Assembly: GCA_029582165.1 (NCBI GenBank)
Contig: CM055874.1
Coordinates: forward strand, 34,223,383-34,287,382
Reading direction: 5' to 3'
DNA length: 64,000 bases
Source of the DNA: Portulaca oleracea
Lineage: Eukaryota > Streptophyta > Magnoliopsida > Caryophyllales > Portulacaceae
The number at the start of each line of letters is the position of its first letter. Position 1 is the stretch's first letter. Shown here piece by piece: positions 1-64,000 of the stretch. The position numbers were made by a program, and so were the translations under genes. The notes under the pieces were generated by a model. The model had not been told where the DNA came from. It did not search any database and was given only the letters and a program-made list of their open reading frames with translations.

Positions 1-11
1 GGTCCTTAGCC

Positions 12-420
12 TCACTGAGGGAAAAACAGTAATGGGCCTGAAAATCTTGCTAAATTCTCCCTCAAATTCGGCAATAAAATTTTCCCATTTGAATGTGACA
101 GCCCCGAGCCCAAGATCGTGCTATTGATTTTGTTAAAGGCTTGGTGTCTCTTGAAATGTTGGAAGAAAAACGAGGTACATTGGTTCCCCAAACCACTCCA
201 TCGTAACCTACGCTTATTTAACCAGATTTGGTGTATCTCCAACACTATTTCCTCCACATTCTCCCCTTTTTTTCAACACCCTTGCAACTGCATACTTCGA
301 CATGCCAACTTGGTCTTGCAAACGCTGAAGCTCCTCCAAGCAATTGACACCGGCGCCATCCTCTCCTTCTTCTAATCCAGCACCATCCTCTTCCCAATAT
401 GCCTAATTATACCCAACCAT
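12..420 (-). pseudogene. LINE (L1-type) ORF2 remnant, region before the RT
   Basis: On the minus strand the translation reads like the linker between endonuclease and reverse transcriptase of plant L1-type LINEs: a tryptophan- and arginine-rich segment (IHQIWLNKRRLRW), then a TSFFFQHFKRHQAFNKI stretch that resembles the family pattern 'W..RSR..WL..GD.NT.FFH......N.I'. The open stretch is 81 codons (12-257); similar-looking sequence continues upstream to about 420 in another frame. No RT catalytic motif is present, so this is a fragment. It lies about 480 bp upstream of the first host gene. Family assignment is by eye. Confidence 0.5.
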
Positions 421-901
421 TTTACACACTGATACATTGGAGTTTTTTCAATCAATTTGGTTCGTCCTCTGTAAATCCTCATAAATGCGCAAGTGAACCT
501 ATCTCAAACTTGATTCTCCATGGTGTCCAGTTAGATTTGTATTAATTTATCTGACTTCATTTTTACGTAAAAAAATAAATTTTACATAAAATATTTGACA
601 TGACAACTTTCTAACACCTATTCAAAGGATTATATTGAAATTATTTTATCGGTTAAATATACTTTAATTGATTGTAACACCTTAATGAAAAGATTCCACA
701 AAGATAGGTTATTTTCTTGTGCAACATTACAGGGTAATTTGCCCTATATTATATAGGTCATACAGTACACGAAAACTATATCATTTTCCATTTCCAATCA
801 GAAATTGGTCTTTGAACTCTTTCATTTTACCCATTGGCCATTGTTGTATTTCCTCGCTCGCTCTGTAACCCTAGCCCCTCTGTCTCCTAATCTCCACACC
901 G
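421..901 (+). promoter_or_regulatory. Probable promoter and 5' UTR region of the 902-8617 gene
   Basis: No coding sequence seen. An AT-rich stretch is followed by a TATA-like run TATATTATATA at 745-755, a CCAAT at 794-798, and a C/T-rich leader with 'accctag' immediately before the ATG at 902. The distance from the TATA-like run to the ATG (about 150 bp) fits a short plant 5' UTR. Inferred from position only. Confidence 0.35.
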
Positions 902-3900
902 ATGGCAACCCGCATTGCGGCTGCAGCCCGTCAAGCTGCGAGCATCACCAGGAACTTTTCCCAATCTTCTAATCTCGTTCAACGCCGCGGTTTCGCTGGT
1001 GCCGCCGGTATATACTCTTTCTCATCTTTAATCCCCTTATTCGTGATTTCTTAGATTTTATCTTCTCTCATCTTAATGGATCTGATGTCTTCTCACTGGC
1101 AGATTCTGGGTCTATGGTTCTAAATGTGCCTTTTCTTTTAAAAAAAATTAATGCTGTTCCGTGTTGTTTTGCGAAATTTAGATCGTGTTTCAATATGGTC
1201 AACAAATGTTAATTTAGCGATCTTGATTTAATTGGACATCTTCTGTTTACTGTTTGAATTTGAAATCTGAAAGTATCTAATGTTTAAGCAGTACTTGAAA
1301 TTTACTTGTACTACGTATACGTAGTTACATCTTCGGCAGCAAAAGGTTTGATGATGAAGTGATTCCGTTTTGGATAGGATTAGTAGGTTCTTATGTTGTG
1401 GACATTTAAATATCTTATGGGCCAGTTAGCTAAAATATGATATAAGAGCGTTAGGAAAAATGGCTTTTAATGTTTATGTCAATGAATTAGTTGGTCATTT
1501 CACTCTCCCTGTTCCATATTATGGTATCCTTGTCTTAATTGGGGGTTTATCGGTGACCCAATTCGCTGCAGATTGTAGTTCTGCTGATCCTAATTTGTAA
1601 CACTGCCAGTCAACCATGAGTCCATGGGGAAGTTGCCTATATCTAGAGCCCCAGGTCGTGCTATATTTTCCCTGGGAGTTTGTTGTTGTTGCTAGTCAAC
1701 CATGTTTCAACTCAACAAGTTGCAGAATTCGAGAAGAGAGGGAGGATGGTTTGGTGTGAAGTTGTTCTCCAAAGGCATGGGAAAAAAGGGGGGGGGGGTA
1801 GAAAGAGCTAGGAAGTTGACACATACTTGAGGGATGGGGCTACTTCAGCTTTAACGAGGATTTTAGTCTAGGAAGAACCGTGGAGTGTGATCTTCACAAT
1901 CACGTGCCATTTCTCCACCCATGCCTCTCTCATGGGTGGTAAGTTAGGGGTTTTAATGGGTTATGGGCTTCTTGTGCAAGAATTTACTTTTAAACCATTA
2001 AAAAAACTTTTTCTAAAGGGTCCAATATAAATTAATATTTTTGTTGATAAAGCCCGATTAATATTTAACGGTGAATTTGGACCCACTATGATGTGGGATC
2101 CTAACAAATTTATGAATTGCGAACACCAAACTTGTACTTTGCATGACTTTGTGCATGTGATGTTGGCATGTTGCTGTCATGTTTTTGAGAGTTGCAATGG
2201 TTTAATTCACATTGTGTCTTTGAAATGTTATGAGTAGCTAAAGATTTTGTTTGTTCATGTGGTTCCTTTGTTTGAAATTATTATGGTAGATCACCATGGT
2301 CCGCCAAAGGTTAACTGCTGGCAAGAACCAATGAACCCTGGGAATTGGAAGGAAGAGCACGTGAGTTTTCTCATTTCATTTAGATTAGATATGATCTTGT
2401 AATGATAGTGGTTTTACTGTTACCGTTTTAGTACGTCCATGTTTCTTTTTACACCCTTGCCTTTTTGGCCATGCCTGCATTACTCGATAGTAAACAGTTT
2501 CATACTTCTTGAGAAATGAATCCTGCCGTTATTTCTTGACTAAGTGTAAATATGTGTAAACTTAAATATTGTTTTCTTGTTTTCTTCGTTAGCTCTTTGA
2601 TATCCGTCAACATAATTGAGGTGAAAATAGATTTAATTGAGGCTAAAATAGATTTAATGAGGCTAAAATTGATTAGTTGTAATTAGGAAAAATGCTATGT
2701 TCAATGAATCTTCATCACGATGCTTTTGTTCATTATTGTTGTTGGCTTTCTATTATTTTGGGTTCAGGAAAGTTACTGTATGGACTAGTATGCTTGAGCC
2801 CTTGAGTTGGTTTGAGTTTAGTGCTAATTTCTCTGATTCAAAATCAATCAACAAAAAGGAATGAATTGATAGGGCAAAGGTCATTGGTGCATTTGTGGAT
2901 GTCCGCCTTTAAGGTATATTGGTCCTTTAACTATTAGAAGGGAAATAGGTCAAATGTTGTTTTTAGGAAGCCTTACCACTTAAAAGGAATATTTTCCTTT
3001 TAGAAATGGGGGGGACATAAGGGTGATCATAACCATCTTGTGCACTGGACGCACAATAGCGAGTAAGGTTGTAAGTGATCTGGTTTGGTCAAACCAAACC
3101 ATACTTAAAATAATGGTCTATATTATTTTCAAGAACCAAAGCAAACCATATTAGGTCCATGTGATCATAGTTACTTCTCGGGTCGTTAGTCCCGAAACGC
3201 GAGTCGCTAATTTTTACACAAATTTAGTCTAGTTTTGACTTCAGAACGCTTGTTCCCGGAACGCGGGTCGCAGGCGTATGTAGCGTTCCCCGTGACTATG
3301 GTATGATTCAGTGTTGGATTTATAATTAGCTATGATGAGAACTGTGAAATTATATCCTTGAATAAATTATTAATGTTGGAATTACGAATATTTGTACACA
3401 ATTAACTTATCAAGCTCATGATTTATAATGATCTACAACCAAAACTTATAAAAAATCCAACTTATAAGACCTAAAGCAAATCATAATCCAAACTTAGAAA
3501 TCTTTTATACCAAAGCCAGAACCAAAGACAAAAGACCTAACCTAGAAGGATTTGGTTTGGTTAGTGTACGATTGAACCAAGCATCTGACACTCCTCATAC
3601 CAAGTTTATTGAATAGAATGGACTGTGTATTGTGTATTTTACTTGCTAACCTGGAAATTGCATGGACCAAAAATTGCAGATGGCATAACTAAGGCCCTAT
3701 TGGGCAAACAATAGTTGGCTGATTGCTGTTGGCTTTTTGCATTAGTTGTTAACCATTGCGTGTTTATATTGGCTATTTGTATTAGTTGTTTAGATGGATT
3801 GTTTGGAAATTGTTGTGCTTGGTAAAATTAACTGTTTCTAAATAAAATATTTGTTGACATTTCATTTATACCCTTTGTGACCAATTTGTATAAATTATTT

Positions 3901-6900
3901 CTATGATGGCATGTATGTAATTTTTGGCAAATTTTGGGTTAAATGCTAATATCTACAAACAACCAATTCCAATAGACTGGTCCTTTAAGCCAATTGAAAC
4001 TTTATGTATTGGTCCCAATTAGCTGAGTGAATAGACTGTTACCAAACACCTATTTAGCCTATTTACTGATGAAATCTTTCACTGTCATTTTTCTCAATAA
4101 GCCATCCAATAGGATGTTTACCGAATGCCCCAAAATTCTCAATAAGCTATCCTATAGGATGTTTACCGAACGCCCCAAAATATTCCCCTATAATTCTGAA
4201 AGTTTCTTGTTCACATTATTCCGGAACCTCGGGTATGCTCTTTAAGCAACACAGTATCTTGGTTATTCCCATTCATTTCTCTACATCAGTTGTGGGTAAT
4301 TTCTCTACTTGCGTTTTTTTAAATTTTTATTTTTATTTTTTAAGGATGAGTAATTAGATACGTATTGAATGACCACGAAGGGGATGTTGCCCATATACAA
4401 ATGATGATTAAAGAAAAAAGAACCAAAAAGCATCAACCCCTTAAGCTTTCTGCTTTGACACCAACTACACAAGTTTCTCAAAAAATTAAAATATGAAGTC
4501 ATTTAGCATTTTATCCTTGTCCTGAAGAATATGTGAATTTGTTTCCTTCCAAGTGCACCACCAAAATTTGACACGCCAGGAATTAAACTCCGCTCCATTG
4601 TTTTTCTTCATGACACGAAGACATCTTTTAAGTGTAGAGGTTGCGCCTAACTAATCCTTATCAAAGAAAATGCCAAAGGACAAAGAGTGAAGACCCAATG
4701 ACAATGAATAAAACCGTGGTTAATGGACTTCTCCTCCTCAACAAACAAAAAACACCTACTAGCCAGCACAAAATTTCTCATCTTAAGCATGTCTTCAGTG
4801 GGTATCTATCCTTTGGTTGTTGCTCAATGAAGAAAACAAGCTTTAATGGAAGCTTAAATCTTCCAAATAGCTTGATGCAGAAAGTCTCTGATGCAATTCC
4901 TTATACATATCTTTGCAGAAACTATTCATAGTAAACTGCCCACTTAATTTAGGAGGACAAATGATGTCGTTGTTGCCTTCGAGAGCTACTTCAATATCAG
5001 CTAACAAATCCAGAAAATTGAACACACTTTCTTCTTCTATGTCATTCACGCTTATTAAAAAATCTAAGTTTCAATGGTTTTGATTACCGTCTAAGACCAT
5101 TCCTTGAACAGATGCCTCTTTCAGTTGCAGCATCTTGAAAAGATCCAAAAATTGAGATTTTCATATGACTCTTTCAGATGCCTCTTGCGTCGGTCATCTT
5201 GGGATTTATTTGTATGCTGGAACACTAGACTTTTTGCGTATTAAATTAGAACCTACAAGCTTATTGGACATCAAACAAGCATGTGCTTTTTCAGCACTTC
5301 CCTTAGCTGTAGTAACCATTCCATCTTTCTTAGTTCTTATGCAGGACTTGTTTTAAAACCTAAGAAGTAAGAAGGTTGGTGGACAGCTTTCTTTCACAAA
5401 ATGATTTTTGAGCAGCTCGAGCCACATGCCCAGTGGCACATGCAATTGGGTGAACAAGAATTTTATGGAGCAATGAATGAAATACCCTTTGTTCCATGTC
5501 AAAATTCATCATTATTCTGGAGCTTCCTTGAGATGTAGGCCCTATGTATTGTCCCAATAAAGTTAGCACACTTTCCTCCTTCAGGGTCCCTCAAAAAGAA
5601 CATATGCACATCTGATAAACATTCATGACATCCTGTGTAGGAAGCATGGAATAGTACCCATGATTGAATAAGGCAATATAGAAATGTGTCGTCCACCTGT
5701 GAGAAAGTTTAATGGTACAATTGCCTTGATAGGATCCCGTACAGGGAAGCAAATGATCTTTTGAACTCTAGAATCAGAAAAGACTGTTCAAAGTACTTGT
5801 GGGGAAGACTGTCCTTTTTAGCTTGAGTTTAACCGATGATAAATCTTGTTTTCTCTTCGTCCATGGTAATTGCTAATATTGATGACTTCAAGTATTTGAT
5901 GTAAACTTAATGTTTCATAGAACTCTTGCAAGTTTCCAATATTTTGCACCATATAATGCTATATCACTAATATGACATCTTGGAAAAACTATTAATGAAA
6001 TTCATTCTTAGAGTTTGTGAATTATGTGTCTGTGTTGTCTACGTTGTCTCTAGTGACGCACATTAGGGCCTTAGGCTCTTTACTTTTGAATACCAATGCA
6101 TTAGTTTGGTTTACATCATCAGTGCACATGAGCTTGCTGTTACTCTATATGTCCGAAGGTTTATTTTATTTTATTTTATAATTTTAAATATGCTTTTTTA
6201 GTTGAAATATGTTTTGTTTCTGTGCTGAATGACACTTTATGCTGTTTGCTTTTGAATAACAATGTTGATGGGTCTGCGGTTCTTTTCTTGCGCAAACTGG
6301 GGCTATGATTTTTTTTTGTTTTCTAGCCAACAAGTTTATTCATTCTCGATATCTCTTTTGTCTGCATCTTACTTTATTTTAGTTTTTGAAGATTACTACA
6401 ATGAAGGGGAACTCCTTAACTTCAATGCTTTCTTGTGCAGTTTGTTATCGTCTCTCTTTCTGGATGGGGCCTACTTTTCTTTGGAGGTTACAAGTTCTTC
6501 ACTAAGGGTAAAGGCAAGGAGGAGGTAATTGAATTTGTCTTTCAGATATACTCTTTTGTCCTTTGGCATTTGGTTTAAGCATGCTAAAGGAGCTTGTCTT
6601 TTATGTATTTATTAATATTTTTTTTGTTAAACTTGAAGTTGTGTCATAATAAGTAATGATGTTCCTTGTCGATCCTCCTTCGTATTTTTTTTGATCATTA
6701 GGTTTTCCATTCTTTTTATGAGTGATCTATGATTTAGATGGTCATTAGCTTTTGTTCTACACCCTATTGTCTAAAGGTATCCCTTTTTTTTTTTTTTGAG
6801 AAGGTATTCTTTGAGAGGGTTGGTGAGATTAAAAGAAGGTCGTTATGGAGTCAAATTATGTTGACAAAATACTCATACTTTAACTACTCCATCCTTCTCA

Positions 6901-8617
6901 TTTATTTGTCGCTTTGAATTTTGTTACAAACTTTAAAAGATATGATAATTAATTTGTCAACATATACAACGATCTAATGTATAAAGCTAGTAAGCTACAA
7001 TCATTTGATTGGTAATGATTAGTACTATTACAAGAGTATAGCATTGTAACTTGAGTTAAATACATAAAAATTTTATGTGAGAAGTAGCCTGTCAAAGGAA
7101 ATTGGAGTAAATAATTCTTTTGGGAATGACAAAGATTGTAAGGACAAATATGGTAAATTGTGTTATTTATGATATCGTATTGGAATTGTAAAGTGATATA
7201 TATATAGTGGAAAATATTAAATTACTTAAGTGACTAATATTGTGGAAAATAGAAAATTATTTAAAAGGACAAATATTATGGAAAAAATTAAAACTACAGA
7301 TTAAGAACCTAACTTATTCTATTCTCTTTGGTAATCCCTTTGTTCTTGCCGAGTGAATTGTTTGTTATTTAATTTAGCGTAAGGAAAGGTTGGATAAAAC
7401 TAGGTTAGGTGAAGTTTAACTATAGTGAAAAGTTGAGTGTTAGAAAACATGTAAAGAATTCGTAAGCTTGGGTTGGTTTAGGTTAGTGGGTAATAACACC
7501 TATAGAATAGAGCTTAGTGAACCTTAAACCCATGTTTTCATAGGTGAAGTTAGACCTGACAAACGGGTGAATTAGTTCTTGTTGGCATCATGTCGACCAA
7601 CCTCGGTTCTGGTTGGTCAGGTGAGGATCGGGTTCGGGCTGACTTCGGAGTGGGTCTTATTCAGGTTGGTTCGGGTGAGGTGCTCTTAGATTGGGTTCTT
7701 GTTCGATTTGGAGTCAGTCGGGTGTAGATTTAATTGTGTTACTTTTTGGGTTGCGGTTCAGGTCAGCTTTGGGTTGGGTTTTCTTCAGGCTTGGGTCAAA
7801 GATCAAGTCATCCATATGGATGTAGGTTCCGGTCCGGGTTTGGTTTTTTATGTTCGGGTTTCAGGTTAGGTTTGCCAGGTCTAGGTGAAGTGTCCTTTTA
7901 ATAACTTTAATGGAAATAAAGGAATGTGACCATGCTTGCATGGGTGAAGTAACCATTGAATGAATGACAATAGAAACAAAGGAATCCAAATAGATGCTTT
8001 AACATGGAACATCGGTCCAAGTCCTAATTTGTGCCTTATTATATTGATTTTTAGCAACCCAACAGGTGGTTGCTAGAAGATCTCATAGTATATCAGGGGA
8101 GAAGCTACCAATAATGGATTTCAAAGGTCATGAACAAAATTCACCTAAACGTGACAAGTCATACAGGATGCGAGGCATGGATTTTTGTGAAAAATTGCAA
8201 ATGATATTGATGGCCATGGCTTTGCATGTCAATATCTTTGCTCTATTTTTATAACTTTTTTTTGTTGATTGTTTGTACAGTTTTTGTTTGCTTATTCAGG
8301 TGAAGTCATATGCATAAGTTGTGAAATCTACTGTAACTATGTGGAATATTATTAAATTTAACGAGTGAAAAACTGCACTTCTACTTTGAAAACCCGATCT
8401 AGAAATTGGAGCATTTTATTTTTAATAAATCAGAAATAGTCCAAATATTTCTAGTGGTAAAGTGTTGTTTATCAAGAGGACATTATGATTTGACTGTAAT
8501 TTGAATCTGTTCAGTGCATACACCCCATTCTTGGTCCGTTGTGTTTTCATATTTATGCTTTCTTATCATTGCTGTATTTTCCCCCTTTTCTGGCAGAAGG
8601 TAGCTGAAGCTGCTTAG
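902..8617 (+). CDS. Small mitochondrial single-membrane-span protein, probable complex I membrane-arm subunit (ESSS/NDUFB11-like), 4 exons
   Basis: Coding exons 902-1007, 2290-2360, 6441-6524 and 8597-8617 join in frame (282 nt, 93 residues plus TAG); every intron is GT-AG. The N-terminus (MATRIAAAARQAASITRNFS) is rich in Ala, Arg and Ser and lacks acidic residues, as in a mitochondrial presequence, and ends near RRGFAGAA. Then come a conserved-looking soluble part (DHHGPPKVNCWQEPMNPGNW), one membrane segment at about residues 60-79 (VSLSGWGLLFFGGYKFF) and a Lys/Glu-rich tail. I recognise the type as a small plant mitochondrial inner-membrane protein; the best guess is the plant ESSS subunit of NADH dehydrogenase, but another small accessory subunit is possible. 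The gene spans 7.7 kb for a 93-codon protein because introns 2 (4.1 kb) and 3 (2.1 kb) are filled with repeats. Splice sites and reading frame are seen directly; the function is inferred. Confidence 0.72.
2615..2675 (+). repeat. Three tandem copies of a 21-bp unit in intron 2
   Basis: Units at 2615-2635, 2636-2656 and 2657-2675 share the core 'gaggctaaaatagattta' with one or two changes each; the last is shortened. A minor minisatellite inside intron 2 of the gene at 902-8617. Confidence 0.8.
3691..4060 (+). mobile_element. Probable hAT-type MITE in intron 2
   Basis: The left end (AAGGCCCTATTGGGCAAACA...) and the reverse complement of the right end (AGGCTAAATAGGTGTTTGGT...) are imperfectly similar over about 40 bp, ending in GGCTGATTG and AGCTAATTG. 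Size (about 370 bp), AT-rich interior and lack of coding capacity fit a non-autonomous hAT element. No clear 8-bp target duplication was found, so the ends are approximate. Confidence 0.38.
4091..4180 (+). repeat. 45-bp tandem duplication
   Basis: Two adjacent 45-bp copies (4091-4135 and 4136-4180) share 'caggatgtttaccgaa'-type sequence with four visible differences. They follow directly on the probable MITE in intron 2. No function apparent. Confidence 0.85.
4370..5700 (-). pseudogene. LINE remnant: RT end and zinc-binding (zf-RVT) region
   Basis: Antisense to the host gene, inside its intron 2. Reading the minus strand from right to left: a possible degenerate RT catalytic motif (QVDDTFLYC, compare FADDT) near 5690; then a segment ending PPKLSGQFTMNSF (within 4843-5049) like the 'SG.FTVKSFY' start of the plant zf-RVT domain; then PLKACFLHWAA, RNFVLASRCFLF and INHGFIHC, which match the family pattern 'P.K..FF.W.A...RCVLC...E.V.HLFLHC'. 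Many stops and frameshifts separate the pieces, so it is dead. It probably accounts for part of the unusual length of intron 2. Confidence 0.6.
7590..7885 (+). repeat. GGGTT/TCGGGT-rich degenerate minisatellite
   Basis: About 300 bp in intron 3 of the 902-8617 gene consist of loosely repeated words such as ggttcgggt, gggttgggt and tcaggttggttcgggt, with strong G/T skew. No open frame or TIR was seen. It is low-complexity DNA of unknown origin. Confidence 0.6.
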
Positions 8618-9510
8618 TAGATGGGAAAACTCACTGGCGTGAATGAACTCTCTACATCTACAATAAGATTAGTTCTGGACATTGTTCAATGAGGTGGACA
8701 ACATTTGCCAGTCTCTTGTTGATGTTGGATGGCTCTCAAGTCCTAGAATGTTTGCTTTCACATTTTCAACTTTTCACAGTTTTACTGTTGATGACAGACA
8801 CATTTTGGCTGGATGTCTTGTCTTTGGTGCTATTTTTTTGTTTGGTCGTTTGATTAAATGATTTGTTTAGTTGCCGGTGAGGGAAAATGAGATGTGGACT
8901 ACTATCCTCTTGGTTTTCTCGTCCATTCAGGATTGAGAATCATTGCATGAACTCTATCTCATGCTTTTCCCTCACCTAACCACAAATCAGTCATTCACAG
9001 TACATTGCAATGAGGCAACTGGGACTGGTGAATTTTGGATTTGATGCTAATTGAATAAAATTCTTACTGCCAGAGAGGTAGAAATATACATGGGGTGAAT
9101 CTGTAACAAGTTATTCATGCTGTGAGCCTGTGGACATTACTGGTTACTGAAATGCATTTACACTCCGATGATAGTTTAGAACACTACATATCATGCCTGA
9201 GCAGTGCAAGCGGGATCTGGTGACCAGTTCAGCTAGTTGAACTTCTAGGGGCCTAGAATCACAGAAATCCAGTTGGCTTGGTCCATCTCCTTAACCCGTG
9301 GTCAGATGATTATATGAACCCTTGTGTAAAAACTGATGAGTTGGCTACTCACTGTTCATGCTGAGTTTTCTTAATCGACAAGTTGACTGTTGGTCTGGTC
9401 TGGCCTAAGCAAATTTACATATTGCAGAGTTGCAATTGCAGACAAGCAATGAACTCCATTAGGGAACCTGGACTAATTTAGCTTCTAGTTGTAGTCTGAG
9501 ATGAGAGAGG
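8618..9510 (+). other. 3' UTR and downstream intergenic DNA, nothing recognised
   Basis: Follows the TAG at 8615-8617. AT-rich, without a convincing ORF on either strand. The 3' UTR of the small mitochondrial-type gene presumably ends within it; 'aataaa' occurs at 9053-9058, a possible polyadenylation signal. Confidence 0.4.
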
Positions 9511-9511
9511 A

Positions 9512-9513
<2 letters not shown>

Positions 9514-9546
<33 letters not shown>

Positions 9547-9557
9547 GAGAGAGAGAG
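9514..9557 (+). repeat. (GA)n microsatellite
   Basis: Nearly uninterrupted GA dinucleotides, with one GTGA break at 9543-9546. Confidence 0.97.
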
Positions 9558-9788
9558 CAAGCAAAGTGGTGCACCAATTCACATCAATAAAACTGAAAAA
9601 ATGTGTTTGCCTAAGTGAATCGGACTGTGAAAGTCTAGGATTTTTGGTGTCGCTTGTGATATGTGTTAGTTTTTTAATTGAAGTTTCAATTTTATATATT
9701 CTTTGGTCTTTTACATTTTACTATTAACAAGTAAGGTATACTAGGCCTTTATCTTATCAAGAGTCGAATGGGGTTGATATTATATTTA

Positions 9789-9930
9789 GGGTTATTGACT
9801 ATAAAGGATGGCCTGAGAGACCATTTGTCAGAGAAGGATTGGATGGACAATGGAGTTCCAATTTGTATAATAAAAGGTGAGACTCTGATTGCTAAGTTGT
9901 CGTGTCCTGTAAAATTTTTAATATTTTTTT
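9789..9930 (+). repeat. Left terminal inverted repeat of the Pack-MULE
   Basis: Begins at the inner edge of the TTATATTTA duplication with GGGTTATTGACTATAAAGGA and matches the reverse complement of 10625-10765 with small indels; the inner limit, in a poly-T run, is approximate. Confidence 0.85.
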
Positions 9931-10265
9931 TTTATATATGTTCAAATTATCAAGTTGCCCTAAATCTTCTAAATCCTTTAACTTTAAAGAAGAGTTGGAG
10001 CTTCTGAGCAAATAGGAGGGAGACTGAAGAATAAGAAGACGAAGAAAAAAAAAAAGAATATTTAGAACCAGAACTTGAAAAATCCATCCATTTATGTGGC
10101 ATTCAATCCAAATAAGCCTCCACATCTCCTCCCTCCGAAATCTTCCCCTAATCAAATCTTCATCTTCTTCACTCACTCTGTTATCATCTTCATCATCACA
10201 ATCAGCAAACTGGAATTAGTATCATCACAAGTTCTAGAGAGAGAAAGATCGAAAATTCCTCAACC

Positions 10266-10590
10266 ATGGCCACTAAACTGCTCATGGCCTCTTCCTCCAA
10301 ATCCCTCGTCCCCCAAATCCCCTCTCTCCCCAAACCCAAACTCCCCCAAATCCCCAAATCCCATCTCCAAATCTCCCCCCAAACCCTAACCCTAAACCCC
10401 AAAACCTTCTCCGCCATCGCCATCGCCACTGTGCCTTACCTCTTCCCCCTCCCTTCCCTCGCTGAGGAATTTGAAAAAGCCGCCATGTTCGACTTCAACC
10501 TGACACTCCCCATAATCATGGCGGAATTCCTGCTCCTATGTTTGCCCTCGGCAAGATCTACTTCTCCCCCCTGGGAGACTTCATAGACAA
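10266..10590 (+). pseudogene. atpG: Truncated chloroplast ATP synthase subunit b' (CF0 subunit II), captured by the MULE
   Basis: The intact protein is part of the membrane stalk of the thylakoid ATP synthase. The copy starts at ATG 10266 with a Ser/Pro/Lys-rich transit peptide (MATKLLMASSSKSLVPQIPS...), passes a hydrophobic stretch ending FPLPSLAEE, the usual processing region of the family, and reaches the membrane helix FDFNLTLPIIMAEFLLL. Immediately after, near 10537-10540, one base is missing relative to the expected frame, so the translation shifts and stops at 10584-10586. Sequence corresponding to the family's KIYFSPLG.F continues in another frame to about 10590 and then ends. The family protein is about 210-220 residues long, so this is a 5' fragment of roughly half. 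About 190 bp of leader sequence before the ATG appears to have been captured with it. It cannot encode a working subunit. Confidence 0.88.
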
Positions 10591-10624
10591 CTCAACAGTC
10601 ATTGAGACCTTGTTTACAATTAAT

Positions 10625-10765
10625 GAAAATAAAAAAATTAAAATCTTAGGGCATGACAACTCAACAGTCAAGGTCCCACATTTTATTACAAATTGAGACT
10701 CCATTGTCCCTCCAGTCATTCTTTGTCAAATGGTTTCCTGGGCCATCCTTTATAGTCAATAACCC
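10625..10765 (-). repeat. Right terminal inverted repeat of the Pack-MULE
   Basis: Reverse complement of the left repeat; its outer end abuts the second TTATATTTA at 10766-10774. A 16-bp motif inside it (GACAACTCAACAGTCA, 10655-10670) recurs directly at 10586-10601, exactly where the captured gene fragment ends. Confidence 0.85.
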
Positions 10766-10774
10766 TTATATTTA

Positions 10775-11254
10775 ATGTTGCTGTTTGGGGTGAGGATAGG
10801 GCCCCAACTAATTGATCCACTCCCACTGGTTTGCTCATTGGGTTAGATATGACAATATACACTACATACACTGATCTTGTGTACATATACTAATCTTGTG
10901 CCCATGGAGTGAACTTAGCATGAGTGCATGACTATGGAGTTACACATGCTAGTCATTGACTTTTGCTTGCGTTTTCTATCTGCTAGTTGTGAGAATGATG
11001 CTTTCAAAGAGTCTATCCCATTATTGTTCTTAGCATAAGAAAAAGAGAAATCTATTTGTATGATTAGATTCAGAAAATTTTTGGATTTAGGCTCTATCTA
11101 TGTCAGGTTTTCGTGTTCTTGCATCTTCTTCTTTGTTACCTTAGCTATCTCTTTTTCACTGAATATCTATTTTTTGTCATTTTCTGTGGCACAAGCAATT
11201 CTTAGTTTTTAAGCATCAAAAACCTACTTTAGTTGGCGTTTTGTCCTGCACTGA
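10775..11254. other. Intergenic, nothing recognised
   Basis: AT-rich sequence without a coding signal, RNA gene or repeat I could identify. Confidence 0.4.
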
Positions 11255-11960
11255 GTGAAGTTCTTTGTTGTTGATTGGCTCCCATGTTTGCTCCCTCACA
11301 ACTTAAGTCATACTCCCCTCCCATGTTGCACTCTGTTTCCTTTTATCATACTCTACAACTTCCTCAGAATATGCATTCAAACTTTTTGTTTGAGTGACAC
11401 ACTTACCTATAAGCTTTGCCCCAATCTCCTGTTTCTTACCCCGTCTCTCCACATCATGACATTTGGACCTGAACTGTCTTCAAACTCATTTGGCTTGCTT
11501 ATCTTGAAGTGTGTATCCTTCGCCTCCTTGGCTACCAGATTCACCTTCAACTTATGTGCTTGTTTCATTTGTTGCCTTCTCAATGTCAGCTGTTTTCTTT
11601 TCATTTTCATTTCTTCTTGTCAAAACACCTGCATCACTCAGCTCTTGGGCTTCACCATTTATAATGTGCCTCTTGCCCGTCTCAGCAATACTCTCATTTT
11701 TTATTCTTTGATCATTTTTAGTTGTGTTGCTGGCAAAAATATTATGCATAAGGTCTTCAATTTTGTCTTTTTTCATGTTTGTTATTTCCTTAGGAGGAGA
11801 TTCAATCTTAGGGATAGGGTTGCTGAGTGTTTCGATAAAAATGGCATTCAACTTTCCATTGAGTCAAAAATGTTATTGACCTTTATAAATTGTCAAAATG
11901 CCATTCATGTTTCCAAATTGGTAAAAATGTCACTCAAAACTATTTTTAACCTACCGTAGT
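11255..11960 (-). other. Coding-like remnant of unknown origin, minus strand favoured
   Basis: A 234-codon open frame exists on the plus strand, but its composition (Phe, Leu, Cys, Ile) is what the antisense of a hydrophilic protein looks like. On the minus strand two frames (11851-11552 and 11610-11407) overlap and read as a Lys/Glu/Asn-rich hydrophilic protein (for example KDKIEDLMHNIFASNTTKND, then KVNLVAKEAKDTHFKI) with a frameshift between them. I do not recognise the family; a decayed transposon gag or a host pseudogene are both possible. Confidence 0.25.
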
Positions 11961-12039
11961 AGGTAACTCTAACCATGATTTTCGAAAAAAAAGAAAACCG
12001 CCAAATTCTCCCTACTTCATTTCCCTTGTTTCATCACCT

Positions 12040-12419
12040 CCCCTTGGTTGGCCATCATCATCACCATCACCACTAGCACTAATAGCCACTGTTGTTCCCA
12101 CCACCAACAACCACCATCATACCATCATTCAGACACCATGATGGATAATACCCATTTCCTCAATCTTTCCTTGGTTTCTCACATATCCCTCTAACTCTAT
12201 AAACCACCATCCAAGACCCCAACGCCACTACCACCACCACCAAACCACCACTGCCTCCCTCACCATCTCTAGCCACTCTCATCGGTGCTTGGGACTGCTT
12301 GACGCCTACTCCGACCTCCAGTAGTGTTTGTCCCTTTTTCTCTTTAACTCCTCCCTCCATTCAAACCCCCGCTTAAATCCTTGTCCACAACCACCGTGCG
12401 ACCACCACTCTTGCGCCAC
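12040..12419. repeat. CCA-rich low-complexity tract
   Basis: Strong C/A skew with repeated ccacca and ccatca words on the plus strand. No gene seen. It ends where the Tat/Ogre-type LTR appears to begin. Confidence 0.55.
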
Positions 12420-14009
12420 TGTAGACACCGGGTATTTTAGCATAGTGTAGTGTACTTTTTAATGTAACTTTATAACTCTTTTCGTGTATCTTTTATTAGG
12501 AAATAAGAAAATAAGAGGAACCAAAGCCTAAATACTTGCATGCATGCATCATACATGCGCTAGTTCACGTAATATAATTGCATGCAACATCACCTGCAAA
12601 CCCTAGACAAGCATGCATAACTTTTTATGTAGAAAAGTGTAAAAGAACCCTAGCCATGCCGCCATGCATGAGTCTACGTAAATCAACATGCAAAGCTCCC
12701 TCATAGGTCACAAGTTCAAACCCTACCAAAGTTCCACCGTCCAAGCTTTAGAAAGTCAAGATACATCCATACACGTGCTATTGTCCAATCGGTCTTAAAT
12801 GAGGTCACATTTGGTTTCAATCCAATTGCAAACGTCAACCACGTGATTAATTCACTAAGGCCACAGATACATGCATCACATGGTGCTGAAGGTTGATCGG
12901 CCATTAAATGTGTTTCATACCTGTTACATTCAACTCACTTCCATCCACTGTCCAAAGAAAAACGTGATTCATTCACTATAGTGCGGTCGGCCTGTAATTG
13001 TGCTTAATTCCTAGGTGAGCTTGTTGACCAAGGCATGCTAGGTACAATCCCTCATTATCTAAATTTAGCTCCCTTAAACCTGTGAATAAGACTCTCCTAG
13101 CCCTAAGGAAGGGTCCCCCAATCTTTGATAATCATCTTCTCTCCCTTAAACTTCATCTGTCATACTCTCTCTTTCTAATCCTATGCATTTATCCTAACTT
13201 CATTCCCTCTTCTTTTCAACCTATCTCCTAAACCTAAACACATACCTACATTAACCCTCCAAAAATACCAAAAGCCGTAGCCAAAACACATCCAACACCA
13301 CAAAAAACTCCGCAAAAGCCTATTTTTAATTATTGGCCTATTGGCCTATAAACTTTGCCTACCCCAATTCTATCCTATTCAGTGGCGGATCCAGAATTCC
13401 AAGTCAATAGAGTCTAACAACATTTTGTTAAAAAAAATAATAAAATTTGACAAAACTAAAAAATTTAAATGCTACTAAATAGCGAATTTAAAAATAGTCA
13501 TGAAAATGATATTAAATAGAAGTACATACCTAATAATTCGATCGATGATCATGCATCTACTTAAAACGATCAATGATAGCTTCATTGAATGTTTTGGAAG
13601 ATCTCATTCACAGTATAAGTAGTAGTAATAATAATAATAGTATCATTTAAAAACTCATCTGTCATTCTATTGCGTAAATTGGTCTTGATAATGCGTTGAG
13701 AGTGTCACAAAACCAATATTGGTGAAAAGTTAACAAGTTTTTCAAATTCTAATTTAACCACATTGATTCATTAATAACTTAATAAGTTGAGAAAATTAGA
13801 TATTCAATAATTCAATTAGCTAGCAAGTATTTAAAATCCCAGAAATCGACAATTTCCAAAATCAAATAGAAAAATAGTAACCTATGCATCCAATTAGTAA
13901 ATTTTATTTTCATAACATTCACATGATCCAAATATCCACTACATAAATAGGTAAATCTAGTTTAACTATGTTGACTTATTTAACAAATAACAAACTAATT
14001 TACTAGCAA

Positions 14010-14400
14010 AGTGATAAGCATCTTGAGTCAAGATGGTTGATAACCATCTTGAAGTTCACCTAAATTACCCATAAAATTAAATATGAAGATATTTAATTAA
14101 TTATAAAGATATATTTTATTACTTTAAGGGTTATTATGACTTATAAGCTATATAAAAATATTTATTTATATTTTTTATAAATATAAAAATATGCATAAAA
14201 TGAACATTATTTAGCTAGTATGGTTGATAAAATAAGGTTATTATTTATAGTTATTGACCTAGCTAATAGGTATTATACTCTTATAATTGATAAATATATA
14301 TAATTACTACAGAAAATATTACTAAAAGTAACAAAAATGTGAATTATGGGCAATTCAAGATGTTTATTAGCCATCTTGGTGCAAGGTGAGTATCATTGTC
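14010..14400. mobile_element. MITE nested in the hAT-like element
   Basis: About 45-bp imperfect inverted repeats: the left side contains GTCAAGATGGTTGATAACCA, and the reverse complement of the right side contains CACCAAGATGGCTAATAAAC. The AT-rich interior has no coding potential. A relative with the same CAAGATGGTTAATAACCAT core sits in petC intron 2 (32245-32545), which supports a dispersed family. Confidence 0.55.
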
Positions 14401-14580
14401 CTAATTTAAAATATAAAACTCTAATTTAGCCACGAGAAAATTGTGTTGAGAATACAAGAATTTCATGATAATTAAGAATGAATTGAAAAATACTTAGAAC
14501 TTAGATAGTAATTTATAATAATAAATTATACAAGGTTGAGTTGAGAGAAGAGGCAAGGAGAGATTGCAAAACTCACATCA

Positions 14581-14941
14581 CACTGCCTTTGGGGAGATCA
14601 AAGAAAGTTCAAAACTTGCATATAACAAGCATTGAACTCACACACAACCAACAAGCTTATTGCATCCATGTACTAGCCTAACCACTATGCTACATTGCAT
14701 TTTATGATCTTGTTTGCAATTAAACTATATAACTAAATTATACTTATTTTTTTCTTCAGAAAACTGGCTTTGGGGAAAACAAAAAGTTCAAAACTTGCAT
14801 TTAGAAAGCCTTGAACTTACACACAACCAACATGCTTACTGCATACATGCACTTGCCTGACCACTCAACTACGTTGAATTTTATAATCTCTATTGCAATA
14901 AAACTATATAACTACATAATACATAGTTTCTTTCCAAAAAA
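14581..14941 (+). repeat. 180-bp tandem duplication in the hAT-like element
   Basis: Copies at 14581-14760 and 14761-14941 align throughout (shared cctttggggagatcaaag/gctttggggaaaacaaaa, ttcaaaacttgcat and cacacacaaccaaca words) with roughly 15-20% divergence. Confidence 0.85.
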
Positions 14942-17230
14942 CTGATGTTTTTTTTTTTCAAAATGTCAGTGGAGTCACTTGATTCCACTGCCGTAACATC
15001 AAATCCGCCCTTGATCCCATTTTGCATCAACAAAAACAGTCCTAATCTTCCTTCAACCTATAGACCGATCAGACTTCATAAGCATAAATCAAGCACTCAA
15101 GAAGGCTAGGCAAGGTTCCTCCTAAAATATCATATATGTACTCTTTTTATTTTACTATTTACATTCAATTCTGCCGTGTAATTGTTCTTGTATTCATGTT
15201 ATTAAAAATGTTGACTCTTGCATGATAAATGAGTTGATTATGTAAAGTTCAAATTTAGTTTCCTTTCAAACTTTATTAAAAGCACATTTCTAAACTTCTA
15301 GTAAAGTCTTTCCTAAATTGAGAGGTGGACTCAAATGTCTTTACCTTTCGAGTCGTAACCTTACCCCTGAATCCCACTTCTTGGTTCGTAAGCAAAGTCT
15401 TCTTTTTGTTTTCCTTTGGTTTGTCTTGGTATTCTTTTTAAAAAGTTGGGTGGCGATTCCTTTAAATTAAAAAATACATTGGGATTGTATAAATCATGTT
15501 TATCATAGTTTTAAAATAAACCCATGCAACTTTATGGTACTTTTGTATGTTTTTAAATAGTGTTGCATAAGTTGCCTTCTTCCTAGCCCAACATTTTATG
15601 AACTGTTTGAATTAGTCATAGGGAGTTAGAACGAGTGGATGTTAACTCATAAAGTTTAGTTTAATTATTCATGAAATAATGCCTACGGTGAAGGGAAGGT
15701 GATTTTACAATGTGACTATTCTTAAAATATACAAATAATCGCTAAAGTGTTTTAAAAAGTGAACCCTAACAAATCCTTCGTTTTGTGAATGTTCAAGTTT
15801 GAAAGACACAAAAAATGTCCACAAGATTTTTGACGACTCCACTGAGAATTTTCTAAAAGTGAGTAAAACTTGAAAAGAGTTTGATGTGCTAAAATTTTTT
15901 TGGAAGGTAAACAAATTTTAACATCACATTTTTGAATCATTCTTTTAGGCATAAACATTGCATATACCGGGCTACTCGTTTGCCATATTTTTGGCGTGGG
16001 TGCACTCAAACTGACGATTTAGATTTTTTCTTATAACCCAAAATATAACCTATGGGATGCCAGACCGGCTATACTCAGAATGGTACATTTATACCAATTT
16101 GAGCCTTAGTCACCACATCCGCTCATGCATTCACTCTATAAATTCTCCATTCGAGCTTCTAAGAGCGACACCCCACACATTTGAGTTGTACTTGTACAAC
16201 AAAAATGCACTTGGGCAGGACATGAGCCGCTATAACTTTATCCAGCCAATAAACCCTTGTACATAGAACCTTGGTTTAGGAACCATATCATGTTGTATGT
16301 TATGTGAATATGTGTTTGTTCATGTTGTTAGAGCCGACCCTAATTTAGAGGTATTATTTTAGTCCGTATAAAAATCATTGGGTTAGAAAAGAGATATTTT
16401 TATAAACTTGAATAATTAACCTCAAATTTTATGGTCGACCCGATTGTTAGGCTCATCCATGTTAAAAAGTTAATAATCTTTGTCAATGAAGTAATCTTAA
16501 TTCACCTTCGATGATTTTATTCCACCCTTTACAATATTCTCCTAATGAAGGTTTAAACATTTGACTAATAATCAAACCAAGTTAGTACATATTGTCTTAG
16601 CCTGCATAATAGTCGCTACGCAAGAGTAAATTGATTTGTAAATTTAATCGTCAAACCCGAAAATTCATGGTTGGCCCATTGTTTAGGCCCACCCATGATT
16701 GGATTTGATAATTGAGTTTAGAAACCTATTTTAGCTCGCCTGTTGTTGGCTTTATTCGGTCTTTTACAATATTTACTTTCCATGAGTAAATAAATAAAAT
16801 GTGTAGTAGAAAGTGTTGGACTGTCAGTTTGTTGAACATTATTTTAGTCCGTGTAATAGCAAATTCAGCTTGCCAACGCAGCTTGAGTTAATATAAGTTC
16901 AACAGTTCAAGTGCAGATTCTCCTTAAAATGTTCGACTTCTGGTTTAAACCCATCCAAATTGAGAAACACTCACTTGTGCAGTTGTGCTCTCCAATTTAT
17001 GTCGATTCATTGTATGTGACTTTATCTGACCCTTTATAATGTTTTGTTATTTAGGATAATATAGGGTTTAGGACATGCAAACCAGTGCCACGGGTGAGTT
17101 TTTTCATCGAGTCGGCATATAGGAGTCTTTCATCTTAGGAAGTCTTATATAAGTCAAATAGGACATGCATGCATTGGGGTGGGTTTCCTTTATTCCATGT
17201 TAAGATTAATCTCTAAGTTGTACCTTTTGT

Positions 17231-18330
17231 TTGCCTCCAGACATAGTAGGCGACCAAAATCTAGCTTGGATCCTAGAACCATCAGGCCGTTTGATCCGTA
17301 ATCCAAACTACATCCCACCACCACCTAATCCCAAGGCTTCCCTTCATCTGCAGTTCGATATGTCTGGAGGTAGCGAGGAGAATGCTAGCAACAACGAGCA
17401 AATCAATGCATCCCTGGCTAAGTACTTAGAGGATAGGTTAACAAGGTAGACGAGTTAATCACCTTTGCTACTTTGTTGCAAGAAAAGAAAGTTGAAGAGC
17501 ATACCACTTGACAGCGACAACTCATTGAACAATAAAATAAGCAGATAAAGCAACAACAGGAAACTCTGAATGGGGTTTTAGAAGCTCTCAAGCGCTTAAT
17601 GTCCATGTTGGTATCAGTGACGACGGAGAGGACATTCGTGAAACTTTTACCCACCTTCGCCCTTTCTACGGTAGATAAGGGAAAACGCAAAATAGGGGAA
17701 AATCTCAACACGGGAGAGGTCGTCTACGTGACAGACGACCCTACACCTAAGCTACCACCTCTAGTAGCTATCCCTCGATCGGTCCTTGTCAAGTCTGAAT
17801 AAGCGATAAACCTCCAAGATGATCCTGTTATCTAGGTGATCAAAGCTTAACTTGATGGATTTAAGAATGCGGTAAGTCAAATGGCCGCATTCCCAACCAG
17901 TTCATCGATTTTGAACCACCTGCTGAATTCAATGCTAAAACTTTTGAAAAGATGGACATTCCTTTGAAGAAATTCAGTCCACCAGAGAACTCGACCCATC
18001 ACGTTTGGGAGTTCAATAGGGTGATGCCACTCCGGGGCATTAGAACTGAACACTAAAAGCATGTTTCCGCATCATCGCTGAGAAATGAAGCATTGAATTG
18101 GTACTACACTCTTCCCTTGGAAACTTGAGGAGAATGGACTGGTTTGTGCAAGGCATTCATAGACCATTATAGCAAGGTTCAAAAAGAGAAGGTGACTTTA
18201 TCCGATGTAATGACAATTCATCAAGGTGAGGACGAGCCTTTCCTAATCTACTATGAAAGATGGCATGCCAAGCTATCTCATTGATTTGGAAATGCATTCA
18301 TGATTTGGAAATGCATTCGAGGATGCATGA
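17231..18330 (+). pseudogene. Degenerate Ty3 gag (Tat/Ogre-like)
   Basis: The first open piece (17231-17449) reads RNPNYIPPPPNPKASLHLQ then FDMSGGSEENASNNEQINAS, like the start of Tat-type gag. After a stop, the shifted piece at 17599-17802 continues it (LMSMLVSVTTERTFVKL). Further on, around 17915-18300, fragments such as FDPPAEFNAKTF, ALNWYYTLP and EPFLIYYERWHAKL match the retrotransposon gag pattern, with stops and frameshifts between them. It is not translatable as one protein. Confidence 0.6.
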
Positions 18331-18626
18331 CCTCCTACTGCAGGTGTTGACTAGCTCCGAGACAGATGATAGCCCGAGTCCTAAATAAGAAGGATTGGCT
18401 GATGCTCCTGTCATGGTCGAGGTTCCCATTTTTCTGGCTGTCGTTGATGACCTATCAGTAACCTCTTTCTACCTTCCTTCCTTTTGTCAATTTTTCGTTG
18501 TTTTTACTGTATAGTTTCTACTTGTATGCCGATTTTTCCCCTTTTTGTGGACGCCGCTTAGAGTCTTATGCTCATGAAGACCTTCTCGTAAACTCGTTCC
18601 ACTCTTCTTTTATTTCTTTTCTTTTC

Positions 18627-18630
<4 letters not shown>

Positions 18631-18665
<35 letters not shown>
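18631..18665. repeat. (AT)n microsatellite, left half of the chromovirus target
   Basis: Uninterrupted AT dinucleotides ending at the LTR start (TGTAACGCCC). The matching right half is 29193-29246. Confidence 0.95.
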
Positions 18666-18669
<4 letters not shown>

Positions 18670-21175
18670 ACGCCCTGGAAATTTAAATATAGAAAAGTCA
18701 AAGTCAAACTATCGTTAACAGACAAAATTAGCGGAAGACTCAAAATTCTTATGGGGCGTCACTGCCGTATCCCCGAAGGAATACAAGGCGAGAAGGAAAA
18801 ACTACAACTGTTTGATAACGATAAACCAAACTAACAAACTCATACTTAGGAGTAAACCTCAAACTAATTTCAAGTTCCTCACAAAAGAAAGGCAACATAA
18901 TCAACGACTTCTAAACATGACGTCCTCACTTCTAATTCCCGTCCCCAGCATATAAATCTTCACCTGAAAACAAAACATTTCAAAAATGAGGCGGAAATCT
19001 CAATAATGTCTACCCCTAACGTTAAAACAAGTTAAGTTCATTTCAATTCATTTGAGGGAGAGGGAACGAGTCAAAACATTTCACAAACCTTTAAACCCTT
19101 AACTGTTTTCCTCAACCCAACCAATCCATATTTTATTATTATGCGGGTGGGATACCACATCCCTTAGAGTAACATCGCCTACCACAGGCATTAAGAGAGT
19201 TCGCCTACCACAGGCATCAAAGATATTCGCCTACCACAGGCATCAAAGTTCGCCTACCACAGGCATCAAAGATATTCGCCTACCACAGACATCAAAGTTC
19301 GCCTACCACAGGCATCAAAATATCAACTATCCTATATTAGGGAAGAAGCCCTGATCTCCTGGTCTATAACCCAGCAGGATACCAAATCCTGAACTCCGGG
19401 TTATGCCCCGAAACCCGCTTAATGTTTCACTTTGAATTATTAGTATCTTATGCACAACTCAGCTCACAGCTCTCAAGTCAAACCCAATTCAAGTTATCAA
19501 AATCAGTTAACAAAACTACTTACAAAAGACCATCTCAATTTCAATAACTCATAAATCAACAATTACAAACAAATATCAAAAACAGATGGCCACATTTCCA
19601 CAAAAGTCCCCTTTCGGGATGTAATTCTCAAAACAAATTAGAAAACATTAAAACACATTTAAAGAGCATCCCAGTGGGGATTAGAGCATAGACATTACCT
19701 GGTTAACTTCACTTCACAGCTAAGACGAACACACTTGAGCTCACTTACAACGCGAATTAGCTCGGGCCTAAAATAAAAGTAATTATTCTAATCAAAACGC
19801 GTTCTTCGAAGTTAGTATTAACTACCTTCTACCTAACCCTCCCCTAGGAACACTATAGGTTCCTATCAATCATGGATCTATACCTTAAATCACCTAACAC
19901 ATTTCAAGTAATCACATAACCAGATCAAAACATCACTTTCATACAACAACATTTTTATTAATAAAAGGCACCAACAACACAGATTACAGCATCCACATAA
20001 CAAGGATCAAAACTTGACTTCCCGACATCCTATGGGTCTGGTTTTGGACTTTTCGGAAACCTCGGGATGTCTACTAAAACTCTTATGTTGACGACTAAGC
20101 CCATATCAGCCTCAAAAGACTCTAAAAGTACCAAATTCTCCAACTGGTCCAGTTCCAACAGGTTCTGGTAAAATGACTATAACTCGAGCTATATAACTCC
20201 AAAGTCCGTTCCGCAAAATTCTTATGAAAGCTAACATCTAGGGGAACCTCCAGTCCAAAGGGTTCGATCAAAGAAAAACTATACTAATCGTGGTGACCCG
20301 ATCTTTAGACACTAACAAAACTGTCCCGATCCCGGTTCTTATTTAATTCATAATTTCGGTTCTAACTTTCACCATTCGGTCCCGGGGTCCTAATTTGGGC
20401 TTAAAAACAGTAACTAAGGTCCATGGTAATTAGGCTAATCCATCTAAGGTCCAAACATCAAACTTCCTACCATCCAAACCAAATTGTAAAATATGAAATC
20501 AACTTTAATATTTTCACTAACCCTAAAAGCATGCATGAAATAATAATAACATTATCCTAAACATGAATTCTAAAATAAACTGATTCAAGGTCCTATAATA
20601 ACAACATGGAAGGGTATTAAACATGAATTTCTTAATCAATAATCAAGAAGGAACTTAAAGAACATGTGAATAAATACAAAGAACATATAAACATTTAAAC
20701 TACCAATCAAGAATTCCAACAATTAGTTTCTTTATACAAGATTCAATCAAGAATCATAATTTAATAAACAAGAATTGAACTTTTGTAATTCAATCAACCT
20801 AACCTATCTAACAAGATTTAAACATAAAATTAAACATGAATGAAACATAAGAGAATTAAAGAACATATGAATACTTAACTAACGATTCAAGAATTAATCT
20901 AGGTAATTAAACTTTTAATTCATGCATACAATAATAGTGTCATCTAAAACCCTAACATGACTCACAAGAAAACAAAGTACATCATACAATCGAACATTAA
21001 TAATTTAATTACAACTATTACAAACCCTAATACACCAAATTAGAACATAAAAATTACATATAATAATTTAGACAATTTACAAGTAAATACTACAACACAA
21101 GAACAAATTAATTACAATAGCAACTTAGTAAAATTTACACCCTAATTACCCAAATTACAAGATTTAAAAACAAGA

Positions 21176-21208
<33 letters not shown>

Positions 21209-22219
21209 TATAATAATCATAATGTTAATAATAGGAAAAAAAGAAACAAGAAAGGATAGTTGATAATAAAATTAGGGTTTACGTTAAAAGGGTGCTAGGG
21301 CAAAGTCTGGGCGGCGGTTTCCGGCAACTGGAGCGGCGGCGGTCAGAGGCGGCGACAACGGTGATCCGGTGGCGTCGGTGGTTGTCGAAGAGGGTGGTGG
21401 CGCGTCTCCACGAGACAGTTGGTGGTGGTTGCGGGTTTGTGACTGGGGCAACAGCAGCGGCGACCGACTTCGAGGGGCGATGGCTATGGTGGCGCAATGG
21501 TTGACCTGGGCGGCGGTGCACAGCGGCGCTGACGGCGGTGGCTCAGTGGTGGCGCGGCGAATCAGAACAGAGGGAGATGGGTAAGAGAAAGAGAACAAAA
21601 GAGAGAGGTTGTGATTGAGAAAAAGAAAGGAGAGGGTGGTTGTGCGTGGTGGCGGCGATGGTGGGGTTGGGGTGGCTGCCGGCGGCGACTGTGGCCAGGG
21701 AAAGACGACAGAGAGGAGGGAGGGAGAGAGAGGGGAGGAGAGGAGAGGCTAGGGTTAGGGTTAATATTAGGGTTTGGGAGGAAAAATCAAGTTTTTATAC
21801 TAAACACATAATTAAGGCCCAATTAGGGTATTCTTAATCCTAATCTAACCCAATAGGAAAATCAGATTTTCTTTTGGAGAAAAATAATAATAACTATAAT
21901 AATAGTAATAATAATAAAACATACTAATAATAATAATATTAATACTAAACACATAACAAATAATATTCACATAATTATTCATATAACACATTTTAATAAA
22001 CCCAATAATATTAATAGTAATACTAATAATAATTAGAGTAATACTAATAATACTAAACCCACGAAATTACCGATATACCCTTGTTAGTCCCTCAACGATC
22101 CTACGAGCTCAAGTGTTAGTAACGATAATCACAAACGAAAAATTTAACAATTAACGGAGTCAAACCTAATTTACTAACGACGTCATGGTCAACGCCTTTG
22201 AATTTTTCGGGGTTTTACA
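18666..22219 (-). repeat. 3' LTR of the chromovirus (3554 bp)
   Basis: Direct copy of 25647-29192. Notable parts: six tandem 'ttcgcctaccacaggcatca' units (19166-19320), a (TAA)n run (21177-21210), and a G-rich, GC-rich block (21285-21780) with ggcggcgg and gggttggggtgg words in otherwise AT-rich sequence. Since the element reads on the minus strand, that block is C-rich in the transcript sense and lies in the first part of the LTR. Confidence 0.95.
19166..19320 (+). repeat. Short tandem repeats in the chromovirus 3' LTR
   Basis: Six units of 23-26 bp with the core TCGCCTACCACAGGCAT. The other LTR has six corresponding units (26157-26311) with partly different spacer variants, so this tract has changed since insertion or between the two template copies. 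Confidence 0.9.
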
Positions 22220-22475
22220 TCATTACCCCCTTAAAAGAAGTTTCGTTCTCGAAACTTAAACTTAGACCTAACGGTTCGGTAACAATCCTAACGGTTCTGT
22301 TCTTCCTAAAACTCGAGGTTTTACATCATTATCTCCTTAAAAGAGGTTTCGTCCTCGAAACTTAAACTCCACACCAACGGTCTGCCCTACGGAACTAACG
22401 GTGGTGCTACCCAAAGATTCAGGGTTTTACATCATTACCTTCTTCAAAAGAGTTTCGTCCTCGAAACTCGACGCA
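22212..22475 (-). repeat. Three copies of the polypurine-tract/LTR-start module
   Basis: The plus strand repeats 'ggttttacatcatta' followed by a pyrimidine-rich stretch and 'tttcgtcctcgaaac' at about 22212-22260, 22317-22365 and 22424-22470, spaced 105-107 bp. On the minus strand each is a purine-rich tract followed by TGTAAAACC, the first bases of the LTR. The leftmost module is the true PPT/LTR junction. Confidence 0.85.
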
Positions 22476-22590
22476 CCTTATGTGTTGAATGTGTGGATGC
22501 CTCGATCCTATATCCTCCATGGCTTCCGAGACGGCTTCAATTGTAGCATGGCTCGTCCATCACACTCTTACTAGAGGGACGGTCTCGATC
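22476..22590 (-). pseudogene. Remnant of the chromovirus pol C-terminus
   Basis: The minus-strand translation contains TVPLVRV, WTSHATIEA and MEDIGSRHPHI, which resemble the family ending '(K)xIPLVKVLW..H..EEATWE.E..M...YP.LF' after the chromodomain region. One stop interrupts it. It supports the minus-strand orientation and Tekay/Del-type assignment; similarity was judged by eye. Confidence 0.5.
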
Positions 22591-22759
22591 TCTTCAAAGC
22601 TGCTTCTCACAGCAAACGAAATTCTCCTACAGCCGCTCCTTGTTGGTCAGGTTCTCTTTCAGCCTCCGAATTCTCATCGGAGGTCCTCTTCTGCTTCCAG
22701 ACCCTCCTCGGGGCTATATTCCGTACCCACCTTGGGTTTTCAAGTCTTTTAGAGGAGCT

Positions 22760-25620
22760 AATGCCTCATGCATAGCAAAGGCGACGATATACAATCCAAC
22801 ATATGAAAAATAAAACAATTAAGCACGCACTTACAACATATAAGAAATCCAAGAAATAGACAAACATTCCATACCCCAGAGGTATTACTTATAGTCGTTC
22901 TCACAATGAACGTCCCCAGTAGACTCAACAACTTATAGCCAATAAATCCAACTTTACCCTAATCTTCCCATTATCGATCTTCTAAAATCAAGAAATAAGA
23001 TCTTTAGAACACACCAAACTGATAATTACCAACACCCAAAATGTTATAAGATCCCAATAATCACCTCTCAAAACAAGTCTTTTGCTTCTGTGCTAGGGTA
23101 ACATAAAATAACGATAGTTTTCAATAGTTTCCCTTGATAACTCAAGTAAGACCAAAATTTCTAATTTTCCTCTAATGCAACTATACAATTTTCTTCCCTT
23201 CCAATGACGAGATCCCCATTATGTCAACCACCACAAGACTATTTAATAATATGTAACCATACGACATAACTTCCTCGAGACAACCTTATTATCCGTAAGA
23301 GAAAGAGAAATTCCCGTTAATAATCTCAAATGTCAGATCACTATCCTGGCGCCTCAAATGACACATGAACCTTATGTTTTCATCTAATAGAAAGACCAAA
23401 AGGTAAGATTGACAACCCAAGACATGATTAACACTGTAATTAATTTACCAAACCACCATTTAACTCCAAAACACTTAACCACGCCAAATGAGACTTTTCC
23501 CTTATCTTACATATGCCTAATAAAAACTAGCACTTGTCAATCATTACCCTCTCAGTCTTCTCAAATGGATTTTCGTCCCCGAAACTCAAATTACCACCCA
23601 ACACCTCAACTAAGAGTCATCCTTAGACCCGGTGCTTCCTCAAAAGCATTAATTCAACCACAATATTTCCCAAAGTCAAATTATACCCAACTGCAACTTA
23701 AAGCTTTCATGTACTTAAGCCATCAAAATCATTCTTAATCACCACTTCTATTTTAGAACCACTAGTAATGGTAATTATCAAATCCACCACGTGTTTTAAG
23801 CATAAAAAGTATAGGGACCTGTGTTAGACGATAACCTACTTCGTACATCTCGTCATTCCTCTTCCATTAACGGTAATCTCCATAACCAATATAAGTAACC
23901 AGATATGATCCAAAGATTCACGTACTCAGCTCCGCCAATATCTTAAGCACTACATACTCATTACGTCTAATTTCTTCCCTAATAGTTCTGGATAATAGAC
24001 ATCCCATCAACAGATATTGACAAATCAAAGAAAGAAATTTCTCCAATAAACATCGATAATCAAACGAACTCAGTTGGATGGTACTCAATAGATTCGATTA
24101 AATAATATTTCCACAGATTTATCAAATGTAAATAGATTATCCCAGAAAACATTCAGATAGGCCAATCAAATGATATTCATACCGAACTTAACCAGGTGGG
24201 ATTCAAACAGTATTGTGGGCATCAAATACCTGCAGCTTTCATCATGGGTTATGCGCACTTCTCAGACGATCGACTCACTTCATGTACACAATCATAAATA
24301 AAAGGCTCGCAGTAGGGAATAGACAGTTACGTACATAGACTCACATGTTTGCATATATATGGATGGTAGTAAGCATATAAGACCCTGAATCGTGATGTAC
24401 CACAGAAACTCACTTTAAACATTCAAGGGAGAAATATTAAAATCAAATAGTTACAGACCCAGTACATCTCCATCCCACAGTGAATAAGACCTTTTCAAAG
24501 TATCACTTTGTTTTTCTTAAAGATCTAATCACCCAGACAACTTCCAAACTTGTAGATAACATAATAATAGTAATTGCACCATTCCACTTCAATAACAGCG
24601 CCCTCAACCATTACATAACTAGAAAAAAGAAACCCCCTTTTTTTTTCCACCACACGTTTCCTCACATCCTTGATTCATGACCTTAATACAACTTAAGATC
24701 CCTATAATTACAATAACTTTGGAAGATTTTGCTTAGCTCAACATTACCTTAAGAGTATTCACTTACTCCAATACTCTAGGAACCAAAATTAAATTTAATC
24801 CTTAGTTCGAAGCCTCATAATAGATATCCAAAAGTCTAGTTTAAATGTACGATCATCAACAAAATATCTCAACCTTTATCTCAAAAACAAGTTCTTGTTT
24901 CCTTAAAAGTGGTCCTTGAAACTCAATACCCTGACCATAACCAATCATAATCCCAATATTACTCTGAAACCCATCATCTGCTCTAAATACTTCAAAGAAA
25001 CGATCTTCATTCAAACTTACAGGAAGTCTCCAACTTATCGTACCACCAAAAATCAAATTAACCACGAGATCAAGCACAAAACCTTCACTTCAACTACACC
25101 CCTCAACTCGAACTTTAATCAACACTTTCCTTACAAAGTTCCCTCTAACCCAAGACCTCGACTTAGAATGAATCGCGTTGAATCACAAACATTAATTTTA
25201 CCCCAAAACCAAAATTGAAATCAAATGCCAACTTCACATATGAATCTTCAAGTATTCCCCAAGTCCATAAGTCAAAGTACATTCTCAATCATCATAGTCC
25301 CTACTCCAAAACCCCATAAATACAATTTAAAGCCTTAACTAAACCCAAAGTGTTTAATAGAGATACCCAAGAGTTTCAATCGAACATAATATTCCCGAAT
25401 ACTCAACATCATACTCCACAAATAATATTAGCTTCATGCATAATACATCTTGGTACGAGAAAAGAAAAATAATGAAAACAAATATTGAAAATAAAGCACA
25501 TTAATAGAAACATGAAGAAATAGTCAAACTGATGCAACCCAACCCACACCTACACTCACACTCCGATTTTAGCTTCCTAAGGTCTAACTAAACCTAAGAG
25601 ACACTTAGGAGCTACTAGGT
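22760..25620. other. Chromovirus interior without readable genes
   Basis: AT-rich and stop-laden in all frames; no gag, protease, RT, RNase H or integrase motif was seen. The longest frames (109 codons at 23409-23738 and 100 codons at 24916-25218) show no family resemblance. It is either badly decayed coding sequence or replacement DNA, as in LARD-type elements. Confidence 0.55.
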
Positions 25621-25626
25621 CGCAAC

Positions 25627-25644
25627 CCAGAGCTCTGATACCAT
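25627..25644 (-). other. Primer-binding site (initiator tRNA-Met) of the chromovirus
   Basis: The minus strand reads TGGTATCAGAGCTCTGGG two bases inside the 5' LTR end, matching the complement of the plant initiator tRNA-Met 3' end over the usual TGGTATCAGAGC core. Confidence 0.88.
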
Positions 25645-25646
25645 TC

Positions 25647-28161
25647 TGTAACGCCCCGGAAATTTAAATATAGAAAAGTCAAAGTCAAACTATCGTTAAC
25701 AGACAAAATTAGCGGAAGACTCAAAATTCTTATGGGGCGTCACTGCCGTATCCCCGAAGGAATACAAGGCGCGAAGGAAAAACTACAACTGTCTGATAAC
25801 GGTAGACCAAACTAACAAACTCATACTTAGGAGTAAACCTCAAACTAATTTCAAGTTCCTCACAAAAGAAAGGCAACATAATCAACGACTTCTAAACATG
25901 ACGTCCTCACTTCTAATTCCCGTCCCCAGCATATAGATCTTCACCTGAAAACAAAACATTTCAAAAATGAGGCGGAAATCTCAATAATGTCTACCCCTAA
26001 TGTTAAAAACAAGTTAAGTTCATTTCAATTCATTTGAGGGAGAGGGAACGAGTCAAAACATTTCACAAACCTTTAAACCCTTAACTGTTTTCCTCAACCC
26101 AACCAATCCATATTTTATTATTATGCGGGTGGGATACCACATCCCTTAGAGTAACATCGCCTACCACAGGCATTAAGAAAGTTTGCCTACCACAGGCATC
26201 AAAGATATTCGCCTACCACAGGCATCAAGAGAGTTCGCCTACCACAGGCATCAAAGATATTCGCCTACCACAGGCATCAAAGTTCGCCTACCACAAGCAT
26301 CAAAGATATCCACTATCCTATATCAGGGAAGAAGCTCTGATCTCCTGGTCTATAACCCGGCAGGATACCAAATCCTGAACTCCGGGTTATGCCCTGAAAC
26401 CCGCTTAATGTTTCACTTTGAATTATTAGTATCTTATGCACAACTCAGCTCACAGCTCTCAAGTCAAACCCAATTCAAGTTATCAAAATCAGTTAACAAA
26501 ACTACTTACAAAAGACCATCTCAATTTCAATAACTCATAAATCAACAATTACAAACAAATATCAAAAACAGATGGCCACATTTCCACAAAAGTCCCCTTT
26601 CGGGATGTAATTCTCAAAACAAATTAGAAAACATTAAAACACATTTAAAGAGCATCCCAGTGGGGATTAGAGCATAGACATTACCTGGTTAACTTCACTT
26701 CACAGCTAAGACGAACACACTTGAGCTCACTTACAACGCGAATTAGCTCGGGCCTAAAATAAAAGTAATTATTCTAATCAAAACGCGTTCTTCGAAGTTA
26801 GTATTAACTACCTTCTACCTAACCCTCCCCTAGGAACACTATAGGTTCCTATCAATCATGGATCTATACCTTAAATCACCTAACACATTTCAAGTAATCA
26901 CATAACCAGATCAAAACATCACTTTCATACAACAACATTTTTATTAATAAAAGGCATCAACAACACAGATTACAGCATCCACATAACAAGGATCAAAACT
27001 TGACTTCCCGACATCCTATGGGTCTGGATTTGGACTTTTCGGAAACCTCGGGATGTCTACTAAAACTCTTATGTTGACGACTAAGCCCATATCAGCCTCG
27101 AAAGACTCTAAAAGTACCAAATTCTCCAACTGGTCCAGTTCCAACAGGTTCTGGTAAAATGACTATAACTCGAGCTATATAACTCCAAAGTCCGTTCCGC
27201 AAAATTCTTATGAAAGCTAGCATCTAGGGGAACCTCCAGTCCAAAGGGTTCGATCAAAGAAAAACTATACTAATCGTGGTGACCCGATCTTTAGACACTA
27301 ACAAAACTGTCCCGATCCCGGTTCTTATTTAATTCATAATTTCGGTTCTAACTTTCACCATTCGGTCCCGGGGTCCTAATTTGGGCTTAAAAACAGTAAC
27401 TAAGGTCCATGGTAATTAGGCTAATCCATCTAAGGTCCAAACATCAAACTTCCTACCATCCAAACCAAATTGTAAAATATGAAATCAACTTTAATATTTT
27501 CACTAACCCTAAAAGCATGCATGAAATAATAATAACATTATCCTAAACATGAATTCTAAAATAAACTTATTCAAGGTCCTATAATAACAACATGGAAGGG
27601 TATTAAACATGAATTTCTTAATCAATAATCAAGAAGGAACTTAAAGAACATGTGAATAAATATAAAGAACATATAAACATTTAAACTACCAATCAAGAAT
27701 TCCAACAATTAGTTTCTTTATACAAGATTCAATCAAGAATCATAATTTAATAAACAAGAATTGAAGTTTTGTAATTCAATCAACCTAACGTATCTAACAA
27801 GATTTAAACATAAAATTAAACATGAATGAAACATAAGAGAATTAAAGAACATATGAATACTTAACTAACGATTCAAGAATTAATCTAGGTAATTAAACTT
27901 TTAATTCGTGCATACAATAATAGTGTCATCTAAAACCCTAACATGATTCACAAGAAAACAAAGTACATCATACAATCGAACATTAATAATTTAATTACAA
28001 CTATTACAAACCCTAATACACCAAATTAGAACATAAAAATTACATATAATAATTTAGACAATTTACAAGTAAATACTACAACACAAGAACAAATTAATTA
28101 CAATAACAACTTAGTAAAATTTACACCCTAATTACCCAAATTACAAGATTTAAAAACAAGA

Positions 28162-28197
<36 letters not shown>

Positions 28198-29189
28198 TAT
28201 AATAATAATAATGATAATAATAGAAAAAAAAGAAACAAGAAAGGATAGTTGATAATAAAATTAGGGTTTACGTTAAAAGGGTGCTAGGGCAAAGTCTGGG
28301 CGGCGGTTTCCGGCAACTGGAGCGGCGGCGGTCAGAGGCGGCGACAACGGTGATCCGGTGGCGTCGGTGGTTGTCGAAGGGGGTGGTGGCGCGTCTCCAC
28401 GAGACAGTTGGTGGTGGTTGCGGGTTTGTGACTGGGGCAACAGCAGCGGCGGCGACCAACTTCGAGGGGCGATGGCTATGGTGGCGCAATGGTCGACCTA
28501 GGCGGCGGTGCACAGCGGCGCGGACGACGGTGGCTCAGTGGTGGCGCGGCGAATCAGAACAGAGGGAGATGGGTAAGAGAAAGAGAACAAAAGAGAGAGG
28601 TTGTGATTGAGAAAAAGAAAGGAGAGGGTGGTTGTGCGTGGTGGCGGCGATGGTGGGGTTGGGGTGGCGTGGCTGTGGAGGAAGACGGAGAGGAGGAGGG
28701 AGAGAGAGGGGAGGAGAGGAGAGGCTAGGGTTCGGGTTAATAGTAGGGTTTGGGAGGAAAAATCAAGTTTTTATACTAAACACATAATTAAGGCCCAATT
28801 AGGGTATTCTTAATCCTAATCTAACCCAATAGGAAAATCAGATTTTCTTTTGGAGAAAAATAATAATAACTATAATAATAGTAATAATAATAAAACATAC
28901 TAATAATAATAATATTAATACTAAACACATAACAAATAATATTCACATAATTATTCATATAACACATTTTAATAAACCCAATAATATTAATAGTAATACT
29001 AATAATAATTAGAGTAATACTAATAATACTAAACCCACGAAATTACCGATATACCTCATAATTCCTCAACGATCCTACGAGCTCAAGTGTTAGTAACGAT
29101 AATCACAAACGAAAATTTAACAATTAACGGAGTCAAACCTAATTTACTAACGACGTCATGGTCAATGCCTTTGAATTTTTCGGGGTTTT

Positions 29190-29192
<3 letters not shown>
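25647..29192 (-). repeat. 5' LTR of the chromovirus (3546 bp)
   Basis: Starts TGTAACGCCCCGG and ends GGGGTTTTACA on the plus strand, like 18666-22219. Differences from the other LTR are mostly single bases, variation in the 'ctaccacaggcat' repeats (26157-26311), and a small rearrangement in the G-rich block near 28665-28690. Confidence 0.95.

Positions 29193-29246
<54 letters not shown>
29193..29246. repeat. (AT)n microsatellite, right half of the chromovirus target
   Basis: Uninterrupted AT repeat immediately after the LTR end; continues the tract at 18631-18665. Confidence 0.95.
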
Positions 29247-29248
<2 letters not shown>

Positions 29249-30559
29249 TGTTGCATGCTTGTTTTTATCTTTTGGAGGTGCGCCTCATTGTATGTATATG
29301 TTGGATTTTTGGATGTTGGAGCCGTGTGGGCTCGGGTGACCATCACTTTTGTATCTTGCTTGTTTTCTTTTGTATGTCTTTGGTAAGACGGTAACCTCAT
29401 ATGCATGTATATTTAGTATTTACTATCAATTTATATTTTTCCAAATCATTAACTTTTGTCACATAAATTCTCCCATGTTATTTCACCACGAGGTCAATCT
29501 AAGATAATATGTACTGTACTGTTTTTAATGTTCACTTTTACTAGGAACTTTTTATAGTATATTTTATTAAAAAAAGATTATATCTTTGTAATAATATTGG
29601 TTATTATCAACTCATAGTGATTATATTGTATTAAGAATCAAAACTAAAATCAAAATTTCTAAATTTCGCTAGATGAGATATGGAATGGTTGTATGTAGCA
29701 ATCTTACATCTAAATTTTGCAATTTAAAGAACATTTATTTTTATGGGGTTTGTCTTGATTGCAAGTGGGGTTCTGAGAGCTCCTATTTTACTTTGTTAAG
29801 TGCTCTTCTTTGACAATGATTGTGTCTTGACGAACACATTGTTTTGGTGAAATAAATTTGGGCAATAGCCATACTTATTGAAAAAAAAAAAGAAAATGGT
29901 TCTAGTGATGCAAGATTTAGAAGTCGTTCCTTACTTACTACTTTATAGAAAAGAAACAGAGAATGTTTAATAATGTATTTTAGTTTAATCCATAACAATC
30001 TAAAATGAAAAAAAAATTATTTTCTTTCGACTACTTAAGTTGTGGACATATAATAGGGAGAAATTAATTGTCAAACTTTAAAAATTTAAATCTTATTATT
30101 CTTTAGCTTAGTAAGATTATCTTTGCATAACCTTACCATTCAAAGAACATGACTTACTTTTAAATAATTTTTATTTAAATTTTTTTATTCAACTCACATA
30201 ATTTATTTAAAAATAAAAGAAAACTAGCAATTTACATATCTCCACTACTTTCTTAATTCACCTAACTTTCCTTTCTTTAACTTAACTAATTTACTCTACA
30301 CCTTTAAAGAACAAAACATTGTTTTTTTTTTAAATTTTTTTTATCATAGGTAATAGTCCAACACATCGACCTTTCTATCTAAGGGGTACACTAGTCCAAC
30401 GGTCCTGTAACAATCAACACACTCTTATATCTTGATAAACAAAAATGTTTCCCATAAATTGAAACCTAAAAGGAGAGAATGGAAGGGTGAGTAATTTGCC
30501 ATCGACCAGTACAAGGCCTTAATTGATGCATAGATTAAGGTTAGCGCTTATAGTTACTC
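29247..30559. other. AT-rich intergenic DNA, nothing recognised
   Basis: No convincing ORF, RNA gene or element ends. The stretch directly after the (AT)n tract may be the continuation of the decayed Tat/Ogre element, but I see no motif to prove it. Confidence 0.35.
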
Positions 30560-30572
30560 AAACACCCCCTTT

Positions 30573-31028
30573 ATCAAAATAGAATAGATAAACCCTAGTC
30601 TCATCCTCTCTTTTTCTCTCTAGAAAACCCTAGCCTCCACTTCCTTGAAGGGGCTATCATCAATTTTTTTTTGTCGATGATAAGCCCCAATTTGATTGAT
30701 TTTTCTCCAATTGTTAGTTTGGTTTTATGTTTACGCAAATAAAGTTAGTTTCTTCTTTGTAAGAGTTTTTATCGTACCCTTATTTAGGGTTTTTAGTCTC
30801 TTTCTAGAGTTTTTGTTCAGTTGGTGTGGTCTACTACGTTGGATGAAGATCTACTTTCAAATCGATGGTAAAGATCGGACATGGCCAGAGCGTCGATAAA
30901 ATTAGTATTAGTTATTTGGAAGTTGAATTTCATATCCATGTTTTAGATTTACAATTGTTCGATCACGATTTTCATTGTAAGTGCCGTATGACTTGTTATT
31001 AGTGAAATCGTTATGTTTGATTTAAAAA
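30573..31028 (+). mobile_element. Retroposed sequence with A-tail and 13-bp target duplication
   Basis: The 456-bp insert is flanked by AAACACCCCCTTT at 30560-30572 and 31029-31041. Its right end is an A-run that merges with the right repeat. These are hallmarks of LINE-mediated retroposition. The insert begins with a pyrimidine-rich leader containing 'aaaccctag' and has no long ORF. It could be a SINE, a 5'-truncated or deleted LINE, or a retroposed host transcript; I do not recognise the source. Confidence 0.8.
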
Positions 31029-31041
31029 AAACACCCCCTTT

Positions 31042-31315
31042 GTCGGGCTTGAATTGGCGTTAAACCGACCCAAGTCTGAGGAAATTAAAAAAAAAAAAAA
31101 AAAAGCAGACCGGAGTTTATGCAAAGAGATTTTGAAATGGTAGGTTTTAAAAAAGAAATCAAAATATGTGGCTACACAGGCGCAGTTTATCTTATCCCTG
31201 AAATCGTGGCTGAGCTAGAGTTGTCATCTTACTTCCCCTTTGGCTTCAAATTGTGATCCACCACTTGAATCGCAAAATTCTCCAGACACCTCTTTTCCTG
31301 AACAGCCAAGCATCC
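31042..31315 (+). promoter_or_regulatory. petC proximal promoter and 5' UTR
   Basis: Contains an A-run (31086-31104) and, at 31191-31197, CTTATCC, the reverse complement of GGATAAG, an I-box (GATAAG) typical of light-regulated photosynthesis genes. No convincing TATA box. The retroposed insert at 30573-31028 lies only about 290 bp upstream of the start codon, so it may supply or disrupt upstream promoter sequence. Function inferred from position and motif only. Confidence 0.4.
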
Positions 31316-34680
<3,365 letters not shown>

Positions 34681-35053
34681 ATCCATCTTCCCCTTCCTCA
34701 AATTCATTGTTAAACTGTATTCTTGTCTTATGTATAATGCTTCCTTAGAGATACTCTGTATTATAAATTTCATTATTTTTGTAAAATGAAATGTTTAAAG
34801 ATGCAAGAAGAACTATAGCAGATAGCAGATACATTCTTGCAATCGGAATTAAAGTCTTATATTAATTAACCAAGGACATCGATACGAGTTGGGGCAAGAC
34901 GGCTTTTGATGAAATTAATATTTACTGTGGTTTTTTATATCAATTTTATTGATGGATACTACAAATCAGTCAACAGTTATAAATAATGCTCTAATTGAAC
35001 AAATTTTATCCAATGGGTATATTTTAGACATATTTTTGTAAATTTTAAAAATT
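34681..35053. other. petC 3' UTR and intergenic DNA
   Basis: AT-rich; no ORF. The petC polyadenylation site presumably lies in the first 200 bp. Nothing else recognised. Confidence 0.4.
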
Positions 35054-35614
35054 ATGAATAAAAGTATAATATACAATGGTATTTTTGTTTTTCATGATAC
35101 TCCCTTACCTTTTTCTCAGTCGACGGGATTTAAAGTGAGTGAGACTTATGGGTTAGATGCTATATATGAAGATGATTCTCATCGTGAGTCAGTCGATATT
35201 ATTTATGAGGAACCGAGCGAGAATGTTGAAAATGAATTTAATTTTTCAAACAAGGACTCTGTTAACACTGTACTCTTTGATCTCAATAACGTATTTCATG
35301 CTTTTATTCCTTTTTCATCACCTTCAGTTTCACCAAAAACCTTTGAGGAACCCATACCTTATCAAAAGACCTTTGATGTTCAAGTTAATTTAGGATACGA
35401 GGTTAACTCTTGTGTTTTAATTGATGGAACCGACAATATTATTAGTGAGTTATCCTTAGGTAATTTTAGAGGTTATGACCCCTCCCTTGATCCATATTAT
35501 AAATACCTAGAGTACTATCCTAGGAAAATCTTGTGGACCAAATGCTTCGATTCTTTTGATTTTTCTAGTGAATTCGATTTGTTAATGAGAGGATTACTTA
35601 TGTTTAGTTTCTAA
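35054..35614 (+). CDS. Unidentified 186-codon ORF, probable transposon or repeat-derived protein
   Basis: An open frame from ATG 35054 to the stop at 35612-35614 encodes an acidic protein rich in Asp, Glu, Ser, Phe and Tyr (for example ETYGLDAIYEDDSHRESVDI; later DPSLDPYYKYLEYYPRKILW). No signal peptide, membrane span or catalytic motif was seen. It ends 26 bp before a minus-strand Athila-like gag remnant, so it probably belongs to repeat DNA. The frame is longer than expected by chance in AT-rich sequence, and its composition is protein-like. I do not recognise the family. Confidence 0.4.
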   Translation: MNKSIIYNGIFVFHDTPLPFSQSTGFKVSETYGLDAIYEDDSHRESVDIIYEEPSENVENEFNFSNKDSVNTVLFDLNNVFHAFIPFSSPSVSPKTFEEPIPYQKTFDVQVNLGYEVNSCVLIDGTDNIISELSLGNFRGYDPSLDPYYKYLEYYPRKILWTKCFDSFDFSSEFDLLMRGLLMFSF

Positions 35615-35640
35615 TCAGTAGATACATCATTGGCAGACCT

Positions 35641-35963
35641 TTAATCATACACATGGGAAGGGGAAGATTTCATTTTCACTTTATTATCAATCTCTTTCCC
35701 AGAGCGAAGAGTAATGACAGCATTTAACCCTCTCACTTGATTAGGATCACAGGAAGAAGTACCTGAGGCTTGTCCATTGGGATTCACCTCAGGTTGACCA
35801 GGAAAGGCACCTTTGTCTCTAATAGCCATCATTAGTTGAGAAAAGTTTTCATTCATTTGCTTCATTATCTTTTCCAGGTAATTATTCATGCTTTTCTCAA
35901 ACTCTTTCAATCCATTTCTCAACTCCCTAATCTCTCTCTCATGTTTTGAAAGAGAGTCATACC
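35641..35963 (-). pseudogene. Athila-like gag, C-terminal part (interrupted by the copia element)
   Basis: The minus-strand translation reads YDSLSKHEREIRELRNGLKE, then a segment with NPNGQASG, CDPNQV and LNAVITLRSGKEID, the conserved '(V)NAVTLRSGKE' end of Athila-type gag. The N-terminal part of the same frame is at 50163-50353, on the other side of the copia insertion; the codon split by the insertion lies in the target duplication ATACC. A stop follows at 35641-35643. Confidence 0.75.
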
Positions 35964-36601
35964 TGTTGGGTGTGGAGACCAAATAGGAGAAGGAGAAGGA
36001 AGAAGGGAAAAAGGAGAGGCGCCACCAGCGCCCGGAATGGCGCCACCAGCGCCCGGAATGGCGGCACCAGCGCCTCAAGCAAAGCAAGGAAACGAAGCGA
36101 CTAGTCGACGCCAACCCAAATAATGAGCCCCGCTAGCGCCTCACAAAGCCTGGCTTGACTCACGCTACTAGCGCCAGAACCCCACCGCCCTTTGGAGTTC
36201 GCCTGCCCACAATTGACCCCCCGCCAGGGTCTTGTGGCCTTTCTACTAGCGTCTAGGTGCTGCGTGTCTTTTTTTTGGGCCAAGAATTCAGGCCCACGTG
36301 TGTTTTCTTGTGCGACAAGCTGCTCGGTATTTTTAGGTTATTGTTAACCTAGTTCCCCCTTGTTTCTTAGTATATATAGGGGTTCAGGTTCTCCCTATTA
36401 TGCATCCCTGAGATCAAGTGAGATAGAGAGAAACACAACCTTGTATTGTAATCCTCATATTACTAGTGCGTCGATTCCGTGGTTTTTTTTCCCGCTTTGG
36501 GGTTTTTTTCCACGTTAAAATCCTGGTGTCAAATTTCTTATTTCTTTCCGCTATTATTTCCTATTGTTTGTGTTTTCCTTGAGTACTCTTCGATCCTAAC
36601 A
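35964..36601 (+). repeat. 5' LTR of the copia element
   Basis: 638 bp, TG...CA. It has one extra copy of a GC-rich 'gcgccaccagcgcccggaatg' unit (36017-36080) compared with the 3' LTR, and a TATA-like tatatatagg at 36371-36380. Confidence 0.95.
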
Positions 36602-36603
36602 AC

Positions 36604-36615
36604 TGGTATCAGAGC
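36604..36615 (+). other. Primer-binding site of the copia element
   Basis: TGGTATCAGAGC two bases after the 5' LTR, complementary to the 3' end of initiator tRNA-Met, as in most plant copia elements. Confidence 0.93.
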
Positions 36616-36666
36616 TTTCAGGGTTTGTGAAAGAGAACTTACTTTCAAACAATGGCAGGAGATAAG

Positions 36667-38237
36667 TGATTAGTGCTTCTTGTATATATGAAAACTTAGT
36701 TATTTTGATGAGAATTTGGGGAATATTTGATTTGATTATATTATTTTGTACCCGAATTTCCCATATTACACTTGGTTTGGAGTTTAGTGAGTTTTGTAGG
36801 GAATTTGTGAAGAATCGATGTAAACCGAGCCAAAAATCAAGTGTAGATGCAAGTTATGAGCTTAAAGGACCAAGAAGTGAGATGTTGGATCACCCAAGGC
36901 CCAAACAATGGCCCAAAGTACTCCTAGGCCCGAAAAAAAGCAGTGACACGGGTGCCCCCAGGAAGGGCACGGGTCGTGTCTATGGCCAGAACGTGAGAAA
37001 ATGCAAGCAGTGAGCTGACACGGTCCGGGTCACAGGAGGCACGGTCAAAGTACTCCTAGGCCCGAAAAAAGCAGTGACACGGGTGCCCCCAGGAAGGGCA
37101 CGGGTCGTGTCTATGGTGAGAACGTGAGAAAATGCAAGCAGTGAGCTGACACGGTCCGTGTCACAGGAGGCACGGTCCGTGTCATAGGAGGCACGATCCG
37201 TGTCACCCCTGGCACGGTCCGTGCCTCTCCTGCCTTTTCATTTTCGGCGGTTTTGAGTTGATATTTGCCTATATTATGCTTATTTCCGGCGGAGAAGAGG
37301 AGAATCATCATTCCACCATCATCCATTTCATGCCCTAATCATATCATTCATCATCCATATTCCATTCCATCATTGAAGATTGAGAGAAGATTGAAGATCG
37401 AAGAGCAATTTGAACATAATTTGAAGTGGAGGAGCAAAAGTCCTCCATTGTTGATTCCTAGCAAGATTGTTCTTCACTTGGGTGTACTTCTCATTCTCTC
37501 ATAGATTTTCATATGCTTTCTAGAATAGATTTCAATTGCTTTGTAGTTTCAAACATGAATAGTGAGTAGTTCTTTTTAGTTTAGGGGATGAACCTTTGAA
37601 GTTGCTTGATGAATTGACTTTGTTAGATTGAATTATCATGAATTTAGTTTGTTTCAATCTATTTGGTCTTTGAATTGAATTGTTATTGCTTTTGCTTGAT
37701 CACCAATTGCAAGTTAATAGGTTGTTGGATGAAGTACCGAAAGGAGAAGTTTGATTACCCGAAAACCTAGATTAAACTAGTTAAAATTATCTAGACATAG
37801 AAGGTTTAACTAGGGTTCTTGAGATAATTAGAAATTTAACCTTGACTAAATCGAAATAACCACGAAAGTAGGTGCTTGGTTAGTCTTGGCAATTCGCTCT
37901 AGTGACAAAATATCATCATAAGTATTCTATGCGATTATCGAACCTTGATTGTGCAAATTAATGAAATGAAAGTTCAATCCACGTCGTTGATTCGTTATTT
38001 GACTTAGGTTTCATCCCCTGAACGCCTTTTTCCCTTGATTAAATCAGAAAAGTTTGTGTGAATATTAGTTTGTTTAGTTCTTGATTGTGATTAGATTTAG
38101 AATTAGTTATTTCAAACCAAAAACGGATCGACTTAGCGATCAACTAGGAGGCTAGCTCAGTGCGTTGAAAGGAAAAGTCCCTGTGGGAACGACCTTGATT
38201 TATGCTACAATTTCACCCGTGCACTTGCGGCTTATCA
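36667..38237 (+). repeat. Array LTR copy 1 (full 5' end)
   Basis: 1571 bp; the only copy with the complete TGATTAGTGCTTC start. It contains a GC-rich block (36940-37235) of repeated 'cacggtccgtgtca' words and an internal duplication of about 155 bp also found in copy 5. Confidence 0.93.
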
Positions 38238-38243
38238 TGTTTT

Positions 38244-38261
38244 TGGCGCCGTTGCCGGGGA
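38244..38261 (+). other. tRNA-Asp primer-binding site in array spacer 1
   Basis: TGGCGCCGTTGCCGGGGA, complementary to the 3' end of plant tRNA-Asp (GTC) over 18 nt. Equivalent intact sites: 39800-39817, 42930-42947, 44651-44668. At 46211-46228 one G has become A, and at 41370-41385 the site is broken by deletion. Confidence 0.9.
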
Positions 38262-38400
38262 CTTTGTCCCTAGCCAGCCACTGAACGAATACCCTAAGGT
38301 TGCCTAAGTCATTTATTTTCTGTTTTGATTTTCCTTGGTGTTTTGGTTTTTGTCTTGCCAGGTTTACTGTACGTGCATGCAAAAGGCTCCACTCTCTGAG

Positions 38401-39793
38401 TTGTATATATGAAGACTAGGTTATTTTGATGAGAATTTGGGGAATATTTGATTTGATTATATTATTTTATACCCGAATTTCCCATATTACGCTTGGTTTG
38501 GAGTTTGGTGAGTTTTGTAGGGAATTTTTGAGGAATCGATGTAAACCGAGCCAAAAATCAAGCGTAGATGCAAGTTATGAGCTTAAAGGACCAAGAAGTG
38601 AGATGTTGGATCACCCAGGGCCCAAACAATGGCCCAAAGTACTCCTAGACCTAAAAGCAAGGACACGGTGCCCTGTGAAGGGCACGGTCGTGTCTATGGC
38701 GTAACGTGAGAAAATGCAAGCGGTGAGTGACACGGTCCGGCCCGGTCATAGGAGTCCGCGGTCATAGGGGCACGGTCCGCGCTCTCCGCCTTTTCATTTT
38801 CGGCGGTTTTGAGTTGATATTTGCCTATATTATGCTTATTTCCGGCGGAGAAGAGGAGAATCATCATTCCACCATCATCCATTTCATGCCCTAATCATAT
38901 CATTCATCATCCATATTCCATTCCATCATTGAAGATTGAGAGAAGATTGAAGATCGAAGAGCAATTTGAACATACTTTGAAGTGGAGGAGCAAAAGTCCT
39001 CCATTATTGATTCCTAGCAAGATTGTTCTTCACTTGGGTTTATTTCTCATTCTCTCATAGATTTTCATATGCTTTCTAGAATAGATTTAAATTGCTTTGT
39101 AGTTTCAAACATGAATAGTGAGTAGTTCTTTTTAGTTTAGGGGATGAACCTTTGAAGTTGCTTGATGAATTGACTTTGTTGGATTGAATTATCATGAATT
39201 TAGTTTGTTTCAATCTATTCGGTCTTTGAATTGAATTGTTATTGCTTTTGCTTGATCACCAATTGCAAGTTAATAGGTTGTTGGATGAAGTACCAAAAGG
39301 AGAAGTTTGATTACCCGAAAACCTAGATTAAACTAGTTAAATTATCTAGACATAGAAGGTTTAACTAGGGTTCTTGAGATAATTAGAAATTTAACCTTGA
39401 CTAAATCGAAATAACCACGAAAGTAGGTGCTTGGTTAGTCTTGACAATTCGCTCTAGTGACAAAATCTCATTGCGAAGTATTCTATGCGATTATCGAACC
39501 TTGATTGTGCAAATTAATGAAATGAAAGTTCAATCCACGTCGTTGATTCGTTATTTGACTTAGGTTTCATCCCCTGAACGCCTTTTTCCCTTGATTAAAT
39601 CAGAAAAGTTTGTGTGAATATTAGTTTGTTTAGTTCTTGATTGTGATTAGATTTAGAATTAGTTACTTCAAACCAAAAACGGATCGACTTAGCGATCAAC
39701 TAGGAGGCTAGCTCAGTGCGTTGAAAGGAAAAGTCCTTGTGGGAACGACCTTGATTTATGCTACAATTTCACCCGTGCACTTGCGGCTTATCA
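38401..39793 (+). repeat. Array LTR copy 2
   Basis: 1393 bp, starting TTGTATATATGAA and ending GGCTTATCA. Its GC-rich block is shortened (38650-38790), losing several bases in the 'cacggtccgtg' words. Confidence 0.93.
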
Positions 39794-39956
39794 TGTTTTT
39801 GGCGCCGTTGCCGGGGACTTTGTCCCTAGCCAGCCACTGAACGAATACCCTAAGGTTGCCTAAGTCATTTATTTTCTGTTTTGATTTTCCTTGGTGTTTT
39901 GGTTTTTGTCTTGCCAGGTTTACTGTAGGTGCATGCAAAAGGCTCCACTCTCTGAG

Positions 39957-41363
39957 TTGTATATATGAAAACTAGGTTATTTTGATGAGAATTTGGGGAA
40001 TATTTGATTTGATTATATTATTTTATACCCGAATTTCCCATATTACGCTTGGTTTGGAGTTTGGTGAGTTTTGTAGGGAATTTGTGAGGAATCGATGTAA
40101 ACCGAGCCAAAAATCAAGTGTAGATGCAAGTTATGTGCTTAAAGGACCAAGAAGTGAGATGTTGGATCACCCAAGGCCCAAACAATGGCCCAAAGTACTC
40201 CCAGGCCCGAAAAAAAGCAGTGACACGGGTGCCCCCAGGAAGGGCACGGGTCGTGTCTATGGCCAGAACGTGGGAAAATGCAAGCAGTGAGCTGACACGG
40301 TCCGGGTCATAGGAGGCACGGTCCGTGTCATAGGGGGCACGGTCCGTGCCTCTCCTGTCTTTTCATTTTCGGCGGTTTTGAGTTGATATTTGCCTATATT
40401 ATGCTTATTTCCGGCGGAGAAGAGGAGAATGATCATTCCACCATCATCCATTTCATGCCCTAATCATATCATTCATCATCCATATTCCATTCCATCATTG
40501 AAGATTGAGAGAAGATTGAAGATCGAAGAGCAATTTGAACATAATTTGAAGTGGAGGAGCAAAAGTCCTCCATTGTTGATTCCTAGCAAGATTGTTCTTC
40601 ACTTGGGTGTACTTCTCATTCTCTCATAGATTTTCATATGCTTTCTAGAATAGATTTCAATTGCTTTGTAGTTTCAAACATGAATAGTGAGTTGTTCTTT
40701 TTAGTTTAGGGGATGAACCTTTGAAGTTGCTTGATGAATTGACTTTGTTGGATTGAATTATCATGAATTTAGTTTGTTTCAATCTATTCGGTCTTTGAAT
40801 TGAATTGTTATTGCTTTTGCTTGATCACCAATTGCAAGTTAATAGGTTGTTGGATGAAGTACCGAAAGGAGAAGTTTGATTACCCGAAAACCTAGATTAA
40901 ACTAGTTAAAATTATCTAGACATAGAAGGTTTAACTAGGGTTCTTGAGATAATTAGAAATTTAACCTTGACTAAATCGAAATAACCACGAAAGTAGGTGC
41001 TTGGTTAGTCTTGGCAATTCGCTCTAGTGACAAAATCTCATTGCGAAGTATTCTATGCGATTATCGAACCTTGATTGTGCAAATTAATGAAATGAAAGTT
41101 CAATCCACGTCGTTGATTCGTTATTTGACTTAGGTTTCATCCCCTGAACGCCTTTTTCCCTTGATTAAATCAGAAAAGTTTGTGTGAATATTAGTTTGTT
41201 TAGTTCTTGATTGTGATTAGATTTAGAATTAGTTACTTCAAACCAAAAACGGATCGACTTAGCGATCAACTAGGAGGCTAGCTCAGTGCGTTGAAAGGAA
41301 AAGTCCCTGTGGGAACGACCTTGATTTATGCTACAATTTCACCCGTGCACTTGCGGCTTATCA
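39957..41363 (+). repeat. Array LTR copy 3
   Basis: 1407 bp; same ends as copy 2. The spacer that follows (41364-41523) has a deletion inside the primer site. Confidence 0.93.
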
Positions 41364-41523
41364 TGTTTTTGGCGCCGCGTCGGACTTTGTCCTTACCCAG
41401 CCACTGAACGAATACCCTAAGGTTGCCTAAGTCATTTATTTTCTGTTTTGATTTTCCTTGGTGTTTTGGTTTTTGTCTTGCCAGGTTTACTGTACGTGCA
41501 TGCAAAAGGCTCCACTCTTTGAG

Positions 41524-42923
41524 TTGTATATATGAAAACTAGGTTATTTTGATGAGAATTTGGGGAATATTTGATTTGATTATATTATTTTATACCCGAA
41601 TTTCCCATATTACGCTTGGTTTGGAGTTTGGTGAGTTTTGTAGGGAATTTGTGAAGAATCGATGTAAACCGAGCCAAAAATCAAGTGTAGATGCAAGTTA
41701 TGAGCTTAAAGGACCAAGAAGTGAGATGTTGGGTCACCCAGGGCCCAAACAATGGCCCAAAGTACTCCTAGGCCCAAAAAGCGATGCACGTGCCCTGTGA
41801 AGGGCACGGGTCGTGTCTATGGCCAGAACGTGAGAAAATGCAAGCAGTGAGCTGACACGGTCCGGGTCATAGGAGGCACGGTCCGTGTCATAGGGGGCAC
41901 GGTCCGTGCCTCTCCTGTCTTTTCATTTTCGGCGGTTTTGAGTTGATATTTGCCTATATTATGCTTATTTCCGGCGGAGAAGAGGAGAATCATCATTCCA
42001 CCATCATCCATTTCATGCCCTAATCATATCATTCATCATCCATATTCCATTCCATCATTGAAGATTGAGAGAAGATTGAAGATTGAAGAGCAATTTGAAC
42101 ATACTTTGAAGTGGAGGAGCAAAAGTCCTCCATTGTTGATTCCTAGCAAGATTGTTCTTCACTTGGGTTTATTTCTCATTCTCTCATAGATTTTCATATG
42201 CTTTCTAGAATAGATTTAAATTGCTTTGTAGTTTCAAACATGAATAGTGAGTAGTTCTTTTTAGTTTAGGGGATGAACCTTTGAAGTTGCTTGATGAATT
42301 GACTTTGTTGGATTGAATTATCATGAATTTAGTTTGTTTCAATCTATTCGGTCTTTGAATTGAATTGTTATTGCTTTTGCTTGATCACCAATTGCAAGTT
42401 AATAGGTTGTTGGATGAAGTACCGAAAGGAGAAGTTTGATTACCCGAAAACCTAGATTAAACTAGTTAAAATTATCTAGACATAGAAGGTTTAACTAGGG
42501 TTCTTGAGATAATTAGAAATTTAACCTTGACTAAATCGAAATAACCACGAAAGTAGGTGCTTGGTTAGTCTTGGCAATTCGCTCTAGTGACAAAATCTCA
42601 TTGCGAAGTATTCTATGCGATTATCGAACCTTGATTGTGCAAATTAATGAAATGAAAGTTCAATCCACGTCGTTGATTCGTTATTTGACTTAGGTTTCAT
42701 CCCCTGAACGCCTTTTTCCCTTGATTAAATCAGAAAAGTTTGTGTGAATATTAGTTTGTTTAGTTCTTGATTGTGATTAGATTTAGAATTAGTTACTTCA
42801 AACCAAAAACGGATCGACTTAGCGATCAACTAGGAGGCTAGCTCAGTGCGTTGAAAGGAAAAGTCCCTGTGGGAACGACCTTGATTTATGCTACAATTTC
42901 ACCCGTGCACTTGCGGCTTATCA
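41524..42923 (+). repeat. Array LTR copy 4
   Basis: 1400 bp; same ends as copy 2, followed by a spacer with an intact primer site. Confidence 0.93.
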
Positions 42924-43086
42924 TGTTTTTGGCGCCGTTGCCGGGGACTTTGTCCCTACCCAGCCACTGAACGAATACCCTAAGGTTGCCTAAGTCATTT
43001 ATTTTCTGTTTTGATTTTCCTTGGTGTTTTGGTTTTTGTCTTGCCAGGTTTACTGTACGTGCATGCAAAAGGCTCCACTCTGTGAG

Positions 43087-44644
43087 TTGTATATATGAAA
43101 ACTAGGTTATTTTGATGAGAATTTGAGGAATATTTGATTTGATTATATTATTTTATACCCGAATTTCCCATATTACGCTTGGTTTGGAGTTTGGTGAGTT
43201 TTGTAGGGAATTTGTGAAGAATCGATGTAAACCGAGCCAAAAATCAAGTGTAGATGCAAGTTATGAGCTTAAAGGACCAAGAAGTGAGATGTTGGGTCAC
43301 CCAGGGCCCAAACAATGGCCCAAAGTACTCCTAGGCCCAAAAAAAGCAGTGACACGGGTGCCCCCAGGAAGGGCACGGGTCGTGTCTATGGCCAGAACGT
43401 GAGAAAATGCAAGCAGTGAGCTGACACGGTCCGGGTCACAGGAGGCACGGTCAAAGTACTCCTAGGCCCGAAAAAAGCAGTGACACGGGTGCCCCCAGGA
43501 AGGGCACGGGTCGTGTCTATGGTGAGAACGTGAGAAAATGCAAGCAGTGAGCTGACACGGTCCGTGTCACAGGAGGCACGGTCCGTGTCATAGGAGGCAC
43601 GATCCGTGTCACCCCTGGCACGGTCCGTGCCTCTCCTGCCTTTTCATTTTCGGCGGTTTTGAGTTGATATTTGCCTATATTATGCTTATTTCCGGCGGAG
43701 AAGAGGAGAATCATCATTCCACCATCATCCATTTCATGCCCTAATCATATCATTCATCATCCATATTCCATTCCATCATTGAAGATTGAGAGAAGATTGA
43801 AGATCGAAGAGCAATTTGAACATAATTTGAAGTGGAGGAGCAAAAGTCCTCCATTGTTGATTCCTAGCAAGATTGTTCTTCACTTGGGTTTATTTCTCAT
43901 TCTCTCATAGATTTTCATATGCTTTCTAGAATAGATTTCAATTGCTTTGTCGTTTTAAACATGAATAGTGAGTAGTTCTTTTTAGTTTAGGGGATGAACC
44001 TTTGAAGTTGCTTGATGAATTGACTTTGTTGCATTGAATTATCATGAATTTAGTTTGTTTCAATCTATTTGGTCTTTGAATTGAATTGTTATTGCTTTTG
44101 CTTGATCACCAATTGCAAGTTAATAGGTTGTTGGATGAAGTACCGAAAGGAGAAGTTTGATTACCCGAAAACCTAGATTAAACTAGTTAAAATTATCTAG
44201 ACATAGAAGGTTTAACTAGGGTTCTTGAGATAATTAGAAATTTAACCTTGACTAAATCGAAATAACCACGAAAGTAGGTGCTTGGTTAGTCTTGGCAATT
44301 CGCTCTAGTGACAAAATCTCATTGCGAAGTATTCTATGCGATTATCGAACCTTCATTGTGCAAATTAATGAAATGAAAGTTCAATCCACGTTGTTGATTC
44401 GTTATTTGACATAGGTTTCATCCCCTGAACGCCTTTTTCCCTTGATTAAATCAGAAAAGTTTGTGTGAATATTAGTTTGTTTAGTTCTTGATTGTGATTA
44501 GATTTAGAATTAGTTACTTCGAACCAAAAACGGATCGACTTAGCGATCAACTAGGAGGCTAGCTCAGTGCGTTGAAAGGAAAAGTCCCTGTGGGAACGAC
44601 CTTGATTTATGCTACAATTTCACCCGTGCACTTGCGGCTTATCA
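43087..44644 (+). repeat. Array LTR copy 5
   Basis: 1558 bp; carries the same internal duplication of the GC-rich block as copy 1 (junction 'acggtcaaagtactcc'), which shows the two copies share a more recent ancestor in that part. Confidence 0.93.
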
Positions 44645-44807
44645 TGTTTTTGGCGCCGTTGCCGGGGACTTTGTCCCTAGCCAGCCACTGAACGAATACC
44701 CTAAGGTTGCCTAAGTCATTTATTTTCTGTATTGATTTTCCTTGGTGTTTTGGTTTTTGTCTTGCCAGGTTTACTGTACGTGCATGCAAAAGGCTCAACT
44801 CTTTGAG

Positions 44808-46204
44808 TTGTATATATGAAAACTAGGTTATTTTGATGAGAATTTGGGGAATATTTGATTTGATTATATTATTTTATACCCGAATTTCCCATATTACGCT
44901 TGGTTTGGAGTTTGGTGAGTTTTGTAGGGAATTTGTGAAGAATCGATGTAAACCGAGCCAAAAATCAAGTGTAGATGCAAGTTATGAGCTTAAAGGACCA
45001 AGAAGTGAGATGTTGGATCACCCAGGGCCCAAACAATGGCCCAAAGTACTCCTAGGCCCAAAAAAAGCAGTGACACGGGTGCCCCCAGGAAGGGCACGGG
45101 TCGTGTCTATGGCCAGAACGTGAGAAAATGCAAGCAGTGAGCTGACACGGTCCGGGTCATAGGAGGCACGGTCCGTGTCATAGGGGGCACGGTCCGTGCC
45201 TCCGCTTTTCATTTTCATGGTTTTGAGTTGATATTTGCCTATATTATGCTTATTTCCGGCGGAGAAGAGGAGAATCATCATTCCACCATCATCCATTTCA
45301 TGCCCTAATCATATCATTCATCATCCATATTCCATTCCATCATTGAAGATTGAGAGAAGATTGAAGATTGAAGAGCAATTTGAACATACTTTGAAGTGGA
45401 GGAGCAAAAGTCCTCCATTGTTGATTCCTAGCAAGATTGTTCTTCACTTGGGTGTATTTCTCATTCTCTCATAGATTTTCATATGCTTTCTAGAATAGAT
45501 TTCAATTGCTTTGTAGTTTCAAACATGAATAGTGAGTTGTTCTTTTTAGTTTAGGGGATGAACCTTTGAAGTTGCTTGATGAATTGACTTTGTTGGATTG
45601 AATTATCATGAATTTAGTTTGTTTCAATCTATTCGGTCTTTGAATTGAATTGTTATTGCTTTTGCTTGATCACCAATTGCAAGTTAATAGGTTGTTGGAT
45701 GAAGTACCGAAAGGAGAAGTTTGATTACCCGAAAACCTAGATTAAACTAGTTAAAATTATCTAGACATAGAAGGTTTAACTAGGGTTCTTGAGATAATTA
45801 GAAATTTAACTCGACTAAATCGAAATAACCACGAAAGTAGGTGCTTGGTTAGTCTTGGCAATTCGCTCGTGACAAAATCTCATCATAAGTATTCTATGCG
45901 ATTATCGAACCTTGATTGTGCAAATTAATGAAATGAAAGTTCAATCCACGTCGTTGATTCGTTATTTGACTTAGGTTTCATCCCCTGAACGCCTTTTTCC
46001 CTTGATTAAATCAGAAAAGTTTGTGTGAATATTAGTTTGTTTAGTTCTTTATTGTGATTAGATTTAGAATTAGTTACTTCGAACCAAAAACGGATCGACT
46101 TAGCGATCAACTAGGAGGCTAGCTCAGTGCGTTGAAAGGAAAAGTCCCTGTGGGAACGACCTTGATTTATGCTACAATTTCACCCGTGCACTTGCGGCTT
46201 ATCA
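44808..46204 (+). repeat. Array LTR copy 6
   Basis: 1397 bp. It shares the variant 'catcataagtattct' with copy 1, while the other copies read 'cattgcgaagtattct'. The following primer site has one substitution. Confidence 0.93.
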
Positions 46205-46367
46205 TGTTTTTGGCGCCGTTGCCGGAGACTTTGTCCCTAGCCAGCCACTGAACGAATACCCTAAGGTTGCCTAAGTCATTTATTTTCTGTTTTGATTTTC
46301 CTTGGTGTTTTGGTTTTTGTCTTGCCAGGTTTACTGTACGTGCATGCAAAAGGTTCCACTCTTTGAG

Positions 46368-47794
46368 TTGTATATATGAAAACTAGGTTATTTTGATGAG
46401 AATTTGGGGAATATTTGATTTGATTATATTATTTTATACCCGAATTTCCCATATTACGCTTGGTTTGGAGTTTGGTGAGTTTTGTAGGGAATATGTGAGG
46501 AATCGATGTAAACCGAGCCAAAAATCAAGTGTAGATGCAAGTTATGAGCTTAAAGGACCAAGAAGTGAGATGTTGGATCACCCAAGGCCCAAACAATGGC
46601 CCAAAGTACTCCTAGGCTCAAAAAAAGCAGTGACACGGGTGCCCCCAGGAAGGGCACGGGTCGTGTCTATGGCCAGAACGTGAGAAAATGCAAGCAGTGA
46701 GCTGACACGGTCCGTGTTATAGGGGGCACGGTCCGTGTTATAGGGGGCACGGTCCGTGTCACCCCTGGCACGGTCCGTGCCTCTCCTGTCTTTTCATTTT
46801 CGGCGGTTTTGAGTTGATATTTGCCTATATTATGCTTATTTCCGGCGGAGAAGAGGAGAATCATCATTCCATCATCATCCATTTCATGCCCTAATCATAT
46901 CATTCATCATCCATATTCCATTCCATCATTGAAGATTGAGAGAAGATTGAAGATCCAAGAGCAATTTGAACATACTTTGAAGTGGAGGAGCAAAAGTCCT
47001 CCATTATTGATTCCTAGCAAGATTGTTCTTCACTTGGGTTTATTTCTCATTCTCTCATAGATTTTCATATGCTTTATAGAATAGATTTCAATTGCTTTGT
47101 AGTTTTAAACATGAATAGTGAGTAGTTCTTTTTAGTTTAGGGGATGAACCTTTGAAGTTGCTTGATGAATTGACTTTGTTGGATTGAATTATCATGAATT
47201 TAGTTTGTTTCAATCTATTTGGTCTTTGAATTGATTTGTTATTGCTTTTGCTTGATCACCAATTGCAAGTTAATAGGTTGTTGGATGAAGTACCGAAAGG
47301 AGAAGTTTGATTACCCAAAAACCTAGATTAAACTAGTTAAAATTATCTAGACATAGAAGGTTTAACTATGGTTCTTGAGATAATTAGAACTTTAACGTTG
47401 ACTAAATCGAAATAACCACGAAAGTAGGTGCTTGGTTAGTCTTGGCAATTCGCTCTAGTGACAAAATCTCATTGCGAAGTATTCTATGCGATTATCGAAC
47501 CTTGATTGTGCAAATTAATGAAATAAAAGTTCAATCCACGTCGTTGATTCGTTATTTGACTTAGGTTTCATCCTCTGAACGCCTTTTTCCCTTGATTAAA
47601 TTAGAAAAGTTTGTGTGAATATTAGTTTGTTTAGTTCTTGATTGTGATTAGATTTAGAATTAGTTACTTCAAACCAAAAACGGATCGACTTAGCGATCAA
47701 CTAGGAGGCTAGCTTAGTGCGTTGAAATGAAAAGTCCCTATGGGAACGACCTTGATTTATGCTACAATTTCACCCGTGCACTTGCGGCTTATCA
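46368..47794 (+). repeat. Array LTR copy 7 (terminal)
   Basis: 1427 bp; its end GGCTTATCA abuts the second ATAAG target duplication, so this is the true 3' end of the insertion. Confidence 0.93.
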
Positions 47795-48560
47795 ATAAGT
47801 ATGAAATAGAGAAATTTGATGGATCTGACTTCATCTACTGGAAGTTGCAGACTGAGGATCTGCTGTATGCAATGTCGCTGCATGTTCCACTGCTGGATAA
47901 GTCAGATGAGTTGAAGCAGACTGAATACGATCTGCTGTTTCGACAGGCGATTTCCCTAATCTGGATGTCATTGGCTCGGAACGTCATGTTTAACGTCATG
48001 GAGAAAAAGACAACGAAGGAATAGCTGAAGGCACTAGAGAATATGTATGAGAAGCCTAGTGCAGCAAATCAGGTATATTTGTTCACTAAATTAACCAGCT
48101 GTAAGATGGCTGAAGGTGGGGATGTGGCTAATCATATTAATAAGATTACTAAAATTTTATCGCAACTTGCTTCAGTAAAGATGGCTTTTCCTGAGAATGT
48201 TAGAGCTTGCGTATTATTATCTTCTATGCCTGAGTCTTGGAGAACCCTTGTAACTTCTTTTAGTAGTGCTAAGGATACTAACGAGATAAAATTTGATGAT
48301 GTCAAGTCTGTATTGCTTAATGAGGGTCTTCGCAGGAAGAATTCTGGTGAGGAATCTTCGGGAATTGCGCTAAGTGTCAGGGGTAGGAAGAACAATAGGA
48401 ATTCGAACAATTCCAGGGGAGGCAGGCCTAGGGACATGAGCAATGTTGTGTGTTATGGTTGTGGGGATAAGGGTCACTTTAAGAGGAATTGCCCTAGACC
48501 TGGGAAGGGGAAGGGTAATGATGACCGGGACTCACAACTCGCGAAGATCTTTGTGAAGCC

Positions 48561-49466
48561 TTGGTCTTGAGTGTGTCTAGCCCTGAAGAGTCTTGGATAG
48601 TTGATACCGGCGCATCCTTTCATGTTTCTTCAAACAAGGAGTTATTTCATAATTTCAGGAGTGTGAATTTTGGCAAGGTGTATCTTGCCAATGACAAGTG
48701 TTGTGAGATAACAGGTACAAGAGACGTGACGATTAAGACTGCTAATGGTAGTCTTTGGAAGTTGGAGGATGTGAGGTATATTCCTGGAATTAGGAGGAAT
48801 TTAATTTCAGTGAATCAACTCGATGAGATGGGCTACACTGCAGGCTTCGGGAAAGGGATGTGGAAGATCATGAAGGATGCTATGGTAGTGGCGAAGGGAT
48901 TGAGATCCAGTACGTTGTACTCTACCGGGGAAAGCACTAACATGATTTCTTATGCTTCTTGTTCTAGTTTATGGCTTTGCAGGAATGAGAAGAGGGTCAG
49001 TTTCACCAAAATTGACAGGGAAACTGAGGAGGTATGGAGTGACTCAGGTGACAAGAAGCCAGTGGGAGCTGTGGCGGTCAAGGTTTCTCGTAGGCTGGGT
49101 GTGCCTAGGGAGGAAACGGAGGAACCACAGGAAGCTCCACAGGTTGCAGATCAGGTTGTTGAAGAACCTGAACCACAGGAGCTAGGTGAAAGCTCCAGCG
49201 CACCATCTAATGTGAGAAGATCCAGGAGGGCTACCAGAGATGCTGGGAAGCCAAAGACCTACAGGAAGGCTGTGCAGGCGGAGGCTCGGTTCAAGTGGGA
49301 GCATGCAATGGTTGATGAGATCGCGTCACTTGAGGGAACCTGGAAGCCGGTGAGATTGTCTGCGGGGAAGAAGGCCAGGAAGAAGTGGGTCTATAGGATC
49401 AAGGGTAAGTCAGTGGATGTTGGGAAATTGAGGCACGTAGCGGTCTCAGGAGGCCTCTCGGACTGA
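48561..49466 (+). pseudogene. copia protease region fused to hinge and RT N-terminus (integrase and most RT deleted)
   Basis: An open frame of 301 codons. It begins with the aspartic protease (SWIVDTGASFHVSS; DTG at 48603-48611), runs through the usual GAG-pre-integrase-like stretch (EDVRYIPGIRRNLISVNQLD), then jumps to a Pro/Glu-rich hinge (PQEAPQVADQVVEEPEPQE) and the first part of RT (RFKWEHAMVDEIASLEGTW, KKARKKWVYRIKGK). The integrase HHCC and DDE motifs and the RT catalytic motif are missing. The stop at 49464-49466 lies about 80 bp before the 3' LTR. The frame joins pieces normally about 3 kb apart, so internal deletions created it. In copia elements this polyprotein is about 1300 residues. 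Confidence 0.85.
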
Positions 49467-49545
49467 TGAAGGGGCCGGTCGATGCACTAGGGGAACTTGT
49501 GGTGAAAGTTGAGGATGGTTGAGGTTTGGTCTCCAAGTGGGATAT

Positions 49546-50162
49546 TGTTGGGTGTGGAGACCAAATAGGAGAAGGAGAAGGAAGAAGGGAAAAAGGAGAG
49601 GCGCCACCAGCGCCCGGAATGGCGCCACCAGCGCCTCAAGCAAAGCAAGGAAACGAAGCGACTAGTCGACGCCAAGAATGCCTAACGAGCCCCCGCTAGC
49701 CTCTCACAAGAGCATGGCTTGACTCACGCTACTAGCGCCAGAACCCCACCGCCCTTCATGAGTTCGCCCCGCCAAAGATCACCGTGGTCTTGTGGCCTTT
49801 CTACTAGCGTCTAGGTACTGCGTGTCTTTTTTTTTTTGGGCCAAGAATTCAGGCCCACGTGTGTGTTTCTTGTGCGGCAAGCTGCTCGGTATTTTTAGGT
49901 TATTGTTAACCTAGTTCCCCCTTGTTTCCTAGTATATATAGGGGTTCAGGTTCTCCCTATTATGCATCCCTGAGATCAAGTGAGATAGAGAGAAACACAA
50001 CCTTGTATTGTAATCCTCATATTACTAGTGCATCGATTCCGTGGTTTTTTTTCCCGCTTTTGGTTTTTTCCACGTTAAAATCCTGGTGTCAAATTTCTTA
50101 TTTCTTTTCCGCTATTATTTCTTATTGTTTGTGTTTTGCTTGAGTACTCTTCGATCCTAACA
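49546..50162 (+). repeat. 3' LTR of the copia element
   Basis: 617 bp, TGTTGGG...CTAACA, clearly similar to 35964-36601 but with several differences in the GC-rich part (49680-49800). Confidence 0.95.
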
Positions 50163-50353
50163 ATACCGAGCTTTGATTTCATATTCAAAGCTGAAGGGAT
50201 TGTTGAGTCAAGTGTCTTTTGATGGGGTAGCTTTTTTCTTGCCTTTCTCGGACGCCAGTGCCTTGCGCTTCCTACTGCCGCTCCCACCTTAATCGCCGAC
50301 GGGAGGTCCAGAGAAACTAATGTTCTTGGTGCAGACCATCTAAAAAAATACAA
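50163..50353 (-). pseudogene. Athila-like gag, N-terminal part (other side of the copia insertion)
   Basis: The minus strand from ATG 50353 reads MVCTKNISFSGPPVGD, a stop, a basic stretch (KALASEKGKKKATPSKD), another stop, then FEYEIKAR, which continues at 35963. The main gag domain is missing, and two stops make it dead. Confidence 0.6.
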
Positions 50354-51565
50354 GAATTAGTATGTCTCCACCATATTTAATCAAAGCATCAAATAAGCAT
50401 GAAAACAAGATAATGTGACACAACAAAGACTGCCCCATGCTTGTTTGATGCTAAAAGGTAATAGTATATCAATACTACATCCATGAAAACACCAAAACAG
50501 AGCATGGTAACTCTAGGTTAGCACCGACCAAGATTCATCCAAAAATTCCACCCAATTAACATCACATTACTCCAATAACACTCACAATATCATAAAAATT
50601 CATCCTTTGGACAACAAAGTAATAATCTCAACCAAATTAATCATGCCCTAATCAAGAACTAGCATAAAAAACAAATTCAAGCAAGAAAACTTGAAATCTT
50701 GAGCAAGAACATGGTATATCAAACAAATTCAACAAATTAACCAAGTAATTCATGAATTTAAGCAAACATATACCACAAATACTAGTAATTTTTAAAGAAT
50801 ACGAAAAATTTGAAGAAACATACTTTCTTGAAGTTGTGACGAGAAAGGACTGAAATTGCAAGTAACTTCAAAGAGGAGTGAAAGTGAGAGTGAAGGTGAT
50901 GGAAGGAAGAAAGAGAGAAAGAAAATGGTGGTGTTGCCGGGGGGGCTTGTGTGTCGACAAGCAAGAAGAGCTGGGGGGTTTGGTTCTGGGGTGTCGACGC
51001 GAGGGAGAAAGGGAGGAGGAGGAAGGAGTTGAGTTTGTGAGTTGAAAAAGTTGTGTTTTGAAAAATTAGGGGGAGCAACTAAAATCAAAAGGCGGGCAAA
51101 AATAACTGGGCAATTTCTGCAGCCGCGGCCAACGCTTGGGAAGTTTTCCTTACCTGGGCGCTTCTGGAACCAACGCTGGCAGCATTTGAGGAGGCGCTGA
51201 CAGCTTCTAGCCTACCTGACTATTCCGTGACTTTTTTCAACCGTTTTGCTTAATTCTTCCCTTTTCCTATTTGTTTCTCCTTGTTATCTCTATTTTTCAA
51301 CACCTTGAATTCCCATCTAAGTATAAACCTGCTTCAAACTTGCTCTAAAGTTATTAGGTTAGATAAAAATTTACAAAAATACAAAATAGAGCAAAGGTTT
51401 TTTCTCTTTTTCTCGTGGTGCTTTGTTTAACATCGTTAGCTCGACGGTGTTGACTCCTAGTCTTTGGGGTCTTCAAGCCATCTCTGGGCCGATTGAAGAA
51501 TTGGGTCACCAATGTTTCGAAGTTTGTTTAGAACTTTGACAGGTACACACCTATTTGCTTGCAAC
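50354..51565 (-). other. Athila-like LTR and 3' non-coding debris
   Basis: No gene. On the minus strand 51450-51400 reads ...GTCGAGCTAACGATGTTAAA..., resembling the conserved stretch after pol in Athila-type elements. 51260-51110 holds GC-rich words (GGCGCTGACAGC, CAACGCTGGCAGC) like those of the LTR at 53559-54876. Boundaries could not be fixed. Frames at 50782-51088 are Ser/Pro/Phe-rich low complexity. Confidence 0.4.
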
Positions 51566-51754
51566 TTATACTCTATCATCGACTCTCCTAGCTCGATGAT
51601 CATGGATCTCCCCTTCATGTATGTCCATTATGCAATTCACTGTCGTGAGGAAGGGTCTGCCTAGTATAACTTGTGCAGAGGGATCATCCCCTGTGTCTAA
51701 AACCATAAAATTGACAGGGACATAATATTCTCCTAACTTAAGAGGGAAGTTCAT
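51566..51754 (-). pseudogene. Athila-like aspartic protease fragment
   Basis: The minus-strand translation PLKLGEYYVPVNFMVLDTGD followed by VILGRPFLTT and NCIMDIHEGE matches the C-terminal half of the Athila-type retropepsin (family: PLKIG.YYVPVDF.VLDM, ILGRPFLAT). The N-terminal DTG-containing half is not in frame. Pol does not follow. Confidence 0.78.
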
Positions 51755-51898
51755 TAAGACTCCTAGGGGCTGCGTAAAAGGACTTGTCAGTTAAGTGAAG
51801 TGCTATATTAGTGACTTTTAACTCCCAATGATATAATTTCTTAAGGAAGGACTTGGGAAGGATATTCACTCCCCAACCGATATCGCACAATGCATTTT

Positions 51899-52417
51899 CT
51901 ATCGACAAAATGTCCAACTGGCAAGTGATTTTGAAACTCCCTGGTCTTTTTCTTTTGGCGTCGCAAAGGGTGGTAAGGCTTTCTCGTTTTGTTCAGAGTC
52001 GGTGCCTATCTTAGCCACTTCACGTGTTTCAGGCTCTCCATGGGTATCACATCCAGGGTCGTCTACTTGGCAGTCTATGGCGTTACATTGAGCTCCTGGA
52101 TTAGGGACAGGTTGAGGAGGTAAACTGGTGGAATGAGTTGCTCTGTTAGCGATCTGGTTTTCTAGAATTTTTTTGTGAGTCGCTAGAGCTTCTACCTTTT
52201 CCATCAGGCTTTCAATTATTCCATCCTGCTTTTGTTGGTTTGAGATAAGGTTCTCCCTCATAATTTCTAAACCTAACTTGGGAGGACCTTGAGGTGGAGA
52301 TCTCTGAAAACCAGGGGCGGCATGTCCCTGTCCTTGAAGAGGACCAGTAGGGTTATTATTCCTATAAGAGAAATTAGGATGGTTTCTTAACCCTGGGTGG
52401 TATGTGTTAGAGTTCAT
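51899..52417 (-). pseudogene. Athila-like gag, C-terminal part
   Basis: 172 codons starting MNSNTYHPGLRNHPNFSYRN, the 'N.YNPGWRNHPNFSW..N' segment after the main gag domain, then a Pro/Gln-rich region and a coiled-coil-like stretch (ESLMEKVEALATHKKILENQ). It ends in a shifted frame. Same element as the gag piece at 52741-53441. Confidence 0.8.
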
Positions 52418-52740
52418 GTCAAAGTGTTGTCTTTGGTTGCCAACATAGTTGACTTGCTGAATTAGGTCATCACTGACTACTCCTGAGGGACAGGTGGCGG
52501 TAACGTGTTCGGTCGACTAACAAGAAGCACATGGCAATGGAGGATCACATGCAAATTTAAACGATCCATTTTTTACGTTAAAGTATCGAGCTTAGAAGAT
52601 AGTAAAGAAATTGCATAAACTTCTAGCTTACCTCCCGCTGTATGACAGGGTTTAGACCATTGGTATGAGTTAATTGCCATTTGCTCGATCAGACTCGTGA
52701 GTTGAGGCACAATTTTGCTCATCAGATCGCCTCCAGCCGC

Positions 52741-53441
52741 CTAAAGTATGTTCCCTCTAGCCGATTCACTCGCTCCATTGTAGAATGACTGGATTGGAAC
52801 CCACGGCTCGAATCCATGCTGAGGACATTGACGGAGGAGGTCTTTGAATCTCTCCCAAGCTTCGTAGAATGTCTCATCAGGATCTTGGACGAACGTCGAG
52901 ATCTGATTTCTCAGACTGGTTAGCTTATTGGGAGGGAAGTATTTCGCTAGAAACATGCTAGTGAGCTGATTGAATGTGGCGATTGAATTGGGTGGAAACG
53001 AGTCGAACCACTCCCATGATTTTCCTTCTAGAGATAACATAAATAGCCTCAGTTTGATTGTGTCTTCCGATAAGTTGTTCGCTTTGAATGTGTCCCATGC
53101 TTGGCAGAAGATGCGCATGTGACAGTTTGGATCTTCACTCGGATGTACATGGAATGGTGCTTTGGACACCAAGTTGATCAGAGATTACCGCAATTCGAAG
53201 TCGTTCGCTGCAACACCGGGATAGCGATGGCGGACTGAGGGTTAGTGACATTGGGTGTCACATACTGTCCCAGTGTTCGTTGTGGTTCGGCCATCTCTTC
53301 TTCTTCGTGTCTAGCTTCCTCTTCTTCTTGCTTTTCTCTTTCCAGTCTTTGTTGTTTCCTTCTTTCTCGCAGAGTGCGTTCGATCTCGCGGTCGAAATCG
53401 TCTTGCATAAACCTGAAAAAGAGCAAAAACAAGAATACCAA
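52741..53441 (-). pseudogene. Athila-like gag, N-terminal and main domain
   Basis: Two pieces. 53441-53178 gives a Glu/Arg-rich start (DDFDREIERTLRERRKQQRL) and MAEPQRTLGQYVTPNV, the typical Athila gag beginning. 53172-52741 gives the retrotransposon gag domain: PSEDPNCHMRIFCQ, IKLRLFMLSLEGKSWEWFDS, FLAKYFPPNK, FYEAWERFKDLLRQCPQHGF. A frameshift near 53175 and stops between the pieces inactivate it. It lies just downstream (minus strand) of the primer site at 53535-53552. Confidence 0.88.
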
Positions 53442-53534
53442 GCATAATCAAAAGTGGTAGTAAAAAGAAAATAAAGAAAACAAATAACCTAGTCAACCAG
53501 AGTACTTTCATTTAATGACAGCTGGGGAAACTAG

Positions 53535-53552
53535 TCCCCGGCAACGGTGCCA
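53535..53552 (-). other. tRNA-Asp primer-binding site of the minus-strand Athila-like element
   Basis: The minus strand reads TGGCACCGTTGCCGGGGA, one change from the perfect complement of tRNA-Asp. The LTR end TATCA is a few bases away, as in the array at 36667-47794. Confidence 0.88.
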
Positions 53553-53558
53553 AAAACT

Positions 53559-54876
53559 TGATAGGTGCTCCGCAAGTGTACTGGTGCAATGTAGTATCAA
53601 GGTCGTCTCTCAGGGACTTGTTCAACTATGCAGTAAACTAGTTCACTACAAAGGATGCTAGGTCGACCAAATAGTTGTGTGAATAAAAGATTTAATAAAG
53701 TAAACAAGGAAAGATATAAACTATACATGTTTTACTAGATAATTAAGGGAGTCTAAAGGAGTCCACTCTAGTCGATCAGTCAACCAATCAAGAAGCAATT
53801 CCAATGTGAAGTAGTGTTAGGATTATCGGGGTCTATAATCTTTCTAAGGCCTATCACAACAATCTTTTGATCCGAGGTGAGCTACAGTAATTAAACTAAA
53901 CTCCTATTTTCATGGCTATTTAATTCAACCAAAGATAAGCACTAATTATAACGTGACCCTCAGCGAGAACCTATTATTTCTAATTGTGTTCTACGCCTAT
54001 TCAATCTTCGTCTATCCAATTCAAAATAACAATCTTTTGATCCGATATTAAGAATCTAAACCAAGTAAAAGATGATCAATCAATTACTATGACATATATA
54101 ATACGAAGATTAAATGATTAAATTGAACTTCGCACTGAAATCACATTCATAATCAGTCAAAAGACATCGAGTTTATCCCCTAACCAAAGGAATTTAGCTA
54201 CTCATGATAATAGAAACTAACAACATAAAAACTGAGTTCACATTGCAAAACATAATGTAAATAGAAAATAATCGAGTATCCATAGCAGCGAATTCGAGCT
54301 CCTTCTCCTCTTTAATCACTCTTAACAATCTCCAAAATAATACTAAAGCACTTTCTAAAAACTACAACTAAAACCTTAGAGAAATTACGAACAAGCTGTG
54401 GAAATTAATTGTCTTTTTTTTATTACGGCAAGGTCAAAGGCCTTTTATAGGCTTGGATTAGGGCACCAGGCGCTGGCAGCGCGTCTGGAGGCGCTGGCCG
54501 CGTCTGGTGCCTCCGCCTTGTATTTTCGAGGAAAGACGCTGACAACCTCTCTTCTCTCCTTGGCAGTGCTTGGAAATTTGCATAATTGAGGAGCTACTGC
54601 CTTAGGCACGGGTAGCGTCAAGATCGGCACTGGTAGCGCGTTGCTTATCCGCCCATTTTTGGGATGGGCTGGCGAAGGTGGGTCGTTTCCTCTTCTTTCC
54701 TTCTCTTCTATTCAAAACTTTTTCTTATTTCTTCTCTTTTTCTTCATTTCTCCACACTCTAAAATGTAATTTCTTTCTATCCTGCAAAATATACCAATCT
54801 CTAAAACCAAGTGAAGAAATCGCAGAATTCAGTAGAGAATTGCGGTATTTAAGTCATTAATTAATCAAAATATACA
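53559..54876 (-). repeat. 5' LTR of the minus-strand Athila-like element
   Basis: About 1.3 kb between the primer site and the point where AT-rich sequence gives way to another gag remnant; on the minus strand the inner end is ...CACCTATCA. It contains a GC-rich part (54455-54640) with ggcgctggcagcgc words. The outer boundary (CA at 54875-54876) is a guess, because no matching 3' LTR or target duplication was found. Confidence 0.6.
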
Positions 54877-54899
54877 TGTTAGAGTCCTAATAAATACTA

Positions 54900-55270
54900 T
54901 AAAATACTCCTCTAGGAGCTCCATAGGTTCCTTGGGCTGGTGGTCGAGCATTAAGGGGTGGTTTCCTTGGAAACCCCTACCTGAATTCAGTTATATCAAC
55001 ACGTTTTGGTTCTCAGGACCATAAAAGAGTAGGGGGTTCTTACCATACCCTTGGCGGTATGGCTGGTACTAGTCATGCCTATATTGTTGATGCAATGTAT
55101 TCACACTTTCATTATTTGTGGCCAATTGTTGAACAGAGATATGGCAAGCATAATAAATGTAGTCAACACTTTGGCACAAAGTGTGTGACATAGGAGGGGT
55201 GGGGGATGGAACAACACTATGATCCCTGATGTATAATGGGTTCAAAGAAAGGGATTGATCAATTACACAT
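54900..55270 (-). pseudogene. Gag-like remnant (second Athila-like element, C-terminal side)
   Basis: The minus strand reads PSPTPPMSHTLCQSVDYIYY, then NNESVNTLHQQYRH and YRQGYGKNP, resembling the linker after an Athila-type gag domain. It probably belongs with the gag at 56930-57800, with the LTR-like sequence at 55300-56600 inserted between. Stops interrupt it. Confidence 0.4.
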
Positions 55271-55429
55271 CATAGGGGGGCGTGCCACCAATCTAAATAT
55301 GGGAGGCTTCAAGTGAACTAGGGTAAAAGGTAGGGTGCTTTATGAGAGAAAGATGGAGTCTTGATGGAATTTTGGATGATTTGAGATGGAACATGAATTA
55401 GGGATGAAGAAAGGTTGAATCTTTGTGAG

Positions 55430-55670
55430 TAAAGATAGGGAATTTAGATGGGAGAGATTGAGAGAGACGTTGGGGAGGAGGGGAGTGACGTGAGGTTTTG
55501 AGAGAGATTGAGAGTATGAGAGAGAGTAGGGTTGATTAGAGTATGGGAGAGATTTGGAGAGAGATTTGGCGTGAGGCCTTTGAGAGAGAATTGGGAGACG
55601 TTGAGAGAGAGAGAGAGAGTGACGTGATTTGAGAGAGGGATTTTGGGAGCTTTGAGAGAGAGTGATTAGC
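55430..55670 (+). repeat. GAGA-rich low-complexity tract
   Basis: Repeated gagagagattgagag words; pyrimidine-rich on the minus strand. It would form the leader of a minus-strand transcript started at the TATA box 55972-55980. Confidence 0.75.
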
Positions 55671-56287
55671 CTTAGGGTATTGGATTATCTAACTAAAGGA
55701 TAGATAGATAAAAGTAATCGGATAGTTCAAGGTTATTGAACTTGGTGCAGAAACACCACAAGACAATATCCCTAGGGCTACTTGACCTTTAACCTAGTTC
55801 CAGAAACACCTTCTAGGTTCATTGTTCATGCTCTTCCTCACCACTTGGTTGCCAAACCAAGATACAATAGAAGAGATCAACAAGGTTCTCACCAAACACT
55901 CAAGGGGTAAGCTAAAAGCTTGATTCTATTCATGGTTGAAATTGGTTGCCTTTGAAAGGCTACAAGCCTAGCTATTTATACTACTAAAGTCCTATATGGA
56001 CTTAGACTCTCTGACTTGGCGTGCAAGCCAATCAAATACTACTAGGATTCCTCCGACTTGGCGTGCAAGCCAAGGAATCCTGATCCTAGGCGCCATCTAC
56101 TCCATCTCCTCCTTGGATTAGGACTCCTTATCCTAAAGGGAGTTGGTTACAACAACCTTATTCTAATAGGAATTGGCTTTCCTAATCCAAGATGGATTAG
56201 TTACAAAATAAGCCAACCTTATTTAGGATTGTAACAAACTTGGCGCCTAATCTATCCCTATCACACGCCTATCACACACACCACACA

Positions 56288-56327
56288 CTTCTAGAACATT
56301 CTAGAACATCCTAGAACATTCTAGACT
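56288..56327. promoter_or_regulatory. Heat-shock element, eight contiguous pentamers
   Basis: Pentamers alternate strictly as nTTCn/nGAAn: cTTCt aGAAc aTTCt aGAAc, then aTCCt aGAAc aTTCt aGACt. Six are perfect and two have one change. This is the binding pattern of trimeric heat-shock factors. Nearest TATA-like sequences are 31 bp to the right (plus strand) and 308 bp to the left (minus strand). Confidence 0.7.
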
Positions 56328-56929
56328 AATCTAGACTCCTATGACTTGGTGACCAAGTTTATATATATTACTTGGCACCTTACATGATCAGAAATGTAAA
56401 GAAAACCCTAGAAATGTAAATAAATACATCAAAAGGCCAAAACTGTGAGATTCAAACTGAAATGGTCAAAACTGTGAACTTTAAACTGAAATGGTCAGAA
56501 ATGTGAAATTCACTTTGGGCTTGAATCTTGGGCCTTGGTGTGTGACTTGGAGCCTCTTTTAGGATGTTTCGACATCCTCTTGCCATAAGGAGCACACAAT
56601 ATGAATGGGCTTTTGGGCCTCGATGCTCAGTTTATCCTCTATGGCCTGTTCTACCTCCTTGTAGATGAGTTGGGCCTTCTTTGATGGGCCTGGCGTGATG
56701 TCTTCTTCTCTTAAGGCCTTCTCCTCTTCCTTGTAAAAAAAATTGGGCCTCCTTAGTTATTGGACTGGGCATGGATGGATTTCCATCATTCTCTATGAAT
56801 CTTGAGTCTCCAAAGGCGAGCCCAAAGCTATGTGAACCTCCATTTTCTTCTATGAACCTAGGGTCCCCAAAAGTGAGACATAGGCTAGGCTGATTTATTT
56901 CAAGCGTGGGATGAAATACATCAATCCCA

Positions 56930-57800
56930 AGAATTAACCTGAGCACATGTTTGGGACTGTGAAGCAAGCAGTTGTTGTTGGGATGTAATCATGTTTTCAA
57001 GTGAAGCGAACCTAGCCTCATAACTTGCGCTCTCAGCAATAGCATGTACACCCCCCTAGCATTGGACAATTGGGCACCTGATGACTCATCCCTAGTCGTA
57101 TCCCACTGCTTTGTTCTCTCAACCATGGTTCCTAGGAATTCCTAGGCCTCATCTACAGTTTTATTCAAAAATCCTCCCTGACATATTGATTCTAACATTA
57201 CCCTAGTTGATTGGTCGACACCCTCATACACAAGTTGACACAGACGAGACATATCAAAACCATGGTGAGGAAATTAGGACATTAAGTTCTTAAACCTCTC
57301 AAAGGCTTTCAAGTATGACCTTCTCCTCCCTCTTGTCTAAATTTCAAAATTGCATTTCTAAGTTGCACAACCAAAGAGTTAGGAAAGTTTTCATGAAAAT
57401 CTTTAGAAAACTGTCTCAAGAAGTAATGGACCTAGGTTGGTATGCTATACATCCACTACTTAGAAACATCCTTAAGAGAAAAGGGTAGGCATTTTAGGAG
57501 CACATAGTCAAGTGGGACTCTCGGAGGGGTCACCATGCTCATGTATTCCTTATACTCTGTAATCCATAATAAAGCTATCCATGGACTAGTAAAGAATGGT
57601 AGGTTCTGGGTATGGTAATGTCTGGAGTCAAAGGTCACTCCAGCAAGAAGTGTAGGTAACACAAAATAAGAAGGTGGGGGATCATAGGATGGATACAGTT
57701 GGCCATTAAGAGTCACTCTACATGCTTCTCCCGCCATATCTACAGGTGGGTTGGCTGAGGGTTCCTCTTTTCTAACTAGTCCGTTGGACACTGTTTTCAT
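56930..57800 (-). pseudogene. Athila/Ty3-type gag remnant
   Basis: On the minus strand from 57800: a 114-codon piece ending PLDYVLLKCLPFSLKDVSK, the '(D)AIRLRLFPFSLKDKAK' gag motif, then frames reading WMYSIPT, KDFHENFP, LRNAILKF, QFPHHGFDMSRLCQLVYEG and DQSTRVMLES, all typical of this gag, and finally AIAESASYEARFASLENMI. Several frameshifts and stops. Upstream (minus strand) lies LTR-like sequence. Confidence 0.65.
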
Positions 57801-57829
57801 TTTTCTGCTCTCTAGACCCTGGCATGGGT

Positions 57830-58400
57830 CGTGTTGGGATCTTGTACGTCCGTGTTGAGGTCTGACAGGCTTGAATTCAACTGGGCCATGATATTTGGGC
57901 CTTTGGGGTGGATTTCTCTTTTTCTAGTTTAATAATTTGAATGGAGCTTGATTTGATCCAAATTACTCCAATTTCCTACAAAATTATACCAAACTCCAAC
58001 CAAGCATAAAATAGAGAATTTGAGTATAAAATAATACAGTCTTAACGATAATCGCTCAAATTAACTCTCAATAATACAAGATCACATATATATATAATAC
58101 ACGCATCACATGGTTGTGAAGGAAGATGTCACGGCCGTGAAGGAATGAGTCACGCCCGTGAGAAGAAGTGTCACGGTTCTGACTGCCCTTCTATCTTGGA
58201 ATGCTTGTGAGTCCTTTCCTCGGCTCGTGGAGGATCTTGTCATAGTCGTGAGGCCTCTTCTGTCTTGATGTTCTTGAGCCTTTGGTTCCTTTTTTCCATT
58301 AATCTTTGATCAACCTACGAAAACACCAAAATCATCATAACTAACAGATAGTTAAGGGACAAAACTAGCAAACTCTTTATTAAAGGCATCAATTCGGCTC
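57830..58400 (-). other. LTR-like or leader DNA with CACGGCCGTGA dyads
   Basis: No gene. Between the gag start and 58400 are AT-rich stretches and, at 58130-58275, four copies of 'gtcacggccgtga'-type words. Probably the 5' LTR of the minus-strand gag element; ends not found. Confidence 0.35.
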
Positions 58401-58403
58401 GAA

Positions 58404-60200
58404 ATGAGACCGAACATCTATGAAACACGCCTGCCCCCACTTCCTAAAAGCAAGACTATCGACAAAAACAAGTCTTCTCCCCCAAGTGAATTTGTCTTAG
58501 CTCTTATGCTTTACCTATTGTGCAAAAGTATGAGTTTGCAGTACTTGTTTTTGCTTTGCGAACAACTTCATCCCCATTACATAAATCGACTTGACACTTG
58601 TTTAGGATTGGTTTTGAGCCTAAATGCATCTCTTCCCCTTGGCATTTTCCTCGGTTCCACAAATAATTATAGTATTTTTATGTTACTTTTCTTCTCTTTA
58701 GGTTTCTTCGCCAATAATATGCAAATGGAGGGAAAGTGTACAAAAAGAGGCAAAATCGGGATGAATTCAAGGATAGATGAGGATCAGTTCTATAAATTGC
58801 ATACTTCACATCTATTCCTTGTTTCCTCATTAAAAGAGCTTTCTGATGATATAGAATTATGAGTACGATGGCAAGAAGTGTGTGAAAGTTGACATATGTC
58901 CACTCTTTCGGTCACCATCTTTTCCATATATTTGCGATGACTTTAAGGCTTATGTCAGAGGCATTAGACTCCTACAGCTTTTCGAAAAGTCAAGAATCAA
59001 GTCAATCGGACGTCAGACGAGGAAGATATGGCCAAAACAAAATCTGGATGGCGTCACGGCCGTGACACCTCATAAAGGGAAAAACTAGTTTTTGGACAGA
59101 ACCTACCTCACGGTCATGACATACCCTGTCACGGTCGTGACCCCGCAGTTCTACCGACTTATTTTTCGGGCAAAACGATTGTGTTTTGCCCTCCATTCCC
59201 TCTACTTATATATCGTAAAATCTACCCTTTTAAGAGAAGCTATTCATTCAAGGTTTTAGTCTTTATAATTTAGGGATTAGCCCTTAGATTGGAGTTGTAA
59301 TTAGATTAGGGTTTATCTTTGTAATTAAATTCTTATCATTGTTCTTTCTAGTTTGAAGCTTTGATTCGTTATCAATTCTCAGTGAGTTCTTCTCCTTCCT
59401 CCTTTATCTCATGCTTTTAATTAGTTTACTTCTTGTCTTGATTATCTTATTTATGCATTTGATTAGTTTCATTAGTGTTATTATTTGTTTTCTCCATTGA
59501 TTTGCTATATTCATGTCAAGTTTTAGTTTGATTGTTGAATTAGTGTTAGTTGTGACTATGTGTGGTTAGTTCCCTTAGGTTTAGGTGGTAATTAGGGTAT
59601 CTAATGGGGGAATAGGCATGGATTAGTGAATTTAGGGTAATTAGTGAGATGACTAGTGTTCTGCCCTAGATTTCCATCTGATAGTTGAAGGATACCAGGT
59701 GTCATGAGGTTATGGATCCTTTCAAACATCGATTTGGAACTCTAGGGTGGTTTAATCAATTCCAATTCCTAACTCTGGCAAGAGGGAATTGGAATTGATT
59801 ACTTAAGATTGGTTTTCCATACTACCAAGGTATATCATACACGAAATTGATAATAGACTTTGGAAAGTATTGCATCGATTCATCACTCTGGCGAGGGGGA
59901 TCAATGCTAGCTCGTGCATAGGAAGTGAATATTGGTTTACCACCATGGTGGGGGAAGCCGATGCTAGCTTGGTATGTACACAATCCTTACACTTAATTGT
60001 CGAGCATGAATCTCTCCTAAAATCACAGTTTCCATGTTTAGTCCTTCGTTAGGAGGCCCGGTACTACCGCCGAGCCCTTACCTTTCTATTATGCTTTTCC
60101 TTTTCGACCTTAGGATAATAGTTCAATTATCACAAATATCGACCCCCACGCCTAGTTGGTGAGTGCTCCCGTTAGATTCTTAGGTGGGAACCCTGACTCC
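58404..60200 (+). other. LTR-like repeat DNA, second block
   Basis: A 152-codon open frame (58404-58862) is Leu/Phe/Ser-rich and matches nothing I know. After it come GC-rich dyads CACGGCCGTGAC (59055-59066) and CACGGTCGTGACC (59131-59143), a tatatat TATA-like run at 59205, and AT-rich sequence reminiscent of the Athila-type LTRs in the array. It reads as another old LTR in plus orientation; no TG...CA ends or primer site were found. Confidence 0.35.
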
Positions 60201-60279
60201 TCGAACCTATACGGCTGTGTTCCTAACCCCTAGGTTCACGTTAAACAACACTATTGATAGATTACATGCAATTCAGTTG

Positions 60280-60470
60280 CTGAGTAACTCTCCACTCCTT
60301 CCAATTCTAATTCCCACAAAGCTACCCTCCACCTTATTGCCATTAATAAAGCTTCTTGCTGAAATTCCTTATTCTCGAAAATCAGTTTGTTTCTTGCATT
60401 CCAAATTGTCCACAATATTGCAAAAAAAGCAACCCATAGAGCTCACCTTGTCTTGTATTGAAGAACTCTT
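60280..60470 (-). pseudogene. LINE 3' remnant (after zf-RVT)
   Basis: The minus-strand translation FFAILWTIWNARNKLIFENK fits the conserved 'LW.IW.ARN..IF..' segment after the zinc-binding region of plant LINEs. The piece is short, and similarity was judged by eye. Confidence 0.42.
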
Positions 60471-60480
60471 TCCTTGTTGA

Positions 60481-61647
60481 TGGTCATTAATCAGCAACAA
60501 TGTTTACGAAGATTGGGGGTGTTCTAAAATCATAATCCTTATTTATTCATTTATGTACAAAGTTATGCAAGTGAATAATGCTTTAAAGGAAAGTTAACCT
60601 CCTTCTCGCCATATTTCAAACATGTTAAGGAAGCTAAGGAAAAGAAGAAAGTTGCTTTTCTAATAAAGCAAAAGTTAAGGAGTGAATGAGACAAATCATG
60701 GCTTGGGATCGAGTTGGATTTTCATGTTTATTTCTTCAACTTAAGTTGTATTTTCATGTTCATTTCTTTGCTCAGACCATTTTCAATGTTGGGTGAATTT
60801 CATGTATTGTGCTTTTTGGCACTTTTTTGTTTGAATAAATTCGGGCTAGTGGCCGCTAATTATAAAAAAAGAAAAAGAAAAAGAAGAGAGTTGAAAAAAA
60901 ATAGAGATGAATCTTCAGTAGCTTTTGTTGATCTCCATTTAGAATTATTTTCTAGGAGAATTAAAAGGAATTCATTAGAAATAGATTTAAGGAAACATGT
61001 AATGTACATATTTCCTTGTTAAATTTATGGGACAAAATGTGGAGCTTGTTTATTCTTCTGTAATATTAAAGTTACTGAATGATATCAAATATGCTACAAC
61101 ATGTTGAATGTTGCGGAAACACTTTGTGTCGAGGTAAATATATTGAATTATGTGGAATTCATTTTATAAGATTAGAATTTAATTATTTTCGTTTATGATA
61201 AAATGTTTACGTGTGTTAAAGTATGCTTGATTTTTCAAAACTTAATTAAAACACGTGGAGTCATTCATAATGATTTCGCATTTGTTGAACAATAAACTAA
61301 ACACGGTAAATACTTACAATAAAACTGAGGGAAGTATGCCTATCGATTATATATGGGACCAACTCACCTTTCTCATCATTATTGTAATATTGTTATACAT
61401 GTTTTAGTTAAACACATCACTATTAGGCAAATTATGAAATATTATATGAATCATAGCACTAGTTGCTCTCCTACGTTGCAAATAGGTTGTTAAACTACAC
61501 GTCACACCATACTTTTATTGCCAACATTCTTGAATACAAAGACCCAAAATAAATAAATAAGTAAAAAGAAGCTAATCTATAAAAGGGGAGAAAGATGTTT
61601 GTTAACTCACCTAGTATTAAACCTAATTTTTTTAAAAAAAAAAACTA
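60481..61647. other. Intergenic DNA 3' of the MYB gene
   Basis: AT-rich; a plus-strand frame at 60714-61022 (102 codons, Phe/Lys-rich) has no protein-like conservation I can see. The MYB 3' UTR and poly(A) site presumably lie in the right-hand part. Confidence 0.4.
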
Positions 61648-64000
61648 TCACTTTAAAGTGTTCTCATTTGGATCCATCCAACCATAGTCATCTCGGTTGT
61701 AATTTAACTCTGATGTTGATGTCGTGGGAGGAATGGTGGTAGCAAGAGAGTCACTGACCCCTTGAGGCAGTAAGAAATATTCTTTAGAATTAGTGATGGA
61801 GGATACATTGTTTGCATAACATAATTGGGTATGTGAACCAATTGTCGAAAAATCATAAAGGAGGCTGGAGAGATCATCATCCATAGTTTCAAGCTCGCCC
61901 AATGGTTCCATTTTAACCTTCTTAGTGCCTGCATTTCTTTAGATTGTAAATTATTTTCGTACAAAATATAGATATATAAGACAAATTAGATATAAATTCA
62001 AGTGAATGCTATAACTATAATGAATTTAGTTAGTTTCAATTGTAATAAAAGCGTAGTCATATAGAGTCCATATTTTTTTACTTTCATATATGATATTGAT
62101 ATCATTACAATTATCTAAAATTAAAGTATTGAAATATGATTTAAAAATAAATTAATTCATATAGACTTTACAATTTGATTTTAATCTTTTGTGGGTCTAC
62201 AAAGATTTCTCAAAATTGAATCAAAAGATATACTAGGTACATCCGTCCCTTATTAAGTATCAAGAAAAATACTTTTAAAAAACCAAGGTACCTAGGAAAT
62301 TGGGTAAATGAGTTGGACTTTGACAAATATATCTTTTTATTTAATAGGAATAAAGGAGAATATTTTAAATAATAAAGGAGAATAGTATGGGTACTTTACA
62401 TATTGGAATTACAAATTTGACAAATAAAAATGGACAAGGTAGTTAGAGAATTTGACATTTATTTATGGACGGAGGTAATAATAGTTATTTTTATATGTTG
62501 AATGTTTGACTCATAAATTTTTATCACTAAATAAATTTCTAGCAGTAATCATTAATTGATGAATTGCTAATTTTAGTTGAACCTATAGCCTCATCGCTCA
62601 CAACCAGAACATGTGATATTGTTTTTTATTTAGTGTCACAATAGACTTTATGAAATTCTAATTTTCTTACAAGCAAAACAAAATTCAAAAGTAATTTAAT
62701 TCAAAATATAACTTAACAAGCTAATAAGTAGATTAAAAACCTAACAATATTGTATTTACCTTATTGCTTATGTTGGGATAGACTAATGTGTATAACTGTT
62801 TGGTAAAAAAAAAAAAAAAAAGTGAGTGTATAACTTACCATTGTTGTAACTGACAGTGTTACGGTCATCCATGACTCTTTTGTTTCCAACTAAAATTGTT
62901 TCCAACTCTCTTGCCTCGTCACGTGCAACATTCTTATCCAATACACACTTTTCATCTTCTGTAATTAATGATTTCTCAATATATGAATTATTTTCCATCA
63001 ATGATGAATGCCAAGAATCAATAGCCACATGGCCAACGCCAACCATTCCTAATGTTGTTATTTGGTGATCATTTATGTGCGGAGAAGATTGTCTTTCTTT
63101 TGTATACATATATTCACGTGTTCCCTTGAAGTCAATCGGCATGTTAGTGAGCATAACGTTGTTCAAATTTAAATCCTCCGACGCTTTACCATAAGGATAT
63201 TGAAATTGATTGTTGTTTACTATAGATTCAGGGTGACCCATCGGGCTCATCGTAAATGTCATATTATTTAACCTTGTGCTTAATGAAATTGAATGGGCAT
63301 AGGATTGAATAGGAAAGTATGTATTGGTTGCACCAAATCTTTGCTCAAATTTTGAAACATGGGAAGATAATGGCAAATGAAAGGATTTTCCAACATCATA
63401 GTTCCTTTTTTCTTCTTTTTGGGATAATTGATATTTATATGATGAACTATTGAGAAATGACAAGATTGGGTCATTAAATTGAGTTGATCTTATCATGTTC
63501 TCACTGGATTTTTCTTTGCATTGTGTTTTTGAAATTGACGTAGGTGATATTGGTGTAGAAATTTTAGGGGCTACAAAGGATGCTGCACAAGAATGCATGT
63601 CATTGATGGAATCAGGTATTGACAATAGCTCTAGTTCCCCTTGCCCTTTTTCAATCTTTTGTTGTTGGAGATGATGAAATGTTATACTATGTATCGGTTG
63701 ATGTCCTTGTGAGTTAAACATTAATTGATTGACTTTCATCCTTCTCTTTATTTTTGTATTCCAAAAATTTTTCACCTCATTATCAGTCCTGCCTGGAAGC
63801 TGTTGACAATTTAAAAAAAATAATTCACTAGTCAATACTAGTAATGCTATTAGAGAAAATGTTAAAAAGATACAACCATGTAGAAGAGATGTACGTGTAA
63901 TCCTTAAAATTATATTGTTTCATATTGATAATACAGGAATAAAGAGATTAAAGCATTACCTCGGCAGCAATTTTTGACCATTTATTCCCCAGCTTAGCAT
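61648..64000 (-). CDS. R2R3-MYB transcription factor, 3' part (GAMYB-like possible)
   Basis: Sequence-specific DNA-binding regulator acting in the nucleus. Read on the minus strand: the end of one exon (64000-63960) gives HAKLGNKWSKIAAE; exon 63799-62839 starts LPGRTDNEVKNFWNTKIKRR, completing the R3 repeat with its second and third helices; exon 61928-61648 ends the protein at TGA. Introns 63959-63800 and 62838-61929 are GT-AG, and the frame is continuous (phases 0 and 1). The 413 codons after the R3 junction form an Asn/Ser/His-rich tail with an acidic patch (GELETMDDDLSSLLYDF) that may activate transcription. The IKRR end of R3 and the intron position recall GAMYB (subgroup 18), but the usual QRAGLPLYP after it is absent, so the subgroup is uncertain. 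The R2 repeat and start codon lie beyond the window. It appears intact as far as visible. Confidence 0.9.
62240..62475. mobile_element. Stowaway MITE in the last MYB intron
   Basis: A 236-bp element flanked by TA (62238-62239, 62476-62477). Its ends are CATCCGTCCCTTATTAAGTA on the left and, reverse-complemented, CCTCCGTCCATAAATAAATG on the right: the CTCC(C)TCCGT-type TIR of Stowaway (Tc1/mariner) MITEs. AT-rich interior, no ORF. Not near the splice sites at 62838 or 61929. Confidence 0.82.

Follow-up and report, generated by a model that had tools for sequence, protein, structure and literature searches.

This locus raises the question of how seven LTRs came to stand in tandem, separated by short leaders only, inside a single target-site duplication. 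Positions 36667–47794 of the window (by which we mean the whole 64,000-nucleotide stretch of Portulaca oleracea DNA that was analysed) are wholly occupied by seven LTRs of 1.39–1.57 kb and six leaders, or spacers, of 160–163 bp; all features of the array and of its host element are on the forward strand. The outer termini of the array read TGATTAG...CTTATCA and are flanked by two copies of ATAAG, the left one (36662–36666) inside the gag of a host copia element, at its start, and the right one at 47795–47799. LTR 1 (36667–38237; TGATTAGTGCTTC) is the sole LTR with an intact 5' end; LTR 2 (38401–39793), LTR 3 (39957–41363), LTR 4 (41524–42923), LTR 5 (43087–44644), LTR 6 (44808–46204) and LTR 7 (46368–47794) each start at LTR position 14. 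Counted from this position, the lengths of LTRs 1–7 are 1558, 1393, 1407, 1400, 1558, 1397 and 1427 bp. Spacers 1–6 lie at 38238–38400, 39794–39956, 41364–41523, 42924–43086, 44645–44807 and 46205–46367 and measure 163, 163, 160, 163, 163 and 163 bp, respectively, the third being 3 bp shorter. An earlier note on this DNA had described seven LTRs and six spacers bounded by a single ATAAG duplication, and the mapped bounds bear this out, with the correction that the internal LTRs are not complete: all six lack their initial 13 bp, the terminal TG among them.

The number of insertions can be read from the host copia element, whose 5' LTR (35964–36601) is directly preceded, and whose 3' LTR (49546–50162) is directly followed, by the target duplication ATACC; these two LTRs show 28 differences over 608 aligned positions. 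What remains of the host gag, together with a fragment of pol (Retrotran_gag_2, zf-CCHC and Pol_BBD), lies at 47800–49466, and a stop interrupts the gag frame just upstream of 48025. When the insert is left out, the start of the host gag reads open (72 residues examined), and therefore one insertion underlies the array. The ATAAG duplication and the absence of other target duplications inside the array support the same claim of the earlier note. Seven independent nested insertions are rejected, since neither a target duplication nor an intact LTR start is found at the internal junctions. The ATAAG duplication, the intact outer LTR ends and the open frame across the rejoined site show that a single, normal integration took place.

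All six internal junctions are identical: each connects LTR position 14 to the leader, close to the putative gag start. The 21-bp pattern across the junction (38392–38412 at the first of them) was counted six times in the window, and 100 shuffles did not yield it once. Beyond the window, junction and leader had no match in viral contigs and none in prokaryote genome contigs, two collections that are uninformative for a plant. This uniformity supports the view that a single aberrant junction was formed and was multiplied later. In spacer 1, a primer-site-like stretch is followed by a leader with a possible 3' splice site and a putative gag start, and then by the junction. The primer-site-like stretch, which we take to pair with tRNA-Asp, stands directly after the LTR and is of equal length in five of the six spacers, with one change in spacer 6; in spacer 3 this region is rearranged. 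The segment 38175–38321, comprising the LTR end and the first part of the leader, shares 75% identity with the minus strand at 53619–53475, and the remaining leader was set beside the minus strand around 53562–53380 by eye only. The parent element presumably belongs to the Athila-like Ty3 lineage. The array holds no reverse transcriptase, because it consists of LTRs and 160–163-bp spacers only, and no other coding domain is present in it.

We consider it most likely that a normal insertion was followed by deletion of the coding part and then by expansion in place to seven LTRs. A presumably Athila-like Ty3 element would have integrated once, in the normal manner, near the start of the resident copia gag; a deletion in the integrated DNA would then have brought a point in the leader, shortly past the putative gag start, up against position 14 in the 3' LTR. 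As the single junction type suggests, this LTR would have lost 13 bp in the process, and gag-pol and the polypurine tract would have gone altogether. Mispaired exchange or repair of double-strand breaks, with LTRs of sister chromatids or homologues as partners, may have enlarged the LTR-leader~LTR remnant to seven LTRs, and the units, judging from their variant pattern, would have kept swapping tracts by conversion. What stands at the locus now would be a tandem repeat that is non-autonomous and probably immobile, an incipient satellite-like array.

In the canonical Ty3 cycle, a polypurine tract and the LTR terminus are needed for plus-strand priming and for renewal of the 5' end. No polypurine tract is visible in the six leaders, and formation of the junction by canonical reverse transcription is unlikely because the longest purine run in them is 6 nt; with the 13 bp also missing, a unit would be unable to prime the plus strand or to remake its 5' end by the canonical cycle. 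The suggestion that the units are a self-amplifying non-autonomous form finds no support, as none of them combines an intact 5' LTR end with a visible polypurine tract. These defects bear also on the alternative that a pre-existing non-autonomous LTR-leader~LTR family transposed by means of an autonomous relative and that only the expansion was local. TRIMs, which are short non-autonomous elements, do transpose, and some of those described have up to seven LTRs (PMC4528315). However, the junction here has no visible polypurine tract and has lost the 13 bp at the LTR start, parts that a canonical cycle would need to regenerate the intact left end of LTR 1, and we regard this alternative as quite improbable.

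All 21 unit pairs differ from each other, at 19–53 aligned sites (1.36–3.82%) and by at least one gap per pair, so that the units cannot be copies of a single sequence made by the assembler. Such arrays are difficult to assemble, and a shorter array might have been expanded or collapsed in the process; with every unit pair separable and the flanks joining cleanly, we hold such an artefact to be extremely unlikely. Variants are common to subsets of units, such as an internal 131-bp duplication present only in LTR 1 (36914–37177) and LTR 5 (43321–43583), and the 23 informative sites or clusters form 253 pairs, 115 of which conflict with a single tree. The distance between LTRs does not rise clearly with their separation (1.50, 1.30, 1.53, 1.77, 1.71 and 2.61% for lags 1–6), and spacer distance shows no trend with separation along the array. 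The duplication shared by LTRs 1 and 5 suggested a higher-order event in which the block of LTRs 1–3 was copied as LTRs 5–7. When all columns are used, LTRs 1 and 5 are mutual closest partners (1.48%) and LTR 3 is closest to LTR 7 (2.20%), and the pair 2–6 (3.04%) is not the closest for either LTR; when repeat-rich columns are left out, the pairs 1–5, 2–6 and 3–7 differ by 1.88, 1.47 and 1.96%, respectively, and none is a pair of closest partners. The block duplication is not supported; later exchange might have blurred such a pattern.

If the array grew in place, the left end of LTR 1 and the right end of LTR 7 are predicted to be the oldest lineages. In the first 131 columns, LTR 1 differs from the rest by 4.3%, against 1.0% among LTRs 2–7, and in columns 1086–1563, LTR 7 differs from the rest by 2.7%, against 1.1% among LTRs 1–6. 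With repeat-rich columns left out, LTR 7 has the most private changes of all LTRs, and these increase towards its right end (2, 2, 5 and 6 per quarter), the excess extending beyond the right quarter. The left corner of LTR 1 and the right corner of LTR 7, taken as equal quarters, hold 11 private changes against 3.6 expected (P 0.0003, in a test designed after the private counts had already been seen); this is the highest count among 49 pairs of units, and the opposite corners hold 3. The shared variants, the incompatible site pairs and the edge excess of private changes are consistent with growth in place.

That one target duplication encloses the whole array would also be explained if a multimeric LTR-leader DNA had formed first, through read-through transcription, by template switching or on an LTR-leader circle, and been inserted as one piece, its units being partly homogenised later by gene conversion; template switching or read-through of a one-LTR circle has been proposed in reports on Cassandra and rice tandems, whose authors do not discard it (PMC7215508, PMC11899658). 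Under this explanation, the intact outer left end requires a normal plus-strand start somewhere, and the internal junctions are without a visible polypurine tract and without 13 bp of the LTR end. The settings of our first simulations made the conversion models diverge beyond what the array shows, and with these settings the edge pattern arose under simultaneous origin in 2.0–3.7% of runs. In the second simulations, divergence was matched to that observed, conversion was added to growth and edges were spared from conversion (400 runs each, with settings picked by hand). At least 11 corner changes were obtained in 53% of matched runs with growth, 20% with growth plus conversion and 43% with growth plus conversion sparing edges, against 0, 0, 1.8 and 1.5% for four settings of simultaneous origin plus conversion, the last two sparing edges; even such sparing thus leaves the multimer explanation with the edge pattern in 0–1.8% of divergence-matched runs. 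The incompatibility of site pairs speaks in its favour: the value used for comparison with simulations, 0.50, is nearer to the means under simultaneous origin plus conversion (0.33–0.41) than to those under growth alone (0.11–0.13), and by this measure alone the former fits better than growth without conversion; growth plus conversion gives 0.33–0.34. Corner changes of at least 11, anti-corner changes of at most 3, at least 10 shared sites and an incompatibility of at least 0.35 were jointly reached in no more than 10.5% of growth runs and 0.7% of runs with simultaneous origin, and no setting fits often. We consider the insertion of a multimer with later partial homogenisation unlikely, and we give very little credence to a version in which a multimer, made for example by rolling circle or concatenated reverse transcription, was inserted as a seven-LTR unit and the junction is mobile elsewhere in the genome. 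Of the two routes offered in the earlier note, the data agree better with amplification at the locus, and its statement that the multimer integrated as one element is unsupported, the edge pattern and the junction defects speaking against it.

The structure proposed here, a deleted element grown in place, agrees with the LTR-UTR~LTR model put forward for maize CRM1TR and CRM4TR, in which the steps are the same, as well as with known multi-LTR tandems, and its type is already known. The Portulaca array differs from CRM1TR in having only seven nearly complete, presumably Athila-like LTRs and in preserving its outer ends and target duplication. The maize report describes CRM1TR and CRM4TR as tandem repeats from centromeric retrotransposons, with deletion followed by gene conversion as the proposed origin; their monomer is an LTR plus adjacent leader or UTR of a Ty3 element, one characteristic non-canonical UTR~LTR junction lies between monomers (comparable to the six identical ones here), and there are recombinant monomers and short internal repeats, variable in number at CRM1TR locus II (PMC3648361). 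From CRM1TR, a far larger array, 187 full-length monomers were extracted, and it is pericentromeric with partial LTRs (PMC3648361). Units that exchange sequence at the locus, as in the CRM type, are indicated here too by the 115 of 253 incompatible site pairs. LTRs of TRIMs are short, of a few hundred bp. In the Portulaca array, the LTRs measure 1.39–1.57 kb and their start is damaged at the internal junctions; neither short LTRs nor a visible polypurine tract before the 3' LTR is found. By contrast, the internal segment of TRIMs is described as having a primer site and a polypurine tract (PMC4528315, PMC7215508); the likeness lies in LTR arrays of up to seven in Wukong and in short non-coding internal segments (PMC4528315, PMC7215508), and Cassandra arrays of about 13 LTRs have been reported from inverse PCR (PMC7215508). 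Tandem LTR-retrotransposons of rice and other plants resemble the array in their same-orientation alternation of LTRs and internal segments with an LTR at both ends, and in a 5-bp target duplication, perfect in 10 of 28 selected rice tandems (PMC11899658). They differ in that the 28 selected tandems retain coding regions for retrotransposon domains and in that the two loci detailed in that report have three LTRs (PMC11899658), whereas seven LTRs with a leader of about 160 bp are present here. Among the matches listed from open-licence PMC papers, no title or abstract start names an Athila LTR-leader array, which is no proof of absence.

Copying of an element's end plus leader at the insertion site, most likely the origin of this array, is a route already known for the first steps of plant transposons towards satellite-like DNA, and the present array may be on its way to a satellite repeat. 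The founding insertion is still readable because the outer LTR ends and the target duplication persist, and the locus keeps it together with the single founding junction and early exchanges in one readable place. It can serve as a test case for tandem arrays arising from retrotransposons, with the structure type and the model already in print. Elsewhere in the window, a MYB-like reading frame at 62783–63919 drew ten hits, eight of them with a species name; six of these eight come from Caryophyllales plants, so that a source in this order is probable. The top hit is from Carnegiea gigantea (59% identity, with 35% of the query covered).

The array at 36667–47794 consists of seven direct LTR copies of a putatively Athila-like Ty3 element (LTRs 1–7, each 1.39–1.57 kb), and between them stand six leader spacers of 160–163 bp, as an earlier note on this DNA had described. 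The outer ends read TGATTAG on the left and CTTATCA on the right, and ATAAG is found on each side, which agrees with the single 5-bp duplication claimed in that note. Removal of the array together with one ATAAG rejoins the flanks (MAGDKYEIEKFDGSDFIYWKLQTEDLLYAMSL...) into the beginning of a copia-type gag, with a frame that is open across the 72 residues examined. Because there is a single ATAAG pair and the gag frame is restored, one normal insertion underlies the array. The interrupted gag belongs to a host copia element at 35964–50162, which has ATACC at both ends and an LTR pair differing at 28 of 608 aligned positions; its later gag part lies at 48025–48567 (Retrotran_gag_2 match, E 3.9e-22). 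This host is itself probably defective, because the two reading frames scanned between its LTRs gave no domains other than those of gag and a pol fragment, and a stop lies in the gag frame immediately before 48025.

All six internal junctions carry the identical fusion asserted earlier, in which the leader end TGAG joins LTR position 14 (TTGTATATATGA); the window contains the 21-bp junction pattern six times, and 100 shuffles contain none. Because the fusion enters at position 14, the internal LTRs are devoid of the terminal TG and 11 further bases. The LTR end with the first leader part (38175–38321) is 75% identical to 53619–53475 on the minus strand, a part of a degenerate Ty3 element whose leader, read by eye, shows CAG followed by ATG and a gag-like frame. 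In the array leaders ATG likewise follows a similar CAG, and the reading MQKAPLSEL or near variants, extending to the junction and through it, is taken from sequence as putative first gag codons. No polypurine tract is visible in the six spacers, where purine runs reach at most 6 nt. Canonically, a Ty3 element needs such a tract to prime plus-strand synthesis, which creates the left end of its 5' LTR; since that end is intact in LTR 1, the founding element should have had a tract. With a tract in the founder and none visible at the six junctions, the simplest order of events would be normal integration of the founding element, followed by a deletion that began at the gag start and reached LTR position 14. 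The suggestion of a self-amplifying non-autonomous form was not upheld: with no visible polypurine tract at the junctions and with internal LTR starts missing, no array unit looks capable of moving alone.

The units differ from each other by 1.36–3.82% over all aligned columns, with no clear relation between divergence and separation along the array. Two or three units share each of the 23 informative sites or site clusters. Taken in pairs, 115 of 253 violate the four-gamete rule, which indicates that tracts were exchanged between units. A 131-bp internal duplication is common to LTRs 1 and 5 only. The LTRs also contain short repeats built on GGCACGGTCCGTGTCA (e.g., 36914–37177 and 43321–43583), whose copy number varies by unit; many private changes (variants in one unit only) of LTR 2 fall within these repeats, possibly through misalignment or conversion from a further copy.

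A mispaired exchange of two LTRs would create new middle LTRs with the left part from the old 3' LTR and the right part from the old 5' LTR, so that the insertion age would be kept only by the left end of LTR 1 and the right end of LTR 7. In segments whose limits were set by eye, the divergence of LTR 1 from the other units is 4.3% over the first 131 columns (1.0% among LTRs 2–7), and that of LTR 7 is 2.7% over columns 1086–1563 (1.1% among LTRs 1–6). We also divided the LTR into equal quarters, excluding repeat-rich columns and keeping 1222. In this test, designed after the per-unit private counts were known, private changes number 11 in the predicted corners (left quarter of LTR 1 and right quarter of LTR 7), where 3.6 are expected (P 0.0003), and 3 in the opposite corners; the counts of LTR 7 by quarter are 2, 2, 5, and 6, its third quarter being rich too. 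Because of the by-eye limits and the counts already known, most weight belongs to the quarter test.

Growth by unequal exchange and insertion of the multimer as one piece were compared in simulations with 400 runs per hand-chosen setting, a second set being matched to the observed divergence. In the first set, birth at once without exchange gave a mean of 0.5 shared sites versus 16 observed; at least 11 corner changes arose in 2.0–3.7% of runs when conversion was added, under settings too divergent for the array, and in 42–68% of growth runs. In the matched set, growth gave the corner pattern in 53% of runs; adding 15 conversions lowered this to 20%, or to 43% if the edges were spared. A seven-LTR array inserted whole and then converted comes nearer to the observed site incompatibility of 0.50 (0.33–0.41) than growth alone (0.11–0.13), and growth with conversion gives 0.33–0.34; however, at 20 and at 60 conversions the matched birth-at-once runs showed the corner pattern with a frequency of 0% each, and sparing the outer quarters from conversion gave 1.8 and 1.5%. 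In that set, the share of runs reproducing all features jointly did not exceed 10.5% for growth and 0.7% for birth at once. On the basis of the corner, incompatibility, and joint results, growth accompanied by continued conversion ranks first among the models tried, none of which fits closely. Of the two routes proposed earlier, therefore, amplification at the locus is favoured and integration of a multimer is not, and the array most likely originated by growth in place following internal deletion. A mobile multimer is unlikely.

At the grass rate of 1.3e-8 substitutions per site per year, whose fit to this plant is doubtful, the host copia (4.6%) would be about 1.8 million years old, the insertion, dated by the array edges (2.7–4.3%), roughly 1.0–1.7 million years, and the array interior (about 1.0–1.1%) roughly 0.4 million years. 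Only the relative order should be retained: the host copia, then the insertion, then most interior stretches.

Structures of this kind are already known from four reports. In maize, the tandem repeats CRM1TR and CRM4TR consist solely of LTR and UTR, and the authors proposed that a deletion left an LTR-UTR~LTR remnant amplified by gene conversion, leaving unequal exchange or rolling circles possible (PMC3648361). LTR retrotransposons arranged in tandem, sharing LTRs and bounded by a single target duplication, are reported to be frequent in rice (89% of candidates Ty3/gypsy) and to occur in other plants also, the authors leaving growth in place versus insertion as a tandem undecided (PMC11899658). 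Three to seven LTRs were found in 15 of 89 intact maize Wukong elements (PMC4528315), and Cassandra arrays have up to about 13 LTRs (PMC7215508). The present array, a real and well-preserved case of a known process, joins features of these four in a putatively Athila-like element, a combination for which the searches of open-licence papers showed no earlier report.

Elsewhere in the window, two plus-strand Rfam snoR71 matches, at 52811–52917 (73.9 bits) and 57257–57365 (44 bits), lie antisense to Ty3 gag-like sequence; the opposite strand has one open frame at the former and stops in all three frames at the latter. Rfam snoR71 may partly describe retrotransposon gag, not a snoRNA. A second large element at 18666–29192, flanked by (TA)n, has 3.55-kb LTR-like repeats (97.9% identical, TGTAAC...TTTACA), with no listed frame longer than 115 aa between them and, read by eye, an initiator-tRNA-like primer site by the right repeat on the minus strand; it looks like a large non-coding (LARD-like) element. 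With its best match in Carnegiea gigantea, which suggests a Caryophyllales plant, a MYB-like transcription factor reading frame lies at 62783–63919 on the minus strand.
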